Source: Marmoricola endophyticus | Lineage (GTDB): Bacteria > Actinomycetota > Actinomycetes > Propionibacteriales > Nocardioidaceae | Length of the DNA: 64,000 nt | Assembly (NCBI RefSeq): GCF_014644415.1 | Contig: NZ_BMKQ01000001.1 | Coordinates: forward strand, 2,233,556-2,297,555 | Direction: 5' to 3' | Shown: in pieces, positions 1-64,000 of the stretch | Layout: each line of letters begins with the position of its first letter | Position numbering within the stretch: the stretch's first letter is position 1 | Made by a program: the position numbers and the translations under genes | Notes under the pieces: generated by a model | Told to the model about the DNA's origin: nothing | Seen by the model: the letters and a program-made list of their open reading frames with translations, nothing else | Databases searched by the model: none

Positions 1-14
1 TCGTGTCGCTTCTG

Positions 15-101
15 GCGCGAGTGGCGGAATAGGCAGACGCGCACGGTTCAGGTCCGTGTGCCCGAAAGGGCGTGGGGGTTCAACTCCCCCCTCGCGCACC
101 A
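15..101 (+). tRNA. tRNA-Leu (anticodon CAG)
   Basis: The acceptor stem GCGCGAG (15-21) pairs with CTCGCGC (91-97), followed by discriminator A98 and an encoded CCA (99-101). The anticodon stem CACGG/CCGTG encloses the loop TTCAGGT, which puts the anticodon CAG at 49-51. A long class II variable arm (roughly 59-72) fits leucine, and the T-arm carries GGTTCAA. It reads CUG codons, the most used leucine codon in this high-GC genome. A strong terminator follows directly. Confidence 0.97.
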
Positions 102-105
102 GCGA

Positions 106-148
106 CCCGCAGCCCCCGACATCCTGTGCCGGGGGCTGCGGGCTTTTT
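106..148 (+). terminator. Rho-independent terminator of tRNA-Leu
   Basis: A perfect 13-bp stem (106-118 with 130-142, CCCGCAGCCCCCG) has an 11-nt loop and is followed by TTTTT at 144-148. It starts 5 nt after the tRNA CCA end, so it most likely ends the tRNA transcript. It also separates that transcript from the convergent PepSY gene. Confidence 0.93.
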
Positions 149-162
149 CGGTGCGCCGCGTC

Positions 163-708
163 TCAGTCGTCGAGCGCCTTGCCGACGACGGCGAACCCGC
201 GGTCCAGGTCGACCTTCCACTCCGCTCCCCGAGCGGTCCGGACCTCGACCTCGTACGCCACGCCGGGGTCGTCGCTCGCCTCGGCGTCTCCCGCGGTGGT
301 GCCCGCACCGCCGACGGCCTCGCGCGCGGCGGCCTCGGCGCGGGTCCGCTCCGTCGCGCTCAGGGCACGGTCGTCGGTGTCGGCGCCGTCGTCCTCCCGC
401 TTCTGGTCGAGGACCTTCAGGTCCTTGTCCAGCACGACCTTGACCTCGGTGCCGTCGGCCTTGCGGAGCTCGACCTCGTAGGTCTTGACCCGGTCGAGGG
501 GGTCGGGGTCGGAGGGCTCGGCGTCGTCGCTCTCGGCGTCGAGGACCTTGCCGTCGCCCGCGGCCGCCTTCGCCGCGGCGACGACGCGGTCGCGCTCGCT
601 GCCGTTCAGGTCCGCGGAGGAGGCGGTGGTGGCCCAGACGACGCCGCCGACGACGAGGGCGATGGCGGCGAGGAGGGCGGGGATGGCGATGCGCTTGGTG
701 GTGGTCAT
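163..708 (-). CDS. PepSY-domain exported protein
   Basis: A 181-aa protein with an N-terminal hydrophobic segment (about residues 6-26) that looks like a signal peptide or anchor. Two PepSY-like units follow, each ending in a strand such as YEVEVRTARGAEWKVDLD. They have the alternating acidic/hydrophobic pattern of PepSY domains, which are often linked to peptidase inhibition or sensing at the cell surface. The ATG at 708 has AGGACC about 6 nt upstream. An upstream in-frame extension exists but lacks a signal-peptide-like start. The gene lies 87 bp downstream of the sensor kinase on the same strand, so it is probably part of, or a target of, that two-component system. The exact role is unknown. 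Confidence 0.85.
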   Translation of the reverse strand: MTTTKRIAIPALLAAIALVVGGVVWATTASSADLNGSERDRVVAAAKAAAGDGKVLDAESDDAEPSDPDPLDRVKTYEVELRKADGTEVKVVLDKDLKVLDQKREDDGADTDDRALSATERTRAEAAAREAVGGAGTTAGDAEASDDPGVAYEVEVRTARGAEWKVDLDRGFAVVGKALDD

Positions 709-795
709 GGTGATGGTCCTTCCGGTTCGTCGAGCTGGTGGACCCACCGTGCGACGGCCTCGCTGAACCGGCCCTGAAGCCACCTGAAGGATCGT

Positions 796-2157
796 TCAGG
801 GAGCAGTGCCGACGGGCAGCAGGACGACGAAGCGGGCGCCGCCGAGCTCCGCTCGCGACACCTGCACCGAGCCACCGTGGGCGCGGACGATCTCCTCGAC
901 GATGGCCAGCCCCAGCCCGCTCCCGCCGTCGTCCCTGGCCCGCGCCTCGTCGAGCCGGACGAACCGTTCAAAGATCCGCTCCCGGTCCTCCTCGGCGACG
1001 CCGGGGCCGTCGTCCTCGACGACGAGCTCGGCGCGGTCACCACGCTGCACGAGGGAGTACGACACGGTCGAGCGCGCGTGCCGCGCGGCGTTGTCGCCCA
1101 GGTTGCGCACGACCTGGGTCAGTGCCAGCTCGTCGCCACGGACCCGCACGGGCCCGACGCGCGAGGTGTCCACCCGGAGGGAACGGTCGGCGTCCGGCCG
1201 CCCTGCCGAGCCGTGCCGCACCCGGCCGGCGGTGGCGAGCACGAGGTCGTCGAGGTCGATCTCTCGTCGCTCGCGAGCCGCGCCACCGTCGTCGGTACGG
1301 GTCAGCACGAGCAGCTGCGCGACGAGCCGCTGCATGCGGGCGCCCTCGTCGAGCACGGTGTCGGCCAGCTCGCCCTCCGGCAGCGCACCGGGGTGTGCGC
1401 GCGCCACCTCGGCGGTCTGCCGGATGCTCGCCAAGGGTGAGCGCAGCTCGTGCGAGGCGTCCGCGACGAACTGTCGCTGCCGTACCCCGAACGCCTCGAG
1501 CCGGGCCAGCGTGCGGTTCACCGTCACGGCGAGCCGGTGGATCTCGTCGCCGGTCGGCGGCTCGGGAACCCGTCGCTGGAGCTTGTCGCCGGTGATCTGC
1601 TCCATCTCCCGCCGGATCCGCTCGACCGGGGTCAGGACCCTCGTCGCCACCGTCCACGTCGTGGCGGCGACCAGGAGGAGCAGCACCGGGACGCCGATCA
1701 GCAGGGGAGGGACCAGCGCGTGGGTCGAGTCCTCGACCTCCTCCAGCGAGACCGCGACGGTCACGTCGTACTCGCCGGCGTCCTCGGTGACGGCGAGGTA
1801 GTCGCTGTCGGCGCCGGGAAGGCGCACCACGTCGCCGTCCGACTCCGGGATCGGTTTCGTCAGGGGCTGCGAGGTCCGTACGACAGACCCCGCACGGTCG
1901 CTGACCTGCCAGACCTCGTCCTCGGGGTCGTCGTCGTCCTCGTCCTGCCGAGGCTGGGCCGGCACCCCGGAGCTCTCCACCTGGGCGGCGAGGGAGGCGG
2001 CCCGCTGCTCGGCACCGGTCTCCACCCCCTCGCGCAACGAGCCACGGACGAGGAGGACGAGGCTCACCGCTCCGGCGAGCAGGGCGAGCGCGACGACCAG
2101 GGTCGCCGCCAGCGTCGTCCGGGCGCGGAACGAGGCCGCCCGACGCCGCTCAGCCAC
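796..2157 (-). CDS. Two-component sensor histidine kinase, HAMP-HisKA-HATPase
   Basis: A 453-aa membrane kinase. TM1 lies near residues 15-35. An acidic extracytoplasmic sensor region follows, with a DEDDDDPEDE stretch, then TM2 near 165-185, HAMP, the HisKA motif DASHELRSPLASIR with the phospho-accepting His, and HATPase boxes (N box NLGDNAARHA, G1 DDGPGVAEEDRERIF, G2 GSGLGLAIVEEI). The GTG at 2157 was chosen because it overlaps the stop of the response regulator by 8 nt (GTGGCTGA), which implies translational coupling. A longer reading would run back into that gene. The signal sensed is not evident. The acidic loop could bind cations or cationic peptides, but that is a guess. Confidence 0.95.
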   Translation of the reverse strand: MAERRRAASFRARTTLAATLVVALALLAGAVSLVLLVRGSLREGVETGAEQRAASLAAQVESSGVPAQPRQDEDDDDPEDEVWQVSDRAGSVVRTSQPLTKPIPESDGDVVRLPGADSDYLAVTEDAGEYDVTVAVSLEEVEDSTHALVPPLLIGVPVLLLLVAATTWTVATRVLTPVERIRREMEQITGDKLQRRVPEPPTGDEIHRLAVTVNRTLARLEAFGVRQRQFVADASHELRSPLASIRQTAEVARAHPGALPEGELADTVLDEGARMQRLVAQLLVLTRTDDGGAARERREIDLDDLVLATAGRVRHGSAGRPDADRSLRVDTSRVGPVRVRGDELALTQVVRNLGDNAARHARSTVSYSLVQRGDRAELVVEDDGPGVAEEDRERIFERFVRLDEARARDDGGSGLGLAIVEEIVRAHGGSVQVSRAELGGARFVVLLPVGTAP

Positions 2158-2827
2158 CGTCGCTCCGCAGCAGGTAGCCGGCCCCGCGCAGGGTCGAGAT
2201 GGCCTCGCGGCCGAACGGCCGGTCGAGCTTGTTGCGCAGGTGACGGACGTACACCTCGACGATGTTCGGGTCCCCCTCGAAGTCGGCGTCCCACACGGCA
2301 TCGAGGATCTGACGCTTGGAGACCACCTCGCCGACGTGGCGGGCGAGGAACGCCAGCAGGGCGAACTCCCGAGCGGTCAGCTCGACCTCGACCTCGCCGC
2401 GGTGGACCCGGCGCGGCGCCGGGTCGATCCGAAGGTCCCCGACCTGCAGCACGGTGGGCCGCTCCCGCGCGCCGCGGCGCGCCACCGCCCGCAGCCTGGC
2501 CACGAGCACCGGGAAGGAGAACGGCTTCGTGAGGTAGTCGTCCGCCCCGGTGTCGAGACCCTCGACCTGGTCCCACTCGCCGTCCTTGGCCGTGAGCATG
2601 AGGACGGGTGTCCAGTTGCGCTCCGCTCTCAGCGTCTCGCAGACCTTGTAGCCGTTGATGCCGGGCAGCATCAGGTCGAGGACGATCGCGTCGTAGGAGT
2701 TCTCGCGAGCCATCCAGAGCCCGTCGGTCCCGTCGGGCGCGACGTCGACCGCGAAGCCCTCCGCCTCCAGGCCGATCCGCAGCGACCTCGCCAGCCTGAC
2801 CTCGTCGTCGACCACCAGCACCCGCAC
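2150..2827 (-). CDS. OmpR/PhoB-family response regulator
   Basis: A 225-aa regulator. The receiver domain has the acidic pair D7-D8, phospho-acceptor D51 (in VLDLMLPG) and K101 (in LTKPF). A winged-helix Trans_reg_C domain covers about residues 130-222 and includes the typical LTAREFALLAFLARH start and a VYVRHLRNKLD recognition region. The GTG at 2827 has a perfect AGGAGG 7 nt upstream (2835-2840). It is the first gene of a minus-strand operon with the overlapping kinase and probably the PepSY gene. Length and domain order are normal for the family. Confidence 0.96.
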   Translation of the reverse strand: MRVLVVDDEVRLARSLRIGLEAEGFAVDVAPDGTDGLWMARENSYDAIVLDLMLPGINGYKVCETLRAERNWTPVLMLTAKDGEWDQVEGLDTGADDYLTKPFSFPVLVARLRAVARRGARERPTVLQVGDLRIDPAPRRVHRGEVEVELTAREFALLAFLARHVGEVVSKRQILDAVWDADFEGDPNIVEVYVRHLRNKLDRPFGREAISTLRGAGYLLRSDGG

Positions 2828-2929
2828 CGCGACCCCTCCTGTCCGACCACGTCTGGCGCCAGTCTGAGGGGTGCGGGCTGAAGATCCGCTGAACGCGGGC
2901 ACGGGGGAGCCCGCCACCTCCCCGCCGGC

Positions 2930-3550
2930 TCAGTCGTGCAGCTCGGCGAGGGAGGCGACGTACCCCTCGGGTGCGGGGACGTCGCGCAGCCGCAGTGCGA
3001 GGAGCGGGCCGGGGTACGACAGCAGCGCCGCCGGCTCGTCGGCCGCGGTGACGCGTACCCCGCGCAGCCCGACCGTGATCCCGTCGCCGGTGGCCTTGAC
3101 GACCGCCTCCTTGCGGACCCAGGTGCGGCACAGCTCAGCGGGGGAGGCGGCGTGCTCCTCCTCGCCGAGGACCTCGCCGGCGATCGCCGGATCGGCGAAG
3201 CGCCGCGGGTGCTCGACGTCGAGCCCGGCCGCGGTCGCGGCGAGCGCCACGCCGACGACGCTGCCGCAGTGGGTGACCGACAGGTGCAAGCCGGTGCCCG
3301 GCGCCTCGGGGCGCCCGTGGTCGGTGGCGCGGCACAGGGGGCAGCGGCGCGTGACCTCGACGGTTCGCGGGTCGGCGCCGGTGGCCCTGGCGAGCGTACG
3401 GCGGAGCAGTACGGCCGCCGCGGTCCGCGCCGCGCGGTCCTCGGGACGGCGGTACCGCTCCGCCCGGCGTGCCTCGGCGGGGGAGAGCAGCGCGGCGTCC
3501 GCCGGGCCCAGGGACCGGGCGTCGGCCCAGGCGACCACGGGCTCGTCCAC
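2930..3550 (-). CDS. 4'-phosphopantetheinyl transferase (Sfp/AcpT superfamily)
   Basis: A 206-aa enzyme expected to move 4'-phosphopantetheine from CoA onto carrier-protein serines. Family motifs are visible: the metal-binding GLDVEHPRRF (compare G[VI]D[VI]E) near residue 113 and the signature WVRKEAVVKATG near 143-154. Upstream is LHLSVTHCG, corresponding to the WxSxSH-type region. The GTG start at 3550 follows TAGGCT at a 6-nt spacing, so a leaderless transcript is likely. It is head-to-head with the Pls-like synthetase, whose T domain needs exactly this modification. The 56-bp intergenic region suggests a shared promoter zone and a dedicated pairing. Confidence 0.93.
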   Translation of the reverse strand: MDEPVVAWADARSLGPADAALLSPAEARRAERYRRPEDRAARTAAAVLLRRTLARATGADPRTVEVTRRCPLCRATDHGRPEAPGTGLHLSVTHCGSVVGVALAATAAGLDVEHPRRFADPAIAGEVLGEEEHAASPAELCRTWVRKEAVVKATGDGITVGLRGVRVTAADEPAALLSYPGPLLALRLRDVPAPEGYVASLAELHD

Positions 3551-3606
3551 GCCGTGAGCCTAGGGATGTCGCCTGCCGTTCACCTGGTTCCGCTTCGATC
3601 GCCCGC

Positions 3607-6600
3607 GTGCCGCCCTCCCTGACGCCGTCCCTGCTCGCCGGCGACCGGGCACCGGCGCCGAGCACGCTGGCCGAGATCTTCTCCGAGACGGTGACGGACT
3701 TCCCCGACGCGCTGGCCATCGACAACGGGCGCGAGGTGCTGACGTACGCCGAGCTCGCCGACCGTGCGCAGGTGCTGGCCGAGCAGCTCGAGACGGCGGA
3801 CGTCGGACGCGGCGACAAGGTGGGCGTGCGGGTCAGCTCGGGGACCACCGAGCTGTACGTCGCGATCCTCGGCACCCTGCTGGCCGGGGCGGCGTACGTC
3901 CCCGTCGACGCCGACGACCCCGACGAGCGGGCACGGGTGGTCTTCGGCGAGGCCGCCGTCGCGGTGGTGGTCGGTGACGACCTGGTGCTCACCCCGCACG
4001 AGGACGGTCGCGGGGCGCACGGTGACGACGACCGCGCCCCGACGCCCGCGGACGACGCCTGGGTGATCTTCACCTCCGGCTCGACCGGTACGCCGAAGGG
4101 CGTCGCGGTGACCCACCGTAACGCGGCGGCCTTCGTCGACGCCGAGCGGCGCCTGTTCCTGCAGTCTGAGCCGGTCGGGCCCGGGGACCGGGTGATGGCC
4201 GGGCTCTCGGTGGCCTTCGACGCGAGCTGCGAGGAGATGTGGCTGGCCTGGGCGTACGGCGCCTGCCTCGTGCCGGCACCGCGGTCCCTGGTCCGCAGCG
4301 GCGTCGACGTCGGCCCCTGGCTGGAGGCCAACGACATCACCGTCGTCTCGACCGTCCCCACGCTGGTCGCGCTGTGGCCGCTGACCGCGCTGGAGCGGGT
4401 GCGGCTGCTGATCATGGGCGGCGAGGCGTGCCCGGCCGAGCTGGCGGCGCGGCTGCAGCGCGAGGGGCGCGAGGTGTGGAACACCTACGGCCCGACCGAG
4501 GCGACGGTCGTCGCCTGCGGGGCGCTGCTGGACGGCTCGGACCCGGTACGGATCGGGCTGCCGCTGGACGGCTGGGACCTCGCGGTGGTCGACGGCGACG
4601 GCAACCCGGTCGCCGCGGGGGAGGCCGGCGAGCTGATCATCGGTGGGGTCGGGCTGGCCCGCTACCTCGACCAGGAGCTGGACGCGGCGACGTACGCCCC
4701 GATGCCGACGCTGGGCTGGGACCGGGCGTACCGCTCCGGCGACGTGGTCCGCAACGACCCGGCCGGGCTGGTCTTCGGCGGCCGCGCCGACGACCAGGTC
4801 AAGCTGGGCGGGCGCCGGATCGAGCTCGGCGAGGTCGACGACCAGCTGCTGCGGCTCCCCGGGGTCGTCGCGGCGGCCGCCGCGGTGCGGTCGACCAGCA
4901 CCGGCAACACGCTGCTGGTCGGCTACCTGCGCACCGACGACGCCTTCGACGCCGCGGCGAGCCTCGACCTGCTCCGCGACCGCCTGCCCGCCGCGCTGGT
5001 GCCGCGACTCGCGCCGGTCGACGACCTGCCGACCCGGACGTCCGGCAAGGTCGACCGGGACGCCCTGCCGTGGCCGCTGCCCGGCAGCGCCGGCGGGACC
5101 GGGCTCGACGACGAGCTGGAGCAGTGGATCGCCGAGATCTGGCAGGCGGTGCTCGGGGCGCAGGTGAGCGGTGGGGGCGACGACTTCTTCGACTTCGGCG
5201 GCGGCTCGCTGACCGCCGCGCAGACCGTGGGCCGGCTGCGGGAGCGGTTCCCCGAGGTCGCGGTCGGCGACCTGTACGCCCACCCGACCGTGTCCGGCCT
5301 CGCCGCCTGCCTGCGCGAGCTGTCCGGCACGGTGACGAGGACCGACCGCGAGGTGCCGCCCGTACCCGTCAAGACCCAGGCCGGGCAGCTCGTGGCGCTG
5401 CTGCCGCTGCGGGCGCTGGCCGGGCTGCGCTGGCTCGCCTGGCTCGCCCTGGGCGGTCGCCTCGCGCGTGACCTGCTGGACGCGGCGTGGGCTCCCGCGC
5501 TGTCCTGGTGGCTGCTGGCACCGGCCGCGCTGGTGCTGCTCTCCGCGCCGGGCCGGATGCTGCTGGCCGCCGGTGTGGTGCGGCTGGTCCTGCGCCCGGT
5601 GACGCCCGGTCGGCACCCCCGCGGCGGCAAGGTCCACCTGCGGGTGTGGCTGGCCGGCCGCGTCCAGGACGAGCTGGCCGCGGTGTCGGTGGCCGGCGCG
5701 CCGTACCTCCTCTGGTACGCCCGCCTCCTCGGCGCCGAGGTCGGCCGCGACGTCGACCTGCACACGCTGCCGCCCGTCACCGGGCTGCTGCGGGTCGGTC
5801 CGGGTGCCGCGATCGAGCCCGAGGCCGACCTGTCGGGCACCTGGATCGACGGCGACACCTTCGTCGTCGGCGGGGTACGCGTGCGTCGCGGCGCCCGCGT
5901 CGGGGCCCGCAGCACGCTGGCCCCCGGTGCCGACGTCGGCCGAGAGGCGGAGGTGGCGCCGGGGTCGCTGGTCCTCGGCGAGGTGCCACCGGGGGAGTAC
6001 TGGTCGGGGGTCCCCGCCTCGAGGGTCAGCCGCTCCGCGCGCGGACCCTGGGACGACCGGCCGTCGCGCGGTCGCGGGTGGACCGCGGCGTACGCCGTCG
6101 CCGCGCTGGTGGTCGCCGCGCTCCCCGCGCTGGGCATCCTGGCCGGGCTGGCGGTCGTGGTCCCGTCGACGCTCGACGAGACGAGCCCGGGCGCCGCGCT
6201 GCTCGCCGCGCTGCCGCTGCTGCCGCTCGGCGCCCTGGTCGGGTACGCCGTCCTCGCCCTGCTCGTCGTGCTCGTGGTGCGGCTGCTCGGGATCCGCCTC
6301 GCCCCCGGCCACGTGCCGGTCCGGTCGTGGCGGGCGCTGCGCGTGTGGACCACGTTCCGGGTGCTCGACGACGCGCGTACCTGGCTGTTCCCGGTCTACG
6401 CGGCCGCGCTCACCCCGGCCTGGCTGCGGCTGCTCGGCGCCCGGATCGGCACGGGCGTCGAGGCCTCGACGGTGCTGCTCGTCCCGCGGCTCGCCCAGGT
6501 CGACGACCACGCGTTCCTCGCCGACGACACGCTGCTCGGCTGCTACGAGCTCGGCGGCGGCTGGCTGCGCGTGGACGAGGTACGGATCGGCAAGCGGGCC

Positions 6601-7467
6601 TTCCTCGGCAACTCCGGCATGGCCGCGGTGGGCCGCAAGGTGCCCAAGCGTTCGCTGGTCGCCGTGCTCTCCGCGGCCCCGCAGCGCGGCGAGGCGAAGA
6701 AGGGCTCGTCCTGGGTGGGCAGCCCGCCGACGCGGCTGCGTCGTACGGCGGGCGAGACCGACTCCAGCCGCACCTACGACCCGCCGACCCGGTTGAAGGT
6801 GCTGCGCGCGCTCGTCGAGACGGCACGCGTGGTGCCGCTGCTGGTCTCCGTGCTCTGGTACGCCGTCACCGCCGCCGTGCTGGTCGTGCTCTTGGAGCGG
6901 CACCTCTGGCTGGCCGTCGTCCTCTGCGGCCCGGTGCTCGCACTGGCCGGGGCGCTCGCCGCGGCGCTGAGCGTGCTCACCAAGGCGCTGCTGGTCGGCC
7001 GGCACCGCTCGGGCGAGCACCCGCTGTGGTCGTCGTTCGTGTGGCGCAACGAGCTGGCCGACACTTTCACCGAGGTGCTGGCGGCGCCCTGGTTCGCCAC
7101 CGTCGTGCCGGGCACGGTCGCGCTCAACGTCTGGCTGCGGGCGCTCGGCGCCCGGATCGGCCGCGGGGTGTGGTGCGAGACGTACTGGCTGCCGGAGACC
7201 GACCTGGTCGAGCTCGGCGACGGGTCGGTGGTCAACCACGGCTGCGTCGTGCAGACCCACCTGTTCCACGACCGGGTGCTGGCCCTGGACCCCGTACGCC
7301 TGCGGCGCGGCGCCACCCTCGGCCCCAACTCCGTGGTGCTGCCCGCGGCGACGATCGGGCGCCATGCGACGATCGGGCCCGCCTCGCTGGTGATGCGGGG
7401 GGAGGAGGTCCCGAGCCGCACCCGCTGGCTGGGCAACCCGATCGGACCGTGGGAGGGCCCCGAGTGA
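3607..7467 (+). CDS. Pls/PosA-type single-module NRPS (A-T-membrane-LbH)
   Basis: A 1286-aa protein. The adenylation domain (about 15-495) has A3 IFTSGSTGTPKG (near 154-165), A4 FDAS with D205, NTYGPTE, YRSGD, GRADDQVKLGGRRIELGEVD, and catalytic K481 in TSGKVDRD. The T domain (about 500-575) has the phosphopantetheine site S534 in FGGGSL. No condensation or thioesterase domain is present. Several hydrophobic segments then alternate with left-handed beta-helix (acyltransferase-like hexapeptide) blocks near 730-830, 945-1040 and 1190-1280. This is the architecture of epsilon-poly-lysine synthetase (Pls) and relatives, which polymerise one amino acid by isopeptide bonds at the membrane. The GTG at 3607 fits the domain start. 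The product is unknown, but the A-domain code reads lysine-like. Confidence 0.92.
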   Translation: MPPSLTPSLLAGDRAPAPSTLAEIFSETVTDFPDALAIDNGREVLTYAELADRAQVLAEQLETADVGRGDKVGVRVSSGTTELYVAILGTLLAGAAYVPVDADDPDERARVVFGEAAVAVVVGDDLVLTPHEDGRGAHGDDDRAPTPADDAWVIFTSGSTGTPKGVAVTHRNAAAFVDAERRLFLQSEPVGPGDRVMAGLSVAFDASCEEMWLAWAYGACLVPAPRSLVRSGVDVGPWLEANDITVVSTVPTLVALWPLTALERVRLLIMGGEACPAELAARLQREGREVWNTYGPTEATVVACGALLDGSDPVRIGLPLDGWDLAVVDGDGNPVAAGEAGELIIGGVGLARYLDQELDAATYAPMPTLGWDRAYRSGDVVRNDPAGLVFGGRADDQVKLGGRRIELGEVDDQLLRLPGVVAAAAAVRSTSTGNTLLVGYLRTDDAFDAAASLDLLRDRLPAALVPRLAPVDDLPTRTSGKVDRDALPWPLPGSAGGTGLDDELEQWIAEIWQAVLGAQVSGGGDDFFDFGGGSLTAAQTVGRLRERFPEVAVGDLYAHPTVSGLAACLRELSGTVTRTDREVPPVPVKTQAGQLVALLPLRALAGLRWLAWLALGGRLARDLLDAAWAPALSWWLLAPAALVLLSAPGRMLLAAGVVRLVLRPVTPGRHPRGGKVHLRVWLAGRVQDELAAVSVAGAPYLLWYARLLGAEVGRDVDLHTLPPVTGLLRVGPGAAIEPEADLSGTWIDGDTFVVGGVRVRRGARVGARSTLAPGADVGREAEVAPGSLVLGEVPPGEYWSGVPASRVSRSARGPWDDRPSRGRGWTAAYAVAALVVAALPALGILAGLAVVVPSTLDETSPGAALLAALPLLPLGALVGYAVLALLVVLVVRLLGIRLAPGHVPVRSWRALRVWTTFRVLDDARTWLFPVYAAALTPAWLRLLGARIGTGVEASTVLLVPRLAQVDDHAFLADDTLLGCYELGGGWLRVDEVRIGKRAFLGNSGMAAVGRKVPKRSLVAVLSAAPQRGEAKKGSSWVGSPPTRLRRTAGETDSSRTYDPPTRLKVLRALVETARVVPLLVSVLWYAVTAAVLVVLLERHLWLAVVLCGPVLALAGALAAALSVLTKALLVGRHRSGEHPLWSSFVWRNELADTFTEVLAAPWFATVVPGTVALNVWLRALGARIGRGVWCETYWLPETDLVELGDGSVVNHGCVVQTHLFHDRVLALDPVRLRRGATLGPNSVVLPAATIGRHATIGPASLVMRGEEVPSRTRWLGNPIGPWEGPE

Positions 7468-8765
7468 CGGCTGGAGCGTCTGCGGGCACCGACGCCTACG
7501 TCCCCGACCACGGCGACGCGTCCTTCTCGGTCACGCACTACGCCCTCGACCTGGCCTACCGCCCGTCGGGGAACGGGCTGTCCGGCACCGCGATGCTGAC
7601 CTGCCGCGCGGAGGAGGAGCTCGGCTCGCTGAGCCTGGACCTGCACCACCTGACGCCCTCGAAGGTGCGGGTCGACGGCCGGGCGCCGGCGAAGTTCACC
7701 GCCCGCCGCGGCCGGCTGCGGATCACCCTGGCCCGACCGGTCGCGGCCGGCGCGGAGCTCACCGTGTTCGTGAAGTACGCCGGCAACCCCCGCCCCGTCC
7801 GCAAGCGGCACCTGGGCGAGGCCGGCTGGGAGGAGCTGACCGACGGCGTCATCGTGGCCAGCCAGCCGCACGGCGCGCCGTCGTGGTTCCCGTGCAACGA
7901 CCGGCCCGACGACAAGGCGACGTACGACGTCTCGCTCAGCGTCCCCGCCGAGTACCACGTCGCCGGCAACGGGCCCGCCGGTCGGCCGTCGCGGTCGGGC
8001 GCCACCCGGACCTGGAGGTTCGCGATGGACGAGCCGATGGCGACGTACCTCGCGACGCTGCAGGTGGGCCGCTACGTCGTCCACGAGCAGGACGGCCCGG
8101 TGCCGATGAGCGTGGTCGCGCCGGCCGACGTGGGTGGACCGGACTTCGACGCCTCGTTCGGCAGGCAGCCGGAGATGATGGCGGCCTACGTCGAGCGGTT
8201 CGGGGCGTACCCGTTCTCCTCCTACACCTCCGTGATCACCGACGACGACCTCGAGATCCCGCTGGAGAGCCAGTCGCTGTCGACGTTCGGCCGCAACTTC
8301 GTCTCGGCCGACTGGAGCCGCGAGCGGCTGGTCGCCCACGAGATGGCGCACCAGTGGTTCGGCAACGCCGTCACGCTGAGGCACTGGCGCGACATCTGGC
8401 TGCACGAGGGTTTCGCCTGCTACGCGGAGTGGCTGTGGTCGGAGGCCTCCGGGCGGGGTACGGCGGCCTCCCACGCCGCCGAGCACCACGCCCGCCTGGC
8501 CGCGCAGCCGCAGGACCTGCTGCTCGCCGACCCCGGCCCGGACCTGATGTTCGACGACCGCGTCTACAAGCGCGGCGCGCTGCTGCTGCACTCGCTGCGC
8601 ACCCGGGTCGGCGACCAGCGGTTCTTCGACCTGCTGCGCAGCTGGGTCGCCGCCCACCGCGGCGGCTCGGTCACCAGCGACGACTTCGTGGCGCACTGCG
8701 GCGGTGACGTCGCCGACCTGTTCGACGCCTGGCTGCGCCAGGAGGCGCTGCCGGCCTTGCCCTGA
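7464..8765 (+). CDS. M1-family zinc aminopeptidase (short form)
   Basis: A 433-aa protein with an N-terminal beta-sandwich and a thermolysin-like domain carrying H292-E-x-x-H296 (HEMAHQWFGN) and E315 exactly 18 residues after the second His, the M1 zinc site. The canonical GxMEN exopeptidase motif is not seen. The equivalent place reads LEIPLESQSLS. The C-terminal helical repeat domain of long M1 enzymes is missing, as in many actinobacterial members. The GTG start overlaps the synthetase stop by 4 nt (GTGA), so the two are translationally coupled. M1-type enzymes that degrade epsilon-poly-lysine have been described in producers, so a role in product turnover or self-protection is plausible but inferred. 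Confidence 0.92.
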   Translation: MTAGASAGTDAYVPDHGDASFSVTHYALDLAYRPSGNGLSGTAMLTCRAEEELGSLSLDLHHLTPSKVRVDGRAPAKFTARRGRLRITLARPVAAGAELTVFVKYAGNPRPVRKRHLGEAGWEELTDGVIVASQPHGAPSWFPCNDRPDDKATYDVSLSVPAEYHVAGNGPAGRPSRSGATRTWRFAMDEPMATYLATLQVGRYVVHEQDGPVPMSVVAPADVGGPDFDASFGRQPEMMAAYVERFGAYPFSSYTSVITDDDLEIPLESQSLSTFGRNFVSADWSRERLVAHEMAHQWFGNAVTLRHWRDIWLHEGFACYAEWLWSEASGRGTAASHAAEHHARLAAQPQDLLLADPGPDLMFDDRVYKRGALLLHSLRTRVGDQRFFDLLRSWVAAHRGGSVTSDDFVAHCGGDVADLFDAWLRQEALPALP

Positions 8766-8785
8766 GGCTGCTTGTCGGGTGCGGG

Positions 8786-8822
8786 GGCCTCGACGCGCTC
8801 GCTAGCGCTCGCTGCTCGACCA
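8786..8822. repeat. 37-bp palindromic REP-like element at convergent gene ends
   Basis: This 37-bp imperfect palindrome (arms like CTCGACGCGCTCGCT and its complement) is 35/37 identical to the reverse complement of 31796-31832. It lies between the ends of the M1 peptidase and the HIT gene, and runs into the HIT coding region, supplying its last six codons and TAG stop. The fold and position suggest a bidirectional terminator or a REP/BIME-like dispersed element. Confidence 0.85.
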
Positions 8823-9239
8823 TCCGACGGCGGCGGCCAGTCTCGCCCCGGTGGCCCGGATCGCGTCCGCGTCGCCGCCCTGGTCGGGCAGCCACGGCGG
8901 GGTGAGGGTGTCCGAGGCGTACCGCGGGATCACGTGCAGGTGGAAGTGGAACACCGTCTGCCAGGCCGCAGCGCCGCAGCAGTTGAGCAGGTTGACGCCG
9001 TCCGCGCCCAGCTCGGCCTTGGCCACGCCGGCGATGCGCTGGGCCGCCAGGGTCACCGCGGTCAGGTCGTCCGGGCCGATCTCGAGCAGGTCGGTGCTGT
9101 GCCGCTTCGGCACCACCAGCAGGTGGCCGGTGGTGGCGGGGTTGATGTCCATGAAGGCGTACGTCGTCTCGTCCTCCGCGACGCGCGCACTGGGGACGTC
9201 GCCCGCCACGATCGCGCAGAACAGGCAGCTCTCACTCAT
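8802..9239 (-). CDS. HIT-family nucleotide hydrolase/transferase
   Basis: A 145-aa HIT protein with the catalytic triad motif HFHLH (H98, H100, H102) followed by V. The N-terminal CLFCAI pair of cysteines is typical of bacterial Hint-type purine-nucleotide phosphoramidases. The ATG at 9239 has TAGAGT at a 6-nt spacing, a likely leaderless promoter. Residues 140-145 (WSSSER) and the stop codon come from a dispersed 37-bp repeat, so the C-terminus looks acquired rather than conserved. It is divergent from the nitrilase-family gene, with 93 bp between the two starts. Confidence 0.95.
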   Translation of the reverse strand: MSESCLFCAIVAGDVPSARVAEDETTYAFMDINPATTGHLLVVPKRHSTDLLEIGPDDLTAVTLAAQRIAGVAKAELGADGVNLLNCCGAAAWQTVFHFHLHVIPRYASDTLTPPWLPDQGGDADAIRATGARLAAAVGWSSSER

Positions 9240-9332
9240 GGGCCGACTCTAGGGCGCGGTCGTGTGCGGCAGCGGCTGCTCCGGCGACCACTCCCGCGAC
9301 CATCGGGCACACGACCCGTGCACGATGGGGAC

Positions 9333-10118
9333 ATGCGTCTCGCACTCGCCCAGGTGACCACCGGCCCGGACCCGCGGGCCAACCTCGAGATCGTCCGGGA
9401 GCAGGCTGCCCGGGCCGCGGGGGAGGGCGCGGACCTGGTCGTCCTGCCCGAGGCGACGATGCGCTGCTTCGGCGGCGGTCGTCTCGACGAGGTCGCCGAG
9501 CCGGTGGACGGTCCGTGGGCCGACGCCGTCGCGGCCGCCGCGACCGAGCACGGCGTCACCGTCGTCGCCGGGATGTTCACGCCCAACGACGACGGGCGCG
9601 TGAGCAACACCCTGCTGGTCGCGTCCCCCGGCGGTGAGCGGACGTCGTACGACAAGGTGCACCTCTACGACGCCTTCGGCTTCAAGGAGTCCGACACGGT
9701 CGCACCGGGCTCGGAGCCCGTCACCGTCGAGATCGCGGGGACGACGGTCGGGCTGGCCGTCTGCTACGACGTCCGCTTCCCCGGCCTGTTCACCGCGCTG
9801 GCGCGCGAGGGGGCCGAGGTGGTGCTGCTGCCGGCGTCGTGGGGCGCCGGGCCGAGCAAGGTGGACCAGTGGCGGACCCTCGTCCGGGCCCGCGCGCTGG
9901 ACGCGACCGTCGTCGTGGCCGCGGCGGGGCAGGCGCCGCCACCCGGCGCGACCGGGAGCGCGCCCACGGGTGTCGGGCACTCGATGGTCGTCGGCCCGAC
10001 CGGCCAGGTGCTCGGCGAGCTCGGGGACGAGCCGGGCCTCCTCGTCGTCGACGTCGACGGCGACCAGGTCGCGAAGGCGCGAGCGGCCCTGCCGGTCCTC
10101 GCGAACGCGCGGTTCTGA
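9333..10118 (+). CDS. Carbon-nitrogen hydrolase (nitrilase superfamily; Nit-type amidase)
   Basis: A 261-aa protein with the complete Glu-Lys-Cys triad: E40 (VVLPEATMR), K108 (SYDKVHLYD) and C144 (GLAVCYDVRFPG). The CYDVRFP context resembles the Nit1/deaminated glutathione amidase branch, which repairs metabolites, but omega-amidase-like specificities cannot be excluded. Length is normal for the family. The ATG at 9333 follows CACGAT at 6 nt, a weak version of the -10 spacing used by many neighbours. It is transcribed away from the HIT gene and separated by about 100 bp from the ABC operon downstream. Confidence 0.9.
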   Translation: MRLALAQVTTGPDPRANLEIVREQAARAAGEGADLVVLPEATMRCFGGGRLDEVAEPVDGPWADAVAAAATEHGVTVVAGMFTPNDDGRVSNTLLVASPGGERTSYDKVHLYDAFGFKESDTVAPGSEPVTVEIAGTTVGLAVCYDVRFPGLFTALAREGAEVVLLPASWGAGPSKVDQWRTLVRARALDATVVVAAAGQAPPPGATGSAPTGVGHSMVVGPTGQVLGELGDEPGLLVVDVDGDQVAKARAALPVLANARF

Positions 10119-10217
10119 GCGCTGATCGTGACCGCACCGTGATTCCACGATCGATGCGAGAGGAGTAGAACCAAAGCCGGTGCTGGTCCGGCACCCTCGG
10201 GACCGATCGGAGCGGGG

Positions 10218-13200
10218 ATGTGGAAGCGGCTGCGCTACCGCCGTGCGCAGGCCCTCGTACTCCTCGCGCTGGCGGCGCTGGTCACAACCTGCGCCGTCTT
10301 CGCGCCGCTGTTCACGCGCGCGACCCAGCAGGCGCTGGTCCGGACCGACCTCGCGTCGCGGCCGGTGGAGACGAGTGGCCTGCAGATGCGCAGCGACCGG
10401 CTGCGCTCCGACGGCGACCTGATCGCCTCCGCGTCGCCGATCCCGGCGCCGCTGCGGCGCCAGCTCGGGCGACCGATCCGCAGCGACTCGGCCGACGCGC
10501 CCGTGCTGCCCGAGACCCTCACCTCGCCCGACGGCACGATCGAGTGGCGTGACGGCTTCTGTGCGCACCTCGTGGTGCGCGGACGCTGCCCGCGGGCGAT
10601 CGGCGAGGTCCTCGTCTCGGAGGGCGACGTCCGCCACTACGGGTACGCCGTGGGCCAGCGCATCGTCATCGGCGCGGACTCGGCGCAGGCGAGCGAAGGG
10701 GGGCTGCGCCCGGAGCTGCCGCTCAGGGTCGTGGGCGTCTACCGGCAGAAGCCGTCGGCGTACTGGTTCGGCCGGCAGGTCGCGGTCTCCTCGGGAGCCG
10801 AGGGAGGAGGGCCGATCGCGTCCTTCTCCCACGACGTGTGGTTCACGACCCAGCAGACGCTGCACGACTCCACGACGCCGGTGCTGCTCTCCGAGCAGTC
10901 GACCGACGACTACCTGCTGCGACGCTCGGCCACCGGCGTCGACGAGCTCCTGGCCGCGACCGCGACGCTGCCGACCCTGCAGCGCCGTGCCGACCAGGCC
11001 GGGATCAAGGTCGAGACGGGGCTGGGCGACGTCCGGGGCGACGTGCTCCACCAGCGGGACCAGTCGCGGGTCACGGTTCCGCTGCTGGTCGGTCAGCTGG
11101 CGCTGCTCGTCGTCGTGGTGCTGTGGTTCGTGCTCGGCGTCGCCACCGGGCAGCGGCGTCAGGAGGTGGCGGTGGCGCTGCTGCGCGGCAGTGGTCGGAA
11201 GGGAGCGCGGTGGCTGCTGGCCGAGGAGCTGCTCCCGCCGGTGCTGGCCGGTGTGCCGGCCGGGCTGGGCCTCGCGCTGCTTCTCGACGTCGCGACGGTG
11301 CACCTCCTTCCCGGCGGTGCCCCGGTCGAGCTGACCGCGAGCGCCGTCGCGACGGCACCCGGGTGCGTGCTCGTGCTCGGTGCCCTCACCTGGCTCCCCG
11401 TCGGCCTGGTGACCAGGGAAGGCATCGACTCCCTCCTCAGATCGGTGCCGGCGCGGGGCGGTTGGCGGCCGGGGCCGGGCGAGATCGTGCTCGCGTCGGT
11501 GGCCGGTGCGCTCAGCCTCGCCTTCGCGTCCGGTGCGCTCTCGGGACCGTTCGCCCTCGTCGCGCCCGCGCTCCTGGCCCTCCTCGTCGGCCTGGTGCTG
11601 GCCACGGTGGTGCTCCCGGTGGCGGCGTGGCTGGGACGCCGGCTGCTGCTGCGCGGACGGGCGCGGCTGGCGATCTCGGTGCTCACGGGGGCACGTGGAC
11701 GGACCACGCGACGCACCGTCGTGCTGGTCACCGTGGGCGTGGCCCTCGTGGTCTTCAGCGCGGACGCCCTGGCGGTGGGTGCGCGCAACCGGGAGTCCGC
11801 CGCCGAGCAGCAGGTCGGTGCTCCGATGGTCGCGGAGGTGCGCGGTACCGACCTCGCGGCCGTGCGTCGCGCGCTCGCGCGGGTCGACCCCGGGGGACGC
11901 CGGGCGACCCCGGTCGTACGGACCCGTCCGGCCGGGTCGGACGGGGCGGAGGCGCTTGCCGTCGTGCCCGACGAGTTTCGGCGGGTCGCGCTCTTCCCGG
12001 GCCAGGACGCGAGCACGATCCCCTGGCCGAGGCTCGCCGCGCCCGACGTGCCGCCCGTGGTGCTGCGGGGGACGACCCTCACCGGACGACTGGACGCCCT
12101 GTCGCTGCGTGTGGACGTGCCGGGCGGCGGCTACACCCCCGTGTCGGTGACGCTGCAGGTGCTGAGCGCCGACAACGAGCTCCTCCCCGTCCCCCTCGGG
12201 AAGCTGCGCAAGGACTCTGCCGGGTTCCGCTTCTCCCGGCAGGTCAGCTGCGCGACCGGTTGCCGCCTGGTCGCCGTGGACGTGACGACCGGCGTCCCCG
12301 CCTCGATCGTCGGGGACCTGCGCCTGAGCGACGTCGCCGCGAACGGGACACCGGTGGCGCTGCGGGGGTCGTCCTGGACCTCCCAGGTCAGTGCCAGCAC
12401 CGGCTCGGTCCGGTCCTCGGGGAGCAGCTCCTCGCTGACCCTGTCGCTGAGGACCACGAGCTCTCGGACGGTCTCCTCGCAGCAGCAGTGGCTGCCCCAG
12501 CGGGTGCCGGCCCTGGTCACCGGGTCGCTGCCTCCGGGCGCGCGGAAGGGGCGGTTCACGACGACCGGCATCGACTCGCAGGCCCAGCCGGCGGTGGAGG
12601 TCGGGCGGCTCCCGCGGATCCCCTCCTCCGGGGCGAGCGCCGCGCTGGTCAACCTCGACGTGCTCGAGCGCGGACGTGCGGTGGACCCGAACAGCGGGCT
12701 CTCCATCTGGTTCGGCTCCGTCGACCCGGCGTTGCTCCGTGCCGTGCGAACCGCGCTCGCGGACGAGGGCGTCGCGCTCGCCGGCGTCGCGACGCTGTCG
12801 GGCACGACGCGACGCTTCGACTCCACCATCCCCGCCTGGGCGCTGGAGCTCGGCGCCGCAGTCGGGGGCGCTGCGCTGCTGGCCGTGCTCCTCGCCCTGC
12901 TGGTGATCGCGGTCGCCGGGTGGCGCCAGCGGTCCCGCGACCTCGCGGCCCTGCGGATGACCGGCCTGCGGCCCTCCGACGTACGACGGGTCGCAGCCGC
13001 GGCGGACGTCCTCGTCGTCCTCCTCGCGGCGATCGCCGGGGGTGTGTCCGGACTGCTGGGGGCGGTGCTCGCGCTGCCCTCGGTCCCGCTGCTCGCCCGG
13101 CGACCCGAGGTGTCCACCCTGGACCTGTCGACGGCCTGGGTCGTGGTGCTGGCGAGCCTGGCGACGGCCGCGCTGGTCGCCGCGGTGGTCGTCGGTGCGG

Positions 13201-13256
13201 CCGGCCGGGCGATCGCGGCGAGGTCCCACCTCGACCGGCTCAGGGAGGTCCTGTGA
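10218..13256 (+). CDS. FtsX-like ABC transporter permease
   Basis: A 1012-aa protein with a hydrophobic N-terminal segment (about 13-33), a first set of membrane segments around 287-310, 335-400 and 420-475, a large extracytoplasmic region (about 510-870), and a final FtsX block (about 875-903, 935-965, 972-996). This is the MacB/LolCE-like large FtsX layout, used by transporters that act on lipoproteins, peptides or envelope signals rather than by classical importers. The ATG at 10218 has GGAGCGGGG just upstream. It is first in a five-gene run with 4-nt overlaps and is served by two different ATPases downstream. The substrate is unknown. Confidence 0.9.
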   Translation: MWKRLRYRRAQALVLLALAALVTTCAVFAPLFTRATQQALVRTDLASRPVETSGLQMRSDRLRSDGDLIASASPIPAPLRRQLGRPIRSDSADAPVLPETLTSPDGTIEWRDGFCAHLVVRGRCPRAIGEVLVSEGDVRHYGYAVGQRIVIGADSAQASEGGLRPELPLRVVGVYRQKPSAYWFGRQVAVSSGAEGGGPIASFSHDVWFTTQQTLHDSTTPVLLSEQSTDDYLLRRSATGVDELLAATATLPTLQRRADQAGIKVETGLGDVRGDVLHQRDQSRVTVPLLVGQLALLVVVVLWFVLGVATGQRRQEVAVALLRGSGRKGARWLLAEELLPPVLAGVPAGLGLALLLDVATVHLLPGGAPVELTASAVATAPGCVLVLGALTWLPVGLVTREGIDSLLRSVPARGGWRPGPGEIVLASVAGALSLAFASGALSGPFALVAPALLALLVGLVLATVVLPVAAWLGRRLLLRGRARLAISVLTGARGRTTRRTVVLVTVGVALVVFSADALAVGARNRESAAEQQVGAPMVAEVRGTDLAAVRRALARVDPGGRRATPVVRTRPAGSDGAEALAVVPDEFRRVALFPGQDASTIPWPRLAAPDVPPVVLRGTTLTGRLDALSLRVDVPGGGYTPVSVTLQVLSADNELLPVPLGKLRKDSAGFRFSRQVSCATGCRLVAVDVTTGVPASIVGDLRLSDVAANGTPVALRGSSWTSQVSASTGSVRSSGSSSSLTLSLRTTSSRTVSSQQQWLPQRVPALVTGSLPPGARKGRFTTTGIDSQAQPAVEVGRLPRIPSSGASAALVNLDVLERGRAVDPNSGLSIWFGSVDPALLRAVRTALADEGVALAGVATLSGTTRRFDSTIPAWALELGAAVGGAALLAVLLALLVIAVAGWRQRSRDLAALRMTGLRPSDVRRVAAAADVLVVLLAAIAGGVSGLLGAVLALPSVPLLARRPEVSTLDLSTAWVVVLASLATAALVAAVVVGAAGRAIAARSHLDRLREVL

Positions 13257-14092
13257 GCGCCGGGCTCCCGATCCTCACCAGCCGGCTGGTGCACATCTAC
13301 CGCTCCGAGGGCAGCGACGTCGCTGCGCTCTCGGGGGTGGACCTGCGGGTGCGCGCGGGCGAGCAGATCGGTCTCCTGGGTCCCTCGGGCGCGGGGAAGT
13401 CGACTCTGCTGAGCCTCCTGGGCGGTCTCTTCCGGCCGAGCGCCGGAACGATCCAGGTCGGTGACGTCGAGCTGTCGGCCGCGACGACCCGCGAGCTCGA
13501 GGACCTTCGCGCCGGGACGATCGCGCTGGTGCTGCAGGGCGCCTGGCGCAACCTCCTGCCGTACCTCACGCCGCGGGAGAACGTCGGCTTCGCCCAGTAC
13601 GCTGCGCGGCGCCTGGGCCGCGAGGTGCCGGAGGTCGACGACGTGCTCAGCACCGTCGGCCTGGCCGGTGCGGGCGAGGCCGCGCTGACCGCGCTGACCC
13701 CGGGCCAGCTGCAGCTGTGCGCCGTCGCGGTGGCGGTCGCCGCGGCGCCCGGGGTCCTGCTGGCCGACGAGCCGACCAGCCAGCTCGACCACGTCGCACG
13801 GGACCGGGTGATGGCGGCGCTGGCGGAGGTCAACCGCTCGCTGGGCGCCACGGTCGTCGTCGTCACCCACGACCCCGACGTCGCGGCGTCGCTGCCGCGG
13901 ACGGTGACGATCCGCGACGGGCGCGTCGGTGGCGAGGGCCGCAGCGGGGAGGAGTACTCCGTGGTCACCGCCGACGGTTTCCTCCCGCTGCCCACGCACG
14001 CCCGGGAGGCGCTGGTGCCCGGCACCCTGGTCCGCGTCGAGCAGTCGGGTGACCGGTTCGTGCTCGACCCGGCGCCGGAGGAGGAGCGGTGA
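13253..14092 (+). CDS. ABC transporter ATP-binding protein (degenerate signature)
   Basis: A 279-aa ATPase with Walker A GPSGAGKST and Walker B GVLLADEPTSQLD followed by an H-loop (VVVTHDPDVAASL). The ABC signature, normally LSGGQ, reads LTPGQLQLC, so one of the two ATP sites may be hydrolytically weak in a heterodimer. A C-terminal extension of about 50 residues follows the H-loop and is unlike the short second ATPase. The GTG at 13253 overlaps the permease stop (GTGA). Together with the next gene it probably makes an asymmetric ATPase pair for the FtsX-type permease. Confidence 0.93.
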   Translation: MSAGLPILTSRLVHIYRSEGSDVAALSGVDLRVRAGEQIGLLGPSGAGKSTLLSLLGGLFRPSAGTIQVGDVELSAATTRELEDLRAGTIALVLQGAWRNLLPYLTPRENVGFAQYAARRLGREVPEVDDVLSTVGLAGAGEAALTALTPGQLQLCAVAVAVAAAPGVLLADEPTSQLDHVARDRVMAALAEVNRSLGATVVVVTHDPDVAASLPRTVTIRDGRVGGEGRSGEEYSVVTADGFLPLPTHAREALVPGTLVRVEQSGDRFVLDPAPEEER

Positions 14093-14778
14093 GCGTGCTG
14101 CGCGCCGACGGCCTCACGGTGGCCTACGAGCACTTCACGCTGTCCCCTGTCGACCTCGCTCTGGACGCGGGGACGTTCCTGGCCGTCACCGGGCCCTCGG
14201 GTGCGGGCAAGACCACCCTGCTGTGGGCGCTGGCCGGGGCCGTACCGCTGAGCGACGGGTACGTCAGCGTGGACGGGCGGACCCTGGCCGACCGGTCCGC
14301 GGCCGCTCGCGCGGGCGTGGTCGTCGTACCGCAGGGGAATGCGCTGGTCACGTCGCTGACCGCTCACGAGAACGTTCTCGTACCGGTGCTGAGTGCGGCG
14401 GTGCCCCCGCCCGAGGCCGCGGACCGGACGATCGCCGCTCTGGAGAGAGTGGGTCTCGAGGACGTCGGGCGGCAGCTGCCCGAGGAGCTCTCCGGTGGCC
14501 AGCAGCAGCGGGTCGCCGTCGCCCGCGTCCTGGCGGCCCGAGGGGCCGTCGTGCTCGCCGACGAGCCGACCAGCGACCTCGACGCCGGCAACCGTGAGCA
14601 GGTCATCGCCGCCCTGCGGGCGGAGGCCGACCGCGGGGCGGTGGTGGTGATGGCCACGCACGACCCGGTCGCGGCCGAGCGGACCGACGGCGAGCTCGCC
14701 CTGCACGAGGGTCGCTCCCGCTGGGAGCGCGCGCTGGGCCCGCCCCCCTCGGGCGGTGGGGCACACTGGGAGCCATGA
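14089..14778 (+). CDS. ABC transporter ATP-binding protein (canonical)
   Basis: A 229-aa ATPase of LolD/MacB-like size with Walker A GPSGAGKTT, intact signature LSGGQQQRVAVAR, Walker B VVLADEPTSDLD and the H-loop MATHD. The GTG at 14089 overlaps the preceding stop by 4 nt (GTGA), and its own stop overlaps the next ATG (ATGA). All catalytic motifs are intact, unlike its upstream partner. It likely provides the active site of an asymmetric ATPase heterodimer, or it works alone with the permease at 10218. Confidence 0.95.
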   Translation: MSVLRADGLTVAYEHFTLSPVDLALDAGTFLAVTGPSGAGKTTLLWALAGAVPLSDGYVSVDGRTLADRSAAARAGVVVVPQGNALVTSLTAHENVLVPVLSAAVPPPEAADRTIAALERVGLEDVGRQLPEELSGGQQQRVAVARVLAARGAVVLADEPTSDLDAGNREQVIAALRAEADRGAVVVMATHDPVAAERTDGELALHEGRSRWERALGPPPSGGGAHWEP

Positions 14779-15284
14779 GCAACCCGATGGCCGCGGCGGC
14801 CTCGCTGAACCCGCTGAAGCTGGAGTTCCCCCAGTCCCTGGCGACGTACGACGACTACGCGCAGGCGCAGAAGTCGGTCGACTTCCTCTCCGACGAGAAG
14901 TTCCCGGTCGAGCAGCTGATGATCGTCGGCACCGACCTCAAGCGGGTGGAGCGGATCACCGGTCGGCTGACCCAGGGCCGGGTCGCCGCGGGCGGCGCCG
15001 TCTCCGGGCTGTGGTTCGGTGTGCTGATCGGGCTGCTGTTCAGCCTGTTCACCGACGGCGGCAACGCGTTGGTGCAGATCGTCGGCACGGCCCTCCTGGG
15101 CGCGCTGTTCGGGGTCATCTGGGCGCTCGTCGGCTACGCCCTGACACGCGGGCAGCGGGACTTCTCCTCCGTCACCCAGGTCGTGGCCACGAAGTACGAG
15201 GTGCTCGTCGAGCACCGGTCCGCCGACCAGGCCCGCGAGATCCTCGGCCGGCTGCCGGGGGCGCTGCCGAACCCGTTCGCCTGA
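14775..15284 (+). CDS. General stress protein 17M-like (YflT domain) membrane protein
   Basis: A 169-aa protein. Its N-terminal half (about 22-85) matches the general stress 17M/YflT pattern (QSLATYDDYAQAQKSVDFL, then QLMIVGTDLKRVERITGRL). Two glycine-rich hydrophobic segments around 76-98 and 102-126 could insert in the membrane, and a second alpha/beta piece closes the protein. This YflT-plus-hydrophobic form is common in actinobacteria, but its function is not established. The ATG overlaps the upstream ABC stop (ATGA), and its TGA overlaps the CTG start of the DUF429 gene. This placement ties it to the ABC transporter operon. Confidence 0.88.
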   Translation: MSNPMAAAASLNPLKLEFPQSLATYDDYAQAQKSVDFLSDEKFPVEQLMIVGTDLKRVERITGRLTQGRVAAGGAVSGLWFGVLIGLLFSLFTDGGNALVQIVGTALLGALFGVIWALVGYALTRGQRDFSSVTQVVATKYEVLVEHRSADQAREILGRLPGALPNPFA

Positions 15285-16006
15285 GCGCGTCGTACGTCGG
15301 CGTCGACCTCGCCTGGAGCACCCGCAACCGGACGGGGGTGGCGCTGGTCGACGAGGACGGGGCGCTCGTACGCTCCGGCGTCGTCCGTAGCGACGCGGAG
15401 CTGGACGCCTGGTTGGCCGGTCTCGCGCCGGCGGTGATCGGCATCGATGCGCCGATCGTGGTGCCGAACGCGTCGGGGATGCGTGAGGCGGAGCGTCAGG
15501 TCGGCCGTACGTGGGGGCGCTTCGGCGCGAGCGCGTACCCCTCCCACCGCGGCTTCGCCCACTTCGACCCACCGCGTGCCGAGGTGCTGTGCGCGCGGCA
15601 GGGCTGGGCGCCCGACCCGGGGCTGACCGGGTCGCCGGCAGCGCCGGTGGCGCTGGAGGTCTACCCCCATCCTGCGATCGTGGCGCTCCTCGACCTGGAC
15701 CGGGTGCTGGCGTACAAGGCGAAGAAGGGGCGCAGCGTGGCCGACCGGCAGGCGGCCTTCCGCGTCCTGCTGGACGGTCTGACCCGGGTGGCGCCGCTGC
15801 GCCTCGGCGAGCACCCGCGCTGGGCCGAGATCCGTACGGCCGTCGCGGACGCCCGTCGCCAGGTCGACCTCGAGCGCGTCGAGGACGAGGTCGACGGCAT
15901 CGTCTGCGCCCACCTCGCGTGGCGCTGGCACCACGACCGCGACTGGCTCACGGTGTACGGCGACGCGTCTGCGGGGTACGTCGTCGTCCCCGCGCGGACG
16001 CCGTAG
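15281..16006 (+). CDS. DUF429-family protein (predicted nuclease-like), apparent CTG start
   Basis: A 241-aa reading. DUF429 proteins begin almost directly with an RNase H-like strand, here YVGVDLAWSTRN, followed by IGIDAPIVVPN, a conserved EVYPHPAIVAL segment and a C-terminal VEDEVDGIVCAHLAW acidic patch. No ATG, GTG or TTG lies within about 40 codons upstream in frame, and the next GTG downstream would remove the first strand. The CTG at 15281 overlaps the previous stop (CTGA), like the other overlaps in this operon, so it is probably the start. The fold is known only by family prediction, and the activity has not been demonstrated as far as I know. Confidence 0.85.
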   Translation: MSASYVGVDLAWSTRNRTGVALVDEDGALVRSGVVRSDAELDAWLAGLAPAVIGIDAPIVVPNASGMREAERQVGRTWGRFGASAYPSHRGFAHFDPPRAEVLCARQGWAPDPGLTGSPAAPVALEVYPHPAIVALLDLDRVLAYKAKKGRSVADRQAAFRVLLDGLTRVAPLRLGEHPRWAEIRTAVADARRQVDLERVEDEVDGIVCAHLAWRWHHDRDWLTVYGDASAGYVVVPARTP

Positions 16007-16014
16007 GGCACCGC

Positions 16015-17796
16015 TCAGCGGCCGCCGTAGTACGCCCGGGTCGCCGCGGTCGCCCTCGCGTGCTGGTCGGCGAGGGCGTTCACCGAGACCTGATACCGCT
16101 TCGGCATCGGCACCCGGCAGGCCTCGCCGATGCAGGACTTGTAGCGCCGCCACATCCGGTCCAGGTCGGCCTGGACCCGGGCGTACGCGGGGTCCCCGAT
16201 CCGCGAGGTCAGCTCGAGCGGGTCGGTCCGCAGGTCGTAGAGCTCGCGCTCCCCGGTCGCGTAGCGGACGTACTTGTAGCGGCCGGTGTCGATGCCCACC
16301 TCGTTCAGCCCACCGTCGAACCCGTGACCGGCCCGCTTGATCCCGGTGAGCAGCCCCTCGGTGAGCATCGGGTACGTCCAGCCCCGGTCGCGGCCGTAGA
16401 GCACGTCGGCCTTGGACTCGCCGTCCATCGGACGGCTCGTCGCCGGGCCGGCGCCCGCGATGTCGAGGATGGTCGACGTCAGGTCGAAGGTGGTGACCGG
16501 CGTCTGCCGCACCCCGTGCGGGATGCCGGGCCCGGCGACCAGCAGGGGCACGCGGATCACCGGCTCGTGCGGCTTGATCTTGCCGATCCGTTGACGGTGC
16601 TCGCCGTTGTAGTAGCCGTTGTCGGAGGTGAACACCACGAGCGTGTGCGCCAGCTGCCCGGTGCTGCGCAGCCGGTCGATCACCGTGCCGAAGGCCCGGT
16701 CCCAGGCGTACAGCGCCTCGGCGCGCTGCCGCTCGGTGTCGCGCAGCCGGCGCTTCTCCACCGGTCCCGCCTCCGGCTGGCGGCGGTAGACCCGCGGCTT
16801 GTCGGAGAGGTCGGCCTCGGCGGCGTGGCCCACCGGCTGGCCGAGACCGTGGGTGACCTGCGTGTCGAAGCGTCCCTTCACCCAGCTCGGACGGGCCGGG
16901 GTGACGAACTCCTGCTCGCTGCCGTTGCGGCGGTGGTACGTCGGCGGGTCGTCGGGCTCGACCGGTCCGCCGTGGTGCGGCGCGACGGGTGTGAGCCACA
17001 GGAACCACGGCTTCGCCGGCCGCTCGGCGCCGTACGTCCCGATCAGGTCCGCGGCCTCGCTCGCGATCACGTCGGAGGAGTACTGCCCGGGGAACGAGGT
17101 CGGTTGGCCGTTGATGTTCTGGTTGAGGTGGAAGTAGTCGTACGTGCTGCCGGCGTACGGCCCCCGCCTGCCCGGCGTGCTGTCGAGGCCGGCCATCCAG
17201 TCCGTCCAGCCGGCGGGGACGTAGCGGTAGGACGACCGGCCCGTCACCTTCGAGCGGGCGACGCCGTACTTGTTGAGGTACTTGCCGACCATCGCGGTGC
17301 GGTAGCCCGCGCTGCTCAGCGACGTCGCGATGCTCTCGTGGTCGTCGATCGCGCCGAACCCGTACGGCCGCTCGTGGTAGAGCACGCCGTGGTTGTGCGC
17401 GTACTGGCCGAGCAGGAACGACGAGCGCGCCGGGCAGCACAGCGGGTACGGCGAGTACCCGTTGGTGAAGGTCAGGCCGCGGTCCTGGACGAACGCCCGG
17501 GTCCGCGGCAGGAACCTCAGCTCGTCGAAGCGCATGTCGTCGAGCATCACGACCATGACGTTGGGCCTCGGGCCGGGACGGGCGACGGCCGGGCTCGGCT
17601 CGGGTGAGGTCGTCTGGAAGGTCGCCCGGGAGGTCGCCGTGGCGGTGGGCGGCGCCGGGGCGCTGCCCCCCTGCGCGGTGGCGTCCCTGATCGCGAGGAC
17701 GCTGGCTGCCAGCGCGAGCACCACGACGACGGCCACCAGCAGCAGCCGATAGCGGCGCGTGAGTCCGAGAGCGTTCACGGGAACACCATTGCACAC
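16015..17796 (-). CDS. Membrane-anchored/secreted sulfatase
   Basis: A 593-aa protein with a hydrophobic segment near residues 17-37, a Ser/Thr/Pro-rich linker (about 45-75), then the sulfatase fold with NVMVVMLDDM metal ligands. The maturation motif C120-C-P-A-R is a CxPxR sequence, where the first Cys would become formylglycine. HNHG and a VFTSDNGYY segment supply further site residues. It is expected to hydrolyse sulfate esters outside the cell. Starts: GTG at 17796, directly beside a palindrome, or GTG at 17778. The second leaves the hydrophobic segment intact and may be the true one. It converges with the DUF429 gene, with 8 bp between. Confidence 0.92.
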   Translation of the reverse strand: MCNGVPVNALGLTRRYRLLLVAVVVVLALAASVLAIRDATAQGGSAPAPPTATATSRATFQTTSPEPSPAVARPGPRPNVMVVMLDDMRFDELRFLPRTRAFVQDRGLTFTNGYSPYPLCCPARSSFLLGQYAHNHGVLYHERPYGFGAIDDHESIATSLSSAGYRTAMVGKYLNKYGVARSKVTGRSSYRYVPAGWTDWMAGLDSTPGRRGPYAGSTYDYFHLNQNINGQPTSFPGQYSSDVIASEAADLIGTYGAERPAKPWFLWLTPVAPHHGGPVEPDDPPTYHRRNGSEQEFVTPARPSWVKGRFDTQVTHGLGQPVGHAAEADLSDKPRVYRRQPEAGPVEKRRLRDTERQRAEALYAWDRAFGTVIDRLRSTGQLAHTLVVFTSDNGYYNGEHRQRIGKIKPHEPVIRVPLLVAGPGIPHGVRQTPVTTFDLTSTILDIAGAGPATSRPMDGESKADVLYGRDRGWTYPMLTEGLLTGIKRAGHGFDGGLNEVGIDTGRYKYVRYATGERELYDLRTDPLELTSRIGDPAYARVQADLDRMWRRYKSCIGEACRVPMPKRYQVSVNALADQHARATAATRAYYGGR

Positions 17797-17812
17797 AAAG
17801 TCGATAGACTTT
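17797..17812 (-). promoter_or_regulatory. Palindrome at the sulfatase promoter
   Basis: AAAGTC-GATA-GACTTT is a perfect 6-bp inverted repeat with a 4-bp centre, in an AT-rich island. It abuts the first possible GTG of the sulfatase and overlaps a TAAAGT (minus strand, 17815-17810) that could be the -10 hexamer. This looks like a repressor site over promoter and start, but no binding protein can be named from the sequence. Confidence 0.45.
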
Positions 17813-17913
17813 AAATCGGACCATCCGACTCGCCGCGGATTCTATGCGGAGGACGTCTCGGTGCGGGGAGTTCTGCACAGGTCGTCGGGACGCGCCTGCG
17901 GCGTACCCGCGGA

Positions 17914-18681
17914 TCAGTCCAGGTGGGACTGCGCGGCGGCGCCGACGATGCCGGCGGAGTTGCGCAGCTGCGCGGGGATGATCTCGGTGCTGATGTCGAT
18001 GTAGTCGAAGAACTTCTCGGAGTTCTTCGAGACCCCGCCACCGACGACGAACAGGTCCGGGGAGAAGAGCTTCTCCAGCGTCTTGTAGTACGTCGTGAGC
18101 CGCTTGCCCCACTCCTTCCACGACAGGTCGTCGCGCTCGCGGGCACTCGTGGCGGCGCGGGACTCGGCGTCGTGGCCGTCGATCTCGAGGTGGCCGAGCT
18201 CGGAGTTGGGGATCAGGCGCCCCTCGTACAGGAACGCGCTGCCGATCCCGGTGCCCAGCGTGGTGAGGATGACCAGCCCCGTGCGACCCTTCGCGGCGCC
18301 GTACTGGAGCTCGGCGTACCCGGCCGCATCGGCGTCGTTGAGCACGTGCACGGGCCGACCGAGCCGCTCGGTGAGCAGCGCGTCCGCGTCGACGCCGATC
18401 CAGGACTTGTCGATGTTGGCGGCCGACTCCAGCACGCCGCGTCGTACGACGGCCGGCGCGCACACCCCGACGGGGCCGGTGGACTCGGGGAACGCGTCGA
18501 CGAGCTGACGCATCACCTCCGCGACCGCCTCTGGCGTGGCGGGCTTCGGCGTGTCGATCCGCTTCCGGTCCCGGGCGAACTCGCCGGTGACCAGGTCGAC
18601 GGGCGCCGCCTTGATGCCGGTGCCGCCGAAGTCGATCCCGATCGGCCAGACGGTGTCGGAGGGGCCTGAGGTGCTGCTCAT
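17914..18681 (-). CDS. ppgK: Polyphosphate glucokinase (ROK family)
   Basis: A 255-aa ROK-type kinase with the phosphate-binding [17 protein letters not shown] at the N-terminus, the catalytic Asp in [24 protein letters not shown], and [15 protein letters not shown], whose residues match actinobacterial PpgK. These enzymes phosphorylate glucose using polyphosphate, often ATP too. The [18 protein letters not shown] segment near the C-terminus is also typical. Length matches the Mycobacterium enzyme. The ATG at 18681 follows TAGCGT at 7 nt (minus strand), so it is probably leaderless. Confidence 0.96.
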
Positions 18682-18720
18682 GGGGCAGACGCTATCCGCA
18701 CCCGGTTCCGCCGTCGGGTT

Positions 18721-18897
18721 TCAGGAGGCGCCCGGGCCGTCCTCGCCCAGCGACATCCCCTCGTCCTCGTCGTCCTCGTCGGTCGGGCCGTGGGCCAGCG
18801 GGTTGTCGTCGTCGGGGCGTACGTCGTCGGGCAGCTGGTCGTCGCTGATGCCCGGCTGAGCCGCGTCGTCGCTGCCGGTCTTCTCGTCCTCGCTCAT
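18721..18897 (-). CDS. Small acidic hypothetical protein (58 aa)
   Basis: A short frame from ATG 18897 to TGA 18721 encodes a 58-aa, very acidic protein (runs such as PDDDN and DEDDEDEG) with few hydrophobic residues, so it is likely disordered. Support: TAGCGT sits 6 nt before the ATG, the same leaderless promoter layout as neighbouring genes, and a stop lies at the expected short length with normal codon use. It lies 39 bp upstream of ppgK, which has its own -10, on the same strand. I do not recognise a family with a known role. Confidence 0.65.
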
Positions 18898-19011
18898 GCG
18901 ACGACGCTACCGCCGGGGGTGGTCGGGGGGCACGGATCCGCGGGACCGACGACCGGAGCAACCGCCAGAACCGGACATCTCGTTGGGTGACCGCGGTTAC
19001 AGTCCTGGACT

Positions 19012-20241
19012 GTGATCACGGGGACCGGCGTACGCGCGCGCACGCTCACCGCCGCGCTCGCGGCGGGGGCGCTGCTGCTCGGTGCGGCCGGGTGCGGGAC
19101 CAGGCAGGACGACGTCGAGACCTCGTCGCAGAAGGGCGAGCCGTCGGCCACCGCGACGCCGAGCTCCGACGTCCCCACCGTCGACGGGCTCGCGATGGAC
19201 ATGCCGCCGGCGCTGTCCCAGCCGGCGGTCTCCGCGGACATCCTGGTGACCGGCTCCTCCTCGCTGTCGAAGGACGCGGTGGAGAAGGTCGCGAAGCTCC
19301 GCGGCGTCACCGACACCGACTCGTTCTCGCTGGCGAACTTCTACGACGAGGAGCGGCCCGTCTCGTACGCCGCGGTCGACCCCGCGACGTTCCGCCGGTT
19401 CACGCCGGCCGGCTCGGCGAAGACCCAGGCGGTGTGGCAGCGCGTCGCCGGCGGCGAGATGGCGGTCGACCCGGCCGTGGGCAAGCGGCTCGAGGACGAC
19501 AAGGGCTACGTCCGCATGGGCACCGCCGAGGACGCCGACCGGGTCCACGTCGGGGCGTACGCGCCGCTCGTCGCGCGCGCGAGCGGCAAGAGCGTCATCG
19601 ACGCCGTGGTGAACGAGAAGTGGGCCTCCGAGCTCGGCATGAAGAAGGACAACGCGCTGCTGGTCTCCACCGGCGCGACCGCTCCGCGCGAGGTCTACTC
19701 GACGATCCAGAAGATCATGGGCAAGGACGCCAGCGTCCAGATCCTCGGGGTCGACCTGAAGATCGGACAGCAGCTCACGGCCGTGGTGACCGGAGGGTCC
19801 GTCACGGGCTCGCTGGACACGCTGCGCTACACCGCGACCGCCGGCGGCGGCGTGCGCGTCGACCCGGCGTGGGTGGCGAAGTACATCCGCACCGAGGAGG
19901 TCCCCATCCTCGGCAGGGTCACCTGCAACAAGGTGATGCTCCCCGAGCTGCGGGCCGCGCTCACCGAGGTCGTCCAGCGCGGCCTGGCCGACAAGATCCA
20001 CCCCGGCGAGTACGCCGGCTGCTTCGTGCCGAAGTTCATCGCCGGCACCAGCCAGCTCTCCTTCCACTCCTTCGGCACCGCCCTGGACATGAACGTCCCG
20101 GGCAACCAGCGCGGCACCGTGGGTGAGATGGACCGCACCGTCGTGGCGATCTTCAAGAAGTGGGGCTTCGCCTGGGGTGGCGACTGGAGCTACACCGACC
20201 CCATGCACTTCGAGCTGCACAAGGTCGTCGAGGCACGCTGA
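19012..20241 (+). CDS. M15-family D-Ala-D-Ala carboxypeptidase-like lipoprotein
   Basis: A 409-aa protein with a lipoprotein signal peptide (ALLLGAAGC lipobox, Cys near residue 28). The C-terminal part is an M15/VanY-type zinc peptidase: SFHSFGTALDMNV (the SxHxxGxAxD metal-ligand motif) and the final DPMHFEL motif with the second His ligand and catalytic Glu region. The long N-terminal part (about 60-270) has no clear family and may place the enzyme in the wall. Predicted to trim peptidoglycan stems. The GTG at 19012 follows TACAGT at 8 nt, so a leaderless start is likely. Confidence 0.9.
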   Translation: MITGTGVRARTLTAALAAGALLLGAAGCGTRQDDVETSSQKGEPSATATPSSDVPTVDGLAMDMPPALSQPAVSADILVTGSSSLSKDAVEKVAKLRGVTDTDSFSLANFYDEERPVSYAAVDPATFRRFTPAGSAKTQAVWQRVAGGEMAVDPAVGKRLEDDKGYVRMGTAEDADRVHVGAYAPLVARASGKSVIDAVVNEKWASELGMKKDNALLVSTGATAPREVYSTIQKIMGKDASVQILGVDLKIGQQLTAVVTGGSVTGSLDTLRYTATAGGGVRVDPAWVAKYIRTEEVPILGRVTCNKVMLPELRAALTEVVQRGLADKIHPGEYAGCFVPKFIAGTSQLSFHSFGTALDMNVPGNQRGTVGEMDRTVVAIFKKWGFAWGGDWSYTDPMHFELHKVVEAR

Positions 20242-20287
20242 CCCGGCCCGTCGCGACGACGTGCGTGCCGGGTCCTAGGTTGGGCCC

Positions 20288-21256
20288 ATGCGTGCAGCGA
20301 TGGTGAGCAGCCTGGACGGTCCCGACGCGGTCGAGGTGGTCGACGTCCCCGAGCCGACGGCGGGCGAGGGGCAGGTGCTGGTCGACGTGCAGACGGTCGG
20401 CATCGCCTGGCCCGACCTGCTGCTGTCCAAGGGCGAGTACCAGGTGCGCCCGGAGCTGCCCTTCGCCCTCGGCGTCGACGCCGCCGGCACCGTGCGCGAG
20501 GCGTCCGGGGAGTACGCCGCCGGCGACCGCGTCGCGGTGGTGCAGTCGCACGGCTCGGGCTGCGAGGTGCTCGCCGCGCCGTCCGAGGCGGTCTTCCCGC
20601 TGCCCGACGAGGTGTCCTTCGAGCAGGCCGCCGGGATCGGGATGAACTACCTGACCGCCCACTTCGCGCTCGCCGTGCGCGGGTCGCTGGCCGAGGGCGA
20701 GACGGTGCTCGTCACCGGCGCCGCCGGCGGGCTGGGCACGGCCCTGCTCCAGGTCGCCAAGGGCCTCGGCGCGCGGACTGTCGGGCTGGTCTCCACCGCC
20801 GAGAAGGCCGAGGTGGCTCGTACGGCCGGAGCCGACGCGACCGTGGTGCTGGAGGAGCTCGACGGGCGGCTGAAGGACGCGGTGGTGCAGGCTGCCGGCG
20901 GCCCCGTCGACATCGTGGCCGACGTCGTCGGCGGACAGCTGTTCACCGACTACCTCCGCTGCCTGGGCGAGGAGGGCCGGCTGCTGGTGCTCGGCTTCAC
21001 CGGCGGCTCGATCCCCGAGGTGAAGGTGAACCGGCTGCTGCTCAACAACGTCGACGTCCGTGGCGTCGGCTGGGGCGCGTACGCGATGTCGCGGCGCGGC
21101 TACATGCGCTGGCAGTGGGACGCGCTGGTGCCGATGATGCGTGCCGGCACCGTCGACCCGCCGCTCGGCCCGGTGCGCCCGGTCGAGGAGATCGGCGCCG
21201 CGCTGGTCGAGATGGCCGAGCGCAAGGTGCTGGGCAAAACGGTGCTTCGCTTCTGA
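20288..21256 (+). CDS. NADPH:quinone oxidoreductase (MDR family)
   Basis: A 322-aa zinc-free medium-chain dehydrogenase. A GroES-like N-terminal domain ([13 protein letters not shown]) is followed by a Rossmann domain with [27 protein letters not shown], the nucleotide-binding glycine motif. The structural and catalytic zinc cysteines are absent. It probably reduces quinones or enoyl substrates with NADPH, and the exact substrate is unknown. The ATG at 20288 is preceded by TAGGTT at 6 nt. It is the last ordinary gene before the lower-GC patch. Confidence 0.93.
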
Positions 21257-21335
21257 GCCCTGGGGCGGCCGGACCAGTCGGCAGGTCGTGCTCCCTGGAG
21301 GCCGGCGCGGCGGTCCGATGCGGAGCCCCGCGGTG

Positions 21336-21762
21336 TCAGACGTCGGAGCTCGGCAGGTCGCACGGATCGAGAACGAGCACTCCGAGGGGCTCGAAGTGTC
21401 GGACGTTGCGCGTCACCACGGTCATCTCGGCGGACTCCGCAACCGCCGCGACGAGTGCGTCGTCGAACGGCGCGTGCTCGGGGACCCGGTACCGAGCGAG
21501 GACTCGCCGCTGCGACGTCGAAGGGCACCACGCGACCCGCAAACGCAGGCAGGACGTGATCCTCGAACCAGCGACGCAGGACCTCCCCCTGCCCGGCGTC
21601 GGCGCGTTCCTTCGCGATCACGCCGCGCTCGATCTCGGCGACGGTGAACGCCGACACGAACTGATCGCCCAGCGGCACCGACACGGCCCACGCCTCGACC
21701 GCGGGACTGCGCCCTCGAACCCGAAGCGTGGACACCACGTCGGTGTCCAGCAGGTACCTCAC
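21336..21762 (-). pseudogene. vapC-like PIN-domain toxin, frameshifted
   Basis: From GTG 21762 the first frame encodes the PIN start [12 protein letters not shown] (first Asp) and VAEIERGVI (Glu), and runs to about 21510. The rest ([18 protein letters not shown] with the third acid, then [13 protein letters not shown]) continues only in the next frame, ending at TGA 21336. The span of 427 nt is not a multiple of three. All PIN acidic positions are present across the two frames, so this is a recent frameshift (or a sequencing error) in a FitB/VapC-type ribonuclease toxin. It overlaps the broken antitoxin by 4 nt, the normal arrangement. Confidence 0.85.
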
Positions 21763-21975
21763 AGGTGCGCGGAGCGAGCGGTCAGCCCCAGCCGCTCGGG
21801 CTCGAACTAGAGCTCGGCGCCCTCGTCGGTTCCCGGCAGGTCGACGATCGTGGCGGTCGCTCAGTGCCTTGGTCAGCGCCTCGCGCGCCTCGGCCTCGAC
21901 TGACCGATGACTCTGCTCGGCACGCTTGCGCAGCGCCGCCTTGGTCCCCGCGGGAAGGTTGCGGAGCGCGGTCAC
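21759..21975 (-). pseudogene. vapB/FitA-like antitoxin, frameshift plus nonsense
   Basis: The N-terminal part from GTG 21975 reads [19 protein letters not shown] then [10 protein letters not shown], the ribbon-helix-helix start of FitA-type antitoxins. Near 21850 the frame shifts: the toxin-binding tail [14 protein letters not shown], then TAG, then [15 protein letters not shown] is found one frame over, ending at TGA 21759. The TAG (about 21810) sits where GAG would restore the ELEFEPER pattern. Thus it carries two lesions, while its 4-nt overlap with vapC is kept. The module is probably dead and decaying. Confidence 0.8.
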
Positions 21976-22101
21976 CCCGGCTCCGGAACGTCGCTCATCG
22001 TTTGGCTTACGGACAGTCGAGGAAACGGCCGGAGTGCCTGCCATCCTTCGCCGAGTGTTCTCCTGATGATGTGGAGCGTCGGTCGACCTGAGGAGGGCTC
22101 G

Positions 22102-22917
22102 ATGAACCAGTCAGTGGGTGGTATCGCTCTCGAGCTTGCCGGGGTGACGGTCTGGGTTCCCTCGGGAGAGCGACTCGTCGAAGACATCGACTGGACAGTC
22201 AGACACGGTGAGACCTGGGCCCTGCTGGGCCCCAACGGGGCTGGAAAGACGACGTTGCTGTCTCTCGCTGACACCTCACGCTTCCCCAGCGCCGGGCGCG
22301 TCACGATCCTCGGCCGCACCATGGGTCGCGTCGACATCTGGACGCTGCGAGCAGAGCTCGGTGCCGTCAATCCCAGCACGCAGATGCCTGAGGACCTCAA
22401 CGCCGAGGACGTGGTCCTGACCGGACGCACCGGCAGCGTGCACCCGATGTGGAAGAAGTACACAGCAGACGATCACCACCGTGCCGACGAGCTGATGACA
22501 GTGATGAGCTGCCAGCACCTGCGCGGCAGGCAAGTCAACGGCCTTTCTCAGGGCGAGCGAGGGCGCCTGCGCATCGCTCGATCACTGATGTCCGATCCCG
22601 AGCTGCTCTTGCTCGACGAGCCAGCGACCGGTCTCGATCTCATGGCGCGCGAGGAGCTGCTTTCCGCGATCTCCGTGATCCGCACCCACATGCCACAGAT
22701 CGCCATCGTGCTGGTCTCGCACCACATCGAGGAGCTACCCGCCTCGACGTCGCACGCCCTCCTCCTACGCGGCGGCCGGATCGTGTCCAAAGGGCCGGTC
22801 GCGCAGTCGCTGACCTCTTCACACGTCTCTGCATGCTTCGGCGGCGACATCACGATCCGCCGGCACCTTGGCCGCTGGTCCGCCCAGTTGGCCGACGCCT
22901 GGAGCCGCAAGGAATGA
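22102..22917 (+). CDS. Orphan ABC transporter ATP-binding protein
   Basis: A 271-aa ATPase with Walker [10 protein letters not shown], signature [15 protein letters not shown], Walker [14 protein letters not shown] and H-loop [11 protein letters not shown]. The SQGE variant and HIEELP ending resemble the ModF/YlmA-like stand-alone iron/molybdenum-type ATPases. The ATG at 22102 has AGGAGG 5 nt upstream, one of the best ribosome sites in the window. No permease lies beside it. Base composition is visibly less GC-rich than its neighbours, and it lies between a broken vapBC and a DUF4265 gene, which suggests horizontal acquisition. The transported substrate is unknown. Confidence 0.9.
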
Positions 22918-23164
22918 CAGAAGTCAAGAGCTCACCGCTAGCGACGATCGCCAGACCTGCGGTATCCGTGAGCTCGCGGAAATGCCGTCACCAGTCAGGG
23001 ATTCTCATGCGACGACGACGTTGGCCGACAATGCAGTTTGCCCCCGTCGTGAGAGCTGGTCTCGCTGAGGCGGAAGTGTGGGCGTCGTGATTCTTGGACT
23101 GCTCTCGAGACAGGCGCGGATGAGCTCCGGGCAGATCGTCAGCGCTGGTGACACGCCGAGCCCG

Positions 23165-23656
23165 ATGCCCCACCATGACCTGGTGGAGGACATGGTGAGA
23201 GTTCGCTTTGGGATGGAGCAGGACGATTCGGGATGGCCTCCGGTGACCTCGGAGGGCCTCTGGGCGTGGCCAGTAGGCCCTAGCCAGTTCAAGCTCGACA
23301 ACACCCCGTGGTTCGTACGCGGTGTCGCCGCCGACGACATCGTCGAGGCCGAGCAGGACGACGAGGGTGTGTGGTGGTGCACTCGGGTGCTAGAGGCTGG
23401 CGGTCGCGTAGTGGTTCGCGTCATCCCGCGCCTCGAGGGGCCCTTGAAGGGCGACCGACAGGCAGTTCTCGATGCTTTCGCTCCGCTCGGGGTCGAGGGT
23501 GAGGGCATAGCGGAACCGGTCAGCATCGTCGCGCTCGACATCAGTCCAGCCACGGCCGCCGATCCCGTGAAGCGTCTCTTGGAGCGAGGGCATGAGGATG
23601 GGTGGTGGCACTACGAAGAGGGGTGCGTCACCGATGACTGGCTCGCGTCGGGCTGA
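23165..23656 (+). CDS. DUF4265-family protein
   Basis: A 163-aa protein from ATG 23165. A longer in-frame reading from GTG 23078 is possible, but its extra 29 residues look unlike the family. The core MVRVRFGMEQDDSGWPPVTSEG, FKLDNTPWFVRGVAADDIV and DISPATAADPVKRLLERG fits DUF4265, a family of unknown function often found singly or near toxin and contact-dependent systems. Neither start has an obvious ribosome site. The gene lies in the lower-GC patch and is followed by 294 bp in which I see no gene. Confidence 0.75.
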   Translation: MPHHDLVEDMVRVRFGMEQDDSGWPPVTSEGLWAWPVGPSQFKLDNTPWFVRGVAADDIVEAEQDDEGVWWCTRVLEAGGRVVVRVIPRLEGPLKGDRQAVLDAFAPLGVEGEGIAEPVSIVALDISPATAADPVKRLLERGHEDGWWHYEEGCVTDDWLASG

Positions 23657-23950
23657 CTCTTGCCTAACAAGCTCAGTCCCAATAGCCGTCGTCACAGTCC
23701 TCGAGCGCCACTGACATTGCCTTGACTCGACCAGTGACCGCACCGCAGGAGGAACCCCGTGCGGAACGCACGCTCGTCAGACCCCGGCGTCGTCGCGGCA
23801 GCCCCGCAAGGCCCGTCCGGACGTCGTCACCGGGGCAGGCGCCCCGCGCGGCACATGGACGGTGGTCTGAGACCACCTTGGTGAGACCGCGGACTACTGA
23901 GCCCCCGGGATTGCGGAGTCGGAGGCCGCGCGAGCCCCTCGTCACATGGA

Positions 23951-24232
23951 TCAGGCCAGCAGGTCGGCCGCCTCGGGGTGCTTGTCGAACCACGCCTCGT
24001 AGAACGGGCAGCGGGGCACCACCCGCAGGCCACGGCGGCGTACGTCCTCCAGGGAGGTCGTGATGATCGTGCTCCCGATGCCCTCGCCGGCGTGGCTGTC
24101 GTCGACCTCGGTGTGGGTGAAGGTGATGACGTCGCCGTCGAGCGTGTAGGCCGCCAGACCGACCTGCTCGCCGTCGACGGTCGCGACGTAGCGGTGCGCC
24201 TCGGGCTGGTCGTGGACCTCAACCTGTGTCAT
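23951..24232 (-). CDS. Small GNAT-type N-acetyltransferase (YidJ/YjdJ-like)
   Basis: A 93-aa minimal acetyltransferase: AAYTLDGDVITFTHTEVDD strand pair, the acetyl-CoA loop AGEGIGSTIITTSLEDVRRRG (R/QxxGxG/A-like), and the conserved CPFYEAWFDKHPE ending, where the Cys and Tyr are typical of this small Gcn5-like family. The substrate is unknown. The ATG at 24232 follows TAGACT at 7 nt on the minus strand. Its promoter is packed back-to-back with that of the divergent M13 peptidase, with only 36 bp between the two starts. Confidence 0.9.
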   Translation of the reverse strand: MTQVEVHDQPEAHRYVATVDGEQVGLAAYTLDGDVITFTHTEVDDSHAGEGIGSTIITTSLEDVRRRGLRVVPRCPFYEAWFDKHPEAADLLA

Positions 24233-24239
24233 GCCGACA

Positions 24240-24262
24240 AGTCTAGGAAGCCTCGATAGGTT
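24240..24262. promoter_or_regulatory. Back-to-back leaderless -10 boxes
   Basis: The 36 bp between two divergent starts contain a -10 for each gene: TAGACT (minus strand, 24245-24240, 7 nt from the GNAT ATG) and TAGGTT (plus strand, 24257-24262, 6 nt from the M13 GTG). Each promoter's -35 region must therefore lie at or beyond the other gene's start, so the two RNA polymerases should exclude each other. Confidence 0.6.
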
Positions 24263-24268
24263 CGGGGG

Positions 24269-26272
24269 GTGACGATCCTCGACGACGCCCGCGAGGGCAT
24301 GGACCCCTCGATCCGACCCCAGGACGACCTGTTCGGCCACGTCAACGGCGCCTGGCTGGCCACGGTGGAGATCCCCAGCGACCGCTCCTCGTGGGGCCCG
24401 TTCGTGAGCCTGGCCGACGAGGCCGAGCAGAAGGTGCGCCAGATCGTCGAGGACTGCGCCAGCGGTGACGGTGCGCGTGTGACCGACGGCGGGATCAGCG
24501 CCGTCGACGCGCGCAAGGTCGGCGACCTGTTCGCCAGCTTCATGGACACCGACCGCGTCGAGGCGCTCGGTGCGGAGCCGGTGCGGCCGCTGCTCGAGTC
24601 CATCGACCGGGTCGCCTCCGTCGACGGGCTCGCGGCGTACCTCGGCGCGTTCGAGCGGCGCGGTCTCGGCGGGCTGTTCGGGTCGTACGTCAGCACCGAC
24701 GACAAGGACTCCGACCGCTACCTCTTCCACGTCGCGCAGGGCGGGCTCGGGCTGCCCGACGAGTCGTACTACCGCGAGGACAAGTTCGCCGAGACGCGGG
24801 CGGCGTACGTCGCGTACGTGCAGCGGATGCTGGAGCTCGCCGACGTGGCCGACGCCGAGCGGGTGGCCGCCGACGTGCTCGCGCTGGAGACCCGGATCGC
24901 CGAGGGGCACTGGGAGCGCGCGGAGACCCGCGACGTGCAGAAGACCTACAACCTGAGGAGCGCGGCGGACCTGCAGGCCGCGACGCCGTCGTTCGACTGG
25001 TCGGCGTACGTCGCCGCGCTGGGCGGGGACGAGCAGAGCCTGGCCGAGGTGATCGTGCGGCAGCCGTCGTACCTCACCCACCTGGAGTCGCTGCTCGGCG
25101 AGGTGCCGATCGAGCAGTGGCGCCAGCTGCTGGTGGTCAAGGCGCTGCGCGGCAGCGCGCCGTACCTCTCCGAGGCGTTCGTCGAGACCAACTTCGACTT
25201 CTACGGCCGCACCCTGTCCGGCACTCCCGAGATGCGCGTCCGCTGGAAGCGCGGCGTCTCCCTGGTCGAGGGCGCGCTCGGTGAGTCGGTCGGCAAGGAG
25301 TACGCCGCCCGGCACTTCCCGCCCGAGGCCAAGGCCGCGATGGACCGCCTGGTGGCCAACCTGCTCGAGGCCTACCGCCGCTCGATCGGCGAGCTGGACT
25401 GGATGGGCGAGGAGACCAAGCAGCGGGCCTACGACAAGCTGGACACCTTCAACCCGAAGATCGGCTACCCGGTGAAGTGGCGCGACTACGCCGCGCTGGA
25501 GGTCGACGCCGGAGACCTGCTCGGCAACGTGCTCGCCTCCGCGGCGTACGAGACCGACCGCGAGCTGGCGAAGATCGGCGGACCCGTCGACCGCGACGAG
25601 TGGTTCATGCTCCCGCAGACCGTCAACGCCTACTACAACCCCGGCACCAACGAGATCTGCTTCCCGGCCGGGATCCTGCAGCGGCCGTTCTTCAGCCTCG
25701 ACGCCGACCCGGCCGAGAACTACGGCGGCATCGGCGCGGTGATCGGCCACGAGGTCGGGCACGGCTTCGACGACCAGGGCGCGCAGTACGACGGTCAGGG
25801 CAACCTCAACGAGTGGTGGACGCCGGCCGACAAGGAGGCGTTCGAGGTCAAGACCACGGCGCTGGTCAGCCAGTACGACACCTTCGAGCCGCGGGCGTTG
25901 CCCGGCGAGCACGTCAACGGGCAGCTGACCGTCGGGGAGAACATCGGCGACCTGGGCGGGCTGACCATCGCGCACCTGGCGTACGCGATCTCGCTGGAGG
26001 GCACCGGTCGTACGGTCGGCGACGCCACCGGCGGGGACGGGCAGGACGCGGAGGTGACCGGTGCACAGCGGCTGTTCCTCAACTGGGCGTACGTCTGGCG
26101 CACCAAGCGCCGCAAGGAGCAAGAGCTGCAGTACCTCACCATCGACCCGCACTCACCGCCGGAGTTCCGCGCCAACATCGTGCGCAACCTCGCCGAGTTC
26201 CACGACGCGTTCGGCACCGTCGAGGGCGACGGCCTGTGGCTGGCGCCCGAGGAGCGCGTCCGGATCTGGTGA
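24269..26272 (+). CDS. M13-family (PepO/neprilysin-like) zinc endopeptidase
   Basis: A 667-aa cytosolic-type peptidase without a signal peptide. The zinc site is H494-E-V-G-H498, followed by E557 and D561 in ENIGDLGGL (ExxxD motif). The substrate-binding VNAYYNPGTNEICFPAGILQ precedes it, and a C-terminal DPHSPPEFRANIVRNL is typical of the family. Length is normal for bacterial PepO. It likely degrades small peptides. The GTG at 24269 sits 6 nt after TAGGTT, which defines the start. Third metallopeptidase in the window after the M1 and M15 genes. Confidence 0.95.
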   Translation: MTILDDAREGMDPSIRPQDDLFGHVNGAWLATVEIPSDRSSWGPFVSLADEAEQKVRQIVEDCASGDGARVTDGGISAVDARKVGDLFASFMDTDRVEALGAEPVRPLLESIDRVASVDGLAAYLGAFERRGLGGLFGSYVSTDDKDSDRYLFHVAQGGLGLPDESYYREDKFAETRAAYVAYVQRMLELADVADAERVAADVLALETRIAEGHWERAETRDVQKTYNLRSAADLQAATPSFDWSAYVAALGGDEQSLAEVIVRQPSYLTHLESLLGEVPIEQWRQLLVVKALRGSAPYLSEAFVETNFDFYGRTLSGTPEMRVRWKRGVSLVEGALGESVGKEYAARHFPPEAKAAMDRLVANLLEAYRRSIGELDWMGEETKQRAYDKLDTFNPKIGYPVKWRDYAALEVDAGDLLGNVLASAAYETDRELAKIGGPVDRDEWFMLPQTVNAYYNPGTNEICFPAGILQRPFFSLDADPAENYGGIGAVIGHEVGHGFDDQGAQYDGQGNLNEWWTPADKEAFEVKTTALVSQYDTFEPRALPGEHVNGQLTVGENIGDLGGLTIAHLAYAISLEGTGRTVGDATGGDGQDAEVTGAQRLFLNWAYVWRTKRRKEQELQYLTIDPHSPPEFRANIVRNLAEFHDAFGTVEGDGLWLAPEERVRIW

Positions 26273-26350
26273 CGGCGAGTCGCTACCGCTGGGCCCCAAC
26301 GGAATCTATGGTGAGGCGACCGTCCCACCGTCCGTGAAGGGAGCCGGCTC

Positions 26351-27562
26351 GTGCGCTCTCACCACCTCCGCGCCCTCACGGGCATGCGGTTCTTCGCCGC
26401 GCTGTGGGTGGTGCTGTACCACGTCACCCGGCACAACCAGGCGGTCCTGCAGACCAGCTTCTCCGACGTCGACCGGCTGACCAGGCCGTTGCTCGGTCAG
26501 GGCATCCACGGGGTCGACCTGTTCTTCGTCCTGTCCGGCTTCGTGCTGGCCCTGAACTACCTCGACCAGCTCGGCCCGCGTGCCGACGTACGCACCGCCG
26601 GCCGGTTCCTCTGGCTGCGGCTGGCCCGGGTGTGGCCGCTCTACGTCACCGTCCTGCTGCTCGCCGGAGCGCTGATCTGCGTCCGCGACCGGCTGTGGGA
26701 CTCGGCGCCGGCCGGTCAGGTCGACGGGTGGCGGTTCGTCCAGCAGCTGTTCCTCGTCCAGCAGTGGTTCGGCACGACGTCGTGGGCCGGCCCGGCCTGG
26801 TCGGTGTCGGCGGAGTGGCTGGCCTACCTGCTGTGTCCGCTGCTCGCGCTCGTGGTCTTCCGGTTGCAGCACCGGCTGCGGGCGCGGGCGCTGCTGGTCG
26901 GCGCCGGCGTCGCCATCTCACCGTGTGCGGTGCTGGCGCTCGCCCAGGGCAGCTTCACCGGCCCGGGTGGCTGGGCGGTGCGCGTGGTCGCCGAGTTCAC
27001 CGCGGGGATGCTGCTGTGTGCCGCCGTCTCCAGGGTCGACGTCGGCCGACGGGCGAAGCGGGTCGTCGGCCTGGTGACCGTCGCGGCGCTGATGCTGATG
27101 GTGGGCGTCTACTACGCGACGTACGAGCTGCAGGGCTCGGGCTGGGTGCGGACGCTGGTCACCGTGCTGCTGATCCCCGTGGTGATCGCCGGCCTGGCGG
27201 TCGGGACCGGACCGCTGGCGTCGTTCCTGGCGAGCCGCCCGGCGGTGCTGGGCGGGAAGGTGTCGTACGCGCTGTACCTCGTGCACTCACCGCTGCTGTA
27301 CCTCATCCGGGACACGCTGAGCGAGGGCCTGGGGATCAGGCCCGGTGCGCTGAGGATCTATCTCGAGCTGGCCTGGATCCCCGTGCTGCTCGTCGTCGCC
27401 TGGCTGGCGTGGAGGTACGTCGAGGAGCCCTCGCGGCACTTCATGCGCAGCCTGCTCCCCGACGTGGCCCCGGCGGCTGCGCGCACCGGCGAGCCGTTCG
27501 TCGTCCGCGACGTGCCGATCGACCGCGACCCGCGCGACGAGCCGGTGCACGCCGCCCGCTGA
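26351..27562 (+). CDS. Acyltransferase 3 family membrane protein (OafA-like)
   Basis: A 403-aa protein with about ten hydrophobic segments. It starts with the family pattern RALTGMRFFAALWVVLYHVTRHN, whose His is the conserved catalytic-site residue, then GVDLFFVLSGFVLALNYL with the second conserved region. A YALYLVHSPLLYLIR helix lies near the C-terminus. It is expected to move acyl groups onto cell-surface sugars or lipids. The GTG at 26351 has GAAGGGAG about 7 nt upstream. A short hairpin (27559-27575) spans both stop codons at its convergent end with the efflux pump. Confidence 0.92.
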   Translation: MRSHHLRALTGMRFFAALWVVLYHVTRHNQAVLQTSFSDVDRLTRPLLGQGIHGVDLFFVLSGFVLALNYLDQLGPRADVRTAGRFLWLRLARVWPLYVTVLLLAGALICVRDRLWDSAPAGQVDGWRFVQQLFLVQQWFGTTSWAGPAWSVSAEWLAYLLCPLLALVVFRLQHRLRARALLVGAGVAISPCAVLALAQGSFTGPGGWAVRVVAEFTAGMLLCAAVSRVDVGRRAKRVVGLVTVAALMLMVGVYYATYELQGSGWVRTLVTVLLIPVVIAGLAVGTGPLASFLASRPAVLGGKVSYALYLVHSPLLYLIRDTLSEGLGIRPGALRIYLELAWIPVLLVVAWLAWRYVEEPSRHFMRSLLPDVAPAAARTGEPFVVRDVPIDRDPRDEPVHAAR

Positions 27563-27575
27563 CCGAAGGGGTCAG
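27559..27575. terminator. Short hairpin over two convergent stop codons
   Basis: CTGACC-GAAGG-GGTCAG forms a 6-bp stem that contains the TGA of the acyltransferase and the complement of the TGA of the efflux pump. It could act as a small bidirectional terminator. No T-tract is present, so support is modest. Confidence 0.35.
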
Positions 27576-29158
27576 TGGCCCACCATCACCGGCGCAGGGG
27601 TCTCGGAGTCGGCGGCCACCTTGCGGCGCGGGAGGAACCACGCCGGGATCAGGCAGAGCGCGACGAGGATCGTGGCGACGACGTAGACGCTGCCGAACGC
27701 GCCGGCCAGGTCGGAGAGCGCCTGGCCCGGGAGGGCCCGGAGATCGGCCTGGTCGAGCCCGAAGCGCTGCATCACCGCGGCGATCGCCTCCTGGCTCTTG
27801 CCGGCGGCCTGCAGCGCTCCGCTGGCCGAGATGGCGTCGGAGCCCTTGATCCCGTTGGTGAGGAGCACCGAGAAGACGGCGGTGCCGATCGAGGCGGCCA
27901 CCTGCTGGGTGATGTTGAGCAGCGTCGAGCCGCGCGCGGTCGTGTGCTCGTTCAAGGTGGCGAGGGCCGAGCTCATGATCGGCATCATCGTGGAGCCCAT
28001 CCCGAGGCCCATCACGAACAGGGCGGCCAGGAGGTAGGTGTAGGAGGTGTCCACGCCGACCTGGGTGAACATGCCCATCCCGACCACGATGGTGGCGATG
28101 CCGGCGAGGACCACCTTGCCCGGGCCGGTCCGGTCGGCCAGGATCCCGGCGATCGGCATCGTGATCATCGCGCCGAGGCCCTGGGGAGCGAGCAGGATGC
28201 CGGCGTGGAGGGCGTCCTCGCCCCGCACCTGCTGGAAGTAGAGCGGGAACAGCAGGCTCGCACCGAAGAAGGCGATCGCGAAGAGCATCATCGCGATCAC
28301 GGCCACGGTGAGGTGGCGGTTGCGGAACAGGTGCAGGTCGATCAGCGGGTGCGCCGTCCGGCCACTCAGCGCCCAGCCGACGAAGCCGACGATCAGCACG
28401 AGGCCGAGGATCGCCGTGACCAGCACCCGTGCGGACCACACGGTGCCCTCCTCGGGGATCGAGGAGACGCCGAACAGGAACAGCGCGAGGCCGGGGGAGA
28501 GCAGCAGCAGGCCGCGCCAGTCGAGGGTCTCGGACGGCGCGACGTTGTCCTTGGGCAGCACGACCTGGGCGTAGACCAGCGCCACGACGCCGATCGGGAG
28601 GTTGATGAGGAAGATCCAGTGCCAGCTGGCGATGTCGATCAGCCAGCCGCCGAGGATCGGACCGAAGATCGGGCCGAGCAGCATCGGGATGCCGAGCACG
28701 GCCATCACGCGGCCGACCCGCTCGGGCCCGGCGGCGCGGGTCAGGATCGTCATGCCCAGCGGCATCAGCATGCCGCCGCCCAGGCCCTGGACGACCCGGA
28801 AGGTGACCAGCAGCGGGAGGCTGGGCGCCAGCGCGCACAGCAGCGAGCCGAGCGCGAACAGCGTCACCGCCATCAGGTAGAGCCGCTTGGTGCCGAACCG
28901 GTCCGCCGCCCAGCCGGTCAGCGGGATCACCGACGCCAGCGCCAGGGTGTACGCGGTGGCGGTCCACGCGACGTTGGCCTGGGTGGTGTCGAAGACCCGC
29001 TGGAAGGTCTGCTGCGCGACCGAGACGACGGTGATGTCGAGGATCGACATGATGGCGCCGAGCACCACCACGCCGGCGATCATCAGGGTCTGGCGGTCGA
29101 GCTTGTCGCTGGACCCGTCGGGCGTCGCCGGGGTCGGGGCATCGGTCTGGAGTGTCAC
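27572..29158 (-). CDS. DHA2-type MFS multidrug efflux transporter (EmrB/QacA-like)
   Basis: A 528-aa, 14-helix MFS protein. TM1 carries LDITVVSVAQQTF (motif D1-like), followed by LTGWAADRFGTKRLYL (motif A) and LGGGMLMPLGMTILTRAAGPERVGRVMA. It starts at GTG 29158, where TACGAT lies 6 nt upstream. A longer reading adds 19 unlike residues. It probably exports drugs or metabolites by proton antiport. The TetR regulator lies directly upstream on the same strand, with 93 bp between, and might also control this pump. Confidence 0.95.
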   Translation of the reverse strand: MTLQTDAPTPATPDGSSDKLDRQTLMIAGVVVLGAIMSILDITVVSVAQQTFQRVFDTTQANVAWTATAYTLALASVIPLTGWAADRFGTKRLYLMAVTLFALGSLLCALAPSLPLLVTFRVVQGLGGGMLMPLGMTILTRAAGPERVGRVMAVLGIPMLLGPIFGPILGGWLIDIASWHWIFLINLPIGVVALVYAQVVLPKDNVAPSETLDWRGLLLLSPGLALFLFGVSSIPEEGTVWSARVLVTAILGLVLIVGFVGWALSGRTAHPLIDLHLFRNRHLTVAVIAMMLFAIAFFGASLLFPLYFQQVRGEDALHAGILLAPQGLGAMITMPIAGILADRTGPGKVVLAGIATIVVGMGMFTQVGVDTSYTYLLAALFVMGLGMGSTMMPIMSSALATLNEHTTARGSTLLNITQQVAASIGTAVFSVLLTNGIKGSDAISASGALQAAGKSQEAIAAVMQRFGLDQADLRALPGQALSDLAGAFGSVYVVATILVALCLIPAWFLPRRKVAADSETPAPVMVGH

Positions 29159-29251
29159 GTTCTGATCGTATGGACGGGGCCCGACAGTTCGCCAGGAGAA
29201 TGTGCAGACCATCACGTGAGGTTGCTCGCAGCAACCGACGGGCCGCCCGGG

Positions 29252-29800
29252 TCAGGCCAGCAGCGCGGCGCGCGCCATGTCCTCGAGCAGCGGCTGCATC
29301 CGCCCGCGCGCCAGCAGCGCGCTGTGCGGCGTGGAGTTGATCAGCCCGAAGCCGGCGTGGACCCGGGCGCGCGCCGTCTCGGGCGGGAGGTCGGGTCGCA
29401 GCGCACGCAGCACCTCGACCCAGACGCCGACGTACTCGCGCTGCAGACCGCGTACGCGCTCCCGGGCCGCGTCGGGCAGCGAGCACCAGTCGCGGTCCTG
29501 GACGACGATCAGCTCGGGGTGCTCGAGGGCGAAGGAGACGTGCCAGCCGAGCAGCGCCTCGAGGCTGCTGGTCGGGCCGTCGGCCGCGGTGACCCGCTCG
29601 CGACCGACGCCGAGCAGCTGCTCGGAGATGCCGACCAGCATCTCCGCCAGGAGGGCGTCCTTGCCGTCGAAGTGCTTGTAGAGCGCCGGCCCCGAGATGC
29701 CGCACGCGGCGCCGATGTCGGCGATCGAGACCCCGTGGAAACCACGCCGTGCGAACAGGCCCGCAGCAGTGGCCAGGATCTGCTCACGCCGGTCGCTCAC
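29252..29800 (-). CDS. TetR-family transcriptional regulator
   Basis: A 182-aa repressor. The HTH domain is [20 protein letters not shown] then [19 protein letters not shown] (recognition helix GPALYKHF). The C-terminal half matches the TetR branch that accompanies acyl-CoA carboxylase and branched-chain acid genes in actinobacteria (for example, regulators near accD1/fadE in Mycobacterium). The GTG at 29800 follows TACTGT at 7 nt. The divergent carboxylase gene starts 62 bp away, with a palindrome between, so it likely represses that operon and itself, probably in response to an acyl-CoA. Confidence 0.92.
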
Positions 29801-29835
29801 CAGCGGAACAGTAGCGAGCGGACGGCCCGCCTCGT

Positions 29836-29853
29836 GGTTAATGACTGCTAACC
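29836..29853. promoter_or_regulatory. Putative TetR operator between regulator and carboxylase
   Basis: GGTTA-N8-TAACC is an inverted repeat in the 61 bp between the divergent TetR and carboxylase starts. Its right arm overlaps TAACCT (29849-29854), the -10 of the carboxylase gene. A repressor bound here would block that promoter. The assignment to the adjacent TetR is inferred from position. Confidence 0.55.
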
Positions 29854-29861
29854 TGCGAGGC

Positions 29862-31427
29862 GTGGACATGAGGGAGCTGGTCGAGGACCTCCGGGCGCGC
29901 CTCGAGACGGTGCGGCAGGGCGGCTCGGAGTCGTCGCGCCGTCGGCACGTCGAGCGCGGCAAGCTGCTGGCGCGCGAGCGCGTGGACCGGCTGCTCGACC
30001 CGGGCAGCCCGTTCCTGGAGCTGGGTGCGCTGGCCGCCACCGGGATGTACGGCGACCCGGAGGCGGGCGACGCCGTCCCCTCCGCCGGGATCGTCACCGG
30101 CATCGGCTCCGTCCACGGGCGGCTGTGCGTGGTCGTGGCCAACGACGCGACCGTCAAGGGCGGCACGTACTACCCGATGACGGTCAAGAAGCACCTGCGC
30201 GCGCAGGAGGTCGCCCGGGAGAACCGGCTGCCGTGCGTCTACCTCGTCGACTCCGGCGGCGCGTTCCTGCCGTTGCAGGACGAGGTGTTCCCCGACCGCG
30301 AGCACTTCGGCCGGATCTTCTTCAACCAGGCGAACCTGTCTGCGCAGCGCATCCCCCAGCTCGCCGCGGTGATGGGCTCGTGCACGGCAGGGGGCGCGTA
30401 CGTCCCCGCGATGTCCGACGAGACCGTCATCGTCAAGGAGCAGGGCACGATCTTCCTCGGCGGCCCACCGCTGGTGAAGGCCGCGACCGGTGAGGTCGTC
30501 AGCGCCGAGGACCTCGGCGGCGGTGAGGTCCACGCGCGGAGGTCGGGCGTCGTCGACCACCTGGCCGACGACGACGACCACGCGCTGGCGATCCTGCGCT
30601 CGGTGGTCGACACGCTCCCTCCGGTGCCCGCACCGGCGTGGGAGGTGCGCGAGCCGGTGGAGCCGCGCGAGGACCCCGCCGGTCTGTACGACGTCGTCCC
30701 CGCCGACCCGCGCACGCCGTACGACGTGCGCGAGGTGATCAGCCGCGTCGTCGACGACAGCCGCTTCCACGAGTTCAAGCCGCTCTACGCCGAGACGCTC
30801 GTGACCGGCTTCGCCCACGTGTGGGGCCACCCGGTCGGCATCGTGGCGAACAACGGGATCCTCTTCGGGGAGTCGGCCCGCAAGGGTGCGCACTTCGTCG
30901 AGCTGTGCAACCAGCGCGGCATCCCGCTGGTGTTCCTGCAGAACATCTCCGGCTTCATGGTCGGGCGGGAGTACGAGAACGGCGGCATCGCGCGCGACGG
31001 CGCCAAGCTGGTCACCGCCGTGGCCTGCTCGACGGTCCCGAAGCTGACCGTGGTGATCGGTGGGTCGTACGGCGCCGGCAACTACGGCATGTGCGGGCGG
31101 GCGTACGACCCGAGGTTCCTGTGGATGTGGCCCAACGCGCGGATCTCCGTGATGGGTGGCGAGCAGGCCGCGTCGGTGCTGGCGACCGTGCGCCGCGACG
31201 GGCTCGAGGCCCGGGGCGAGGAGTGGTCGGCCGAGGCCGAGGAGGAGTTCAAGGCCCCGATCCGGGAGCAGTACGAGGCCCAGGGCTCGCCGTACTACTC
31301 CACCGCGAGGCTCTGGGACGACGGCGTCATCGACCCCGTCGACACCCGCCGGGTCCTCGGCATGTCGCTCGCGGCCTGCGCCGGCGCGCCGGTGGCGGAC
31401 CCGTCCTACGGCGTCTTCAGGATGTGA
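29862..31427 (+). CDS. Acyl-CoA carboxylase beta subunit (probable methylcrotonyl-CoA carboxylase)
   Basis: A 521-aa carboxyltransferase with the acyl-CoA-site region [20 protein letters not shown] and [17 protein letters not shown], and the C-terminal carboxybiotin region ([40 protein letters not shown]). These pieces match the MccB/AccD1 branch rather than propionyl-CoA carboxylase. Together with the alpha subunit and HMG-CoA lyase it forms a leucine-degradation set. The GTG at 29862 is 7 nt after TAACCT. ATG 29868 is two codons on. An acyl-CoA dehydrogenase, usual in such operons, is missing here. The specific substrate remains inferred. Confidence 0.93.
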
Positions 31428-31560
31428 CGGCCCAGTGACGTCCGAGGTACGAGGACGGCACGTGGGGCCGTCAGGTCGAGCAAGGCCCGCGAGCGACGAA
31501 GGAGCGCGCGACGGCCGGGTCGAGACCAGCCCACGAGGTGCGGGCGCCCGTAACGATCGC

Positions 31561-31832
31561 TGGTCTCGACAGGCTCGACCTCCGTGGTTGCGGTCGCTGG
31601 TCTCGACAGGCTCGACCTCCGTGGTCGCGGTCGCTGGTCTCGACAAGGTCGACCTCCGGGGGTCGCGGTCGGTGGTCTCGACGTCCTCGCTCGCAGGGCT
31701 CGCTCGGGCTCGACCACCTTCGACGTCCTCGCTCGCAGGGCTCGCTCGGGCTCGACCACCGACGGTGTCCTCGCTCGGGCTCGACCACCCGCGGGTGGTC
31801 GAGCAGCGAGCGCCAGCGAGCGCGTCGAGACC
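31561..31832. repeat. Tandem and inverted REP-like repeat array inside the carboxylase operon
   Basis: The 453-bp gap between beta and alpha subunits holds units beginning TGGTCTCGAC at 31561, 31598 and 31635 (37-bp period) and a diverged one at 31673. Two 42-bp units beginning ACGTCCTCGCTCGCAGGGCT follow at 31681 and 31723, with a partial third near 31765. A 37-bp palindrome at 31796-31832 is nearly identical (35/37) to the element at 8786-8822, in inverted orientation. All share the GGTCTCGAC...GCTCGACC core. No credible gene lies in it. The flanks 31428-31560 and 31833-31880 hold no gene. Confidence 0.85.
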
Positions 31833-31880
31833 CGGTGACGGACGGGCGAGCGTGACCACCGACGAGATCCAGGAGAGACG

Positions 31881-33737
31881 ATGGACAGACTGCTGATCGC
31901 CAACCGCGGCGAGATCGCGCTGCGGGTGGCGCGGACGGCCGAGCGGCTGGGCATCGACGCGGTGATGATCCACACCGCGGCCGACGAGCACGCTCCGCAC
32001 GCCGGGGCCTCGGAGTACGTCGCGGAGGTGTCGTCGTACCTCGACATCGACGCCGTCGTCGACGCAGCCGTGCGCAGCGAGGCGGACGCGGTGCACCCGG
32101 GCTACGGGTTCCTCTCCGAGCGGGCGGCGTTCGCCTCGGCCCTGGAGGCCGCCGGCATCACCCTGGTCGGACCCAGCGCGGCCGTGATGGACGCGATGGG
32201 GCGCAAGGACGCTGCCCGCGAGATCGCCGTCGCGGCAGGTGTGCCGGTGGTGCCGTCGTACTCGCTGAGCCAAGCCACCGCGGACCCGTCCGCGCTTTCT
32301 TACCCGGTGCTGGTCAAGGCCGCGGCCGGTGGCGGCGGCAAGGGCATGCGGACCGTCCGCTCGGCCGCCGACCTCGCCGAGGCCGTCGAGGCCGCCAAGC
32401 GCGAGGCGCGCTCGGCGTTCGGCGACGACGCGATGCTGATCGAGAAGTACGTCGAGCACGGCCGCCACGTCGAGGTGCAGGTGATGGGCGACGCCCACGG
32501 CACGGTGCTGCACCTGTGGCACCGCGACTGCTCCGCCCAGCGGCGGCACCAGAAGGTGGTCGAGGAGGCCCCGGCGCCGGACCTGCCGCCCGGTGTCGAG
32601 GACACGGTGCTGACCTCGGCGGTCGCGCTCGCCCAGCAGGTCGGCTACACCGGCGCGGGGACCGTGGAGTTCCTGCTGGACACCGACACCGGGGAGGTCT
32701 ACTTCCTGGAGATGAACACCCGCCTCCAGGTCGAGCACCCGGTCACGGAGGCGATCACGGGCCTCGACCTCGTCGAGCTGCAGCTGCGGGTCGCCGACGG
32801 TGAGCCGATCGGCCTCACCCAGGAGGACGTGCGCTGCGAGGGCCACGCGATGGAGGCCCGGGTGTACGCCGAGGACGCCTGGCACGGCTTCCTCCCGCAG
32901 GCCGGCACCGCGACGGTGGTCCGCTGGCCCGGGGGCGTGCGCGTCGACCACGCGCTCGGGTCCGGGCAGGAGGTCAGCACCGGGTTCGACCCGATGCTGG
33001 GCAAGGTCGTGGCGCACGCCGACGACCGTGAGCAGGCCCGCGACCTGCTCGTCCAGGCGCTGGACCGCACCGCCATCCTCGGGCTGACCACCAACACCGG
33101 GTTCCTCCGCGCCCTGGTGGACTCGCCCGAGTTCGCCGCCGGGCCGGTCGACACCGCCTGGCTGGACACCTCGCCGCTGACGGCTCCCGACGACTCGGGC
33201 GCCCGCGCGCTGGCGGGGGTGGTGCTCGACCAGGAGCTCCGGTCGGCACCTGCTGCCCCCTGGCAGCCGGACGGCTTCCGGCTCGGTGGGCCGCGCGGCC
33301 CGCTGGTGGAGGACGGGCGGGTGCTGGAGTTCTCCGGGTGGGTCGCCGCCCCGGGAGCGCCGGACGCCGACGGGCTCGTCCGCACCGGGATCCTCGGCGT
33401 CGGTGACGGTGTCGTGCAGCGCACCCGCAGCGGCACCGAGGTGGTCGTGTCCGGCCAGCGCTTCCTGCTCGACCGGGCCGACCCGTTCCGTCGCACGACG
33501 ACCGCGGGCGACGGCACCCTGACCGCCCCGATGCCGGGCACGGTGCTCGCGGTCTCGGTCGCCGAGGGGGACACCGTCGAGGAGGGGCAGACGCTCGGGG
33601 TGCTGGAGGCGATGAAGATGGAGGTCGCGCTGAAGGCGGCGTACGCCGGAACGGTCGCCGAGGTCGGCGCCGCCGCCGGGGAGCAGGTCGCCCTGGGCGC
33701 GGTGCTGTTCGTGGTGGAGGAGGCCGAGCATGCGTGA
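31881..33737 (+). CDS. Acyl-CoA carboxylase biotinylated alpha subunit (BC-BCCP)
   Basis: A 618-aa protein. The biotin carboxylase part (about 1-445) has HPGYGFLSERA, the ATP-grasp KAAAGGGGKGMR loop, and EMNTRLQVEHPVTE. A linker follows, then a biotinyl domain at the C-terminus with biotin Lys K579 in LEAMKMEV. It carboxylates biotin with ATP and bicarbonate for the beta subunit upstream. AGGAG lies 7 nt before the ATG at 31881. It is separated from the beta gene by a repeat array but overlaps the HMG-CoA lyase gene by 8 nt. Confidence 0.95.
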   Translation: MDRLLIANRGEIALRVARTAERLGIDAVMIHTAADEHAPHAGASEYVAEVSSYLDIDAVVDAAVRSEADAVHPGYGFLSERAAFASALEAAGITLVGPSAAVMDAMGRKDAAREIAVAAGVPVVPSYSLSQATADPSALSYPVLVKAAAGGGGKGMRTVRSAADLAEAVEAAKREARSAFGDDAMLIEKYVEHGRHVEVQVMGDAHGTVLHLWHRDCSAQRRHQKVVEEAPAPDLPPGVEDTVLTSAVALAQQVGYTGAGTVEFLLDTDTGEVYFLEMNTRLQVEHPVTEAITGLDLVELQLRVADGEPIGLTQEDVRCEGHAMEARVYAEDAWHGFLPQAGTATVVRWPGGVRVDHALGSGQEVSTGFDPMLGKVVAHADDREQARDLLVQALDRTAILGLTTNTGFLRALVDSPEFAAGPVDTAWLDTSPLTAPDDSGARALAGVVLDQELRSAPAAPWQPDGFRLGGPRGPLVEDGRVLEFSGWVAAPGAPDADGLVRTGILGVGDGVVQRTRSGTEVVVSGQRFLLDRADPFRRTTTAGDGTLTAPMPGTVLAVSVAEGDTVEEGQTLGVLEAMKMEVALKAAYAGTVAEVGAAAGEQVALGAVLFVVEEAEHA

Positions 33738-34653
33738 GCCCACGGTGGTGGCGGAGCCGGGACTGCCCGAGGCGGTGACGATCTGGGAGGTCGGCCCGCG
33801 CGACGGCCTGCAGAACGAGTCGGCGATCGTGCCGGTCGAGGCCAAGGCGGAGTTCGTCGAGCGGCTGGTCGCCGCCGGCCTCCCCGTGGTCGAGGCGACC
33901 AGCTTCGTGCACCCGAAGTGGGTCCCGCAGCTCGCGGACGCCGCCGAGCTGGTGCAGCGGCTGGGCCCGGACGGGCGGCGGCACCCCGTGCTCGTACCCA
34001 ACGAGCGGGGGCTGCAGCGGGCGATCGACCTGGGCTGCGAGCACGTCGCGATCTTCGGCAGCGCCACCGACACGTTCGCGCAGCGCAACCTCAACTCCTC
34101 CGTGGAGGAGCAGTTCGCGATGTTCGAGCCGACGGTGACGCGGGCCCGGTCCGAGGGGATGGACGTCCGTGCGTACGTCAGCATGTGCTTCGGCGACCCC
34201 TGGGAGGGCGACGTCCCGGTCGAGCAGGTGGTGGCGGTCGGTACGCGGCTGCTCGACCTCGGTGCCTCGCAGCTGAGCCTGGGCGACACGATCGGCGTCG
34301 GCACGGCCGGCCACGTCACCGCCCTGCTCGACGCGTTCAACGCCGCCGGGGTCCCCGACGACGTGCTCGCGGTGCACTTCCACGACACCTACGGGCAGGC
34401 GCTGGCCAACGCCGGCGCCGCCCTGCGGCACGGGGTCCGCACCTTCGACTCGAGTGCCGGCGGCCTCGGCGGCTGCCCGTACGCCGAGAGCGCCACCGGC
34501 AACCTCGCCACCGAGGACCTGGTCTGGATGCTGCACGGGCTGGGGGTCGGCACCGGCGTCGACCTCGAGGCGCTCGTGGCGACCAGCGTGTGGATGGCCG
34601 AGGTGCTCGGCCGCCCCAGCCCGTCGCGGGTCGTCGCCGCGCTGGCCGGGTGA
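33730..34653 (+). CDS. Hydroxymethylglutaryl-CoA lyase
   Basis: A 307-aa TIM-barrel lyase starting with the family motif EVGPRDGLQNE (metal-binding Asp) and VEATSFVHPKWVPQLADA. The substrate loop SSAGGLGGCPYAESATGN contains the catalytic Cys of the GGLGGCPYA signature, and VHFHDTYGQALAN supplies the metal-binding His pair. It splits HMG-CoA into acetyl-CoA and acetoacetate, the last step of leucine breakdown. The ATG at 33730 overlaps the alpha-subunit stop by 8 nt, so the two are coupled. The length is full. Confidence 0.96.
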   Translation: MREPTVVAEPGLPEAVTIWEVGPRDGLQNESAIVPVEAKAEFVERLVAAGLPVVEATSFVHPKWVPQLADAAELVQRLGPDGRRHPVLVPNERGLQRAIDLGCEHVAIFGSATDTFAQRNLNSSVEEQFAMFEPTVTRARSEGMDVRAYVSMCFGDPWEGDVPVEQVVAVGTRLLDLGASQLSLGDTIGVGTAGHVTALLDAFNAAGVPDDVLAVHFHDTYGQALANAGAALRHGVRTFDSSAGGLGGCPYAESATGNLATEDLVWMLHGLGVGTGVDLEALVATSVWMAEVLGRPSPSRVVAALAG

Positions 34654-34694
34654 GCGGCGTCGTCCGCCTCGGTGCGGTTCCCTAGGGTGGCGCC

Positions 34695-35771
34695 ATGACG
34701 CGGCGGGTGTTCGTGCACGTGGGCGCACCGAAGACGGGGACGACGTACCTCCAGGCGACGATGGCGGCCAACCGGTCGTTGCTGGCCGGCCACGGCGTCA
34801 CCTACCCCTCGACCAGCATCTCCGGCAACCACTTCGACGCCGCCATCGACCTCATCGACCACCGCTGGGGCGGGCGGCTGGAGCAGGCGCGGGGTCACTG
34901 GGACCGGCTCGCCGGGGCGGCGACCAAGACACCGGGCGACGCGGTCATCAGCCACGAGGTGCTCGCGGCCGCCACCGCCGAGCAGGCCTCGAAGGCGCGG
35001 GGGCTGCTCGCCGACCGGGAGGTGCACATCGTCTACACCGCCCGCGACCTCGCCCGGCAGATCCCGGCGGAGTGGCAGGAGACGGTCAAGCACCGCGGTC
35101 GTCAGCAGTTCCGGCGGTTCGTGGCCGACCTCGCCAAGGACAACCGCACGCACCCGAGCGGCTGGTTCTGGAAGGTGCAGGGTCTGCCGGCGGTCCTGGA
35201 GCGATGGGGTGACGACCTGCCGCGCGAGCACGTCCACCTGATCACGGTCCCGGCCGCCGGCAGCCCGCCCGACGTCCTCTGGGACCGCTTCGCCAGCGTC
35301 GTCGGACTCCCGGCCGACCTCGACCTCGAGGCGGCCGAGCGCTCGGCCAACGCCTCGCTCGGGACCGCCGAGACGGCGCTGATGCGGCACCTGAACATCG
35401 CGCTCAAGGGTCGGTCGATCCCGCAGCCGGTCTACGCCACGACGGTGCGCGAGCTGCTCGCCCGCGACGTCCTCGGGCCGCGGAAGGGGACGCTGCGCGC
35501 CACGGTGCCGCCCCGCTTCCGGTCGTTCGTCGAGGAGGTCACCACGCAGTGGCGGGACTGGATCGCCGCGTCCGGCATCGACGTCGTCGGCGACGTCGAC
35601 GAGCTCACGCCGCAGTGGGACGACCCCGTCGACTGGGTCGACCCGGACAAGCCGCCCGCCGAGGACGTCCTGGACTCGGCCGTCCAGTCGATCGCCAAGC
35701 TGGTCGAGCTCGAGGCCGACCGGTACCGCTCCTCGACCCCGCGCAAGCTGAGGCGACGCCTGGGGCTCTGA
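34695..35771 (+). CDS. Sulfotransferase-like protein, tandem paralogue 1
   Basis: A 358-aa protein beginning VFVHVGAPKTGTTYLQ, the 5'-phosphosulfate loop pattern of PAPS-dependent sulfotransferases. The family core then includes DAVISHEVLAAAT, the segment VHIVYTARDLARQIPAEWQETVKH (3'-phosphate-binding RDxxR-like), and a Trp-rich SGWFWKVQGL. The next gene has the same blocks in the same order, so they arose by duplication. The acceptor is unknown, and a cell-surface glycan or lipid is one possibility. The ATG at 34695 is preceded by TAGGGT at 6 nt. Read from the sequence alone I cannot prove sulfotransferase activity. Confidence 0.85.
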   Translation: MTRRVFVHVGAPKTGTTYLQATMAANRSLLAGHGVTYPSTSISGNHFDAAIDLIDHRWGGRLEQARGHWDRLAGAATKTPGDAVISHEVLAAATAEQASKARGLLADREVHIVYTARDLARQIPAEWQETVKHRGRQQFRRFVADLAKDNRTHPSGWFWKVQGLPAVLERWGDDLPREHVHLITVPAAGSPPDVLWDRFASVVGLPADLDLEAAERSANASLGTAETALMRHLNIALKGRSIPQPVYATTVRELLARDVLGPRKGTLRATVPPRFRSFVEEVTTQWRDWIAASGIDVVGDVDELTPQWDDPVDWVDPDKPPAEDVLDSAVQSIAKLVELEADRYRSSTPRKLRRRLGL

Positions 35772-35859
35772 CGCCGCCGTCGTCCCGCGTGCCGCCACGG
35801 TCCGCAGGCCCACGTACGCTCGGGCGGGACCGGCACCGCCGCACGCGAGGAGGGACGAC

Positions 35860-37083
35860 GTGGCACGCACCGTGCTGCTGCACGTCGGGGTGCCGAAGAC
35901 GGGCACGTCGTACGTCCAGGACCGGCTGTTCCGCAACCCCGAGGCGCTGGCCGCGCACGGGCTGGCCTACCCGGCGGACCGGCACGACGCGCACTTCCTC
36001 GCCGCGGTCGACCTCACCGGGCTGCGCTGGGGTGGGCTGGAGACCCAGGCGGTCGGTGCGTGGGACCGGCTCGTCGAGCAGGTCCGCGCGGCTCCGGGCA
36101 CGGCGGTGATCAGCCACGAGGTCTTCGGCCAGGCCTCGCGGGCCGACGTCGCCCGGGCGATGGAGGACCTCGGCGCAAACGCGGGCGTCGAGGTGCACGT
36201 CGTCGTCTCCGCCCGCGACCTCGTGCGGCAGGTGCCCGCGGAGTGGCAGGAGAACGTCAAGCACCGTCGCCGCGTGGGCTTCGAGGAGTTCCTCGCCACG
36301 ATCCGCGACCCCGACGACACCAGCATCCTGTCCCGGTGGTTCTGGTCGGTGCAGGACGTCCCCGACGTGCTCGACCGGTGGGGCGGCACCCTGCCCCGCT
36401 CCCACGTCCACGTGGTCACGGTCCCGCAGCCGGGCGGGTCTCCGGAGGTGCTCTGGGAACGGTTCGCCCAGGTCCTCGGCATCCCCCCGGCCGCGCTCCC
36501 GGAGAGCACCGACCGGGCGAACGCCTCGCTGGGCGTCGCCGAGGCCGAGCTCGTACGACGCCTCAACGTGCAGCTGCGCCACGTGCTCCCCAACGAGCGC
36601 TACCGCGAGCTCGTCCGCGAGCGGCTGGTGCACCAGGGCCTCGCGCGCGAGTCCCGCTCGCCGCGGCTGACGCTGCCGCCCGCGCAGGCCGCGTGGGCCG
36701 CCGACCTCGGTCGGGAGTGGGCGGCGACGATCGCCGAGAAGGGCTACGACGTCGTCGGCGACCTCGCCGACCTGGACGCCGGCGAGCCGGACGTCACCTG
36801 GGGACCGGGACAGGACCCGGACCACCCCGACGAGGCGCAGGTCGCCGACGCGGGCGTCCACGCGCTGGCGGCGATGGTGATCGAGGCAGCGCGGCTGCGC
36901 GACGTCGAGGACGGGCTGCACGCGATGATCGAGGACCGCGACCGGGAGATCGCCGACTACCACGCCACGCTGGGCTTCCGGGCGCGGCACGGGGTGGTCA
37001 GGGTGGCCGAGGAGAACGCCGCCGTCCGCGGCGTGCTCAACGGGTGGCGTCGGGTGCGCGGGGCCGTGCGCCGGGGCGCCTGA
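35860..37083 (+). CDS. Sulfotransferase-like protein, tandem paralogue 2
   Basis: A 407-aa paralogue of the previous gene: VLLHVGVPKTGTSYVQDRL, TAVISHEVFGQA, VSARDLVRQVPAEWQENVKH and SILSRWFWSVQDVPDVL align block by block. It has a C-terminal extension (about 350-407) with a basic end (GWRRVRGAVRRG) and a helical, acid/base-rich part that could be a short coiled coil. A good ribosome site (AGGAGGGAC) precedes the GTG at 35860. It ends 4 bp from the convergent EcsC gene within a short hairpin covering both stops. Confidence 0.85.
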   Translation: MARTVLLHVGVPKTGTSYVQDRLFRNPEALAAHGLAYPADRHDAHFLAAVDLTGLRWGGLETQAVGAWDRLVEQVRAAPGTAVISHEVFGQASRADVARAMEDLGANAGVEVHVVVSARDLVRQVPAEWQENVKHRRRVGFEEFLATIRDPDDTSILSRWFWSVQDVPDVLDRWGGTLPRSHVHVVTVPQPGGSPEVLWERFAQVLGIPPAALPESTDRANASLGVAEAELVRRLNVQLRHVLPNERYRELVRERLVHQGLARESRSPRLTLPPAQAAWAADLGREWAATIAEKGYDVVGDLADLDAGEPDVTWGPGQDPDHPDEAQVADAGVHALAAMVIEAARLRDVEDGLHAMIEDRDREIADYHATLGFRARHGVVRVAEENAAVRGVLNGWRRVRGAVRRGA

Positions 37084-37087
37084 GGAC

Positions 37088-37771
37088 TCAGGCCTTCTTC
37101 GGGCGGGGGAGGAGCTCGCGCTGGACGTAGCGCCCCAGCTTCCAGGTCGAGTACGCGTCCGTACCGGCACCGATCGCGCCGCCGACGAGGGGCACCCGCT
37201 TGCCGGCCGTGACCGCGATGCGCTTGCCGGCCACGCGCGCGATCATCGCGGAGGCGACCTGGGTGGCGATCACGCGGTCGATCCGGTCGTCGTGGACGGG
37301 CGCGGTCGCGACGGCCATCGGCGTCCCGGGGATCTCGTGCTTCTTCAGCAGGGCGGCGATCGTCTCCTCGCCGAGGATGCCGAGCAGGATGGCGTTGCGC
37401 ACCCGCGGGTCGTCGAGGTCGTACCCGCGCAGGTGTGCGACGGCGGCGACCATCCGGCACTGCAGCAGGGTCAGGCCGGTGACGTTGGTGGGGACGGTGA
37501 CCGCGAGCGTGACCAGGCCGCCGAGGTTGGTGGCGAAGCCCTGCAGGCCCGACCAGCGGACGTGATTCTCGATGATCTCGTGGACCGCTTTCTCCGCGTC
37601 GCCGTGCTGCTCCTTCAGCTGGGCCTCGGCGGCGGCCGCCGCACCCGGGAGGGGGCCGACGCCCTCGATCGCGCGCTTGAGCGCCTCACGCACGAACGTC
37701 GTCGTGACCTTCGGCGCCGCGCCGGCGGCCTTCGGTGCGAGGCGGCGGCCGATGTTCCCAGAGATGCCCAT
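37088..37771 (-). CDS. EcsC-family protein
   Basis: A 227-aa protein with the EcsC pattern: IENHVRWSGLQGFATNLGGLVTLAVTVPTNVTGLTLLQCRMVAAVAHLRG-type helices (about 75-125, partly hydrophobic), YDLDDPRVRNAILLGILGEE, and GKRVPLVGGAIGAGTDAYSTWKLGRYV near the C-terminus. EcsC was named from the Bacillus Ecs ABC locus, but the biochemical role is not known. A basic N-terminus suggests membrane-surface binding. The ATG at 37771 follows TAGGAT at 6 nt on the minus strand. Confidence 0.9.
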   Translation of the reverse strand: MGISGNIGRRLAPKAAGAAPKVTTTFVREALKRAIEGVGPLPGAAAAAEAQLKEQHGDAEKAVHEIIENHVRWSGLQGFATNLGGLVTLAVTVPTNVTGLTLLQCRMVAAVAHLRGYDLDDPRVRNAILLGILGEETIAALLKKHEIPGTPMAVATAPVHDDRIDRVIATQVASAMIARVAGKRIAVTAGKRVPLVGGAIGAGTDAYSTWKLGRYVQRELLPRPKKA

Positions 37772-37818
37772 GCGCCGATCCTACGGAGCCTCCTGCGCCA
37801 CGGTGCTTGGATGGGGCG

Positions 37819-38514
37819 GTGCCGACCGACCCGCCGTCGCGATGGCAGTTCCCCGACCTCGCGGACCCCGACCTCGACGCGCGCACCGACGACCTGATCG
37901 CGGTCGGGGCGGACCTCGAGCCGGGCACGCTGCTGGAGGCGTACCGCTCCGGGCTGTTCCCGATGCCGGAGGGCCGCGGCTCGCGACGGCTCGGGTGGTG
38001 GAGCCCGGTCGAGCGGGGCGTGCTGCCGCTGGACGGGCTGCGGGTGTCGCGGTCGCTGCGGCAGGCGAGCAAGCACGTCGAGATCCGCGTGGACACCGCC
38101 TTCGCCGACGTCGTGCACGCCTGTGCGGACCCGCGTCGTACGGGCAGCTGGATCGACGCCCGGATCGAGGCGGCGTACGCCCGGCTGCACGAGCTCGGCC
38201 GCGCCCACAGCGTCGAGACCTGGCGCGACGGGGAGCTCGTCGGTGGCCTGTACGGCGTCAGCATCGGCGGGCTGTTCGCCGGCGAGTCGATGTTCCACCG
38301 CGTGCGCGACGCCTCGAAGGTCGTGCTCGTCGCCCTGGTCGAGATCCTGCGCGACGAGCACGCCGGGAGCCGGCTGCTGGACGTGCAGTGGCGCACCGAC
38401 CACCTGGCCTCGCTCGGCGTCGTGGAGATCCCGCGCGCCGACTACCTGCGCCGGCTGGCGGTGGCGCTCGAGCTGCCGGAGCCGGCCGGCCTGCGGGTCA
38501 CTCCTGGTCGGTGA
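37819..38514 (+). CDS. aat: Leucyl/phenylalanyl-tRNA-protein transferase
   Basis: A 231-aa Aat enzyme: FPDLADPDLD start, GLFPMPEGRGSRRLGWWSPVERGVLPLDGLRVSRSL (with the GLFPM and WWSP blocks), HELGRAHSVETW, GGLYGVSIGGLFAGESMF and LLDVQWRTDHLASLGVVEIPR. It adds Leu or Phe to N-terminal Lys/Arg for N-degron decay. The GTG at 37819 was chosen because it begins right before the conserved FPD block. TTGGAT lies 6 nt upstream, a weaker form of the local -10. Its 3' end overlaps the convergent membrane gene by 17 bp. Confidence 0.95.
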   Translation: MPTDPPSRWQFPDLADPDLDARTDDLIAVGADLEPGTLLEAYRSGLFPMPEGRGSRRLGWWSPVERGVLPLDGLRVSRSLRQASKHVEIRVDTAFADVVHACADPRRTGSWIDARIEAAYARLHELGRAHSVETWRDGELVGGLYGVSIGGLFAGESMFHRVRDASKVVLVALVEILRDEHAGSRLLDVQWRTDHLASLGVVEIPRADYLRRLAVALELPEPAGLRVTPGR

Positions 38515-39031
38515 GCGCGACTCCGGCGTCGGCGGCCGTCCGCTCCAGCGCGGTCGCCAGCGCGGCGCGCTCCGGTGCGTGTCCCAGCAGCAGGACGCGG
38601 TAGCGGCGCTCGTCCTTGCCGTGCAGCGCCCACCCGACCAGCGCCGAGCCGTGGTTGGTCGTCCGGAGCCGTTCGACCGAGGCGATGTCCCGCCACGCGA
38701 GGGTGACCGCACTGCGCTTGTCGCCCACGACGACCCCGCGCTCGTGCACGCACGTGGTCGGGGCGCCGACGACCACGCCGCGAAGCGCGCGTCCGAAGGG
38801 CACGAACGTCACGAACAGCGCCAGCAGCGCGACGAGCCTCAGCGCGTCGGGAGCACCCTGCGTACGCACCAGCGTCGCGAGCACGATGGCGAACGCGATC
38901 GCCACCACCACGCCGACGAACGTCCACGCGGCCCGGTGCAGCGGCGGCGGCCCCTGGTCGACCGCCTCCAGCCGTCCCAGGCGTGCCTGGTCGGCTGCCG
39001 CCACCAGCCGGCGCGGGGGAGTCGCCGTCAT
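38498..39031 (-). CDS. Membrane protein with PH-like domain, function unknown
   Basis: A 177-aa protein with two hydrophobic segments (about 35-57 and 65-85) followed by a domain that looks like the small bacterial PH fold seen in actinobacterial membrane proteins (CVHERGVVVGDKRSAVTLAWRDIASVERL, then HGSALVGWALHG). I do not recognise a specific family role. The ATG at 39031 overlaps the rhodanese stop (ATGA), and the gene is the third of an operon with a DNA glycosylase-like gene and the rhodanese. Its 3' end overlaps aat. Confidence 0.75.
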   Translation of the reverse strand: MTATPPRRLVAAADQARLGRLEAVDQGPPPLHRAAWTFVGVVVAIAFAIVLATLVRTQGAPDALRLVALLALFVTFVPFGRALRGVVVGAPTTCVHERGVVVGDKRSAVTLAWRDIASVERLRTTNHGSALVGWALHGKDERRYRVLLLGHAPERAALATALERTAADAGVALTDQE

Positions 39032-39372
39032 ACGACCTGCGCGGGCGCGCCGGACTCGCTGACCATCGGCCTCCCGGCGGCCTCCCACTCGAGCATCCCG
39101 CCGTCGAGGTTGACCGCCTCGACGCCGTTCTGCTGCAGGTAGCCGGTGGCCTGGGCGGACCGGCCGCCGACCTTGCACACCACGAGCACCTGCGCGCCGG
39201 CGGCGCGCTCGGCGAGGTCATCGAGACGCTGTGGCACCTCCGCGAGCGGGACGTGGACGGCGCCGTCGACGTGCCCCGCCTCCCACTCGGCGTCCTCGCG
39301 GACGTCCAGGACGGTCAGCCCCTCGGGCAGCGGGTCGGGCACGCCGGCGACGGCGACGGTCGGGATCTGCAC
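39028..39372 (-). CDS. Single-domain rhodanese
   Basis: A 114-aa rhodanese-like protein: VLDVREDAEWEAGHVDGAVHVPL (the usual DVRE and GHI-type blocks) and the active-site loop VVCKVGGRSAQAT with catalytic C66. It has an intact cysteine, so sulfur transfer activity is plausible, possibly thiosulfate or persulfide. GTG 39372 has GAGGAG about 4 nt upstream. It lies 14 bp after the glycosylase gene and overlaps the following membrane gene by 4 nt. Confidence 0.93.
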   Translation of the reverse strand: MQIPTVAVAGVPDPLPEGLTVLDVREDAEWEAGHVDGAVHVPLAEVPQRLDDLAERAAGAQVLVVCKVGGRSAQATGYLQQNGVEAVNLDGGMLEWEAAGRPMVSESGAPAQVV

Positions 39373-39386
39373 TGTTCTCCTCGGGG

Positions 39387-40253
39387 TCACTTCAAGAACT
39401 TGGACGTACGACGGTCGGCCAACGGCTTCCCGCCGGTCTGACAGGTGGCGCAGTAGTCGAGGAAGGTGTCGGCGAAGGAGACCTCGCGCACGACGTCGCC
39501 GCACACCGGGCAGGTCGCGCCCACCTTGCCGTGCACCTTCAGGTTGGTCTTCTTCTCACCCTTGAGCTCGGCGGCGGCGAGACCCGACGAGCGCTCGACC
39601 GCCGCGGTCAGCTCGGAGCGGATCGCCGCGTAGAGCGTGCCCAGCTCCTCCTCGCTCACCGACGACGCCGGCTTGAACGGCGACATCCTCGCGGTGTGCA
39701 GGATCTCGTCGGAGTACGCGTTGCCGATCCCGGCGATCGTCCCCTGGTGGCGCAGCACCCCCTTGAGCTGGGCGCGGCCGGCGCGGTCGAGGATCTCGCG
39801 GAGCACCTCGGGCGTGAAGTCCTCGTCGAGCGGGTCCGGCCCGAGGCTGGCGAGGCCGGGCACGTCCTGCGGGTCGCGCACGACGTACATCGCGAGGCTC
39901 TTCTTCGTCCCGGCCTCCGTGATGTCGAGTCCGGAGCCGTCGTCGAGGTGGACCCGCGCGGCCATCGGCGACTTGTTGCTGGGCTTCGGCGGCGCGGCGG
40001 GCACCTCGTCGCGCCAGCGCACCCAGCCGGCCCGGGCCAGGTGCAGCACGAGGTGGGTCCCGGAGACGTCGACGTCGAGGAACTTCCCGTGCCGGCTCAC
40101 CCCGTCCACGATCATCCCGTTCAGGCTGGACAGCGGCGGGTCGAAGGTCTTCAGCGCGCTGAACGCCGCGACGTCGACCCGCGTGATCGCGCGACCGGTC
40201 AGCCGCCGCCCCAGGTCCTGGGCCAGCGCCTCGACCTCGGGCAGCTCCGGCAC
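39387..40253 (-). CDS. Fpg/Nei-family DNA glycosylase
   Basis: A 288-aa protein starting V-PELPEVEA. After Met removal the N-terminal Pro is the catalytic Schiff-base residue, and E3 is the next essential residue. The rest fits Fpg/Nei: KFLDVDVSGTHLVLHLA, GNAYSDEILHTARMSPF (H2TH region), and a C-terminal zinc finger CPVCGD...CATCQTGG ending with RRTSKFLK. It excises oxidised bases. The GTG at 40253 is fixed by the PELPE requirement and has TAGCCT 7 nt upstream. It heads an operon with the rhodanese and the PH-like membrane protein. Confidence 0.95.
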   Translation of the reverse strand: MPELPEVEALAQDLGRRLTGRAITRVDVAAFSALKTFDPPLSSLNGMIVDGVSRHGKFLDVDVSGTHLVLHLARAGWVRWRDEVPAAPPKPSNKSPMAARVHLDDGSGLDITEAGTKKSLAMYVVRDPQDVPGLASLGPDPLDEDFTPEVLREILDRAGRAQLKGVLRHQGTIAGIGNAYSDEILHTARMSPFKPASSVSEEELGTLYAAIRSELTAAVERSSGLAAAELKGEKKTNLKVHGKVGATCPVCGDVVREVSFADTFLDYCATCQTGGKPLADRRTSKFLK

Positions 40254-40325
40254 GGGGACGAGGCTACCGGCGACCGCACGCTCCCGTGGCGTGTGCGAGA
40301 ACTGCCCGCTCGGCACACTGGAGAC

Positions 40326-40760
40326 GTGCTGATCACGAACCACGTCCTGTCCGGCGCCCTGGTCGGCGCCGCGTCCCCCGGTCCGGCCAGCGCGCTCGGC
40401 GCCGGGGTCGCCTCCCACTTCGCCCTCGACTCCGTGCCGCACTGGGGCGAGGGCGTCATCGAGGACTTCATGCACGTCGCGGTCACCGACGGGCTGGTCG
40501 GGCTGGCCGCGATCGCCGTGGTCGCCGCACGTACCCCCCGTCGACACCGGCTGCGGGTGCTCGCGGGCATCACCGGCGCCTGCCTGCCCGACCTGGACAA
40601 GCCGGGCCGGGTGTTCTTCGGCCGCTCGCCCTTCCCGGCCGCCGTCGACGCCTTCCACGTACGGATCCAGCGCGAGTCGTCGCGCCGGATGCCGCAGGAG
40701 GTGCTCGTCGCACTGACCCAGGCGGCGGTGCTGGCGGTGCTGGCGCGCCGCTCCCGTTGA
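40326..40760 (+). CDS. Small membrane protein, hypothetical
   Basis: A 144-aa protein with hydrophobic stretches near 8-30, 50-70 and 120-138, a H-HFALDSVPHW-type motif near residue 33, and HRLRVLAGITGACLPDLDKPGRVFFGRSPFPAAVDAFH. The spaced His/Asp pattern (SHFALD, PHW, LPDLDK, FH) recalls membrane-bound metal-dependent hydrolases of the YdjM/LexA-regulated type, but this is tentative. The GTG at 40326 has CACACT at 6 nt and GGAGAC adjacent. Its last codon and TGA lie in the left inverted repeat of the 172-bp element downstream. Confidence 0.7.
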   Translation: MLITNHVLSGALVGAASPGPASALGAGVASHFALDSVPHWGEGVIEDFMHVAVTDGLVGLAAIAVVAARTPRRHRLRVLAGITGACLPDLDKPGRVFFGRSPFPAAVDAFHVRIQRESSRRMPQEVLVALTQAAVLAVLARRSR

Positions 40761-40920
40761 GTGGTGCCCCCTGCCGGCTCGAGTAGTCAGACCTGCAGGG
40801 TCGAGTGGTCAGCTCTGCAGGATCGAGTGGTCAGTTGTGCCGGTCGCCGCGGTCGCCCACCTGCAGAAGGCGCAACTCGGCCCTGCCGAAGGCACCACTC
40901 GACCCTGCAGGGGGCACCAC

Positions 40921-40926
<6 letters not shown>
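40755..40926. repeat. 172-bp element with perfect 20-bp terminal inverted repeats
   Basis: CGTTGAGTGGTGCCCCCTGC at 40755-40774 is exactly inverted at 40907-40926. Each copy carries the TGA stop of one of the two convergent genes (hypothetical at 40760, M3 peptidase at 40921). Inside are two near-identical direct units, CTGCAGGGTCGAGTGGTCAG (40793-40812) and CTGCAGGATCGAGTGGTCAG (40816-40835). A third GTCGAGTGGTGC-like copy is inverted near the right end. It has no coding potential. It could be a MITE-like or terminator-like repeat. Confidence 0.8.
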
Positions 40927-42834
<1,908 letters not shown>

Positions 42835-42922
42835 GGCCTCACCCTAGGCGCGGGCAACGACGCGCACCGAGCCGACGAATCGCCTTGACCTCGACCGCGC
42901 TCGAAGTCCTAGCGTGCTCGAC

Positions 42923-44287
42923 ATGACCGCGACCCAGGAGGAGACGCAGCCGACGACGCCGCTGCTGGCGCCCCGCTACCGCTGGAGCACGATCGGAGCG
43001 GTCGGGCTGGTGTTCCTCGCGGCGTTCGAGTCGCTCGCGGTGACCACGGTGATGCCGGAGGTCACCCGGGCGCTGGACGGCCAGGCGTACTTCTCCGTAG
43101 CGTTCTCGCTCACCTTGGCCGCCGGGGTGCTCGGCACCGTTGCGGCGGGGCTGTGGGCGGACGGGCGCGGGCCTCGGCGACCGCTCGTCGCCGCGGTCGG
43201 TCTCTTCGCGCTCGGTCTGCTGCTGGCCGGCCTGGCACCGACCATCGAGGTCTTCGTGGCCGCCCGCTTCCTGCAGGGTCTCGGCGCGGGTGGTCTGACC
43301 GTGAGCCTGTACGTCCTCGTCGCGCGGTTGTACGACGCCCGCGACCACCCGCGCATCCTCGGCGCGTTCTCCGCGGCATGGGTGGTGCCCTCGCTCGTCG
43401 GTCCGACCGTGGCCGGCGCGGTCGGCCAGGCCTTCGGCTGGCGCTGGGTGTTCCTCGGGGTGCTGGTGCTCGCCGCGCTGGCGTCCGCGACGATCGCCCC
43501 GGCCCTCCGGCGGGTCGCCGACTCGGAGAACCGACCGGTCGCCGGCGCCGGGCGGCGGCTGCGGCTGGCCGCGCTCGTCGCCGCCGGCGTGGTCGTGGTC
43601 GACCTCGGCGGCCGGGGCTCGGGCCCTGTCGCGGCGCTCGCCGCGTTGGCCGGGCTCGCCGTCACGCTGGTCGCGCTGCGCCCGCTGCTGCCCGCGGGCA
43701 CCCTCGTCGTACGACGCGGCCTGCCCGCGGTGATCGCGCTGCGCGGCCTGGTGGCGGGGGCGTTCTTCGCCTCGGAGATCTACCTGCCGTACCTCCTGCA
43801 GAGCCACTACAACCTGCCGCCGTGGCTGTCGGGGGTGACGCTGACGTTCACCGCTTTCGCCTGGGCGGGGGCGTCCCAGGTGCAGGCGCGGCTCGGCGAC
43901 CGGCTGCCGCACGAGCGCGCCCTGCGCATCGGGTCGGTGCTGCTGCTGATCGGGGTGCTCGGCGTGCTCGCGGTCGCGGCGCTGCACCTCCCGGTGCTGG
44001 TGATGGTGCTCGTCTGGTCCTTCGCCGGGGCGGGGATGGGCCTGTTGTACGCCCGCATCGCCGCCCTCGTGCTGGCCGCGTCCGCACCGCAGCAGCAGGG
44101 CGAGAACTCCGCCGCCATGGCGATCGGCGACTCGGTCGGTGCAGCGGTCGGGATCGCGATGGCCGGGCTGACCTTCGGTGTGGCCGGAGGTGCCGAGCAC
44201 CGCGTCGCCTTCGTCGCCGTGCTCGTCCTGACGGCGCTCGTCGCCGCTGCGACCACGGTCGTGGCCCGGCGGGTCAGCGCTCGCTGA
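42923..44287 (+). CDS. MFS transporter (DHA family)
   Basis: A 454-aa protein with 12-14 hydrophobic segments, the TM1 motif FLAAFESLAVTTVMPEV, motif A-like GLWADGRGPRRPL, and ARFLQGLGAGGLTVSLYVLVARLYD (motif B/C region). Probably a drug or metabolite exporter. ATG 42923 was chosen since TAGCGT lies 7 nt upstream. A GTG three codons earlier is inside that -10. The last 14 bp overlap the end of the convergent TetR gene. The two genes may be functionally linked, but they converge, so the shared operator does not lie at this gene's promoter. Confidence 0.92.
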   Translation: MTATQEETQPTTPLLAPRYRWSTIGAVGLVFLAAFESLAVTTVMPEVTRALDGQAYFSVAFSLTLAAGVLGTVAAGLWADGRGPRRPLVAAVGLFALGLLLAGLAPTIEVFVAARFLQGLGAGGLTVSLYVLVARLYDARDHPRILGAFSAAWVVPSLVGPTVAGAVGQAFGWRWVFLGVLVLAALASATIAPALRRVADSENRPVAGAGRRLRLAALVAAGVVVVDLGGRGSGPVAALAALAGLAVTLVALRPLLPAGTLVVRRGLPAVIALRGLVAGAFFASEIYLPYLLQSHYNLPPWLSGVTLTFTAFAWAGASQVQARLGDRLPHERALRIGSVLLLIGVLGVLAVAALHLPVLVMVLVWSFAGAGMGLLYARIAALVLAASAPQQQGENSAAMAIGDSVGAAVGIAMAGLTFGVAGGAEHRVAFVAVLVLTALVAAATTVVARRVSAR

Positions 44288-44879
44288 CCAGCCCGCCGAG
44301 GACGACGTCGGCCACGACCTCCGCGAAGGCGTCGCCCGCGACCTCGGGATGGGCGTCGAGGTGGGCCATCATGGCGTCGACGGCGCCCTGGAAGGCGAGC
44401 ACCGCGGCGCGCGGGTCGATCGACGCCCGGAGGTCACCCTCGGACTGGCCGCGGCGGACGATCGCCTCCTGGGCGAGGTAGACCGGCTCGAAGTCCGCCG
44501 CCGTGAACCGCAGCGCGCCCTCGCCGGTGCGCATCGTGCGCACGATCTCCTCGAGCACGGCTCGCTCGGCGCGGTGGGTCGAGCGCAGGGCGGCGTTGGC
44601 TCGCACGGCGTCGCGCAGCACCGCGGGTGCGGGGGCGTCCAGGTCCATCCGTGACCCGGCGGCGGCCTGGAGGACGTCGAGGAGGTGCCGCGCGGTGACC
44701 TCGAGCAGGTCGTCGAGGTCGGCGAAGTAGTGCCACAGCAAGCCCTTGGACAGGCCCGCCTCACGGGCGATCGCGGCGGCCGTGGTGCCGGCGTACCCGG
44801 CCTCGTCGACGACCCGCACCGCTGCCTCGACGAGCTGCGCCCGGCGTTGCTCCGGGCTGAGTCGTCGGCGGGCGGTCAC
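44274..44879 (-). CDS. TetR-family transcriptional regulator
   Basis: A 201-aa repressor. HTH: RRAQLVEAAVRVVDEAGYAG and IAREAGLSKGLLWHYFADLDDLLE, with recognition helix SKGLLWHYF. The C-terminal ligand domain has no residues that identify a ligand. The GTG at 44879 lies 4 nt after the stop of the membrane gene upstream, so both form one operon. The promoter of that operon (45272-45315) holds two tandem TTGACC-type palindromes, the likely autoregulatory operator. The 3' end overlaps the convergent MFS gene by 14 bp. Confidence 0.93.
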   Translation of the reverse strand: MTARRRLSPEQRRAQLVEAAVRVVDEAGYAGTTAAAIAREAGLSKGLLWHYFADLDDLLEVTARHLLDVLQAAAGSRMDLDAPAPAVLRDAVRANAALRSTHRAERAVLEEIVRTMRTGEGALRFTAADFEPVYLAQEAIVRRGQSEGDLRASIDPRAAVLAFQGAVDAMMAHLDAHPEVAGDAFAEVVADVVLGGLVSER

Positions 44880-44883
44880 GGAC

Positions 44884-45279
44884 CTAGTCTGGCCGACCCG
44901 CTCGGCCGAGCGCGGCGCGGACGCCGAGGAGCGTCCACGCCATCAGGACGACGACCAGGACGCTGACCAGGCGCAGCCACACGGGGAAGAGGCCGGGCAG
45001 GACCGCTTCCACGAGGTTCGCGACGGCGAGCACCGCGGCGATCACCCCGACGGCGGCGAGCGCCCGGCCGCTGCCCCGGCGAGCCGCCCGCAGCCGCAGC
45101 GGCAGGAGCGCGGCGAGGACCACCACGATGACGGCGTGCACCCATGCGTCGGTCGTGGCCTGCGCGGAGCCGAGCGCCGTCAGCAGGGCCAGCGCGAGGA
45201 CCGTGGCCACGGCCACGACGACGTACGCGCGCACGGGCCGCTCGATCGCGGCGAGTGCGGACGGTGCTGTGTTGACCAT
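44884..45279 (-). CDS. Four-helix membrane protein co-transcribed with TetR
   Basis: A 131-aa protein with four hydrophobic segments (about 18-38, 47-62, 74-92 and 99-120) and short loops. I do not recognise the family. The size resembles small actinobacterial integral membrane proteins. The ATG at 45279 sits 7 nt after TACTAT on the minus strand. The TetR gene begins 4 nt after its stop. The operator covering its promoter implies that it is the main target of that repressor, so it is a candidate detoxification or envelope protein. Confidence 0.75.
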   Translation of the reverse strand: MVNTAPSALAAIERPVRAYVVVAVATVLALALLTALGSAQATTDAWVHAVIVVVLAALLPLRLRAARRGSGRALAAVGVIAAVLAVANLVEAVLPGLFPVWLRLVSVLVVVLMAWTLLGVRAALGRAGRPD

Positions 45280-45315
45280 GTGGTCAATAGTATTGACCGA
45301 CTAGTCAACAGGCAA
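45272..45315 (-). promoter_or_regulatory. Promoter with twin TetR operator
   Basis: On the minus strand -35 TTGCCT (45315-45310), a 17-nt spacer, and -10 TACTAT (45292-45287) are followed by 7 nt to the ATG at 45279. Two 16-bp palindromes overlay this: TTGACC-N4-GGTCAA (45272-45287) and TTGACC-N4-AGTCAA (45293-45308), 21 bp apart centre to centre. One lies over the start, the other in the spacer, as expected for a TetR autorepressor. Confidence 0.75.
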
Positions 45316-45365
45316 GGTCCGGCCGAAGCGTTCACCTCACGGTCACCGGGCGGCCACGGCGCCGC

Positions 45366-46721
45366 GTGAGGCTGCTCGCCGTGCAGAAGACCTCCCGCGC
45401 GGCGCTGGGCGCCCTCGCCCTGACCCTCACGACCGGAGCGCTGGCCGGCCCGGCCCTCGCCGACGACCACGGGGACGGGAGCGTCGTCCGCGTCTACGCC
45501 CCCCACGTGAGGCCGCTGGCCACGATCGGCGGCACGCGGGTCGAGGGCGGTGCCTACGGCTCGTCGTTCGTGGCGAAGCCCGGCCGCTCCGACCGCTTCT
45601 ACGGCCTGACCGACCGCGGCCCCAACGTCGACGGCCCGGACGGCACGAAGATCGAGCCGCTCCCGGACTTCCAGCCCGCGATCGGCGAGTTCCGGCTGAA
45701 GGACGGCAAGGCCAGGCTCGTACGACGCATCGGCCTCGCAGCCGCGGACGGGACGCCGTACAACGGACGCACGAACCCGGCCAACCCGACGAACGAGACG
45801 ATCACCGACCTCGACGGCACCGTGCTGCCCCCGAGCCCGGAGGGGTACGACCCCGAGGGCCTGGCCGCGATGCCGGACGGGACGTTCTGGGTCTCCGACG
45901 AGTACGGCCCCTTCATCACGCACGTCGACCGGCGCGGCCGTGCGATCGCCCGGCTCAGCCCGACCGACGGGTCGCTGCCGCGCGAGCTCGCCGAGCGCGA
46001 GCCGAACAAGGGCATGGAGGGTCTCACCGTGACCCCCGACGGCCGCACGCTCGTGGGGATCATGCAGGCCGGGCTGAACGCCCCCGACGGCCCGAAGTCG
46101 AAGAACCTGTCCGCGCTGCGGATCGTCACCGTCGACCTGCGCACCCGCGCCACGAAGGAGTACGTCTACACGCTGCACACCGACGGCGACCCGACCACCG
46201 GGGTCTCCGAGATCAGCGCGCTGGACGACCACCGCTTCCTCGTCGACGAGCGCGACGGCAAGGCGGAGCCGGGGGCGAACAAGTTGCTGTACGAGATCGA
46301 CCTGCGCGGCGCCACCGACATCGGCCCGCACTCACCCGTGCCGGGCTCGTCGTACGACCCCGCGCGCGGCGGGCTGCTCGTCGGCGGGGAGAACGTGGAG
46401 GACATCGCCGGGCACAGCGACACCGCCGACACGGTGGCCAACCTGGCCGACGCCGGGATCACCCCGGTGTCCTCCTCGGTGTTCCTCGACGTCGCCGGGC
46501 TGGTGAGCAGCATCGACCCGCGCGGCTACTTCTTCGGCCACGACAAGATCGAGGGCGTCGCGGTGCTCGACCGCGGCAAGCGCCTGCTGATCAGCAACGA
46601 CAACGACTTCGGCATCGCCGGGGTGAGGGAGCAGCAGCCGCCGTACACGCTCGAGCCCAAGCTGCTCCCGAACGGTCGGCAGGACGACGGCGAGCTGCTC
46701 GAGGTCCGCACCGGACGCTGA
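45366..46721 (+). CDS. Secreted esterase-like-activity-of-phytase domain protein
   Basis: A 451-aa protein with a signal peptide (hydrophobic about 14-31, cleavage near GPALADD). The rest fits the phytase-type esterase-like beta-propeller family: GLTDRGPNVDGPDG, DPEGLAAMPDGTFWVSDEYGPFITHVDRRGRAI, NKGMEGLTVTPDGRTLVGIMQ, and the final EGVAVLDRGKRLLISNDNDFGI. Such proteins are exported and thought to act on phosphate or ester substrates, but activity is poorly known. The GTG at 45366 was used. The start lacks a clear -10 or ribosome site, so it is the least certain part. Confidence 0.88.
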   Translation: MRLLAVQKTSRAALGALALTLTTGALAGPALADDHGDGSVVRVYAPHVRPLATIGGTRVEGGAYGSSFVAKPGRSDRFYGLTDRGPNVDGPDGTKIEPLPDFQPAIGEFRLKDGKARLVRRIGLAAADGTPYNGRTNPANPTNETITDLDGTVLPPSPEGYDPEGLAAMPDGTFWVSDEYGPFITHVDRRGRAIARLSPTDGSLPRELAEREPNKGMEGLTVTPDGRTLVGIMQAGLNAPDGPKSKNLSALRIVTVDLRTRATKEYVYTLHTDGDPTTGVSEISALDDHRFLVDERDGKAEPGANKLLYEIDLRGATDIGPHSPVPGSSYDPARGGLLVGGENVEDIAGHSDTADTVANLADAGITPVSSSVFLDVAGLVSSIDPRGYFFGHDKIEGVAVLDRGKRLLISNDNDFGIAGVREQQPPYTLEPKLLPNGRQDDGELLEVRTGR

Positions 46722-46733
46722 CGCGCCGGCCGC

Positions 46734-47609
46734 TCAGAAGGGGAACGAGACCCCGGTCTTCGCCTCGGAGAGCTCCCAGAGCCGGCGCGCGGCCTCGGGG
46801 TCCTGCGCCGGCCCCGACCGGGCGACCGGCCCGGGCGCGCCGCGCGTCCCACCGAGCGCGGTCGGACCCATGAACGTGTCCGTGGGGACGTCGCCGGTGA
46901 GCGCCGCCAGCGTCGGTCGGGCACCCTGCGCGGCACTGGTCGCGACGACCTTGTTGCCGATCCACATGCCCAGCCGTGCGAGCGGGTTGCCGTGGTGACT
47001 CTGCAGGTTGGTCGCGGAGTAGCCGGGGTGGGCGGCCGTGGCCAGGACGTCCCGTCCGGCGCCGCCCAGCCGACGGGCGAGCTCGCCGGTGAACAGCAGG
47101 TTGGCCAGCTTCGAGCGCTGGTAGGCCCGCGACGGGTTGTAGCGAGGCAGGTCGAGGTGCTCGTCGTCGGAGAGATCCATCGGCGGACCCTGGTGCAGCA
47201 GCGAGGAGACGGTGACCACGCGGCCGGTGACGTGCGGCAGCAGCAGGTTCGTCAGCGCGAAGTGGCCGAGGTGGTTGGTCCCGAGCTGCCGCTCGAACCC
47301 GTCGGCGGTGTAGCCGTGGGGGACCATCATGATCCCGGCGTTGTTGACCAGCCCGTCGACCGGCCGGTCCCACGACTCGGCGAACCTCCGCACCGAGGAG
47401 AGGTCGGCGAGGTCGAGCTCGGCGACCTCGCTGGAGCCCTCGAGCCCGGCCGCCGCCCGCTCGCCCTTGGCGGTGTCGCGGACCGCCAGCACCACATGGC
47501 CGCCGGCGGCGGCCAGGGACCGGGCGGTCTCCAGCCCGAGCCCGGAGTTGGCGCCGGTGACGACGAAGGTCCGGCCGGACTGGTCGAGGAGAGCGGTGGG
47601 ACGGCTCAT
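46734..47609 (-). CDS. Short-chain dehydrogenase/reductase (retinol dehydrogenase-like)
   Basis: A 291-aa SDR: cofactor loop TGANSGLGLETARSL, LVNNAGIM, catalytic Ser in VTVSSLLHQ, and YQRSK (Y-x-x-x-K). The C-terminal extension and HPGYSATNLQ segment place it in the retinol dehydrogenase 11-14-like oxidoreductase group that is common in actinobacteria. The loop basic residues (AVRDTAKGERA) suggest NADP preference. The substrate is unknown. The ATG at 47609 follows TACGTT at 6 nt. It is divergent from the GDPD gene, with 54 bp between starts. Confidence 0.94.
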   Translation of the reverse strand: MSRPTALLDQSGRTFVVTGANSGLGLETARSLAAAGGHVVLAVRDTAKGERAAAGLEGSSEVAELDLADLSSVRRFAESWDRPVDGLVNNAGIMMVPHGYTADGFERQLGTNHLGHFALTNLLLPHVTGRVVTVSSLLHQGPPMDLSDDEHLDLPRYNPSRAYQRSKLANLLFTGELARRLGGAGRDVLATAAHPGYSATNLQSHHGNPLARLGMWIGNKVVATSAAQGARPTLAALTGDVPTDTFMGPTALGGTRGAPGPVARSGPAQDPEAARRLWELSEAKTGVSFPF

Positions 47610-47663
47610 GGCGCCAACGTAGCGTCGTACGCCGCAGCCACCCCACGTGGAAGGATGCGACGC

Positions 47664-48566
47664 ATGCCAGCCCGGCGCTCTCGACGGCGGTCCGGCGAGT
47701 CGCCCGCGCTCCCCGACGGACGCCCCGCGGTCGTCGCGCACCGCGGGTCCAGCGAGCTCAAGGCCGAGCACACGCTCGGTGCGTACGTCGCCGCGCTCGA
47801 GGAGGGCGCCGACGCGCTCGAGTGCGACGTACGACTGACCGCCGACGGCCACCTGATCTGCGCCCACGACCGGGACCTGCGGCGTACGGGCAGCAGCGAC
47901 GGACTCATCTCCACGACCGACCTGGCCAGCCTCGACCAGCTCGACTTCGCGCGCTGGAAGGAGGACCCGCTGCCCGCGTCGCAGCGCGGGCCCTGGCAGC
48001 CGCCGCCGCACGGCGGGGTGGAGCTGGCCCGGCTCGACGAGGAGCAGGACGACCTGGACAAGGTGCTGCCGCTGCGCCGGCTGCTGGAGACCGTCGCCGA
48101 CTACCCCCGGCGGGTGGAGCTGGCGATCGAGACCAAGCACCCCACCCGCTTCGGCGGGCTGGTCGAGAAGCGGCTGGTCGACCTGCTCGACGACTTCGGC
48201 TGGGCCGGCGTGGACTCCCCGGTGCGGGTGATGAGCTTCTCGTGGGTGGCGCTGCGCCGGGTCGAGCGGCTCGCGCCCGACCTCGACGTGGTGTTCCTCC
48301 TGGACTCCCCGGGGGAGTGGTACCGCGCCCGACCCCTCGCCGGCCGGCACTGGATCGCCGGGCCGGGGATCAAGGTGCTCCGCAAGCACCCCGACGCCGT
48401 ACGCCGGATCGGCCGCAGTGCGCGCCTGCACTGCTGGGTCGTGAACACCGAGGAGGACGTCGAGCTGTGCGCCGACCTCGGGGTCGAGGCACTCATCTCG
48501 GACCGGCCGGGACAGATCCTGCGGTACCTCGAGCGCGACGGTGCCGGCCCGGCGCCCGGCCCGTGA
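47664..48566 (+). CDS. Glycerophosphodiester phosphodiesterase
   Basis: A 300-aa GDPD enzyme without signal peptide: VVAHRGSS (catalytic His-Arg), EHTLGAYVAALEEGADALECDVRLTADGH (Glu/Asp metal ligands), CAHDRDLRRTG (second His), and IETKHPTRFGG. It is expected to split glycerophosphodiesters into glycerol-3-phosphate and alcohol. ATG 47664 is used. ATG 47655, three codons earlier, is also possible. GGAAGG lies 9 nt upstream of 47664. A basic N-terminus (ARRSRRRSG) is noticeable. It is divergent from the SDR gene. Confidence 0.95.
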   Translation: MPARRSRRRSGESPALPDGRPAVVAHRGSSELKAEHTLGAYVAALEEGADALECDVRLTADGHLICAHDRDLRRTGSSDGLISTTDLASLDQLDFARWKEDPLPASQRGPWQPPPHGGVELARLDEEQDDLDKVLPLRRLLETVADYPRRVELAIETKHPTRFGGLVEKRLVDLLDDFGWAGVDSPVRVMSFSWVALRRVERLAPDLDVVFLLDSPGEWYRARPLAGRHWIAGPGIKVLRKHPDAVRRIGRSARLHCWVVNTEEDVELCADLGVEALISDRPGQILRYLERDGAGPAPGP

Positions 48567-48606
48567 GCCGTGGTCGAGGGTGCCGCGAGACGACGGGGTG
48601 GGCTAC

Positions 48607-48632
48607 GTTTGAACCCGTGCGCCGGCGGGTAG
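48607..48632 (+). promoter_or_regulatory. Possible SigB-type stress promoter
   Basis: GTTT (48607-48610), 16 nt, and GGGTAG (48627-48632) resemble the actinobacterial SigB-family consensus (GNNT-N14-16-GGGTA). It lies 75 bp upstream of an RsbW-like ATPase gene, the kind of gene that SigB-type systems autoregulate. In high-GC DNA such matches arise by chance, so this is tentative. Confidence 0.35.
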
Positions 48633-48707
48633 GTGCATGGTCTGAACCCCCCGTACCGCGCAGCCCCGTACGCCAGGGCCGGACCGGTGAGCCCGAGAGG
48701 AGTCGGT

Positions 48708-49175
48708 GTGGCGACCACTGTGCCTCGCGGCCAGCCCAGTGCTGAGCCGTCGATCGCCCTGACGCTCCCGTTCACCCCGCGCAGCGCCTCGGTCGCGCGC
48801 GAGCACCTCGAGGAGTTCCTCCACGCCCTCGGGCTGTCCGAGGACTTCGTCGACGACTCCCGCCTGGTGATCTCCGAGCTGGTCGGCAACGCCGTGCGCC
48901 ACGCCCGACCCCTGGGCGACGGAACGATGCGCATCGGCTTCGAGTGGCTCGGCGAGGGCGCCGACGGTGCCGCCGTCGACCTCTTCGTCACCGACGGCGG
49001 CTCGGTGACCGTGCCGCACCACGTGGTCAACGAGTCCGCCGACGCCTTCGGCCGTGGGCTCACCCTGGTCGAGGCGCTGGCCGCCCGCTGGTGGTACGAG
49101 AGCGACGAGCAGCCCGAGCCGTACGGCACGGTCCACGCCGTCATCGCGCCGGGCCAGGTCGCGCGCACGGCCTGA
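48708..49175 (+). CDS. RsbW-like ATP-binding protein (HATPase_c_2 anti-sigma type)
   Basis: A 155-aa protein with the GHKL ATP fold of anti-sigma kinases: DDSRLVISELVGNAVRHARPL (N box with Asn), VTDGGSVTVPHHV (G1-like Asp) and AFGRGLTLVEALAARW (G2). No HisKA is present, which fits RsbW/SpoIIAB-like serine kinases or the many orphan HATPase_c_2 regulators of actinobacteria. The GTG at 48708 has GAGAGGAG 5 nt upstream. An upstream in-frame extension starts before that ribosome site and is not family-like. No cognate sigma factor or antagonist lies beside it. Confidence 0.88.
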   Translation: MATTVPRGQPSAEPSIALTLPFTPRSASVAREHLEEFLHALGLSEDFVDDSRLVISELVGNAVRHARPLGDGTMRIGFEWLGEGADGAAVDLFVTDGGSVTVPHHVVNESADAFGRGLTLVEALAARWWYESDEQPEPYGTVHAVIAPGQVARTA

Positions 49176-49233
49176 GACGACTGCCGTACGACCTGCGGTA
49201 CGACGGCTGCGGACGGCTCACTAGCCTGGCGTC

Positions 49234-50097
49234 ATGGGCAAGAAGGCACGTCAGCGCAACCGGCTCGAGCGCAAGCTCCACGGCGAGAAGGAGATGCCGG
49301 CGTTCGTCCGGCGGCCGTTCGAGGGACTACCCGGCGAGTGCGACCTGGTCGCGCTGCGCGAGTTCGTGCCGGCGGCCACGGCCGACGTACCCCTCAAGGA
49401 GGGTGGTCGCTCCGTCCGCCTCTGCTCGCTGCTGCCCGGCGCGGCCCCTGCGCTGGTGCGCGAGAACGGCGACGTGTGGGTGGGGCTGCAGGTCCAGCAC
49501 TCCTACCGCGACCCCAGCCGTGACCTCGCCGCGGCGCTCGAGGCGGCCCTCGCGGCCGCGCCCGGTGACGACGTCGTCCTCGTGCGCGACCCCGGTGACG
49601 GCCCGCGCCTGCAGGACCTGCTCGGCGACTCGATCGACCTCGAGGTCCACGACGGCTTCGACTACTGGCTGGCCGACAACGAGGACGCGGAGTCGTACGC
49701 CGCCGCCCTGGAGCGTGCCAACGAGGCGATCGCGCCGACGCTGCGGCTGACCTCGGTCGAGGCGGCGTACTGGGCCGAGGAGAGCGGGTCGAGGGAGTAC
49801 CTCCGCTGGGTGATGCCGTACGACGAGGACGTCCTGCTCGACGCGCTGGCCCGGCTGCACGCCGCCGAGAAGGACGTGCTGGTGCCCGGGGCCAGGCTGG
49901 TCGGCATGTTCCGCGCCCACGGGCTGCTGGTCCCCGTGTGGGACCTGCCCGCCGGCACCGGTGCCGAGGCGCTCGAGGAGCCGGCGGCGGCGTACCTCCC
50001 GGCGCTGGAGGCGGCCATGGCCGGCCCCGAGCCGCTCACCACCGCCGAGCGCTCGGCCCGCGCCAGCCTCGCCGGTCGACAGCTGACGCTGCGGTAG
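49234..50097 (+). CDS. DUF5926-family protein
   Basis: A 287-aa actinobacterial protein of unknown function. The N-terminus GKKARQRNRLERKLHGEKEMP is strongly basic and the rest is alpha/beta, with LVALREFVPAATADVPL, DGFDYWLADN and a Leu-rich, acidic C-terminal half. This looks like DUF5926. No catalytic motif is evident to me. The basic head suggests RNA or ribosome contact, which is a guess. The ATG at 49234 follows TAGCCT at 6 nt, so the start is well supported. Confidence 0.85.
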   Translation: MGKKARQRNRLERKLHGEKEMPAFVRRPFEGLPGECDLVALREFVPAATADVPLKEGGRSVRLCSLLPGAAPALVRENGDVWVGLQVQHSYRDPSRDLAAALEAALAAAPGDDVVLVRDPGDGPRLQDLLGDSIDLEVHDGFDYWLADNEDAESYAAALERANEAIAPTLRLTSVEAAYWAEESGSREYLRWVMPYDEDVLLDALARLHAAEKDVLVPGARLVGMFRAHGLLVPVWDLPAGTGAEALEEPAAAYLPALEAAMAGPEPLTTAERSARASLAGRQLTLR

Positions 50098-50106
50098 TCC
50101 CCTTCA

Positions 50107-50150
50107 CGTCGAGTGGTGCGATTCGACGCTGCAGGGGGCGCAGCTCAGCG
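50107..50150. repeat. Second copy of the GTCGAGTGGTGC convergent-end repeat
   Basis: Read on the minus strand from 50150, it gives CGCTGAGCTGCGCCCCCTGC, then AGCGTCGA, which matches the 40926 end of the 172-bp element at about 23 of 28 positions. It again includes the stop codon TGA of the minus-strand gene (arcA, 50145-50147). The plus-strand copy GTCGAGTGGTGC (50108-50119) points the other way. It fills the whole gap between DUF5926 and arcA. Confidence 0.65.
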
Positions 50151-51374
50151 CTGCGGGTCCTCGCGGCTGATCGGGCACGACATGCACCGCGGGCCGCCGC
50201 GGCCGGAGCCGAGCTCGGAGCCGGCGATCGCGACGACCTCGATGCCGGCGTCCTCGAGCCGGGCGTTGGTCTCGACGTTGCGCTCGTAGCCGACGGCCAC
50301 CCGCGGCGCGATGGCCAGCGTGTTGTTGCCGTCGTCCCACTGCTCGCGCTCGGCGGTGACCGGGTCCAGGCCGGTCTCGATCTGGTGCAGCCGGTCGATG
50401 CCCATCGCCGCGGCCGCCGCCTCGAGGAACGGCGCCGAGGCGGAGACATCGAGGACCAGGTCGGGGTCGGAGGTGGGGGCCCCGCTGGCGGTGACGGTGT
50501 ACGCCTGCAGCGAGTCGGCGACGTTGGGGTAGATCACCATCTTGTCGACGTCGACCAGGGTGCAGATCGTGTCCAGGTGCATGGTGGCGCGCTCCTGGGC
50601 GATCGGCACGGCCAGCACGGTGTGCGCGAGCTCGTGGCGGAACACCTGACGGGCCAGGCGCTCGGCGCCGGCGGGCGTCGTACGCTCCCCGACGCCGACG
50701 GCGATGACGCCCGGCGCGAGCAGCAGCACGTCGCCACCCTCGACGTGCTCGAAGTGCGAGCCGTGGATCCGCTCGGTGCCGGCGAAGCGCGGGTGCCGGG
50801 CGTAGATCAGCTCGGTCAGCTCGGTCTCGCGCTTGCGGGCCGGCATCGCCAAGGAGGTGATCGCGACGCGGTCGCGCACCCAGACGCTGGAGTCCCGGGT
50901 GAACAGCAGGTTCGGCAGCGGCTCGATGAGGAAGTCGTCGGGTGCGAGCAGCGAGGTCACCAGCCCGAACCCGCCGCGCACCTCGTCGTTGCGGATGCCG
51001 GCCGTCAGGTGCCGGGTCAGGTCCTCGGGCGACGCCTCACCGAGGAAGCCGGAGAGGTAGCCGCGCATCGTGTCGCCGAGGTCCAGCCCCGCCAGCGCCT
51101 CGCCGACGGCGTGCGCACGCGCCTCGGCGATGCCGAGCGTCTCGGTGAGCAGCTCGGTGAGGTAGAGGACCTCGACGTCCCGCTCGCGCAGGGCATCGGC
51201 GAACCGGTCGTGCTCCTCCTGCGCCCGCGCCACCCACGGGATCCCGTCGAAGAGCAGCGTGTCGTTGTTTCGGGGGGTCAGCCGGGTCAGCTCCGGGCCG
51301 GGCCGGTGCAGCATCACCGTGCGCAGCCGGCCGACCTCGCTGGACGCGCCGAGGGGAGCGGGGTTCTGGGCCAT
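50145..51374 (-). CDS. arcA: Arginine deiminase
   Basis: A 409-aa ADI: the [13 protein letters not shown] start, [13 protein letters not shown] (FTRD active-site Asp), [19 protein letters not shown] (with His), and the C-terminal [12 protein letters not shown] with catalytic C397. It converts arginine to citrulline and ammonia. The ATG at 51374 follows TAGGGT at 6 nt. No arcB, arcC or arcD lies nearby, so the product may feed nitrogen metabolism rather than a complete ADI energy pathway. Its stop codon lies within a dispersed repeat. Confidence 0.96.
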
Positions 51375-51445
51375 GCCCGCACCCTATGAGACCGGCTCGC
51401 CGGGTACGTCGCGCGCTCTTGGCCGGCGCGTGGCCCGGGTACGGC

Positions 51446-52036
51446 TCAGGCGATCAGCTCGACGGCGGTGAACACCGCCAGCGCCAGGCAGACGACCGCG
51501 CCGACGTAGTGCACCAGCGAGAGCCGGACGTGGCGCAGCAGCACGCGCCCGACCACGATCGCCAGTCCGGAGACGACCAGCAGGGCCGCCCAGGCGCCGA
51601 TGAACACGGCGACCGGGTCGTCGTAGCGTCCGACGAGGCTGATCGTCAGCAGCTGGGAGAGGTCGCCCCACTCGGCGGCGAAGAGCACGAGGAACGACGC
51701 GCCGACGGCGGCCAGACCCTGCTTGGTGTCGGTGCCCTCGTAGTCCTTCTCGGTCTCCGCGGCGTCGGCCTTCGGCGCCTCGCGGAACAGCAGGACGGCG
51801 CCGGCCAGGAAGATCACCAGCGCGACGGCCTGCACGATCTGCTCGGGCAGGAAGGTGACGGCCTTGCCGACCGTGACCGCCAGCAGCGTCTGGATGAGGA
51901 AGGCGAGGCCGACCCCGATCCACACCGCGAGCGGTCGGTAGCGCGTCGAGAGCACGAGCGCGGCGATGAACGTCTTGTCCGGGAGCTCGACGACGAAGAT
52001 GGCGCCGAAGGCGATGGCGATGACGGCGAGGTCCAC
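51446..52036 (-). CDS. TMEM165/GDT1 (UPF0016) family cation transporter
   Basis: A 196-aa protein with two copies of the GDT1 signature: VVELPDKTF (ExGDKT-type) in the first half and AAEWGDLSQL in the second, each in a hydrophobic repeat of about three helices. A cytosolic acidic loop with KADAAETEKDYEGTDTK separates them. Family members move Mn2+ or Ca2+ by proton exchange, so Mn2+ export is the best guess. The GTG at 52036 follows TAGCCT at 6 nt, which leaves no room for an upstream Mn riboswitch. Confidence 0.94.
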   Translation of the reverse strand: MDLAVIAIAFGAIFVVELPDKTFIAALVLSTRYRPLAVWIGVGLAFLIQTLLAVTVGKAVTFLPEQIVQAVALVIFLAGAVLLFREAPKADAAETEKDYEGTDTKQGLAAVGASFLVLFAAEWGDLSQLLTISLVGRYDDPVAVFIGAWAALLVVSGLAIVVGRVLLRHVRLSLVHYVGAVVCLALAVFTAVELIA

Positions 52037-52065
52037 GGCACCAGGCTAGGCCGGGCCGCGGTCGG

Positions 52066-52914
52066 TCACTCCTGGGAGGCGCGGAACGGGTCGGCGGGGT
52101 AGACGCCGAGCATCGTGATGTCGGTGGTGAAGAAGGCCAGCTCCTCCAGCGCGCGGGACAGGCCGGGCTCGTCGGGGTGACCGTCCACCTCGGCGAGGAA
52201 CTGGGTGCCGACGAACCGGCCGTCGACCATGTAGCTCTCCAGCTTGGTCATGTTGACGCCGTTGGTCGCGAACCCGCCGAGGGCCTTGTAGAGCGCGGCC
52301 GGCAGGTTGCGGACGTTGAACACGAACGACGTCACCGTCGGCCTGGCGCCGAGAGGGGCGGCGACGAGGTCGCGCGAGAGCACGACGAAGCGCGTGGTGT
52401 TGTGGTCCGCGTCCTCGACGTCCTCGCGGAGCACCTGCAGCCCGTAGATCCCGGCCGCCATCGGCGGGGAGATCGCGGCCAGCGTCGGGTCGCCGGCCTC
52501 GGCGACCTCGCGGGCGGCCCCGGCGGTGTCTCCCGAGATCACCGGCGTCAGGCCGAGCTCGCGGATCACGTTGCGGCACTGGCCCAGCGCGTGCACGTGG
52601 CTGTGCGCGGCGGTGATCTGCTCGATCCGCGCGCCCGGGACCGCCATCAGCGAGAACCGGATCCGCAGGAAGTGCTCGCCGACGATCCGCAGCGGGGAGG
52701 TGGGCAGGAAGTGGTGGATGTCGGCGACCCGGCCGGCGAGCGAGTTGTCGATCGGGATCATCGCCAGGTCCGCCTCGCCGCCCTCGACGGCGGCGAAGAC
52801 GTCCTCGAACGAGGCGCAGGGGACCGACTCCCAGTCCGGGTAGTGCTCGGCACAGACCGTGTGGGAGTTCGAGCCCGGCTCTCCCTGGTAGGCGATCCGG
52901 TTCACCCGCCGCAT
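52066..52914 (-). CDS. pheA: Prephenate dehydratase
   Basis: A 282-aa enzyme with the dehydratase domain (IAYQGEPGSNSHTVCAEHYP, IPIDNSLAGRVADIHHFL, DTAGAAREVAEAG, HNTTRFVVLSRD with the catalytic Thr of the TRF motif) and a C-terminal ACT domain (FVFNVRNLPAALYKALGGFATNGVNMTKLESY) that binds phenylalanine for feedback control. No chorismate mutase domain is present. ATG 52914 is used. GTG 52938, eight codons earlier, is an alternative with a GATAGT hexamer 5 nt before it. Phenylalanine biosynthesis, stand-alone here. Confidence 0.95.
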   Translation of the reverse strand: MRRVNRIAYQGEPGSNSHTVCAEHYPDWESVPCASFEDVFAAVEGGEADLAMIPIDNSLAGRVADIHHFLPTSPLRIVGEHFLRIRFSLMAVPGARIEQITAAHSHVHALGQCRNVIRELGLTPVISGDTAGAAREVAEAGDPTLAAISPPMAAGIYGLQVLREDVEDADHNTTRFVVLSRDLVAAPLGARPTVTSFVFNVRNLPAALYKALGGFATNGVNMTKLESYMVDGRFVGTQFLAEVDGHPDEPGLSRALEELAFFTTDITMLGVYPADPFRASQE

Positions 52915-53058
52915 GCTGTCACGCCGCTGCCGCAGCACCGCGCACTATCTCACCGCCACGATCCGCACAAGTCTGGTCTTCGTCAATCTTTTCTGGTCGG
53001 GTGTCCTCACCATTGGTCGAACTCTCGGCCTCCTCACCCACAGGAGGAAGTTCCTCAG

Positions 53059-54366
53059 ATGCACCTGCCTCTCGCCACCCGGGCGGCCACCGCGGTCGCC
53101 GCCCTCTCGCTCAGCCTCGCCGGCGCCGTCACCGGCGCCGCCCAGGCCTCACCGTCCTCGCCGGGCGACTCCGGCCCGTCCGGCGTCGACCACTACGCGG
53201 CGAGCGCGGCCGCGGACCACTCCGCCTCCGCGGACCGCCTCGACGACATCCTCGCCAAGCTCCCGAAGGACTTCGCGCAGCGGCGCGACGCCGCTCGCGA
53301 GCGCTTCGGCATCGACCGCTCACCCGCGGAGCAGATCCTCGACGGCAAGGTCCAGCAGGCCGCCGGCGCGACCGAGGCCGATGCGATCGACCCGACGCAG
53401 TACCAGTGCGCGCCCACCAAGCTGGACGGCTACGTCGACTCGATCCTCGCCGACGTCGACCCCAACGACCTCTTCGTGCTGAGCCTGACCGGGGCGCTGG
53501 ACGTGCCGACGTACGACGCGATCCTGTACGGCACCCCGACCGACGCCGACCACCAGCTGCTGCCCGCCTACAAGGCGCCGCTGACGTCGACCTTCGGCTA
53601 CGCCCAGCGGTTCTGGGACGTCCGGCTCGACGACGTGCAGCTGATGGCGATGCACGGCGAGATGATGACCGACGTGAACCGGGTGGCCCGGGTCGTGGAG
53701 TACCTCTACGACGTCGGCCCGGCCGACGCCACCGACATCGCGAGCGACATCGTCGCGATCGTCAAGGGCGACAAGGCGCTCAAGAACGGGAAGAACCCGA
53801 TCTTCACCCTCAACGCGTTCGCGTTCTCCGGCGAGGGCGAGACGGACCCGGTGATCCGGCGGCTGAAGGACAAGATGGTCTTCGGCGACGGGATCCTCTC
53901 CGCGCTGAAGTCGATCGGCCTGGGTGGCGCGAACGGCGTCGGCCCCAAGGCCGTGCTCGGCCACGAGATGTCGCACCACGTGCAGTACGAGGACGACCTC
54001 TTCGACTCCGAGCTCACCGGCGCGGAGGCCACCCGTCGTACCGAGCTGATGGCCGACGCGTTCGGGACGTACTTCGTGACCCACAAGAAGGGCCTCGGGC
54101 TCAACCCGAAGCAGGTGCTGGTCGCCGGGCAGTCGTTCTACGACGTCGGTGACTGCCAGTTCGACAGTCCGGGCCACCACGGCACGCCGAACCAGCGACG
54201 CGCGGCGTCGGCGTTCGGGGCGGCCCAGGTGGCGTACGCGAACAACCCGAACACGGTGATGCCCAGCCTGAAGCTGGACCGGGCCTTCGAGAAGGCGCTG
54301 CCGACCCTGACGGCGCCCGACGCACCGACCGCACCGCAGGCGTACGCCGCGACGGCGAAGCAGTAG
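53059..54366 (+). CDS. Secreted zinc metallopeptidase (HEMSH type)
   Basis: A 435-aa protein with a signal peptide (hydrophobic about 10-27, cleavage near AAQAS), a spacer, and a catalytic part with GHEMSHHVQYE (HExxH) and, about 25 residues on, RTELMADAFG, a Glu/Asp-bearing helix that fits a third ligand. The region between resembles neutral zinc metallopeptidases whose family I cannot name more exactly. The AGGAGG-rich ribosome site (53042-53050) lies 8-11 nt before the ATG. An in-frame extension far upstream antisense to pheA is not real. Confidence 0.85.
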   Translation: MHLPLATRAATAVAALSLSLAGAVTGAAQASPSSPGDSGPSGVDHYAASAAADHSASADRLDDILAKLPKDFAQRRDAARERFGIDRSPAEQILDGKVQQAAGATEADAIDPTQYQCAPTKLDGYVDSILADVDPNDLFVLSLTGALDVPTYDAILYGTPTDADHQLLPAYKAPLTSTFGYAQRFWDVRLDDVQLMAMHGEMMTDVNRVARVVEYLYDVGPADATDIASDIVAIVKGDKALKNGKNPIFTLNAFAFSGEGETDPVIRRLKDKMVFGDGILSALKSIGLGGANGVGPKAVLGHEMSHHVQYEDDLFDSELTGAEATRRTELMADAFGTYFVTHKKGLGLNPKQVLVAGQSFYDVGDCQFDSPGHHGTPNQRRAASAFGAAQVAYANNPNTVMPSLKLDRAFEKALPTLTAPDAPTAPQAYAATAKQ

Positions 54367-54387
54367 CTCGCGCCGTAGCCGCCCACC

Positions 54388-54419
54388 CTCCTGCCCCGCG
54401 CTCGGTCGCGGGGCAGGAG
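54388..54419 (+). terminator. Perfect 13-bp hairpin before the mgtC-like gene
   Basis: CTCCTGCCCCGCG (54388-54400) and CGCGGGGCAGGAG (54407-54419) form a perfect stem with a 6-nt loop, 22 bp after the peptidase stop. No T-tract follows. The 3' arm contains AGGAG, which would be the ribosome site of the next gene. It may therefore be a terminator, a translational lock, or both. Confidence 0.7.
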
Positions 54420-54420
54420 A

Positions 54421-55185
54421 ATGGCGCCCGTGACGACGTACGACGCCTGGGACCTGCTGACCGGTCCCGGTCAGGGCGTGCTCCAGGTCGGCGAGCTGGT
54501 CGCCGCCTTCGGTCTCTCCGCCCTGGTCGGCCTGGAGCGCGAGCTGCGCGGCAAGAGCGCCGGCCTGCGCACCCAGACGATCGTCGGGGTGTCGGCGGCG
54601 CTGATGATGCTGGTCAGCAAGTACGGCTTCGGCGACGTCCTCGGCGGCGACGTCGTCCTCGACCCCTCGCGCGTCGCCGCACAGATCGTCTCCGGGGTCG
54701 GCTTCCTCGGAGCCGGGCTGATCATCACCCGGCAGGGCGCGGTGCGAGGGCTGACGACCGCCGCAGCGGTCTGGGAGACCGCCGGGATCGGGATGGCCGC
54801 CGGGGCGGGCCTGGTCCTGCTGGCGGTGGTGGTCGTGGTGCTGCACTTCGCCGTCGTCCTCGGCCTCCCGCCGCTCCTCGCCCGGCTGCCCGGGCGGATA
54901 CCCGGGTCGCAGCGCCTGCACGTGATGTACGTCGACGGGCACGGCGTGCTGCGCCAGGTGCTGACCGAGTGCGGCCGCCAGCACTGGACGGTCACCGGCC
55001 TGGCCGCCGACCCGCCCGGTGTCAGCGACATCACCGAGTCGATCAACGCCGTCGACCCCTCCGAGCCCGACCAGGTCGGCGTGGTCCTCACGCTGTCCGG
55101 GTCAGGGGTGCGCGACGCCGCCCGCGTCCTCGGCGTCCTCGACGGGGTCACCACCATCACCGTCCAGGACGAGGAGGCGGAGTAG
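54421..55185 (+). CDS. MgtC/SapB-family membrane protein
   Basis: A 254-aa protein with the MgtC core: FGLSALVGLERELRGKSAGLRTQTIVGVSAALMMLVS (conserved ER...AGLRT), IVSGVGFLGAGLIITRQGAVRGLTTAAAVWETAGIG and a fourth hydrophobic segment. A C-terminal ACT-like cytosolic domain follows. MgtC proteins affect Mg2+ stress survival, and some inhibit F-ATPase. Starts: ATG 54421 or GTG 54430. The second has GAGAAT at 7 nt. The hairpin just upstream buries AGGAG. It is separate from the upstream peptidase, and the convergent partner is the PAP2-kinase fusion. Confidence 0.93.
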   Translation: MAPVTTYDAWDLLTGPGQGVLQVGELVAAFGLSALVGLERELRGKSAGLRTQTIVGVSAALMMLVSKYGFGDVLGGDVVLDPSRVAAQIVSGVGFLGAGLIITRQGAVRGLTTAAAVWETAGIGMAAGAGLVLLAVVVVVLHFAVVLGLPPLLARLPGRIPGSQRLHVMYVDGHGVLRQVLTECGRQHWTVTGLAADPPGVSDITESINAVDPSEPDQVGVVLTLSGSGVRDAARVLGVLDGVTTITVQDEEAE

Positions 55186-55209
55186 CCGAGGAGGGCACCG
55201 CCGCCAGCC

Positions 55210-56871
55210 TCAGGCGCCGCCGGTGACCCGCTGCCGCAGGCGGGAGCGTTCCTTGTCGCGGGGGACCCGGACGAGCAGGCGGCCGGGGATGCACTCGGCG
55301 TACAGCTCCTTGCCGGGCTCGATCAGGTCGCCGTCGAGCTGCCGGGGGGAGTCCCCGGACGCGACGACCCGGACGGTGCGACCGCGCATCCGGGTGATGG
55401 TCTCGTCGGTGCGCTTGTTGCGGCTCAGCACGCGGACGGCCAGCGGCAGCCAGGACAGGAACCGCCGCGGGTTCAGGAGGACGACGTCCAGCTCGCCGTC
55501 GTCGATCTCGGCGTCGGGGATCAGCGGCATCCCTGCCTGCAGCGACCCGACGTTGCCGATCACGATGGTGCGCGCGCGGTGCTTGGTGGGCTCGGCGCCG
55601 TCGACGGAGATCTCCACCCGGACGGCGGGGAACATCAGCGACTTCAGCGCGGAGAGGACGTATGCCAGCCACCCCACCTTGGACTTGATGTCCTCGTTCA
55701 CCCCCTCCATGATCGCCGCGTCGAAGCCCATCCCGGCCATCACGAGGAAGGTGCTGTCCTCCATCGCGTCGCCGCTGACCGAGACCATGTCGATGGCCCG
55801 GTCCTGGCCGGTCAGCGCGACGTCCACGGCGGCACGCAGGTAGAGCGGGAGCTCGAGGTTGCGCGCCAGCAGGTTGCCGGTGCCGGCGGGGACGATCCCG
55901 ATCGGGATGCCGGTGCCGGCCAGCTCCTCGCAGACGGTGCGCACGGTGCCGTCGCCGCCGCAGGTGATCACCAGGTCGGCGCCACCGACCGCGGCCGCGT
56001 GGGCCTGGCTCACGCCAGGGTCCTGGACGGTGGTCTCGTACCACGTCGTCTGCTCCCAGCCGGCTTCCGCGGCCATCGCCTCGACCATCGCGCGGAAGGC
56101 GTCCGGGTCGTCGACCTTGGCGGGGTTGAGGACGACGGCGAGCTGCCTGGAGCTGGGGAAGACCGCGGGCATCGCCTCGACGCGCGGCGCGCTCGGTCGG
56201 GGGATGGGGTCGAGCAGCGCCACCGCGAAGGAGGCCACCGCGACGCCGAGCAGCCAGCCGGCGACGACGTCGGAGAGGTGGTGCACGCCGAGGAAGACCC
56301 TGTCGGCGGCGACGACCACGGCGACGGCGACGGCCACGGCGACGACGAGGCGGCGCAGGTTGCGGCGGCGGACCAGCATCCAGGCGAGGACCGCGGCGAC
56401 CGATGCCGCCGCGGCGATCGCGGAGGCGTGCCCGGAGGGGAAGGAGTACGACGAGAGCCGGTGCAGCGGCTCGTCCCACTCGGGGCGGTCACGGCGGACG
56501 ACCTGCTTGACGACCGTGGTGAGGACGCTGGTCGTCAGCATCACGATCACCGTCCACGCGGCGGCGCGGACGTGGTTGCGCATGTAGAGCAGCACCGCGG
56601 TGACGATCGTGTAGAGCGTCATCGGGATCAGGTCGAAGGCGTAGGACACCCCGAGCGTCAGGTGTCGCAGCCACTCGTGCTGGGCGGTCGTCTCCTGGGG
56701 CCACTGCCCGGTGGCCCGGTCGAGCTCGAGGACGGGCGACCAGCCCAGCCCGACGACCAGCCACACGAGGGCGAACCCGACGGCGGCCGTGGAGCCCCAC
56801 AGCAGGGAGGTACGACGGCGCTGCACGCTCTCGCTGACGGGGGCGGTGGCGGACCCGGGTGGCTCGGTCAC
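55210..56871 (-). CDS. PAP2 phosphatase-diacylglycerol kinase fusion protein
   Basis: A 553-aa bifunctional protein. The N-terminal part (about 20-215) has six membrane segments and the PAP2 motifs KQVVRRDRP, SFPSGHAS and DRVFLGVHHLSDV with the catalytic His pair. The C-terminal part (about 235-545) is a DAGK catalytic domain with CGGDGTVRTV and GIVPAGTGNLLARN. It could both phosphorylate and dephosphorylate polar lipids (diacylglycerol/phosphatidate or similar). GTG 56871 is used, and no clear -10 or ribosome site is seen near it. Such fusions occur in actinobacteria, but the substrates here are unknown. Confidence 0.92.
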   Translation of the reverse strand: MTEPPGSATAPVSESVQRRRTSLLWGSTAAVGFALVWLVVGLGWSPVLELDRATGQWPQETTAQHEWLRHLTLGVSYAFDLIPMTLYTIVTAVLLYMRNHVRAAAWTVIVMLTTSVLTTVVKQVVRRDRPEWDEPLHRLSSYSFPSGHASAIAAAASVAAVLAWMLVRRRNLRRLVVAVAVAVAVVVAADRVFLGVHHLSDVVAGWLLGVAVASFAVALLDPIPRPSAPRVEAMPAVFPSSRQLAVVLNPAKVDDPDAFRAMVEAMAAEAGWEQTTWYETTVQDPGVSQAHAAAVGGADLVITCGGDGTVRTVCEELAGTGIPIGIVPAGTGNLLARNLELPLYLRAAVDVALTGQDRAIDMVSVSGDAMEDSTFLVMAGMGFDAAIMEGVNEDIKSKVGWLAYVLSALKSLMFPAVRVEISVDGAEPTKHRARTIVIGNVGSLQAGMPLIPDAEIDDGELDVVLLNPRRFLSWLPLAVRVLSRNKRTDETITRMRGRTVRVVASGDSPRQLDGDLIEPGKELYAECIPGRLLVRVPRDKERSRLRQRVTGGA

Positions 56872-56959
56872 GGGCCGCCATCATGCCGCACGGGGTGCAC
56901 CCGACCGGAATCCCGCCCGGAAACCGCCCCGCAGACCCGGTGCCGCCCGAGCCGAGGGG

Positions 56960-57682
56960 TCACCCGTGCGGGCAGAGGGTGTGGCGCAGCAGGTCGGACA
57001 GGTCCTGGCAGCAGGTCGCGGCGTGGGGGAAGAGCAGCCGCACCTCGTGCGCGCCGTCCAGGTCGACCCAGACGAGGACGGTCCCGCTGGGGTCGAGGCG
57101 GACGAGCTCGGCCGAGGCCACGACCGACTCCGGGTCCATCCCCGAGTCGCCGTCGGGGCTCGCGGCGAGCACGCGGTCGGCGGCCCCGCTGAGCCGGGAG
57201 GCGAAGGCGCGCAGCTCGGCGGCGTGTCCGTCGTTGGTGTGCGTGCGCAGGGCCTCGGCGTACGAGGTCAGGTGCGGGTCGCGCCGGCCGTGGTAGTCGC
57301 TCAGGGGGACGGGGACCCCCCGAGCGGTGCCGATCCGGACGTGCACCGTCTCCAGGCGCAGCTCGACCTGCTCGACCTCGCGGTCCTCGAGGTGGTCGCG
57401 TCCCAGCGGCTGCAGCCGGCCGCGGAACTGCACGCTCTCCTCGCCGGAGCGGCCCAGGGTCAGCGTCGCCGCCCGGCCGTCCTGGGCGGCGCTGGCCAGC
57501 GCGGCGTACGGGTCGCACAGCAGCAGAGGGGTCCCGTGGTGGTCGACGAGCTCGACGCCGTCGGCGACCCGGCGTCCCGCGGGCCCGAGACCGTCGACCA
57601 GCAGCCGCGCGTCGACCGGCCGGGAGAGCAGCCGTCGGGCGGTATCGGCCAGGGGCCCGGCGGTGGTGGGGGCGTCGTCCAT
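56960..57682 (-). CDS. HugZ-like/DUF2470 heme-iron utilisation protein, iron-regulated
   Basis: A 240-aa protein. The N-terminal part (about 20-120) looks like a degenerate split beta-barrel (LLLCDPYAALASAAQDGRAATLTL...). The C-terminal DUF2470 region (EALRTHTNDGHAAELRAFA, then SAELVRLDPSGTVLVWVDLDGAHEVRLLFP) is the module found in HugZ/HutZ heme-degrading proteins. Iron regulation is indicated by an IdeR-type box 18 bp upstream of the ATG. GAGGTGA lies about 4 nt before ATG 57682. Heme binding or cleavage is inferred from the family and is not shown by the sequence. Confidence 0.8.
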   Translation of the reverse strand: MDDAPTTAGPLADTARRLLSRPVDARLLVDGLGPAGRRVADGVELVDHHGTPLLLCDPYAALASAAQDGRAATLTLGRSGEESVQFRGRLQPLGRDHLEDREVEQVELRLETVHVRIGTARGVPVPLSDYHGRRDPHLTSYAEALRTHTNDGHAAELRAFASRLSGAADRVLAASPDGDSGMDPESVVASAELVRLDPSGTVLVWVDLDGAHEVRLLFPHAATCCQDLSDLLRHTLCPHG

Positions 57683-57699
57683 CGGTCACCTCGTGGTAG

Positions 57700-57718
57700 T
57701 TAGGTGAGGCTAACCTAG
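57700..57718. promoter_or_regulatory. IdeR/DtxR-type iron box
   Basis: TTAGGTGAGGCTAACCTAG agrees with the actinobacterial iron-box consensus (TTAGGTTAGGCTAACCTAA, recalled from memory) at 17 of 19 positions. On the minus strand it contains TAGGTT (57717-57712), a -10 for the DUF2470 gene. Iron-loaded IdeR would thus block that promoter. It is also 69 bp from the divergent lipoprotein start. Confidence 0.85.
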
Positions 57719-57787
57719 TACGTCACCGAGCGGTGCGCCAGCGGTGCGTGCCCAGCACGATCGCGACGAGGTTCCTAGAGTGTGTGC

Positions 57788-58720
57788 ATGAGACGACCCC
57801 GGGTGCTGGCGGCGCTGCTGCCTCTCGCGGTCCTCGTCGCGGCGTGCGGCCAGCAGTCGGGGGACCCCGTGCGCGACGACGACACGGCACCGGACCTCGC
57901 CCGAGGCACGTGGGTGCTGCGGATCGACGGGCACGGTGGCGCCGACGGGGAGACGACGACGGCGAGCTACCTGATGGTCCGCCCGGCCGAGGGGTCGGTA
58001 CGCACCGTGAGCACCCCGGCCGTCCAGGGCGGTGACACGGGGATGGCCGAGCGGGCGCTGCTGGTCGACGCCGGGCACCGGCTCGCGCTGGCCGACACCG
58101 TGCCGAGCGCGGCCGACCAGGCGGCCGGGCGCGCGCAGGTGACGGTCCTCGCCGACGGCCGCCGGCGCGAGGTCGACCTGCGGAAGGCCACCGGGGACCC
58201 GTCGCTGCGCGCCGACCACGTCGCCTTCGACGCCGACGTCCCGGGACAGCTGCGGGTCGTGTCCGGCCGGTCCGTGTGGGTCGTGGACCTCGGCGGCGCC
58301 GGTACCCCCGGCCGCGCCGTGAAGGAGGGTGAGCTCCCGATCACCGACTCCTGGATCTTCGGCGGCTTCGCGCCCGACACCGGTGACCCGTTCCTGTCCT
58401 CGATCGACAGCTTCGAGACCCGTCCCAAGGGGTACGGCGAGCTCGACGAGCAGGTGCTGCGGCGCGCGGGCGGACGGGTGCTCCCCTCCGACGGCGCCGC
58501 GCCCGCCAGCCTGGCCGGCCAGCCCGCGGACGCCTCCTGCCAGCAGGTGACGGGCTTCGTCGAGAGCGGCGGCCGCGCCTGGGAGTTCTGCCTGTCCGGC
58601 ACCGACCTCGTCGTCAAGGTCCGGGCGAAGGGCCGCGCGGGCTGGGCGACCGTCGGCCCGCCGGCGCAGGACGTCGTACCCCCCGAGCACGACCTGGTGC
58701 TGGTCCTCCCTCCCGCCTGA
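57788..58720 (+). CDS. Lipoprotein, hypothetical
   Basis: A 310-aa protein with a lipobox (LAVLVAACGQ, Cys at about residue 20) and a repetitive beta-rich body of short strands (ARVTVLADGRRREVDLRKA-like, VVSGRSVWVVDLGG). It has two cysteines near the end (ASCQQVTGFVESGGRAWEFC) that may bond. A beta-propeller-like fold is possible. I do not recognise a family. The ATG at 57788 follows TAGAGT at 6 nt. It is divergent from the iron-box gene, so the box could influence it, but its own -10 lies 58 bp away. Confidence 0.75.
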   Translation: MRRPRVLAALLPLAVLVAACGQQSGDPVRDDDTAPDLARGTWVLRIDGHGGADGETTTASYLMVRPAEGSVRTVSTPAVQGGDTGMAERALLVDAGHRLALADTVPSAADQAAGRAQVTVLADGRRREVDLRKATGDPSLRADHVAFDADVPGQLRVVSGRSVWVVDLGGAGTPGRAVKEGELPITDSWIFGGFAPDTGDPFLSSIDSFETRPKGYGELDEQVLRRAGGRVLPSDGAAPASLAGQPADASCQQVTGFVESGGRAWEFCLSGTDLVVKVRAKGRAGWATVGPPAQDVVPPEHDLVLVLPPA

Positions 58721-58762
58721 TACCCGGGAGCGCCTGTCCGTGGTCCTCGTTAGGCTCGCGGC

Positions 58763-60043
58763 GTGATCGATCCCCGGCTGCTCCGCGACGACCCCGACCG
58801 CGTCCGCGCGGCCCTCGCCAAGCGGGGGCTGCCCGACGACCCGGTCGACGTGGCGCTGGGCGCCGACGAGGAGCGGCGCTCCTCGATCGCCGACTACGAG
58901 CGGCTGCGCGCCGAGCAGAAGCAGCTCGGCAAGCAGATCCCCCGGGCGACCGGCGAGGAGAAGGCCGACCTGCTGGCCCGTACGAAGGTGCTGGCCGCCG
59001 ACGTGAAGAGCGCCGAGGCCGCGCAGACGGCGGCCGAGGAGGACTGGCGCGCCGCGCTGATGGACATTCCCAACCTGGCCGCCGAGGAGGCACCGGCCGG
59101 GGGCGAGGAGGACTTCGCGCTCCTGGAGACCGTCGGCGCTCCGCGTGACTTCGCCGCCGAGGGCTTCGAGCCGCGCGACCACATCGAGCTCGGGCGGATG
59201 CTCGGCGCGATCGACATCGAGCGCGGGGCGAAGGTCTCGGGCTCGCGGTTCTACTACCTCACCGGCCCGGGCGCGGACCTGGAGATGGCGCTGACCCAGC
59301 TGGCGATGGACCAGGCCCGCTCGCACGGGTTCACCACGGTCATCCCGCCGGCCCTGGTCCGTCCCCGGGCGATGGAGGGGACGGGCTTCCTCGGGCAGGC
59401 GGCCGACGACGTCTACCGGATCGAGGGCGAGGACATGTACCTCGTCGGCACCTCGGAGGTGCCGATGGCCGCGTACCACTCCGACGAGATCCTCGACACC
59501 GCCCGCCTGCCCTTGCGGTACGCCGCGTTCAGCCCGTGCTTCCGCAAGGAGGCCGGCTCGCACGGCAAGGACACCCGCGGGATCATCCGCGTGCACTGGT
59601 TCGACAAGGTCGAGATGTTCGTCTACACGACCCTCGAGGACTCTTTCGCCGAGCACCGCCGCCTGCTGGAGTGGGAGAAGGAGTTCCTCGACTGCCTCGG
59701 GCTCGCCTACCGCGTGATCGACGTGGCCGCCGGGGACCTCGGGCTCTCCGCGCAGCGCAAGTTCGACTGCGAGGCGTGGATCCCGACCCAGGAGCGCTAC
59801 CGCGAGGTCACCTCGACCTCGAACTGCACCGACTTCCAGGCCCGCCGCCTGGACATCCGCGGCCGCTTCGAGCAGGGGACCGCGCCGGTCGCGACGCTGA
59901 ACGGCACGCTGTGCGCGATGCCGCGGATCATCGTCGCGATCCTCGAGACCCACCAGCAGGCGGACGGGTCCGTACGCATCCCCGAGGCGCTGCGGCCCTA
60001 CCTCCAGGGCCGCGAGGAGCTGAAGCCGGTCGCGGATGGCTGA
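58763..60043 (+). CDS. serS: Seryl-tRNA synthetase
   Basis: A 426-aa class II synthetase. The N-terminal coiled-coil arm (about 30-105) binds the long variable arm of tRNA-Ser. Motif 2 is [31 protein letters not shown] and motif 3 is [21 protein letters not shown], with the [14 protein letters not shown] serine-binding region. Length and ending ([11 protein letters not shown]) are normal. The GTG at 58763 follows TAGGCT at 6 nt, so translation appears to start on the first codon of the mRNA. It overlaps the HAD gene by 8 nt, which begins a four-gene operon. Confidence 0.98.
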
Positions 60044-60893
60044 GGCCGGGAGCGCCGGCTGGCGCCCGGCGGTGGTGGCGCTGGACATCGACGGCACCCT
60101 GCTGGTTCCCGATCCCGACGGCATGTCGGTCGAGCAGGCGACCGACGCCGTGCGCGGCGCCGTGCTGGACGCGGCCCGTGCGGGTGCCCACGTCGTCCTC
60201 TCCTCCGGCCGGGCGCCGCTGAGCATGGCGGGCATGGCCGACGACCTCGGGCTGACGGCGCTCGTCGCCGAACAGACCGGCGAGCGGCTGCACGTGGTGG
60301 CCTCCAACGGCTCGGTCGTCTTCCGCCACGCGCCGATGGAGGTCGTGCACGAGGTGACCTTCGACGCCACCGAGGCCGTGCGGACGGTGCTCGAGCACGT
60401 GCCGGGCGCAGCGGTCGCGGTCGAGGAGCACGGGGTGGGCTACCGCGTGAACCGGATGTTCCCGCCCGGCGAGCTGGACGGCGAGCTGATCGTCTCCGAG
60501 CTGGCCGAGATGCGGCTCGAGGACGTCAGCCGGGTGATCATCCGCGACCCGGACTCCACCTCGGAGGACTTCGTCCGCCTGGCCGAGATGCTCGGTCTGC
60601 GCGGCACCAACTTCTTCATCGGCTGGACCGCCTGGCTCGACCTGGCGCCGGAGGGCACCAGCAAGGCGACCGGGCTGGAGTGGGCCTGCGCCGAGCTCGG
60701 CGTGGCGCGGGAGGACGTGCTGGCCATCGGCGACGGCCGCAACGACTCCGAGATGCTGGCCTGGGCCGGTCGGGGCGTGGCGATGGGCCAGGCGCCCGAC
60801 GTGGTGAAGGCGGCGGCCGACGACGTGGCCCTGCCCGTGGGCGAGGACGGCGCCGCGGTCGAGCTGCGGCGCTGGTTCCCCGCGGGTGCCTGA
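60036..60893 (+). CDS. HAD-superfamily phosphatase (Cof-type), first of three
   Basis: A 285-aa protein with HAD motif [11 protein letters not shown] (nucleophile Asp), motif II LSSGR, a lysine in SKATGLEWA (motif III) and motif [18 protein letters not shown] Cof-type cap lies between about 95 and 200. The substrate is unknown, probably a sugar or cofactor phosphate. The ATG overlaps serS by 8 nt (ATGGCTGA), and its own stop overlaps the next gene by 8 nt. A second similar enzyme lies 850 bp downstream and a third at the end of the window. Confidence 0.93.
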
Positions 60894-61212
60894 CCCGGCG
60901 GTCACCCCCGACGGGCGGTACGTCGTCGTCCGCGGCCGGCTCTGGCGCCGCTCCGACCCGTCGCTGGACCGCGACGAGCGCGAGCGGCTGGTCGCCGAGC
61001 TGATGTCGGCCCGCTCGGCGAAGGGCGCGGCCCGGCGCTCGGGTGACGAGGCTGCGGTCGAGGTGGCGCGCCGCCGGGTGCAGGCGGCCAAGGAGGCGCT
61101 CGGCGAGCGCGGACCGGTCTGGTGGGACGACGGTGCCCCGGACCTCACGCGTCACCTGGCGCGGACGACGTCGTACGCCGAGTGGTGGGCGAGCGTCGAG
61201 GACGGCTCCTGA
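60886..61212 (+). CDS. Hypothetical protein, 108 aa
   Basis: A small protein with the pattern GRYVVVRGRLWRRSDPSLD, then RERLVAELMSARSAKGAARRSGDE, and a C-terminal GPVWWDDGAPDLTRHLA. Related small proteins occur widely in actinobacteria and proteobacteria, but I know no function. The charged, helical middle suggests nucleic acid binding, though this is weak. The GTG at 60886 overlaps the HAD stop by 8 nt, so it is translated as part of the serS operon. Confidence 0.85.
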   Translation: MPDPAVTPDGRYVVVRGRLWRRSDPSLDRDERERLVAELMSARSAKGAARRSGDEAAVEVARRRVQAAKEALGERGPVWWDDGAPDLTRHLARTTSYAEWWASVEDGS

Positions 61213-61225
61213 GAGGATCGCGGGC

Positions 61226-61744
61226 GTGATCGACCTGCCGTACTCGCCCCTGCAGACCCCGCTGGTGGCCGTCGAGCCGCTGGACCTCGCCGCGATCGAG
61301 GACCTGCTCTCCTCGGAGACCGACCCGTCGCGGCGCTGCGACGACTGGCACCCGGACTTCCCGCGCGAGGACGACCTGGACGGGGTGGGGGCGACGACCG
61401 ACCTCACCGGGTGGTCCTCGCGGCAGGTGCGCCGTCTCGCCGACCGGCTCGTCGTGGGGACGATCGGCTTCTTCGGCCCTCCCGAGGACGACGAGGACCC
61501 CGAGGTCGAGGTCGGCTTCGGACTGGTCGGGCAGGCGCGCGGCCAGGGGCTGATGACCGAGGCGCTCGGCGCGGTGCTCACGCTGACCGACCAGGTCGGC
61601 GTCCGGGTGCGTGCGGGGACGCAGCGCTCGAACGAGGCCTCGCTGGCGCTGCTGCGCTCGGCCGGGTTCGTCGAGCGCGGGTCGGGCGGACCGGAGGACG
61701 CCGAGCGCGAGGTGGTCCTGGTCCGCGCGGTGCCGGCGTCGTGA
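61226..61744 (+). CDS. GNAT-family N-acetyltransferase
   Basis: A 172-aa protein with GNAT features: VGTIGFFGPP (strand), EVEVGFGLVGQARGQGLMTEALGAV (acetyl-CoA loop QARGQGLMTEAL), and RAGTQRSNEASLALLRSAGFVERG, the standard RimJ/RimL-type ending (N-x-x-S-x-x-x-L-x-x-x-G-F). Substrate unknown. The GTG at 61226 follows GAGGAT at 7 nt, a weak form of the local -10. The stop overlaps the GTG of the next HAD gene (GTGA). Confidence 0.92.
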   Translation: MIDLPYSPLQTPLVAVEPLDLAAIEDLLSSETDPSRRCDDWHPDFPREDDLDGVGATTDLTGWSSRQVRRLADRLVVGTIGFFGPPEDDEDPEVEVGFGLVGQARGQGLMTEALGAVLTLTDQVGVRVRAGTQRSNEASLALLRSAGFVERGSGGPEDAEREVVLVRAVPAS

Positions 61745-62532
61745 TCCGGCTGCTGGCCACCGACCTCGACGGCACCCTGCTGGGCTCGGACGGCGCGCTG
61801 TCGGCTCGTACGTCGGACGCGCTCGCCGCCGCCGACGCCGCCGGCCTCACTGTCGTCTTCGTGACCGGTCGCCCGATCCGGTGGGCCGAGGAGGTCTTCG
61901 AGCACGTCGGACCGCACGGCGTCGCGATCGTGTCCAACGGCGCGGTGGTGTACGACGTCGCGGCCGGCGCGGTGCGCGCGACCCGCGCGATCGACCCCGT
62001 CGTGGGGCTCGAGGTGGTCTCGCTCATCCGCGCGGCGGTCCCGGGCACCGGCTTCGCGGTCGAGCAGGTCGGGGGGATCTCCTTCGAGGCGGACTTCCTG
62101 CACGACCACCCGGTGCCCGACGGCGCCCGCAGTGGGACGGTCGAGGAGATCTTCGACGGCCCCGCGGTGAAGCTCCTCGCCCGGCACGAGAGCGTCGACG
62201 CCCAGGAGTTCTGGCGCCGCGCCGAGGACGCCGTCGGCGACCGGGTCGTCGTCACCTGGTCCTCGAGCACGGCACTGCTGGAGATCAGCGCGGCCGGCGT
62301 CACCAAGGCCACCACGCTCGCCCAGCTGTGCGAGTCGCTGGGCCTCGCCCGCGAGGAGGTCGCCGCGATCGGGGACATGCCCAACGACATCGCCATGCTG
62401 CAGTGGGCGGGGACCTCGTACGCCATGGGCAACGCGCACGACTCCGTCCGCGCCGTCGCCGACCACCTCGCCCCCACCAACGACGAGGACGGGGTCGCCC
62501 AGGTGGTCGAGGGGCTGCTCGCCGCCCGCTGA
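61741..62532 (+). CDS. HAD-superfamily phosphatase (Cof-type), second of three
   Basis: A 263-aa protein: LLATDLDGTLLGSDG (motif I), FVTGRPIRWAEE (motif II), a lysine in GVTKATTLAQL (III) and AIGDMPNDIAMLQWAG (IV). It has the same cap-in-the-middle layout as the HAD at 60036, with moderate similarity, so it is a paralogue. Substrates of Cof enzymes are sugar phosphates, nucleotides, and pyridoxal phosphate. None can be chosen here. The GTG at 61741 overlaps the GNAT stop. Confidence 0.94.
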   Translation: MIRLLATDLDGTLLGSDGALSARTSDALAAADAAGLTVVFVTGRPIRWAEEVFEHVGPHGVAIVSNGAVVYDVAAGAVRATRAIDPVVGLEVVSLIRAAVPGTGFAVEQVGGISFEADFLHDHPVPDGARSGTVEEIFDGPAVKLLARHESVDAQEFWRRAEDAVGDRVVVTWSSSTALLEISAAGVTKATTLAQLCESLGLAREEVAAIGDMPNDIAMLQWAGTSYAMGNAHDSVRAVADHLAPTNDEDGVAQVVEGLLAAR

Positions 62533-62619
62533 CCGTCTTGTCCCTTCCCACGGGGAAAGGAACCGATCCGCCTGCGCGGCGGTGTCGGATGCCGCACACT
62601 CGGCGCAAGGGGGTACGCC

Positions 62620-63114
62620 ATGACGTTCACGCTCGACGAGCCCGTCCGGGTCACCCGACGGCTGCAGTACGCCGGCGTCGCCGTGCTGGTCGTCGTGGTG
62701 GCGCTCGGGGTGCTGGTGTGGCGGGCCACGCGGCCGAACCTCGACCCCGACACCGCCGCGCGCACGGTGGCCGGCACGACAGTGCTCGTCTACACCGAGG
62801 AGTGGGGTGGCGATTACTCCACCGTCGGTGGCACCGGTCGTCTCGAGGTGCTGGAGGGCGGGTGTCTCGGGCTGTCGGACGGATCGCTGTTCGTGTTCCC
62901 GTACGGCGCCAAGGCGTTCGAACGGGACGGGGAGGTCGCCGTCGCGATCGGGACGAAGGTCGTCCGACCCGGGGACGTGGTCGGTATCGGTGGCGGCCGG
63001 CCGGTGCCGATCGAGGACTTCGGCGGCAACCTCGCCGAGCACGTCCCGCCCGGGTGCGGGGCGCGCGAGGCCACGAGCGGCATCGAGATGTACTTCCCGA
63101 CCGGCGGCAGCTGA
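62620..63114 (+). CDS. Single-pass membrane protein, hypothetical
   Basis: A 164-aa protein with one TM near residues 17-36 and a C-terminal extracytoplasmic beta domain of about 115 aa: GRLEVLEGGCLGLSDGSLFVFPYGAKAFERDGEVAVAIGTKVVRPGDVVGIGGG. Two cysteines (GGCLG and PGCGA) could form a disulfide. I do not recognise a family. It is preceded by 87 bp without a gene. The sequence GTACGCC lies just before the ATG, with GGGGG as a poor ribosome site. It ends 3 bp from the convergent HAD gene. Confidence 0.75.
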   Translation: MTFTLDEPVRVTRRLQYAGVAVLVVVVALGVLVWRATRPNLDPDTAARTVAGTTVLVYTEEWGGDYSTVGGTGRLEVLEGGCLGLSDGSLFVFPYGAKAFERDGEVAVAIGTKVVRPGDVVGIGGGRPVPIEDFGGNLAEHVPPGCGAREATSGIEMYFPTGGS

Positions 63115-63117
63115 CCG

Positions 63118-63963
63118 TCAGCCGCCCACCTGGTCCAGCAGCGCGCCGAGCACGGTGATCACGCCGCCCTCGGTGTTGGCGGGGGCGAGGTACGCCGCGC
63201 GCGCTCGTACGTCCTCGTGCGCGTTGGCCACCGCGAACGACGCCTCGGCGGCGTCGAGCATCTCCAGGTCGTTGAGGTAGTCGCCGAAGACGACCGTTTG
63301 CGCCGGCGTCACGCCGAGGTCGGCCTGCAGCGCGCGCAGCGCGGTGCCCTTGTTGGCGCCGGCGGCCATCACGTCGAGCCAGTGCTGACCGGACACGACG
63401 ACCTGGTGCCCAGGGGCGGTCTCCTCCAGCGGGGCGGCGAGCGGCGACGAGGAGACGGCGTCGCGGCCGGCCACCTTGATGATGTCGTCGTCGACGGCGA
63501 GCAGGTCGTCGACGACCTCGAGCGAGGCGTAGTACGGGTCGACGTGGTCGAGGAACGCCCGGTCGGTGCGCTCGACGTACGCCGCGTGCTTGCCGCACAC
63601 CACCGTGCCGACGTCACGCTGCTCGGCGAGCGCGCGCAACCGCTCCACGAGCGCGGACACGACCGGGCGGGCGATGGTGGTCGAGGAGACCTCGACGCCG
63701 TCGCGGACGACGTACGTGCCGTTCTCGGCGACGTACACCAGACCGTCCCCGGCGCGAGCGAACTGCCGCTCGAGGGTGGCGTACTGCCGCCCGCTGGCCG
63801 GCGCGAACCACCCGCCGTGCGCGTGCAGCCGCTCGATCAGCGGCCAGAGGTCCTCGGGGATCTGCCCGTCGCCGTCGAGCAGGGTGCCGTCCATGTCGAC
63901 GGCGACCAGGCCGATGCCGTCGGGGAGGTCGGGGAGGCCAGGGAGGCCGGGGATATCGGGCAC
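63118..63963 (-). CDS. HAD-superfamily phosphatase (Cof-type), third
   Basis: A 281-aa protein: VAVDMDGTLLDGDG (I), FAPASGRQYATLE (II), a lysine in GANKGTALRAL (III) and VFGDYLNDLEML (IV). It starts with a short proline/glycine stretch (PDIPGLPGLPDLPDG) built from a tandem nucleotide repeat, so its N-terminal 15 residues may be a recent addition or a start error. Start GTG 63963 has GAGAAT 6 nt upstream, a weak -10. No other gene lies between it and the window end. Confidence 0.92.
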   Translation of the reverse strand: MPDIPGLPGLPDLPDGIGLVAVDMDGTLLDGDGQIPEDLWPLIERLHAHGGWFAPASGRQYATLERQFARAGDGLVYVAENGTYVVRDGVEVSSTTIARPVVSALVERLRALAEQRDVGTVVCGKHAAYVERTDRAFLDHVDPYYASLEVVDDLLAVDDDIIKVAGRDAVSSSPLAAPLEETAPGHQVVVSGQHWLDVMAAGANKGTALRALQADLGVTPAQTVVFGDYLNDLEMLDAAEASFAVANAHEDVRARAAYLAPANTEGGVITVLGALLDQVGG

Positions 63964-64000
63964 CCGCCGATTCTCGTCGTGTGGGCGGCGCCACGGTCCG

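Follow-up and report, generated by a model that had tools for sequence, protein, structure and literature searches.

Gene organisation of the locus

The window, a stretch of 64,000 nucleotides from Marmoricola endophyticus, contains three adjoining genes that encode an Sfp-type 4'-phosphopantetheinyl transferase (PPTase), a synthetase of the Pls/PosA family and a two-domain M1 metallopeptidase (Table 1). Each of the three reading frames is open. The PPTase gene lies head-to-head with pls, as the initial annotation had reported; gene coordinates and Pfam matches agree that the partner is a single-module adenylation-thiolation (A-T) synthetase. The proposed coupling of pls to the M1 gene through GTGA also holds, the GTG at 7464 overlapping the TGA of pls by 4 nt. 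The pls start, the GTG at 3607, is our choice, being the earliest in frame that clears the PPTase gene; no ribosome site was seen before it. A start at 3469 was rejected, as it falls within the PPTase gene.

Table 1. Genes, domains and sites of the pls locus, numbered by position in the window.
Feature	Position	Strand	Basis
Sfp-type 4'-phosphopantetheinyl transferase	2930..3550	-	206 aa; PF01648 37.5 bits, cut-off 25
pls, Pls/PosA-family synthetase	3607..7467	+	1286 aa; A-T-(TM pair + LbH)x3; TIGR02353, 7wew match
Adenylation domain of pls	3679..5067	+	Profile and structure-sequence matches; pocket DAESIGTVVK
Thiolation (carrier) domain of pls	5122..5313	+	PF00550 47.4 bits, residues 506-569
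Pls/PosA C-terminal polymerisation domain	5386..7443	+	TIGR02353 residues 594-1279, hydropathy, AF2 model, Foldseek
Three predicted beta-helix blocks of pls	about 5737-6030, 6445-6738, 7159-7440	+	AlphaFold2 model
His1218 codon, third block of pls (QTHLFHDR)	7258..7260	+	Candidate catalytic residue; alignment
GTGA, M1 start / pls stop overlap of 4 nt	7464..7467	+	Sequence
Two-domain M1 metallopeptidase (PldII-like)	7464..8765	+	433 aa; PF01433 and PF17900 over cut-off

The synthetase and its predicted substrate

The C-terminal part of the synthetase matches the Pls/PosA profile TIGR02353 with 674.8 bits against a curated cut-off of 423.1, and the match extends over positions 3-695 of the 695 in the profile, which bears out the suggestion that the C-terminal blocks would align with Pls. 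The Pfam scan found PF00501, PF00550 and PF00132 in the protein and no condensation or thioesterase family. A hydropathy scan (19-residue window, threshold 1.4) gave six segments in three pairs (595-615 and 626-649, 824-857 and 859-905, 1065-1084 and 1085-1114); the A domain contributes three of the four further segments that pass the threshold, and the fourth is at 1157-1175. AlphaFold2 modelled residues 591-1286 with a mean pLDDT of 91.9, and each of three beta-helix stretches in the model follows a pair of long helices. The predicted architecture is therefore A-T followed by three transmembrane pairs and three beta-helix blocks, and the membrane segments, helix blocks and missing domains of the initial annotation are recovered by hydropathy, model and Pfam scan, respectively. 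The best Foldseek matches of the C-terminal model were hexapeptide-repeat serine acetyltransferases; they are weak (best E 7e-5), with a TM to the query of at most 0.17 among the 50 matches listed. Taken together, the scores obtained for the three genes exclude chance.

Within the carrier domain, S534 (GGGSL) is invariant in a 10-row alignment (A1) and is the residue at which phosphopantetheine would be expected. His1218, in the third block, is a histidine in 10 of 10 rows, five divergent members included, and in 96 of the 98 rows of a larger alignment, the other two having gaps at this column. Its conservation makes it a candidate for a catalytic role in the polymerisation domain, a domain described as lacking structural information as of 2023 in the available passages of PMC10522769, and it offers there a single residue that is open to testing.

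The closest relative of the A domain is the solved epsilon-poly-L-lysine (epsilon-PL) synthase 7wew (E 4e-179; 63% identity). Residues 205, 206, 209, 248, 269, 271, 293, 301, 302 and 481, placed via motif anchors in GrsA numbering, give the pocket DAESIGTVVK, which is identical in 7wew and common to 97 of the 98 other aligned rows, 7wew included (the alignment omits L170-L173, shorter copies of L176-L179). The Pls/PosA family includes synthetases for other diamino acids (PMC10522769, from the passages available), and L074, a distant member from a genome in the same order, carries the pocket DFECLSVVSK, so that the window enzyme might instead polymerise ornithine, diaminobutyrate, diaminopropionate or beta-lysine. 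We consider this very unlikely: the pocket equals that of a lysine enzyme, the position of Ala206 is occupied by Met in PosA and by Phe in the diaminopropionate enzyme (same passages), and the other three synthetases compared in the accessible part of PMC8117764 differ in gene context from the pls-peptidase operon.

Lysine is thus the favoured substrate, and the Pls of Streptomyces albulus, whose A domain is 7wew, is among the closest known systems. The two share the A-T order and the six C-terminal helices in three pairs (PMC10522769), the pocket as seen in 7wew and the 4-nt coupling of pls to pldII (PMC4361855), again as given in passages of these papers. They differ in sequence, the A domains being 63% identical and the whole window protein 51-53% identical to the proteins of four S. 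albulus-like loci, and in clade, the window Pls being placed outside the S. albulus-like clade by a quick tree in which L074, L105, L115 and the 7wew clade drew long-branch warnings. In the S. albulus-like genomes themselves, identity of the A domain to 7wew reaches 94%; seven of the 392 searched matched at E 1e-240 or better. PosA, the delta-poly-L-ornithine synthetase of Acinetobacter baumannii, belongs to the same family and has a C-terminal part modelled with three left-handed beta-helices (PMC10522769, in part), but its substrate is ornithine.

The linked M1 and PPTase genes

In each of the best 80 of 580 confirmed loci the next gene behind pls, in the same orientation, encodes M1. The M1 start lies -34 to +100 nt from the pls stop in 75 of these loci, and in the remaining five the distance exceeds 500 nt; 30 of the 80 have a 4-nt overlap by our choice of start. 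In a second set of loci, with Pls at least 50% identical and the window's own copy excluded, M1 was present in 42 of 43. The more detailed gene listing covers the 78 of the 80 loci that exceed 8 kb, the M1 count covering all 80. Other neighbours were rejected as parts of the system: the two-component system (HK 796-2301, RR 2150-2917), whose RR has no homologue in L083-L086 and only a weak one of 106 residues, far from pls, in L087; the CN-hydrolase (9333-10118), with NIT homologues in three of the listed loci over 8 kb, none directly behind M1; and a gene at 8802-9239 that we read as HIT-like.

The zinc site of the M1 enzyme is complete, with H292-E293-xx-H296, E315, E268 and Y368 invariant in an 80-row alignment (A2) that omits L117, where the contig ends within M1. 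The AlphaFold2 model (pLDDT 95.6) matches the two-domain M1 of Deinococcus radiodurans (6ifg/6a8z; TM 0.87-0.90), which shares its fold and its length of about 430 aa but is only 30-31% identical; we know of no link between the Deinococcus enzyme and polymer turnover. With such an enzyme as the closest solved structure, with a second M1 in the same genome that is 38% identical to the pls-linked one, and with one genome (G195) whose Pls is 59% identical and in which the roughly 8 kb behind pls contain no M1, the M1 could be a general aminopeptidase that shares the operon and is inactive on the polymer. That reading seems highly improbable to us, as M1 proteins of the high-identity clade always accompanied pls in the genomes sampled: M1 relatives of at least 55% identity occur in nine of nine pls-positive and none of 28 pls-negative family genomes, and in a class sample of 60 all ten M1 matches at E 1e-100 adjoin pls by coordinates. 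Moreover, the S. albulus counterpart degrades epsilon-PL (PMC9223678, in the passages available). A polymer-degrading M1 remains the preferred reading.

No export signal was found in the window M1, in which the highest 19-residue hydropathy is 1.19 and there is no hydrophobic stretch, nor was one seen on the M1 of the best 80 of 580 loci; the scan was repeated independently of any start choice, the first scan having begun far upstream in L110 and L113. The M1s of the S. albulus-like loci (L176-L182), which stand in here for PldII, are 42-45% identical to the window M1, and all seven carry a twin-arginine signal. The window M1 therefore shares with PldII its place behind pls and the 4-nt overlap but not the export signal, and the M1 of this lineage most likely works in the cytosol. 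That PldII would itself be an M1-type enzyme rests on the S. albulus-like loci.

The PPTase has both GxDxE and WxxKEAxxK, the motifs of Sfp-type enzymes, and D111, E113, W144, E148 and K152 are invariant in a 14-row alignment (A4) that takes 13 of 20 neighbouring PPTases. It is the sole non-AcpS PF01648 enzyme of the genome, the other PF01648 protein being a 117-aa holo-ACP synthase, and an NRPS-like frame of 3,410 aa with three carriers lies elsewhere. The PPTase is therefore probably not dedicated, and dedication to pls was rejected on account of this frame. Among 37 family genomes a Sfp-type PPTase was detected in eight of nine with pls (G027 being the exception) and in three of 28 without (Fisher p 3.5e-5, not strict because the genomes are related); three of the eight matches (G016, G021, G028) were flagged with one internal stop. 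The PPTase could be a chance neighbour that serves the other NRPS, since not one of the 20 PPTase-bearing loci among the best 80 of 580 has the head-to-head arrangement, which among the 37 family genomes occurs only in the window. Its position beside pls is not conserved, and no PPTase was found in the stretch examined in 60 of the best 80 of 580 loci. A chance neighbour is nevertheless unlikely, as the PPTase adjoins the pls-M1 pair in seven of the eight family genomes that have both and lies behind M1 in 20 of the best 80 of 580, and the only other PF01648 protein of the genome is AcpS. Of the synthesis, activation and turnover set proposed in the initial annotation, the pls-M1 pair stands, while the predicted activating enzyme is a partner of unconserved position that is probably not dedicated.

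A probable pls-pldII operon in Nocardioidaceae

In S. albulus, the best-studied producer, pldII overlaps pls by 4 nt (PMC4361855), and PldII is described as translationally coupled, as the main degrading enzyme and as self-protective (PMC9223678), and as lying outside the membrane. A review states that loss of Pld and PldII altered neither production nor chain length, which conflicts with a CRISPRi study. In Corynebacterium variabile pls is in an operon with a peptidase gene, a likeness to the window by description and not by sequence, and the product of its Pls was shown through heterologous expression (PMC8117764); the term phosphopantetheinyl has no mention in the part of that paper available, and all these papers are cited from passages. 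Because the Pls/PosA profile, the 7wew pocket, the M1 synteny and the 4-nt overlap all recur here, we conclude that the window very probably holds the known pls-pldII operon for epsilon-PL in a member of the Nocardioidaceae, with an activating PPTase adjoining and an M1 that is probably cytosolic. The initial annotation was mostly right in its interpretation, its product and activities being predicted. The system is already published; what goes beyond the literature passages is the unsignalled M1, the co-occurrence of PPTase and pls, and the conservation of His1218.

From the computed family, pocket, modelled fold, coupling, synteny and missing signal we infer the product, the reaction steps and the place and role of M1. 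The PPTase would put phosphopantetheine onto S534, and the A domain would adenylate L-lysine and load it as a thioester. The membrane-anchored C-terminal domain, with its three beta-helix blocks and six helices, would then link the bound lysine, through its alpha-carboxyl, to an epsilon-amine of the acceptor, so that the chain grows, and the coupled M1 enzyme would cut the polymer. In epsilon-polylysine each residue presents a free alpha-amine beside the cleavable carbonyl; each link therefore resembles an aminopeptidase substrate, and a two-domain M1, which is without the extra domains of larger M1 enzymes, could thus act inside the chain. An unsignalled cytosolic M1 may protect the cell from polymer retained in, or coming back into, its interior. 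The operon could be silent in this host, a possibility we hold to be rather less probable than expression: C. variabile, despite its functional pls, made none of the polymer under the growth conditions applied (PMC8117764, passages available), and pls is patchy in the genus (six of 24 genomes over the cut-off), but the three frames are open and the named motifs are kept. Our literature search found no report of the polymer for Nocardioides, its matches being off topic.

The locus adds a member of the Nocardioidaceae to the predicted producers of this antimicrobial polymer, which serves as a food preservative. We give about even chances to the broader proposal that in most lysine-type Pls lineages of the Actinomycetes a cytosolic, endo-acting M1 translationally coupled to the synthetase guards epsilon-polylysine, the Tat-exported PldII of S. 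albulus being the exception. If so, the polymer, or part of it, would reach the cytosolic face during synthesis or return to it, with M1 policing the inside, and together with a Sfp-type PPTase that comes and goes with pls in the Nocardioidaceae the genes would form a self-contained, transferable module. With the synthetase family and the coupled enzyme shared, and the export signal present in some loci and missing in others, the loci provide a clean comparison set for asking where polylysine is synthesised, kept and degraded.

The synthetase and its relatives

The window holds a known system, intact. The initial annotation had placed a PPTase on the minus strand, followed by a synthetase and an M1 peptidase on the plus strand, a layout that the gene coordinates uphold, and had likened the C-terminal blocks of the synthetase to those of Pls, which profile comparison bears out: residues 594-1279 match TIGR02353 (NCBIfam; Pls/PosA family non-ribosomal peptide synthetase) at 674.8 bits against a cut-off of 423.1. 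Pfam recognises an adenylation domain, a carrier domain and the hexapeptide repeat in this protein, and nothing else.

Genes of the pls locus in the window
Feature	Position	Strand	Remark
PPTase	2930-3550	-	coordinates as initially annotated
Synthetase (pls)	3607-7467	+	coordinates as initially annotated
M1	7464-8765	+	coordinates as initially annotated

Among solved structures the nearest match is 7wew, the A domain of epsilon-poly-L-lysine synthase (E 4e-179; 63% identity over 476 columns), and the ten-residue pocket DAESIGTVVK is found in 98 of 99 aligned rows, including the window and 7wew. According to PMC10522769, the position of PosA Met218 is occupied by Ala in lysine enzymes and by Phe in the diaminopropionate enzyme. 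The sole pocket exception is a distant Pls/PosA member from the same order (L074, genome G052), which has DFECLSVVSK; its 18-kb stretch gave no M1 match.

The C-terminal part was confidently modelled (pLDDT 91.9; 81-row alignment) as three beta-helix blocks, each preceded by a pair of long helices. This agrees with the three helix blocks initially read from the sequence, and since the same fold has already been modelled for PosA (section 13 of PMC10522769), the picture is confirmed rather than new. Among the 50 matches listed, Foldseek links the model, though weakly, to hexapeptide-repeat transferases that include serine acetyltransferases; none exceeds a TM of 0.17 to the query, and the best E is 7e-5. 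When five lysine-type members were aligned with five divergent ones (L074, L034, L045, L046 and L019), His1218 was histidine in all ten rows and Q1216, D1205, E1197 and E1149 were likewise invariant, along with further residues in each of the blocks; neither His719 nor His1221 is conserved. The conserved set points to the third block. During polymerisation, the epsilon-amine would attack the lysyl thioester on S534, the expected phosphopantetheine site, under the C-terminal domain. Domain order, pocket, modelled fold and coupling were all computed.

Of 58 relatives, 19 score above the TIGR02353 cut-off (among them 6 of 24 genus members), as do 73 of 296 class genomes. Some TIGR02353 domains sit in ORFs about 820-1190 aa long (L034, L045 and L046; also genomes G141, G109, G238 and G280), with up to three copies a genome (G141). 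Such frames are too short for A-T plus the TIGR02353 domain, so the polymerisation domain appears to occur without an A domain of its own.

The closest named Pls proteins, in a search that may omit very near records, are from Nocardioides and Ornithinimicrobium (68-72% identity). The literature searched yielded no report of an epsilon-polylysine system in the Nocardioidaceae and, judged by listing, nothing on topic for Nocardioides with poly-L-lysine synthetase. The host genome is 3.66 Mb, and GC in the window is 69-76% in 4-kb steps. At such a GC content, two long ORFs without Pfam matches at 1e-5 (52177-54366 and 60616-63042) may run antisense to real genes. The ARAGORN tRNA-Val call at 32909-33002, inside a biotin carboxylase ORF (31881-33737), is probably false.

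The coupled M1 peptidase

The M1 protein has both M1 domains and a complete zinc site; all 80 aligned rows share H292, E293, H296, E315, E268 and Y368. Its model (pLDDT 95.6) matches the fold of the two-domain Deinococcus radiodurans M1 (TM 0.87-0.90; 30-31% identity). In epsilon-polylysine every scissile carbonyl would have an unblocked alpha-amine next to it, and by this reasoning an enzyme of the aminopeptidase type could cut along the polymer. The genome holds a second M1 of similar kind (G000:C1:1488136-1489425), 38% identical to the coupled one; PMC9223678 describes a pair of degrading enzymes, Pld and PldII, in S. albulus as well.

An M1 gene stands behind pls in 80/80 named loci of a non-random sample, the best-scoring 80 of 580 confirmed. 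By the report's start choice, the distance from pls stop to M1 start is -4 in 30 of the 80 and -1 in 16, with other overlaps (-10 to -34) in six, 0 to 50 nt in 19, 51 to 100 in four and more than 500 in five. These last are Williamsia and Tsukamurella loci (L110, L113, L124, L125 and L128), where 0.56-2.2 kb separates the genes and coupling is broken. Counting instead loci of relatives and class genomes with Pls at least 50% identical over 1,000 residues, M1 lies within the stretch examined in 43 of 44, or 42 of 43 without the window's own copy (L001). The exception to the pairing is a G195 locus (L056; L184, G195:C32), whose Pls is 59% identical to the window's and which lacks M1 in about 8 kb downstream.

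Among 37 family genomes, M1 matches of at least 55% identity occur in 9/9 with pls versus 0/28 without; the best in the latter reach 43% over nearly the whole protein, or 46% over 204 residues. In a 60-genome class sample, ten genomes have M1 matches at E 1e-100, all adjoining pls by coordinates, and three with TIGR02353 above cut-off (G073, G079 and G109) have none at that threshold.

The window shares its pls-peptidase arrangement with the operons described in the portions consulted of PMC4361855 (S. albulus, 4-nt pls/pldII overlap), PMC9223678 (PldII coupled to pls and chiefly responsible for epsilon-PL degradation) and PMC8117764 (C. variabile, product proven). S. albulus was represented by its nearest stand-ins, seven genomes out of 392 searched in a single genus, whose A domains share 80-94% identity with 7wew. 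In each of the seven an M1 gene follows pls, its product 42-45% identical to the window M1; six of these pairs overlap by 4 nt, and in L182 a gap of 13 nt separates the genes. The tree held six of them (two via shorter copies, L174 and L175; G700 omitted), which cluster with 7wew in one clade apart from the window.

The PPTase and its placement

The genome encodes two PF01648 proteins. One is a holo-ACP synthase of 117 aa (177.5 bits; cut-off 107), which leaves the window PPTase as the only Sfp-type enzyme found there. Five carrier domains were counted: one in Pls, one in a 101-aa frame and three in a 3,410-aa frame (G000:C1:2556025-2562468) that is probably an NRPS. PPTase profile matches occur in 8/9 family genomes with pls versus 3/28 without (Fisher p 3.5e-5, uncorrected for kinship); those in G016, G021 and G028 are each flagged with one internal stop. 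The gene adjoins pls in seven of the eight family genomes having both, convergent behind M1 in six and head-to-head with pls in the window. At least 20 loci of the 80-locus set, in which some loci are short, also carry it, 20/20 convergent behind M1. The window PPTase and 13 neighbouring PPTases show 24-35% identity, and its placement may reflect either a relocated gene or a fresh acquisition. A phosphopantetheinyl transferase is named within a gene-ontology list in part of PMC4361855.

On the minus strand (796-3550), the PPTase, a response regulator, whose frame begins 12 nt behind it, and a histidine kinase lie in series and may form one operon. MprA/B acts on S. albulus pls, according to a portion of the review PMC8506220.

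Export of the peptidase

All seven S. albulus-like M1 proteins bear an N-terminal twin-arginine signal (e.g. RRALIRGAALLPFAA; 12-residue hydropathy 1.64-1.97), called by the twin-arginine motif, whereas the window M1 has none. No export signal was found in the window M1 or the 80-locus set, with the report's starts (top 12-residue hydropathy 1.28) or in a start-independent scan (1.31) beginning 60 nt upstream of the pls stop or, for long gaps, 150 nt upstream of the expected M1 start. Four of the 80 rows (L109, L126, L148 and L149) do contain the RR pattern on its own, all without a hydrophobic stretch. The 42 scored loci outside the S. albulus-like group, including ten of its genus (L035-L044), likewise gave no signal; a further six, missing an M1 or Pls match, were unscored. 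Among the loci scored, the signal is thus restricted to these seven, which suggests that the exterior placement published for PldII is the exception.

Interest in the locus is modest, and is raised by this export split and the PPTase link. According to the review PMC8506220, production and polymerisation degree were unchanged when Pld and PldII were lost, but the CRISPRi study PMC9223678 reports longer chains and lower self-tolerance; the two conflict on the effect of losing the degrading enzymes, and the cytosolic M1 majority predicted here bears on that conflict.
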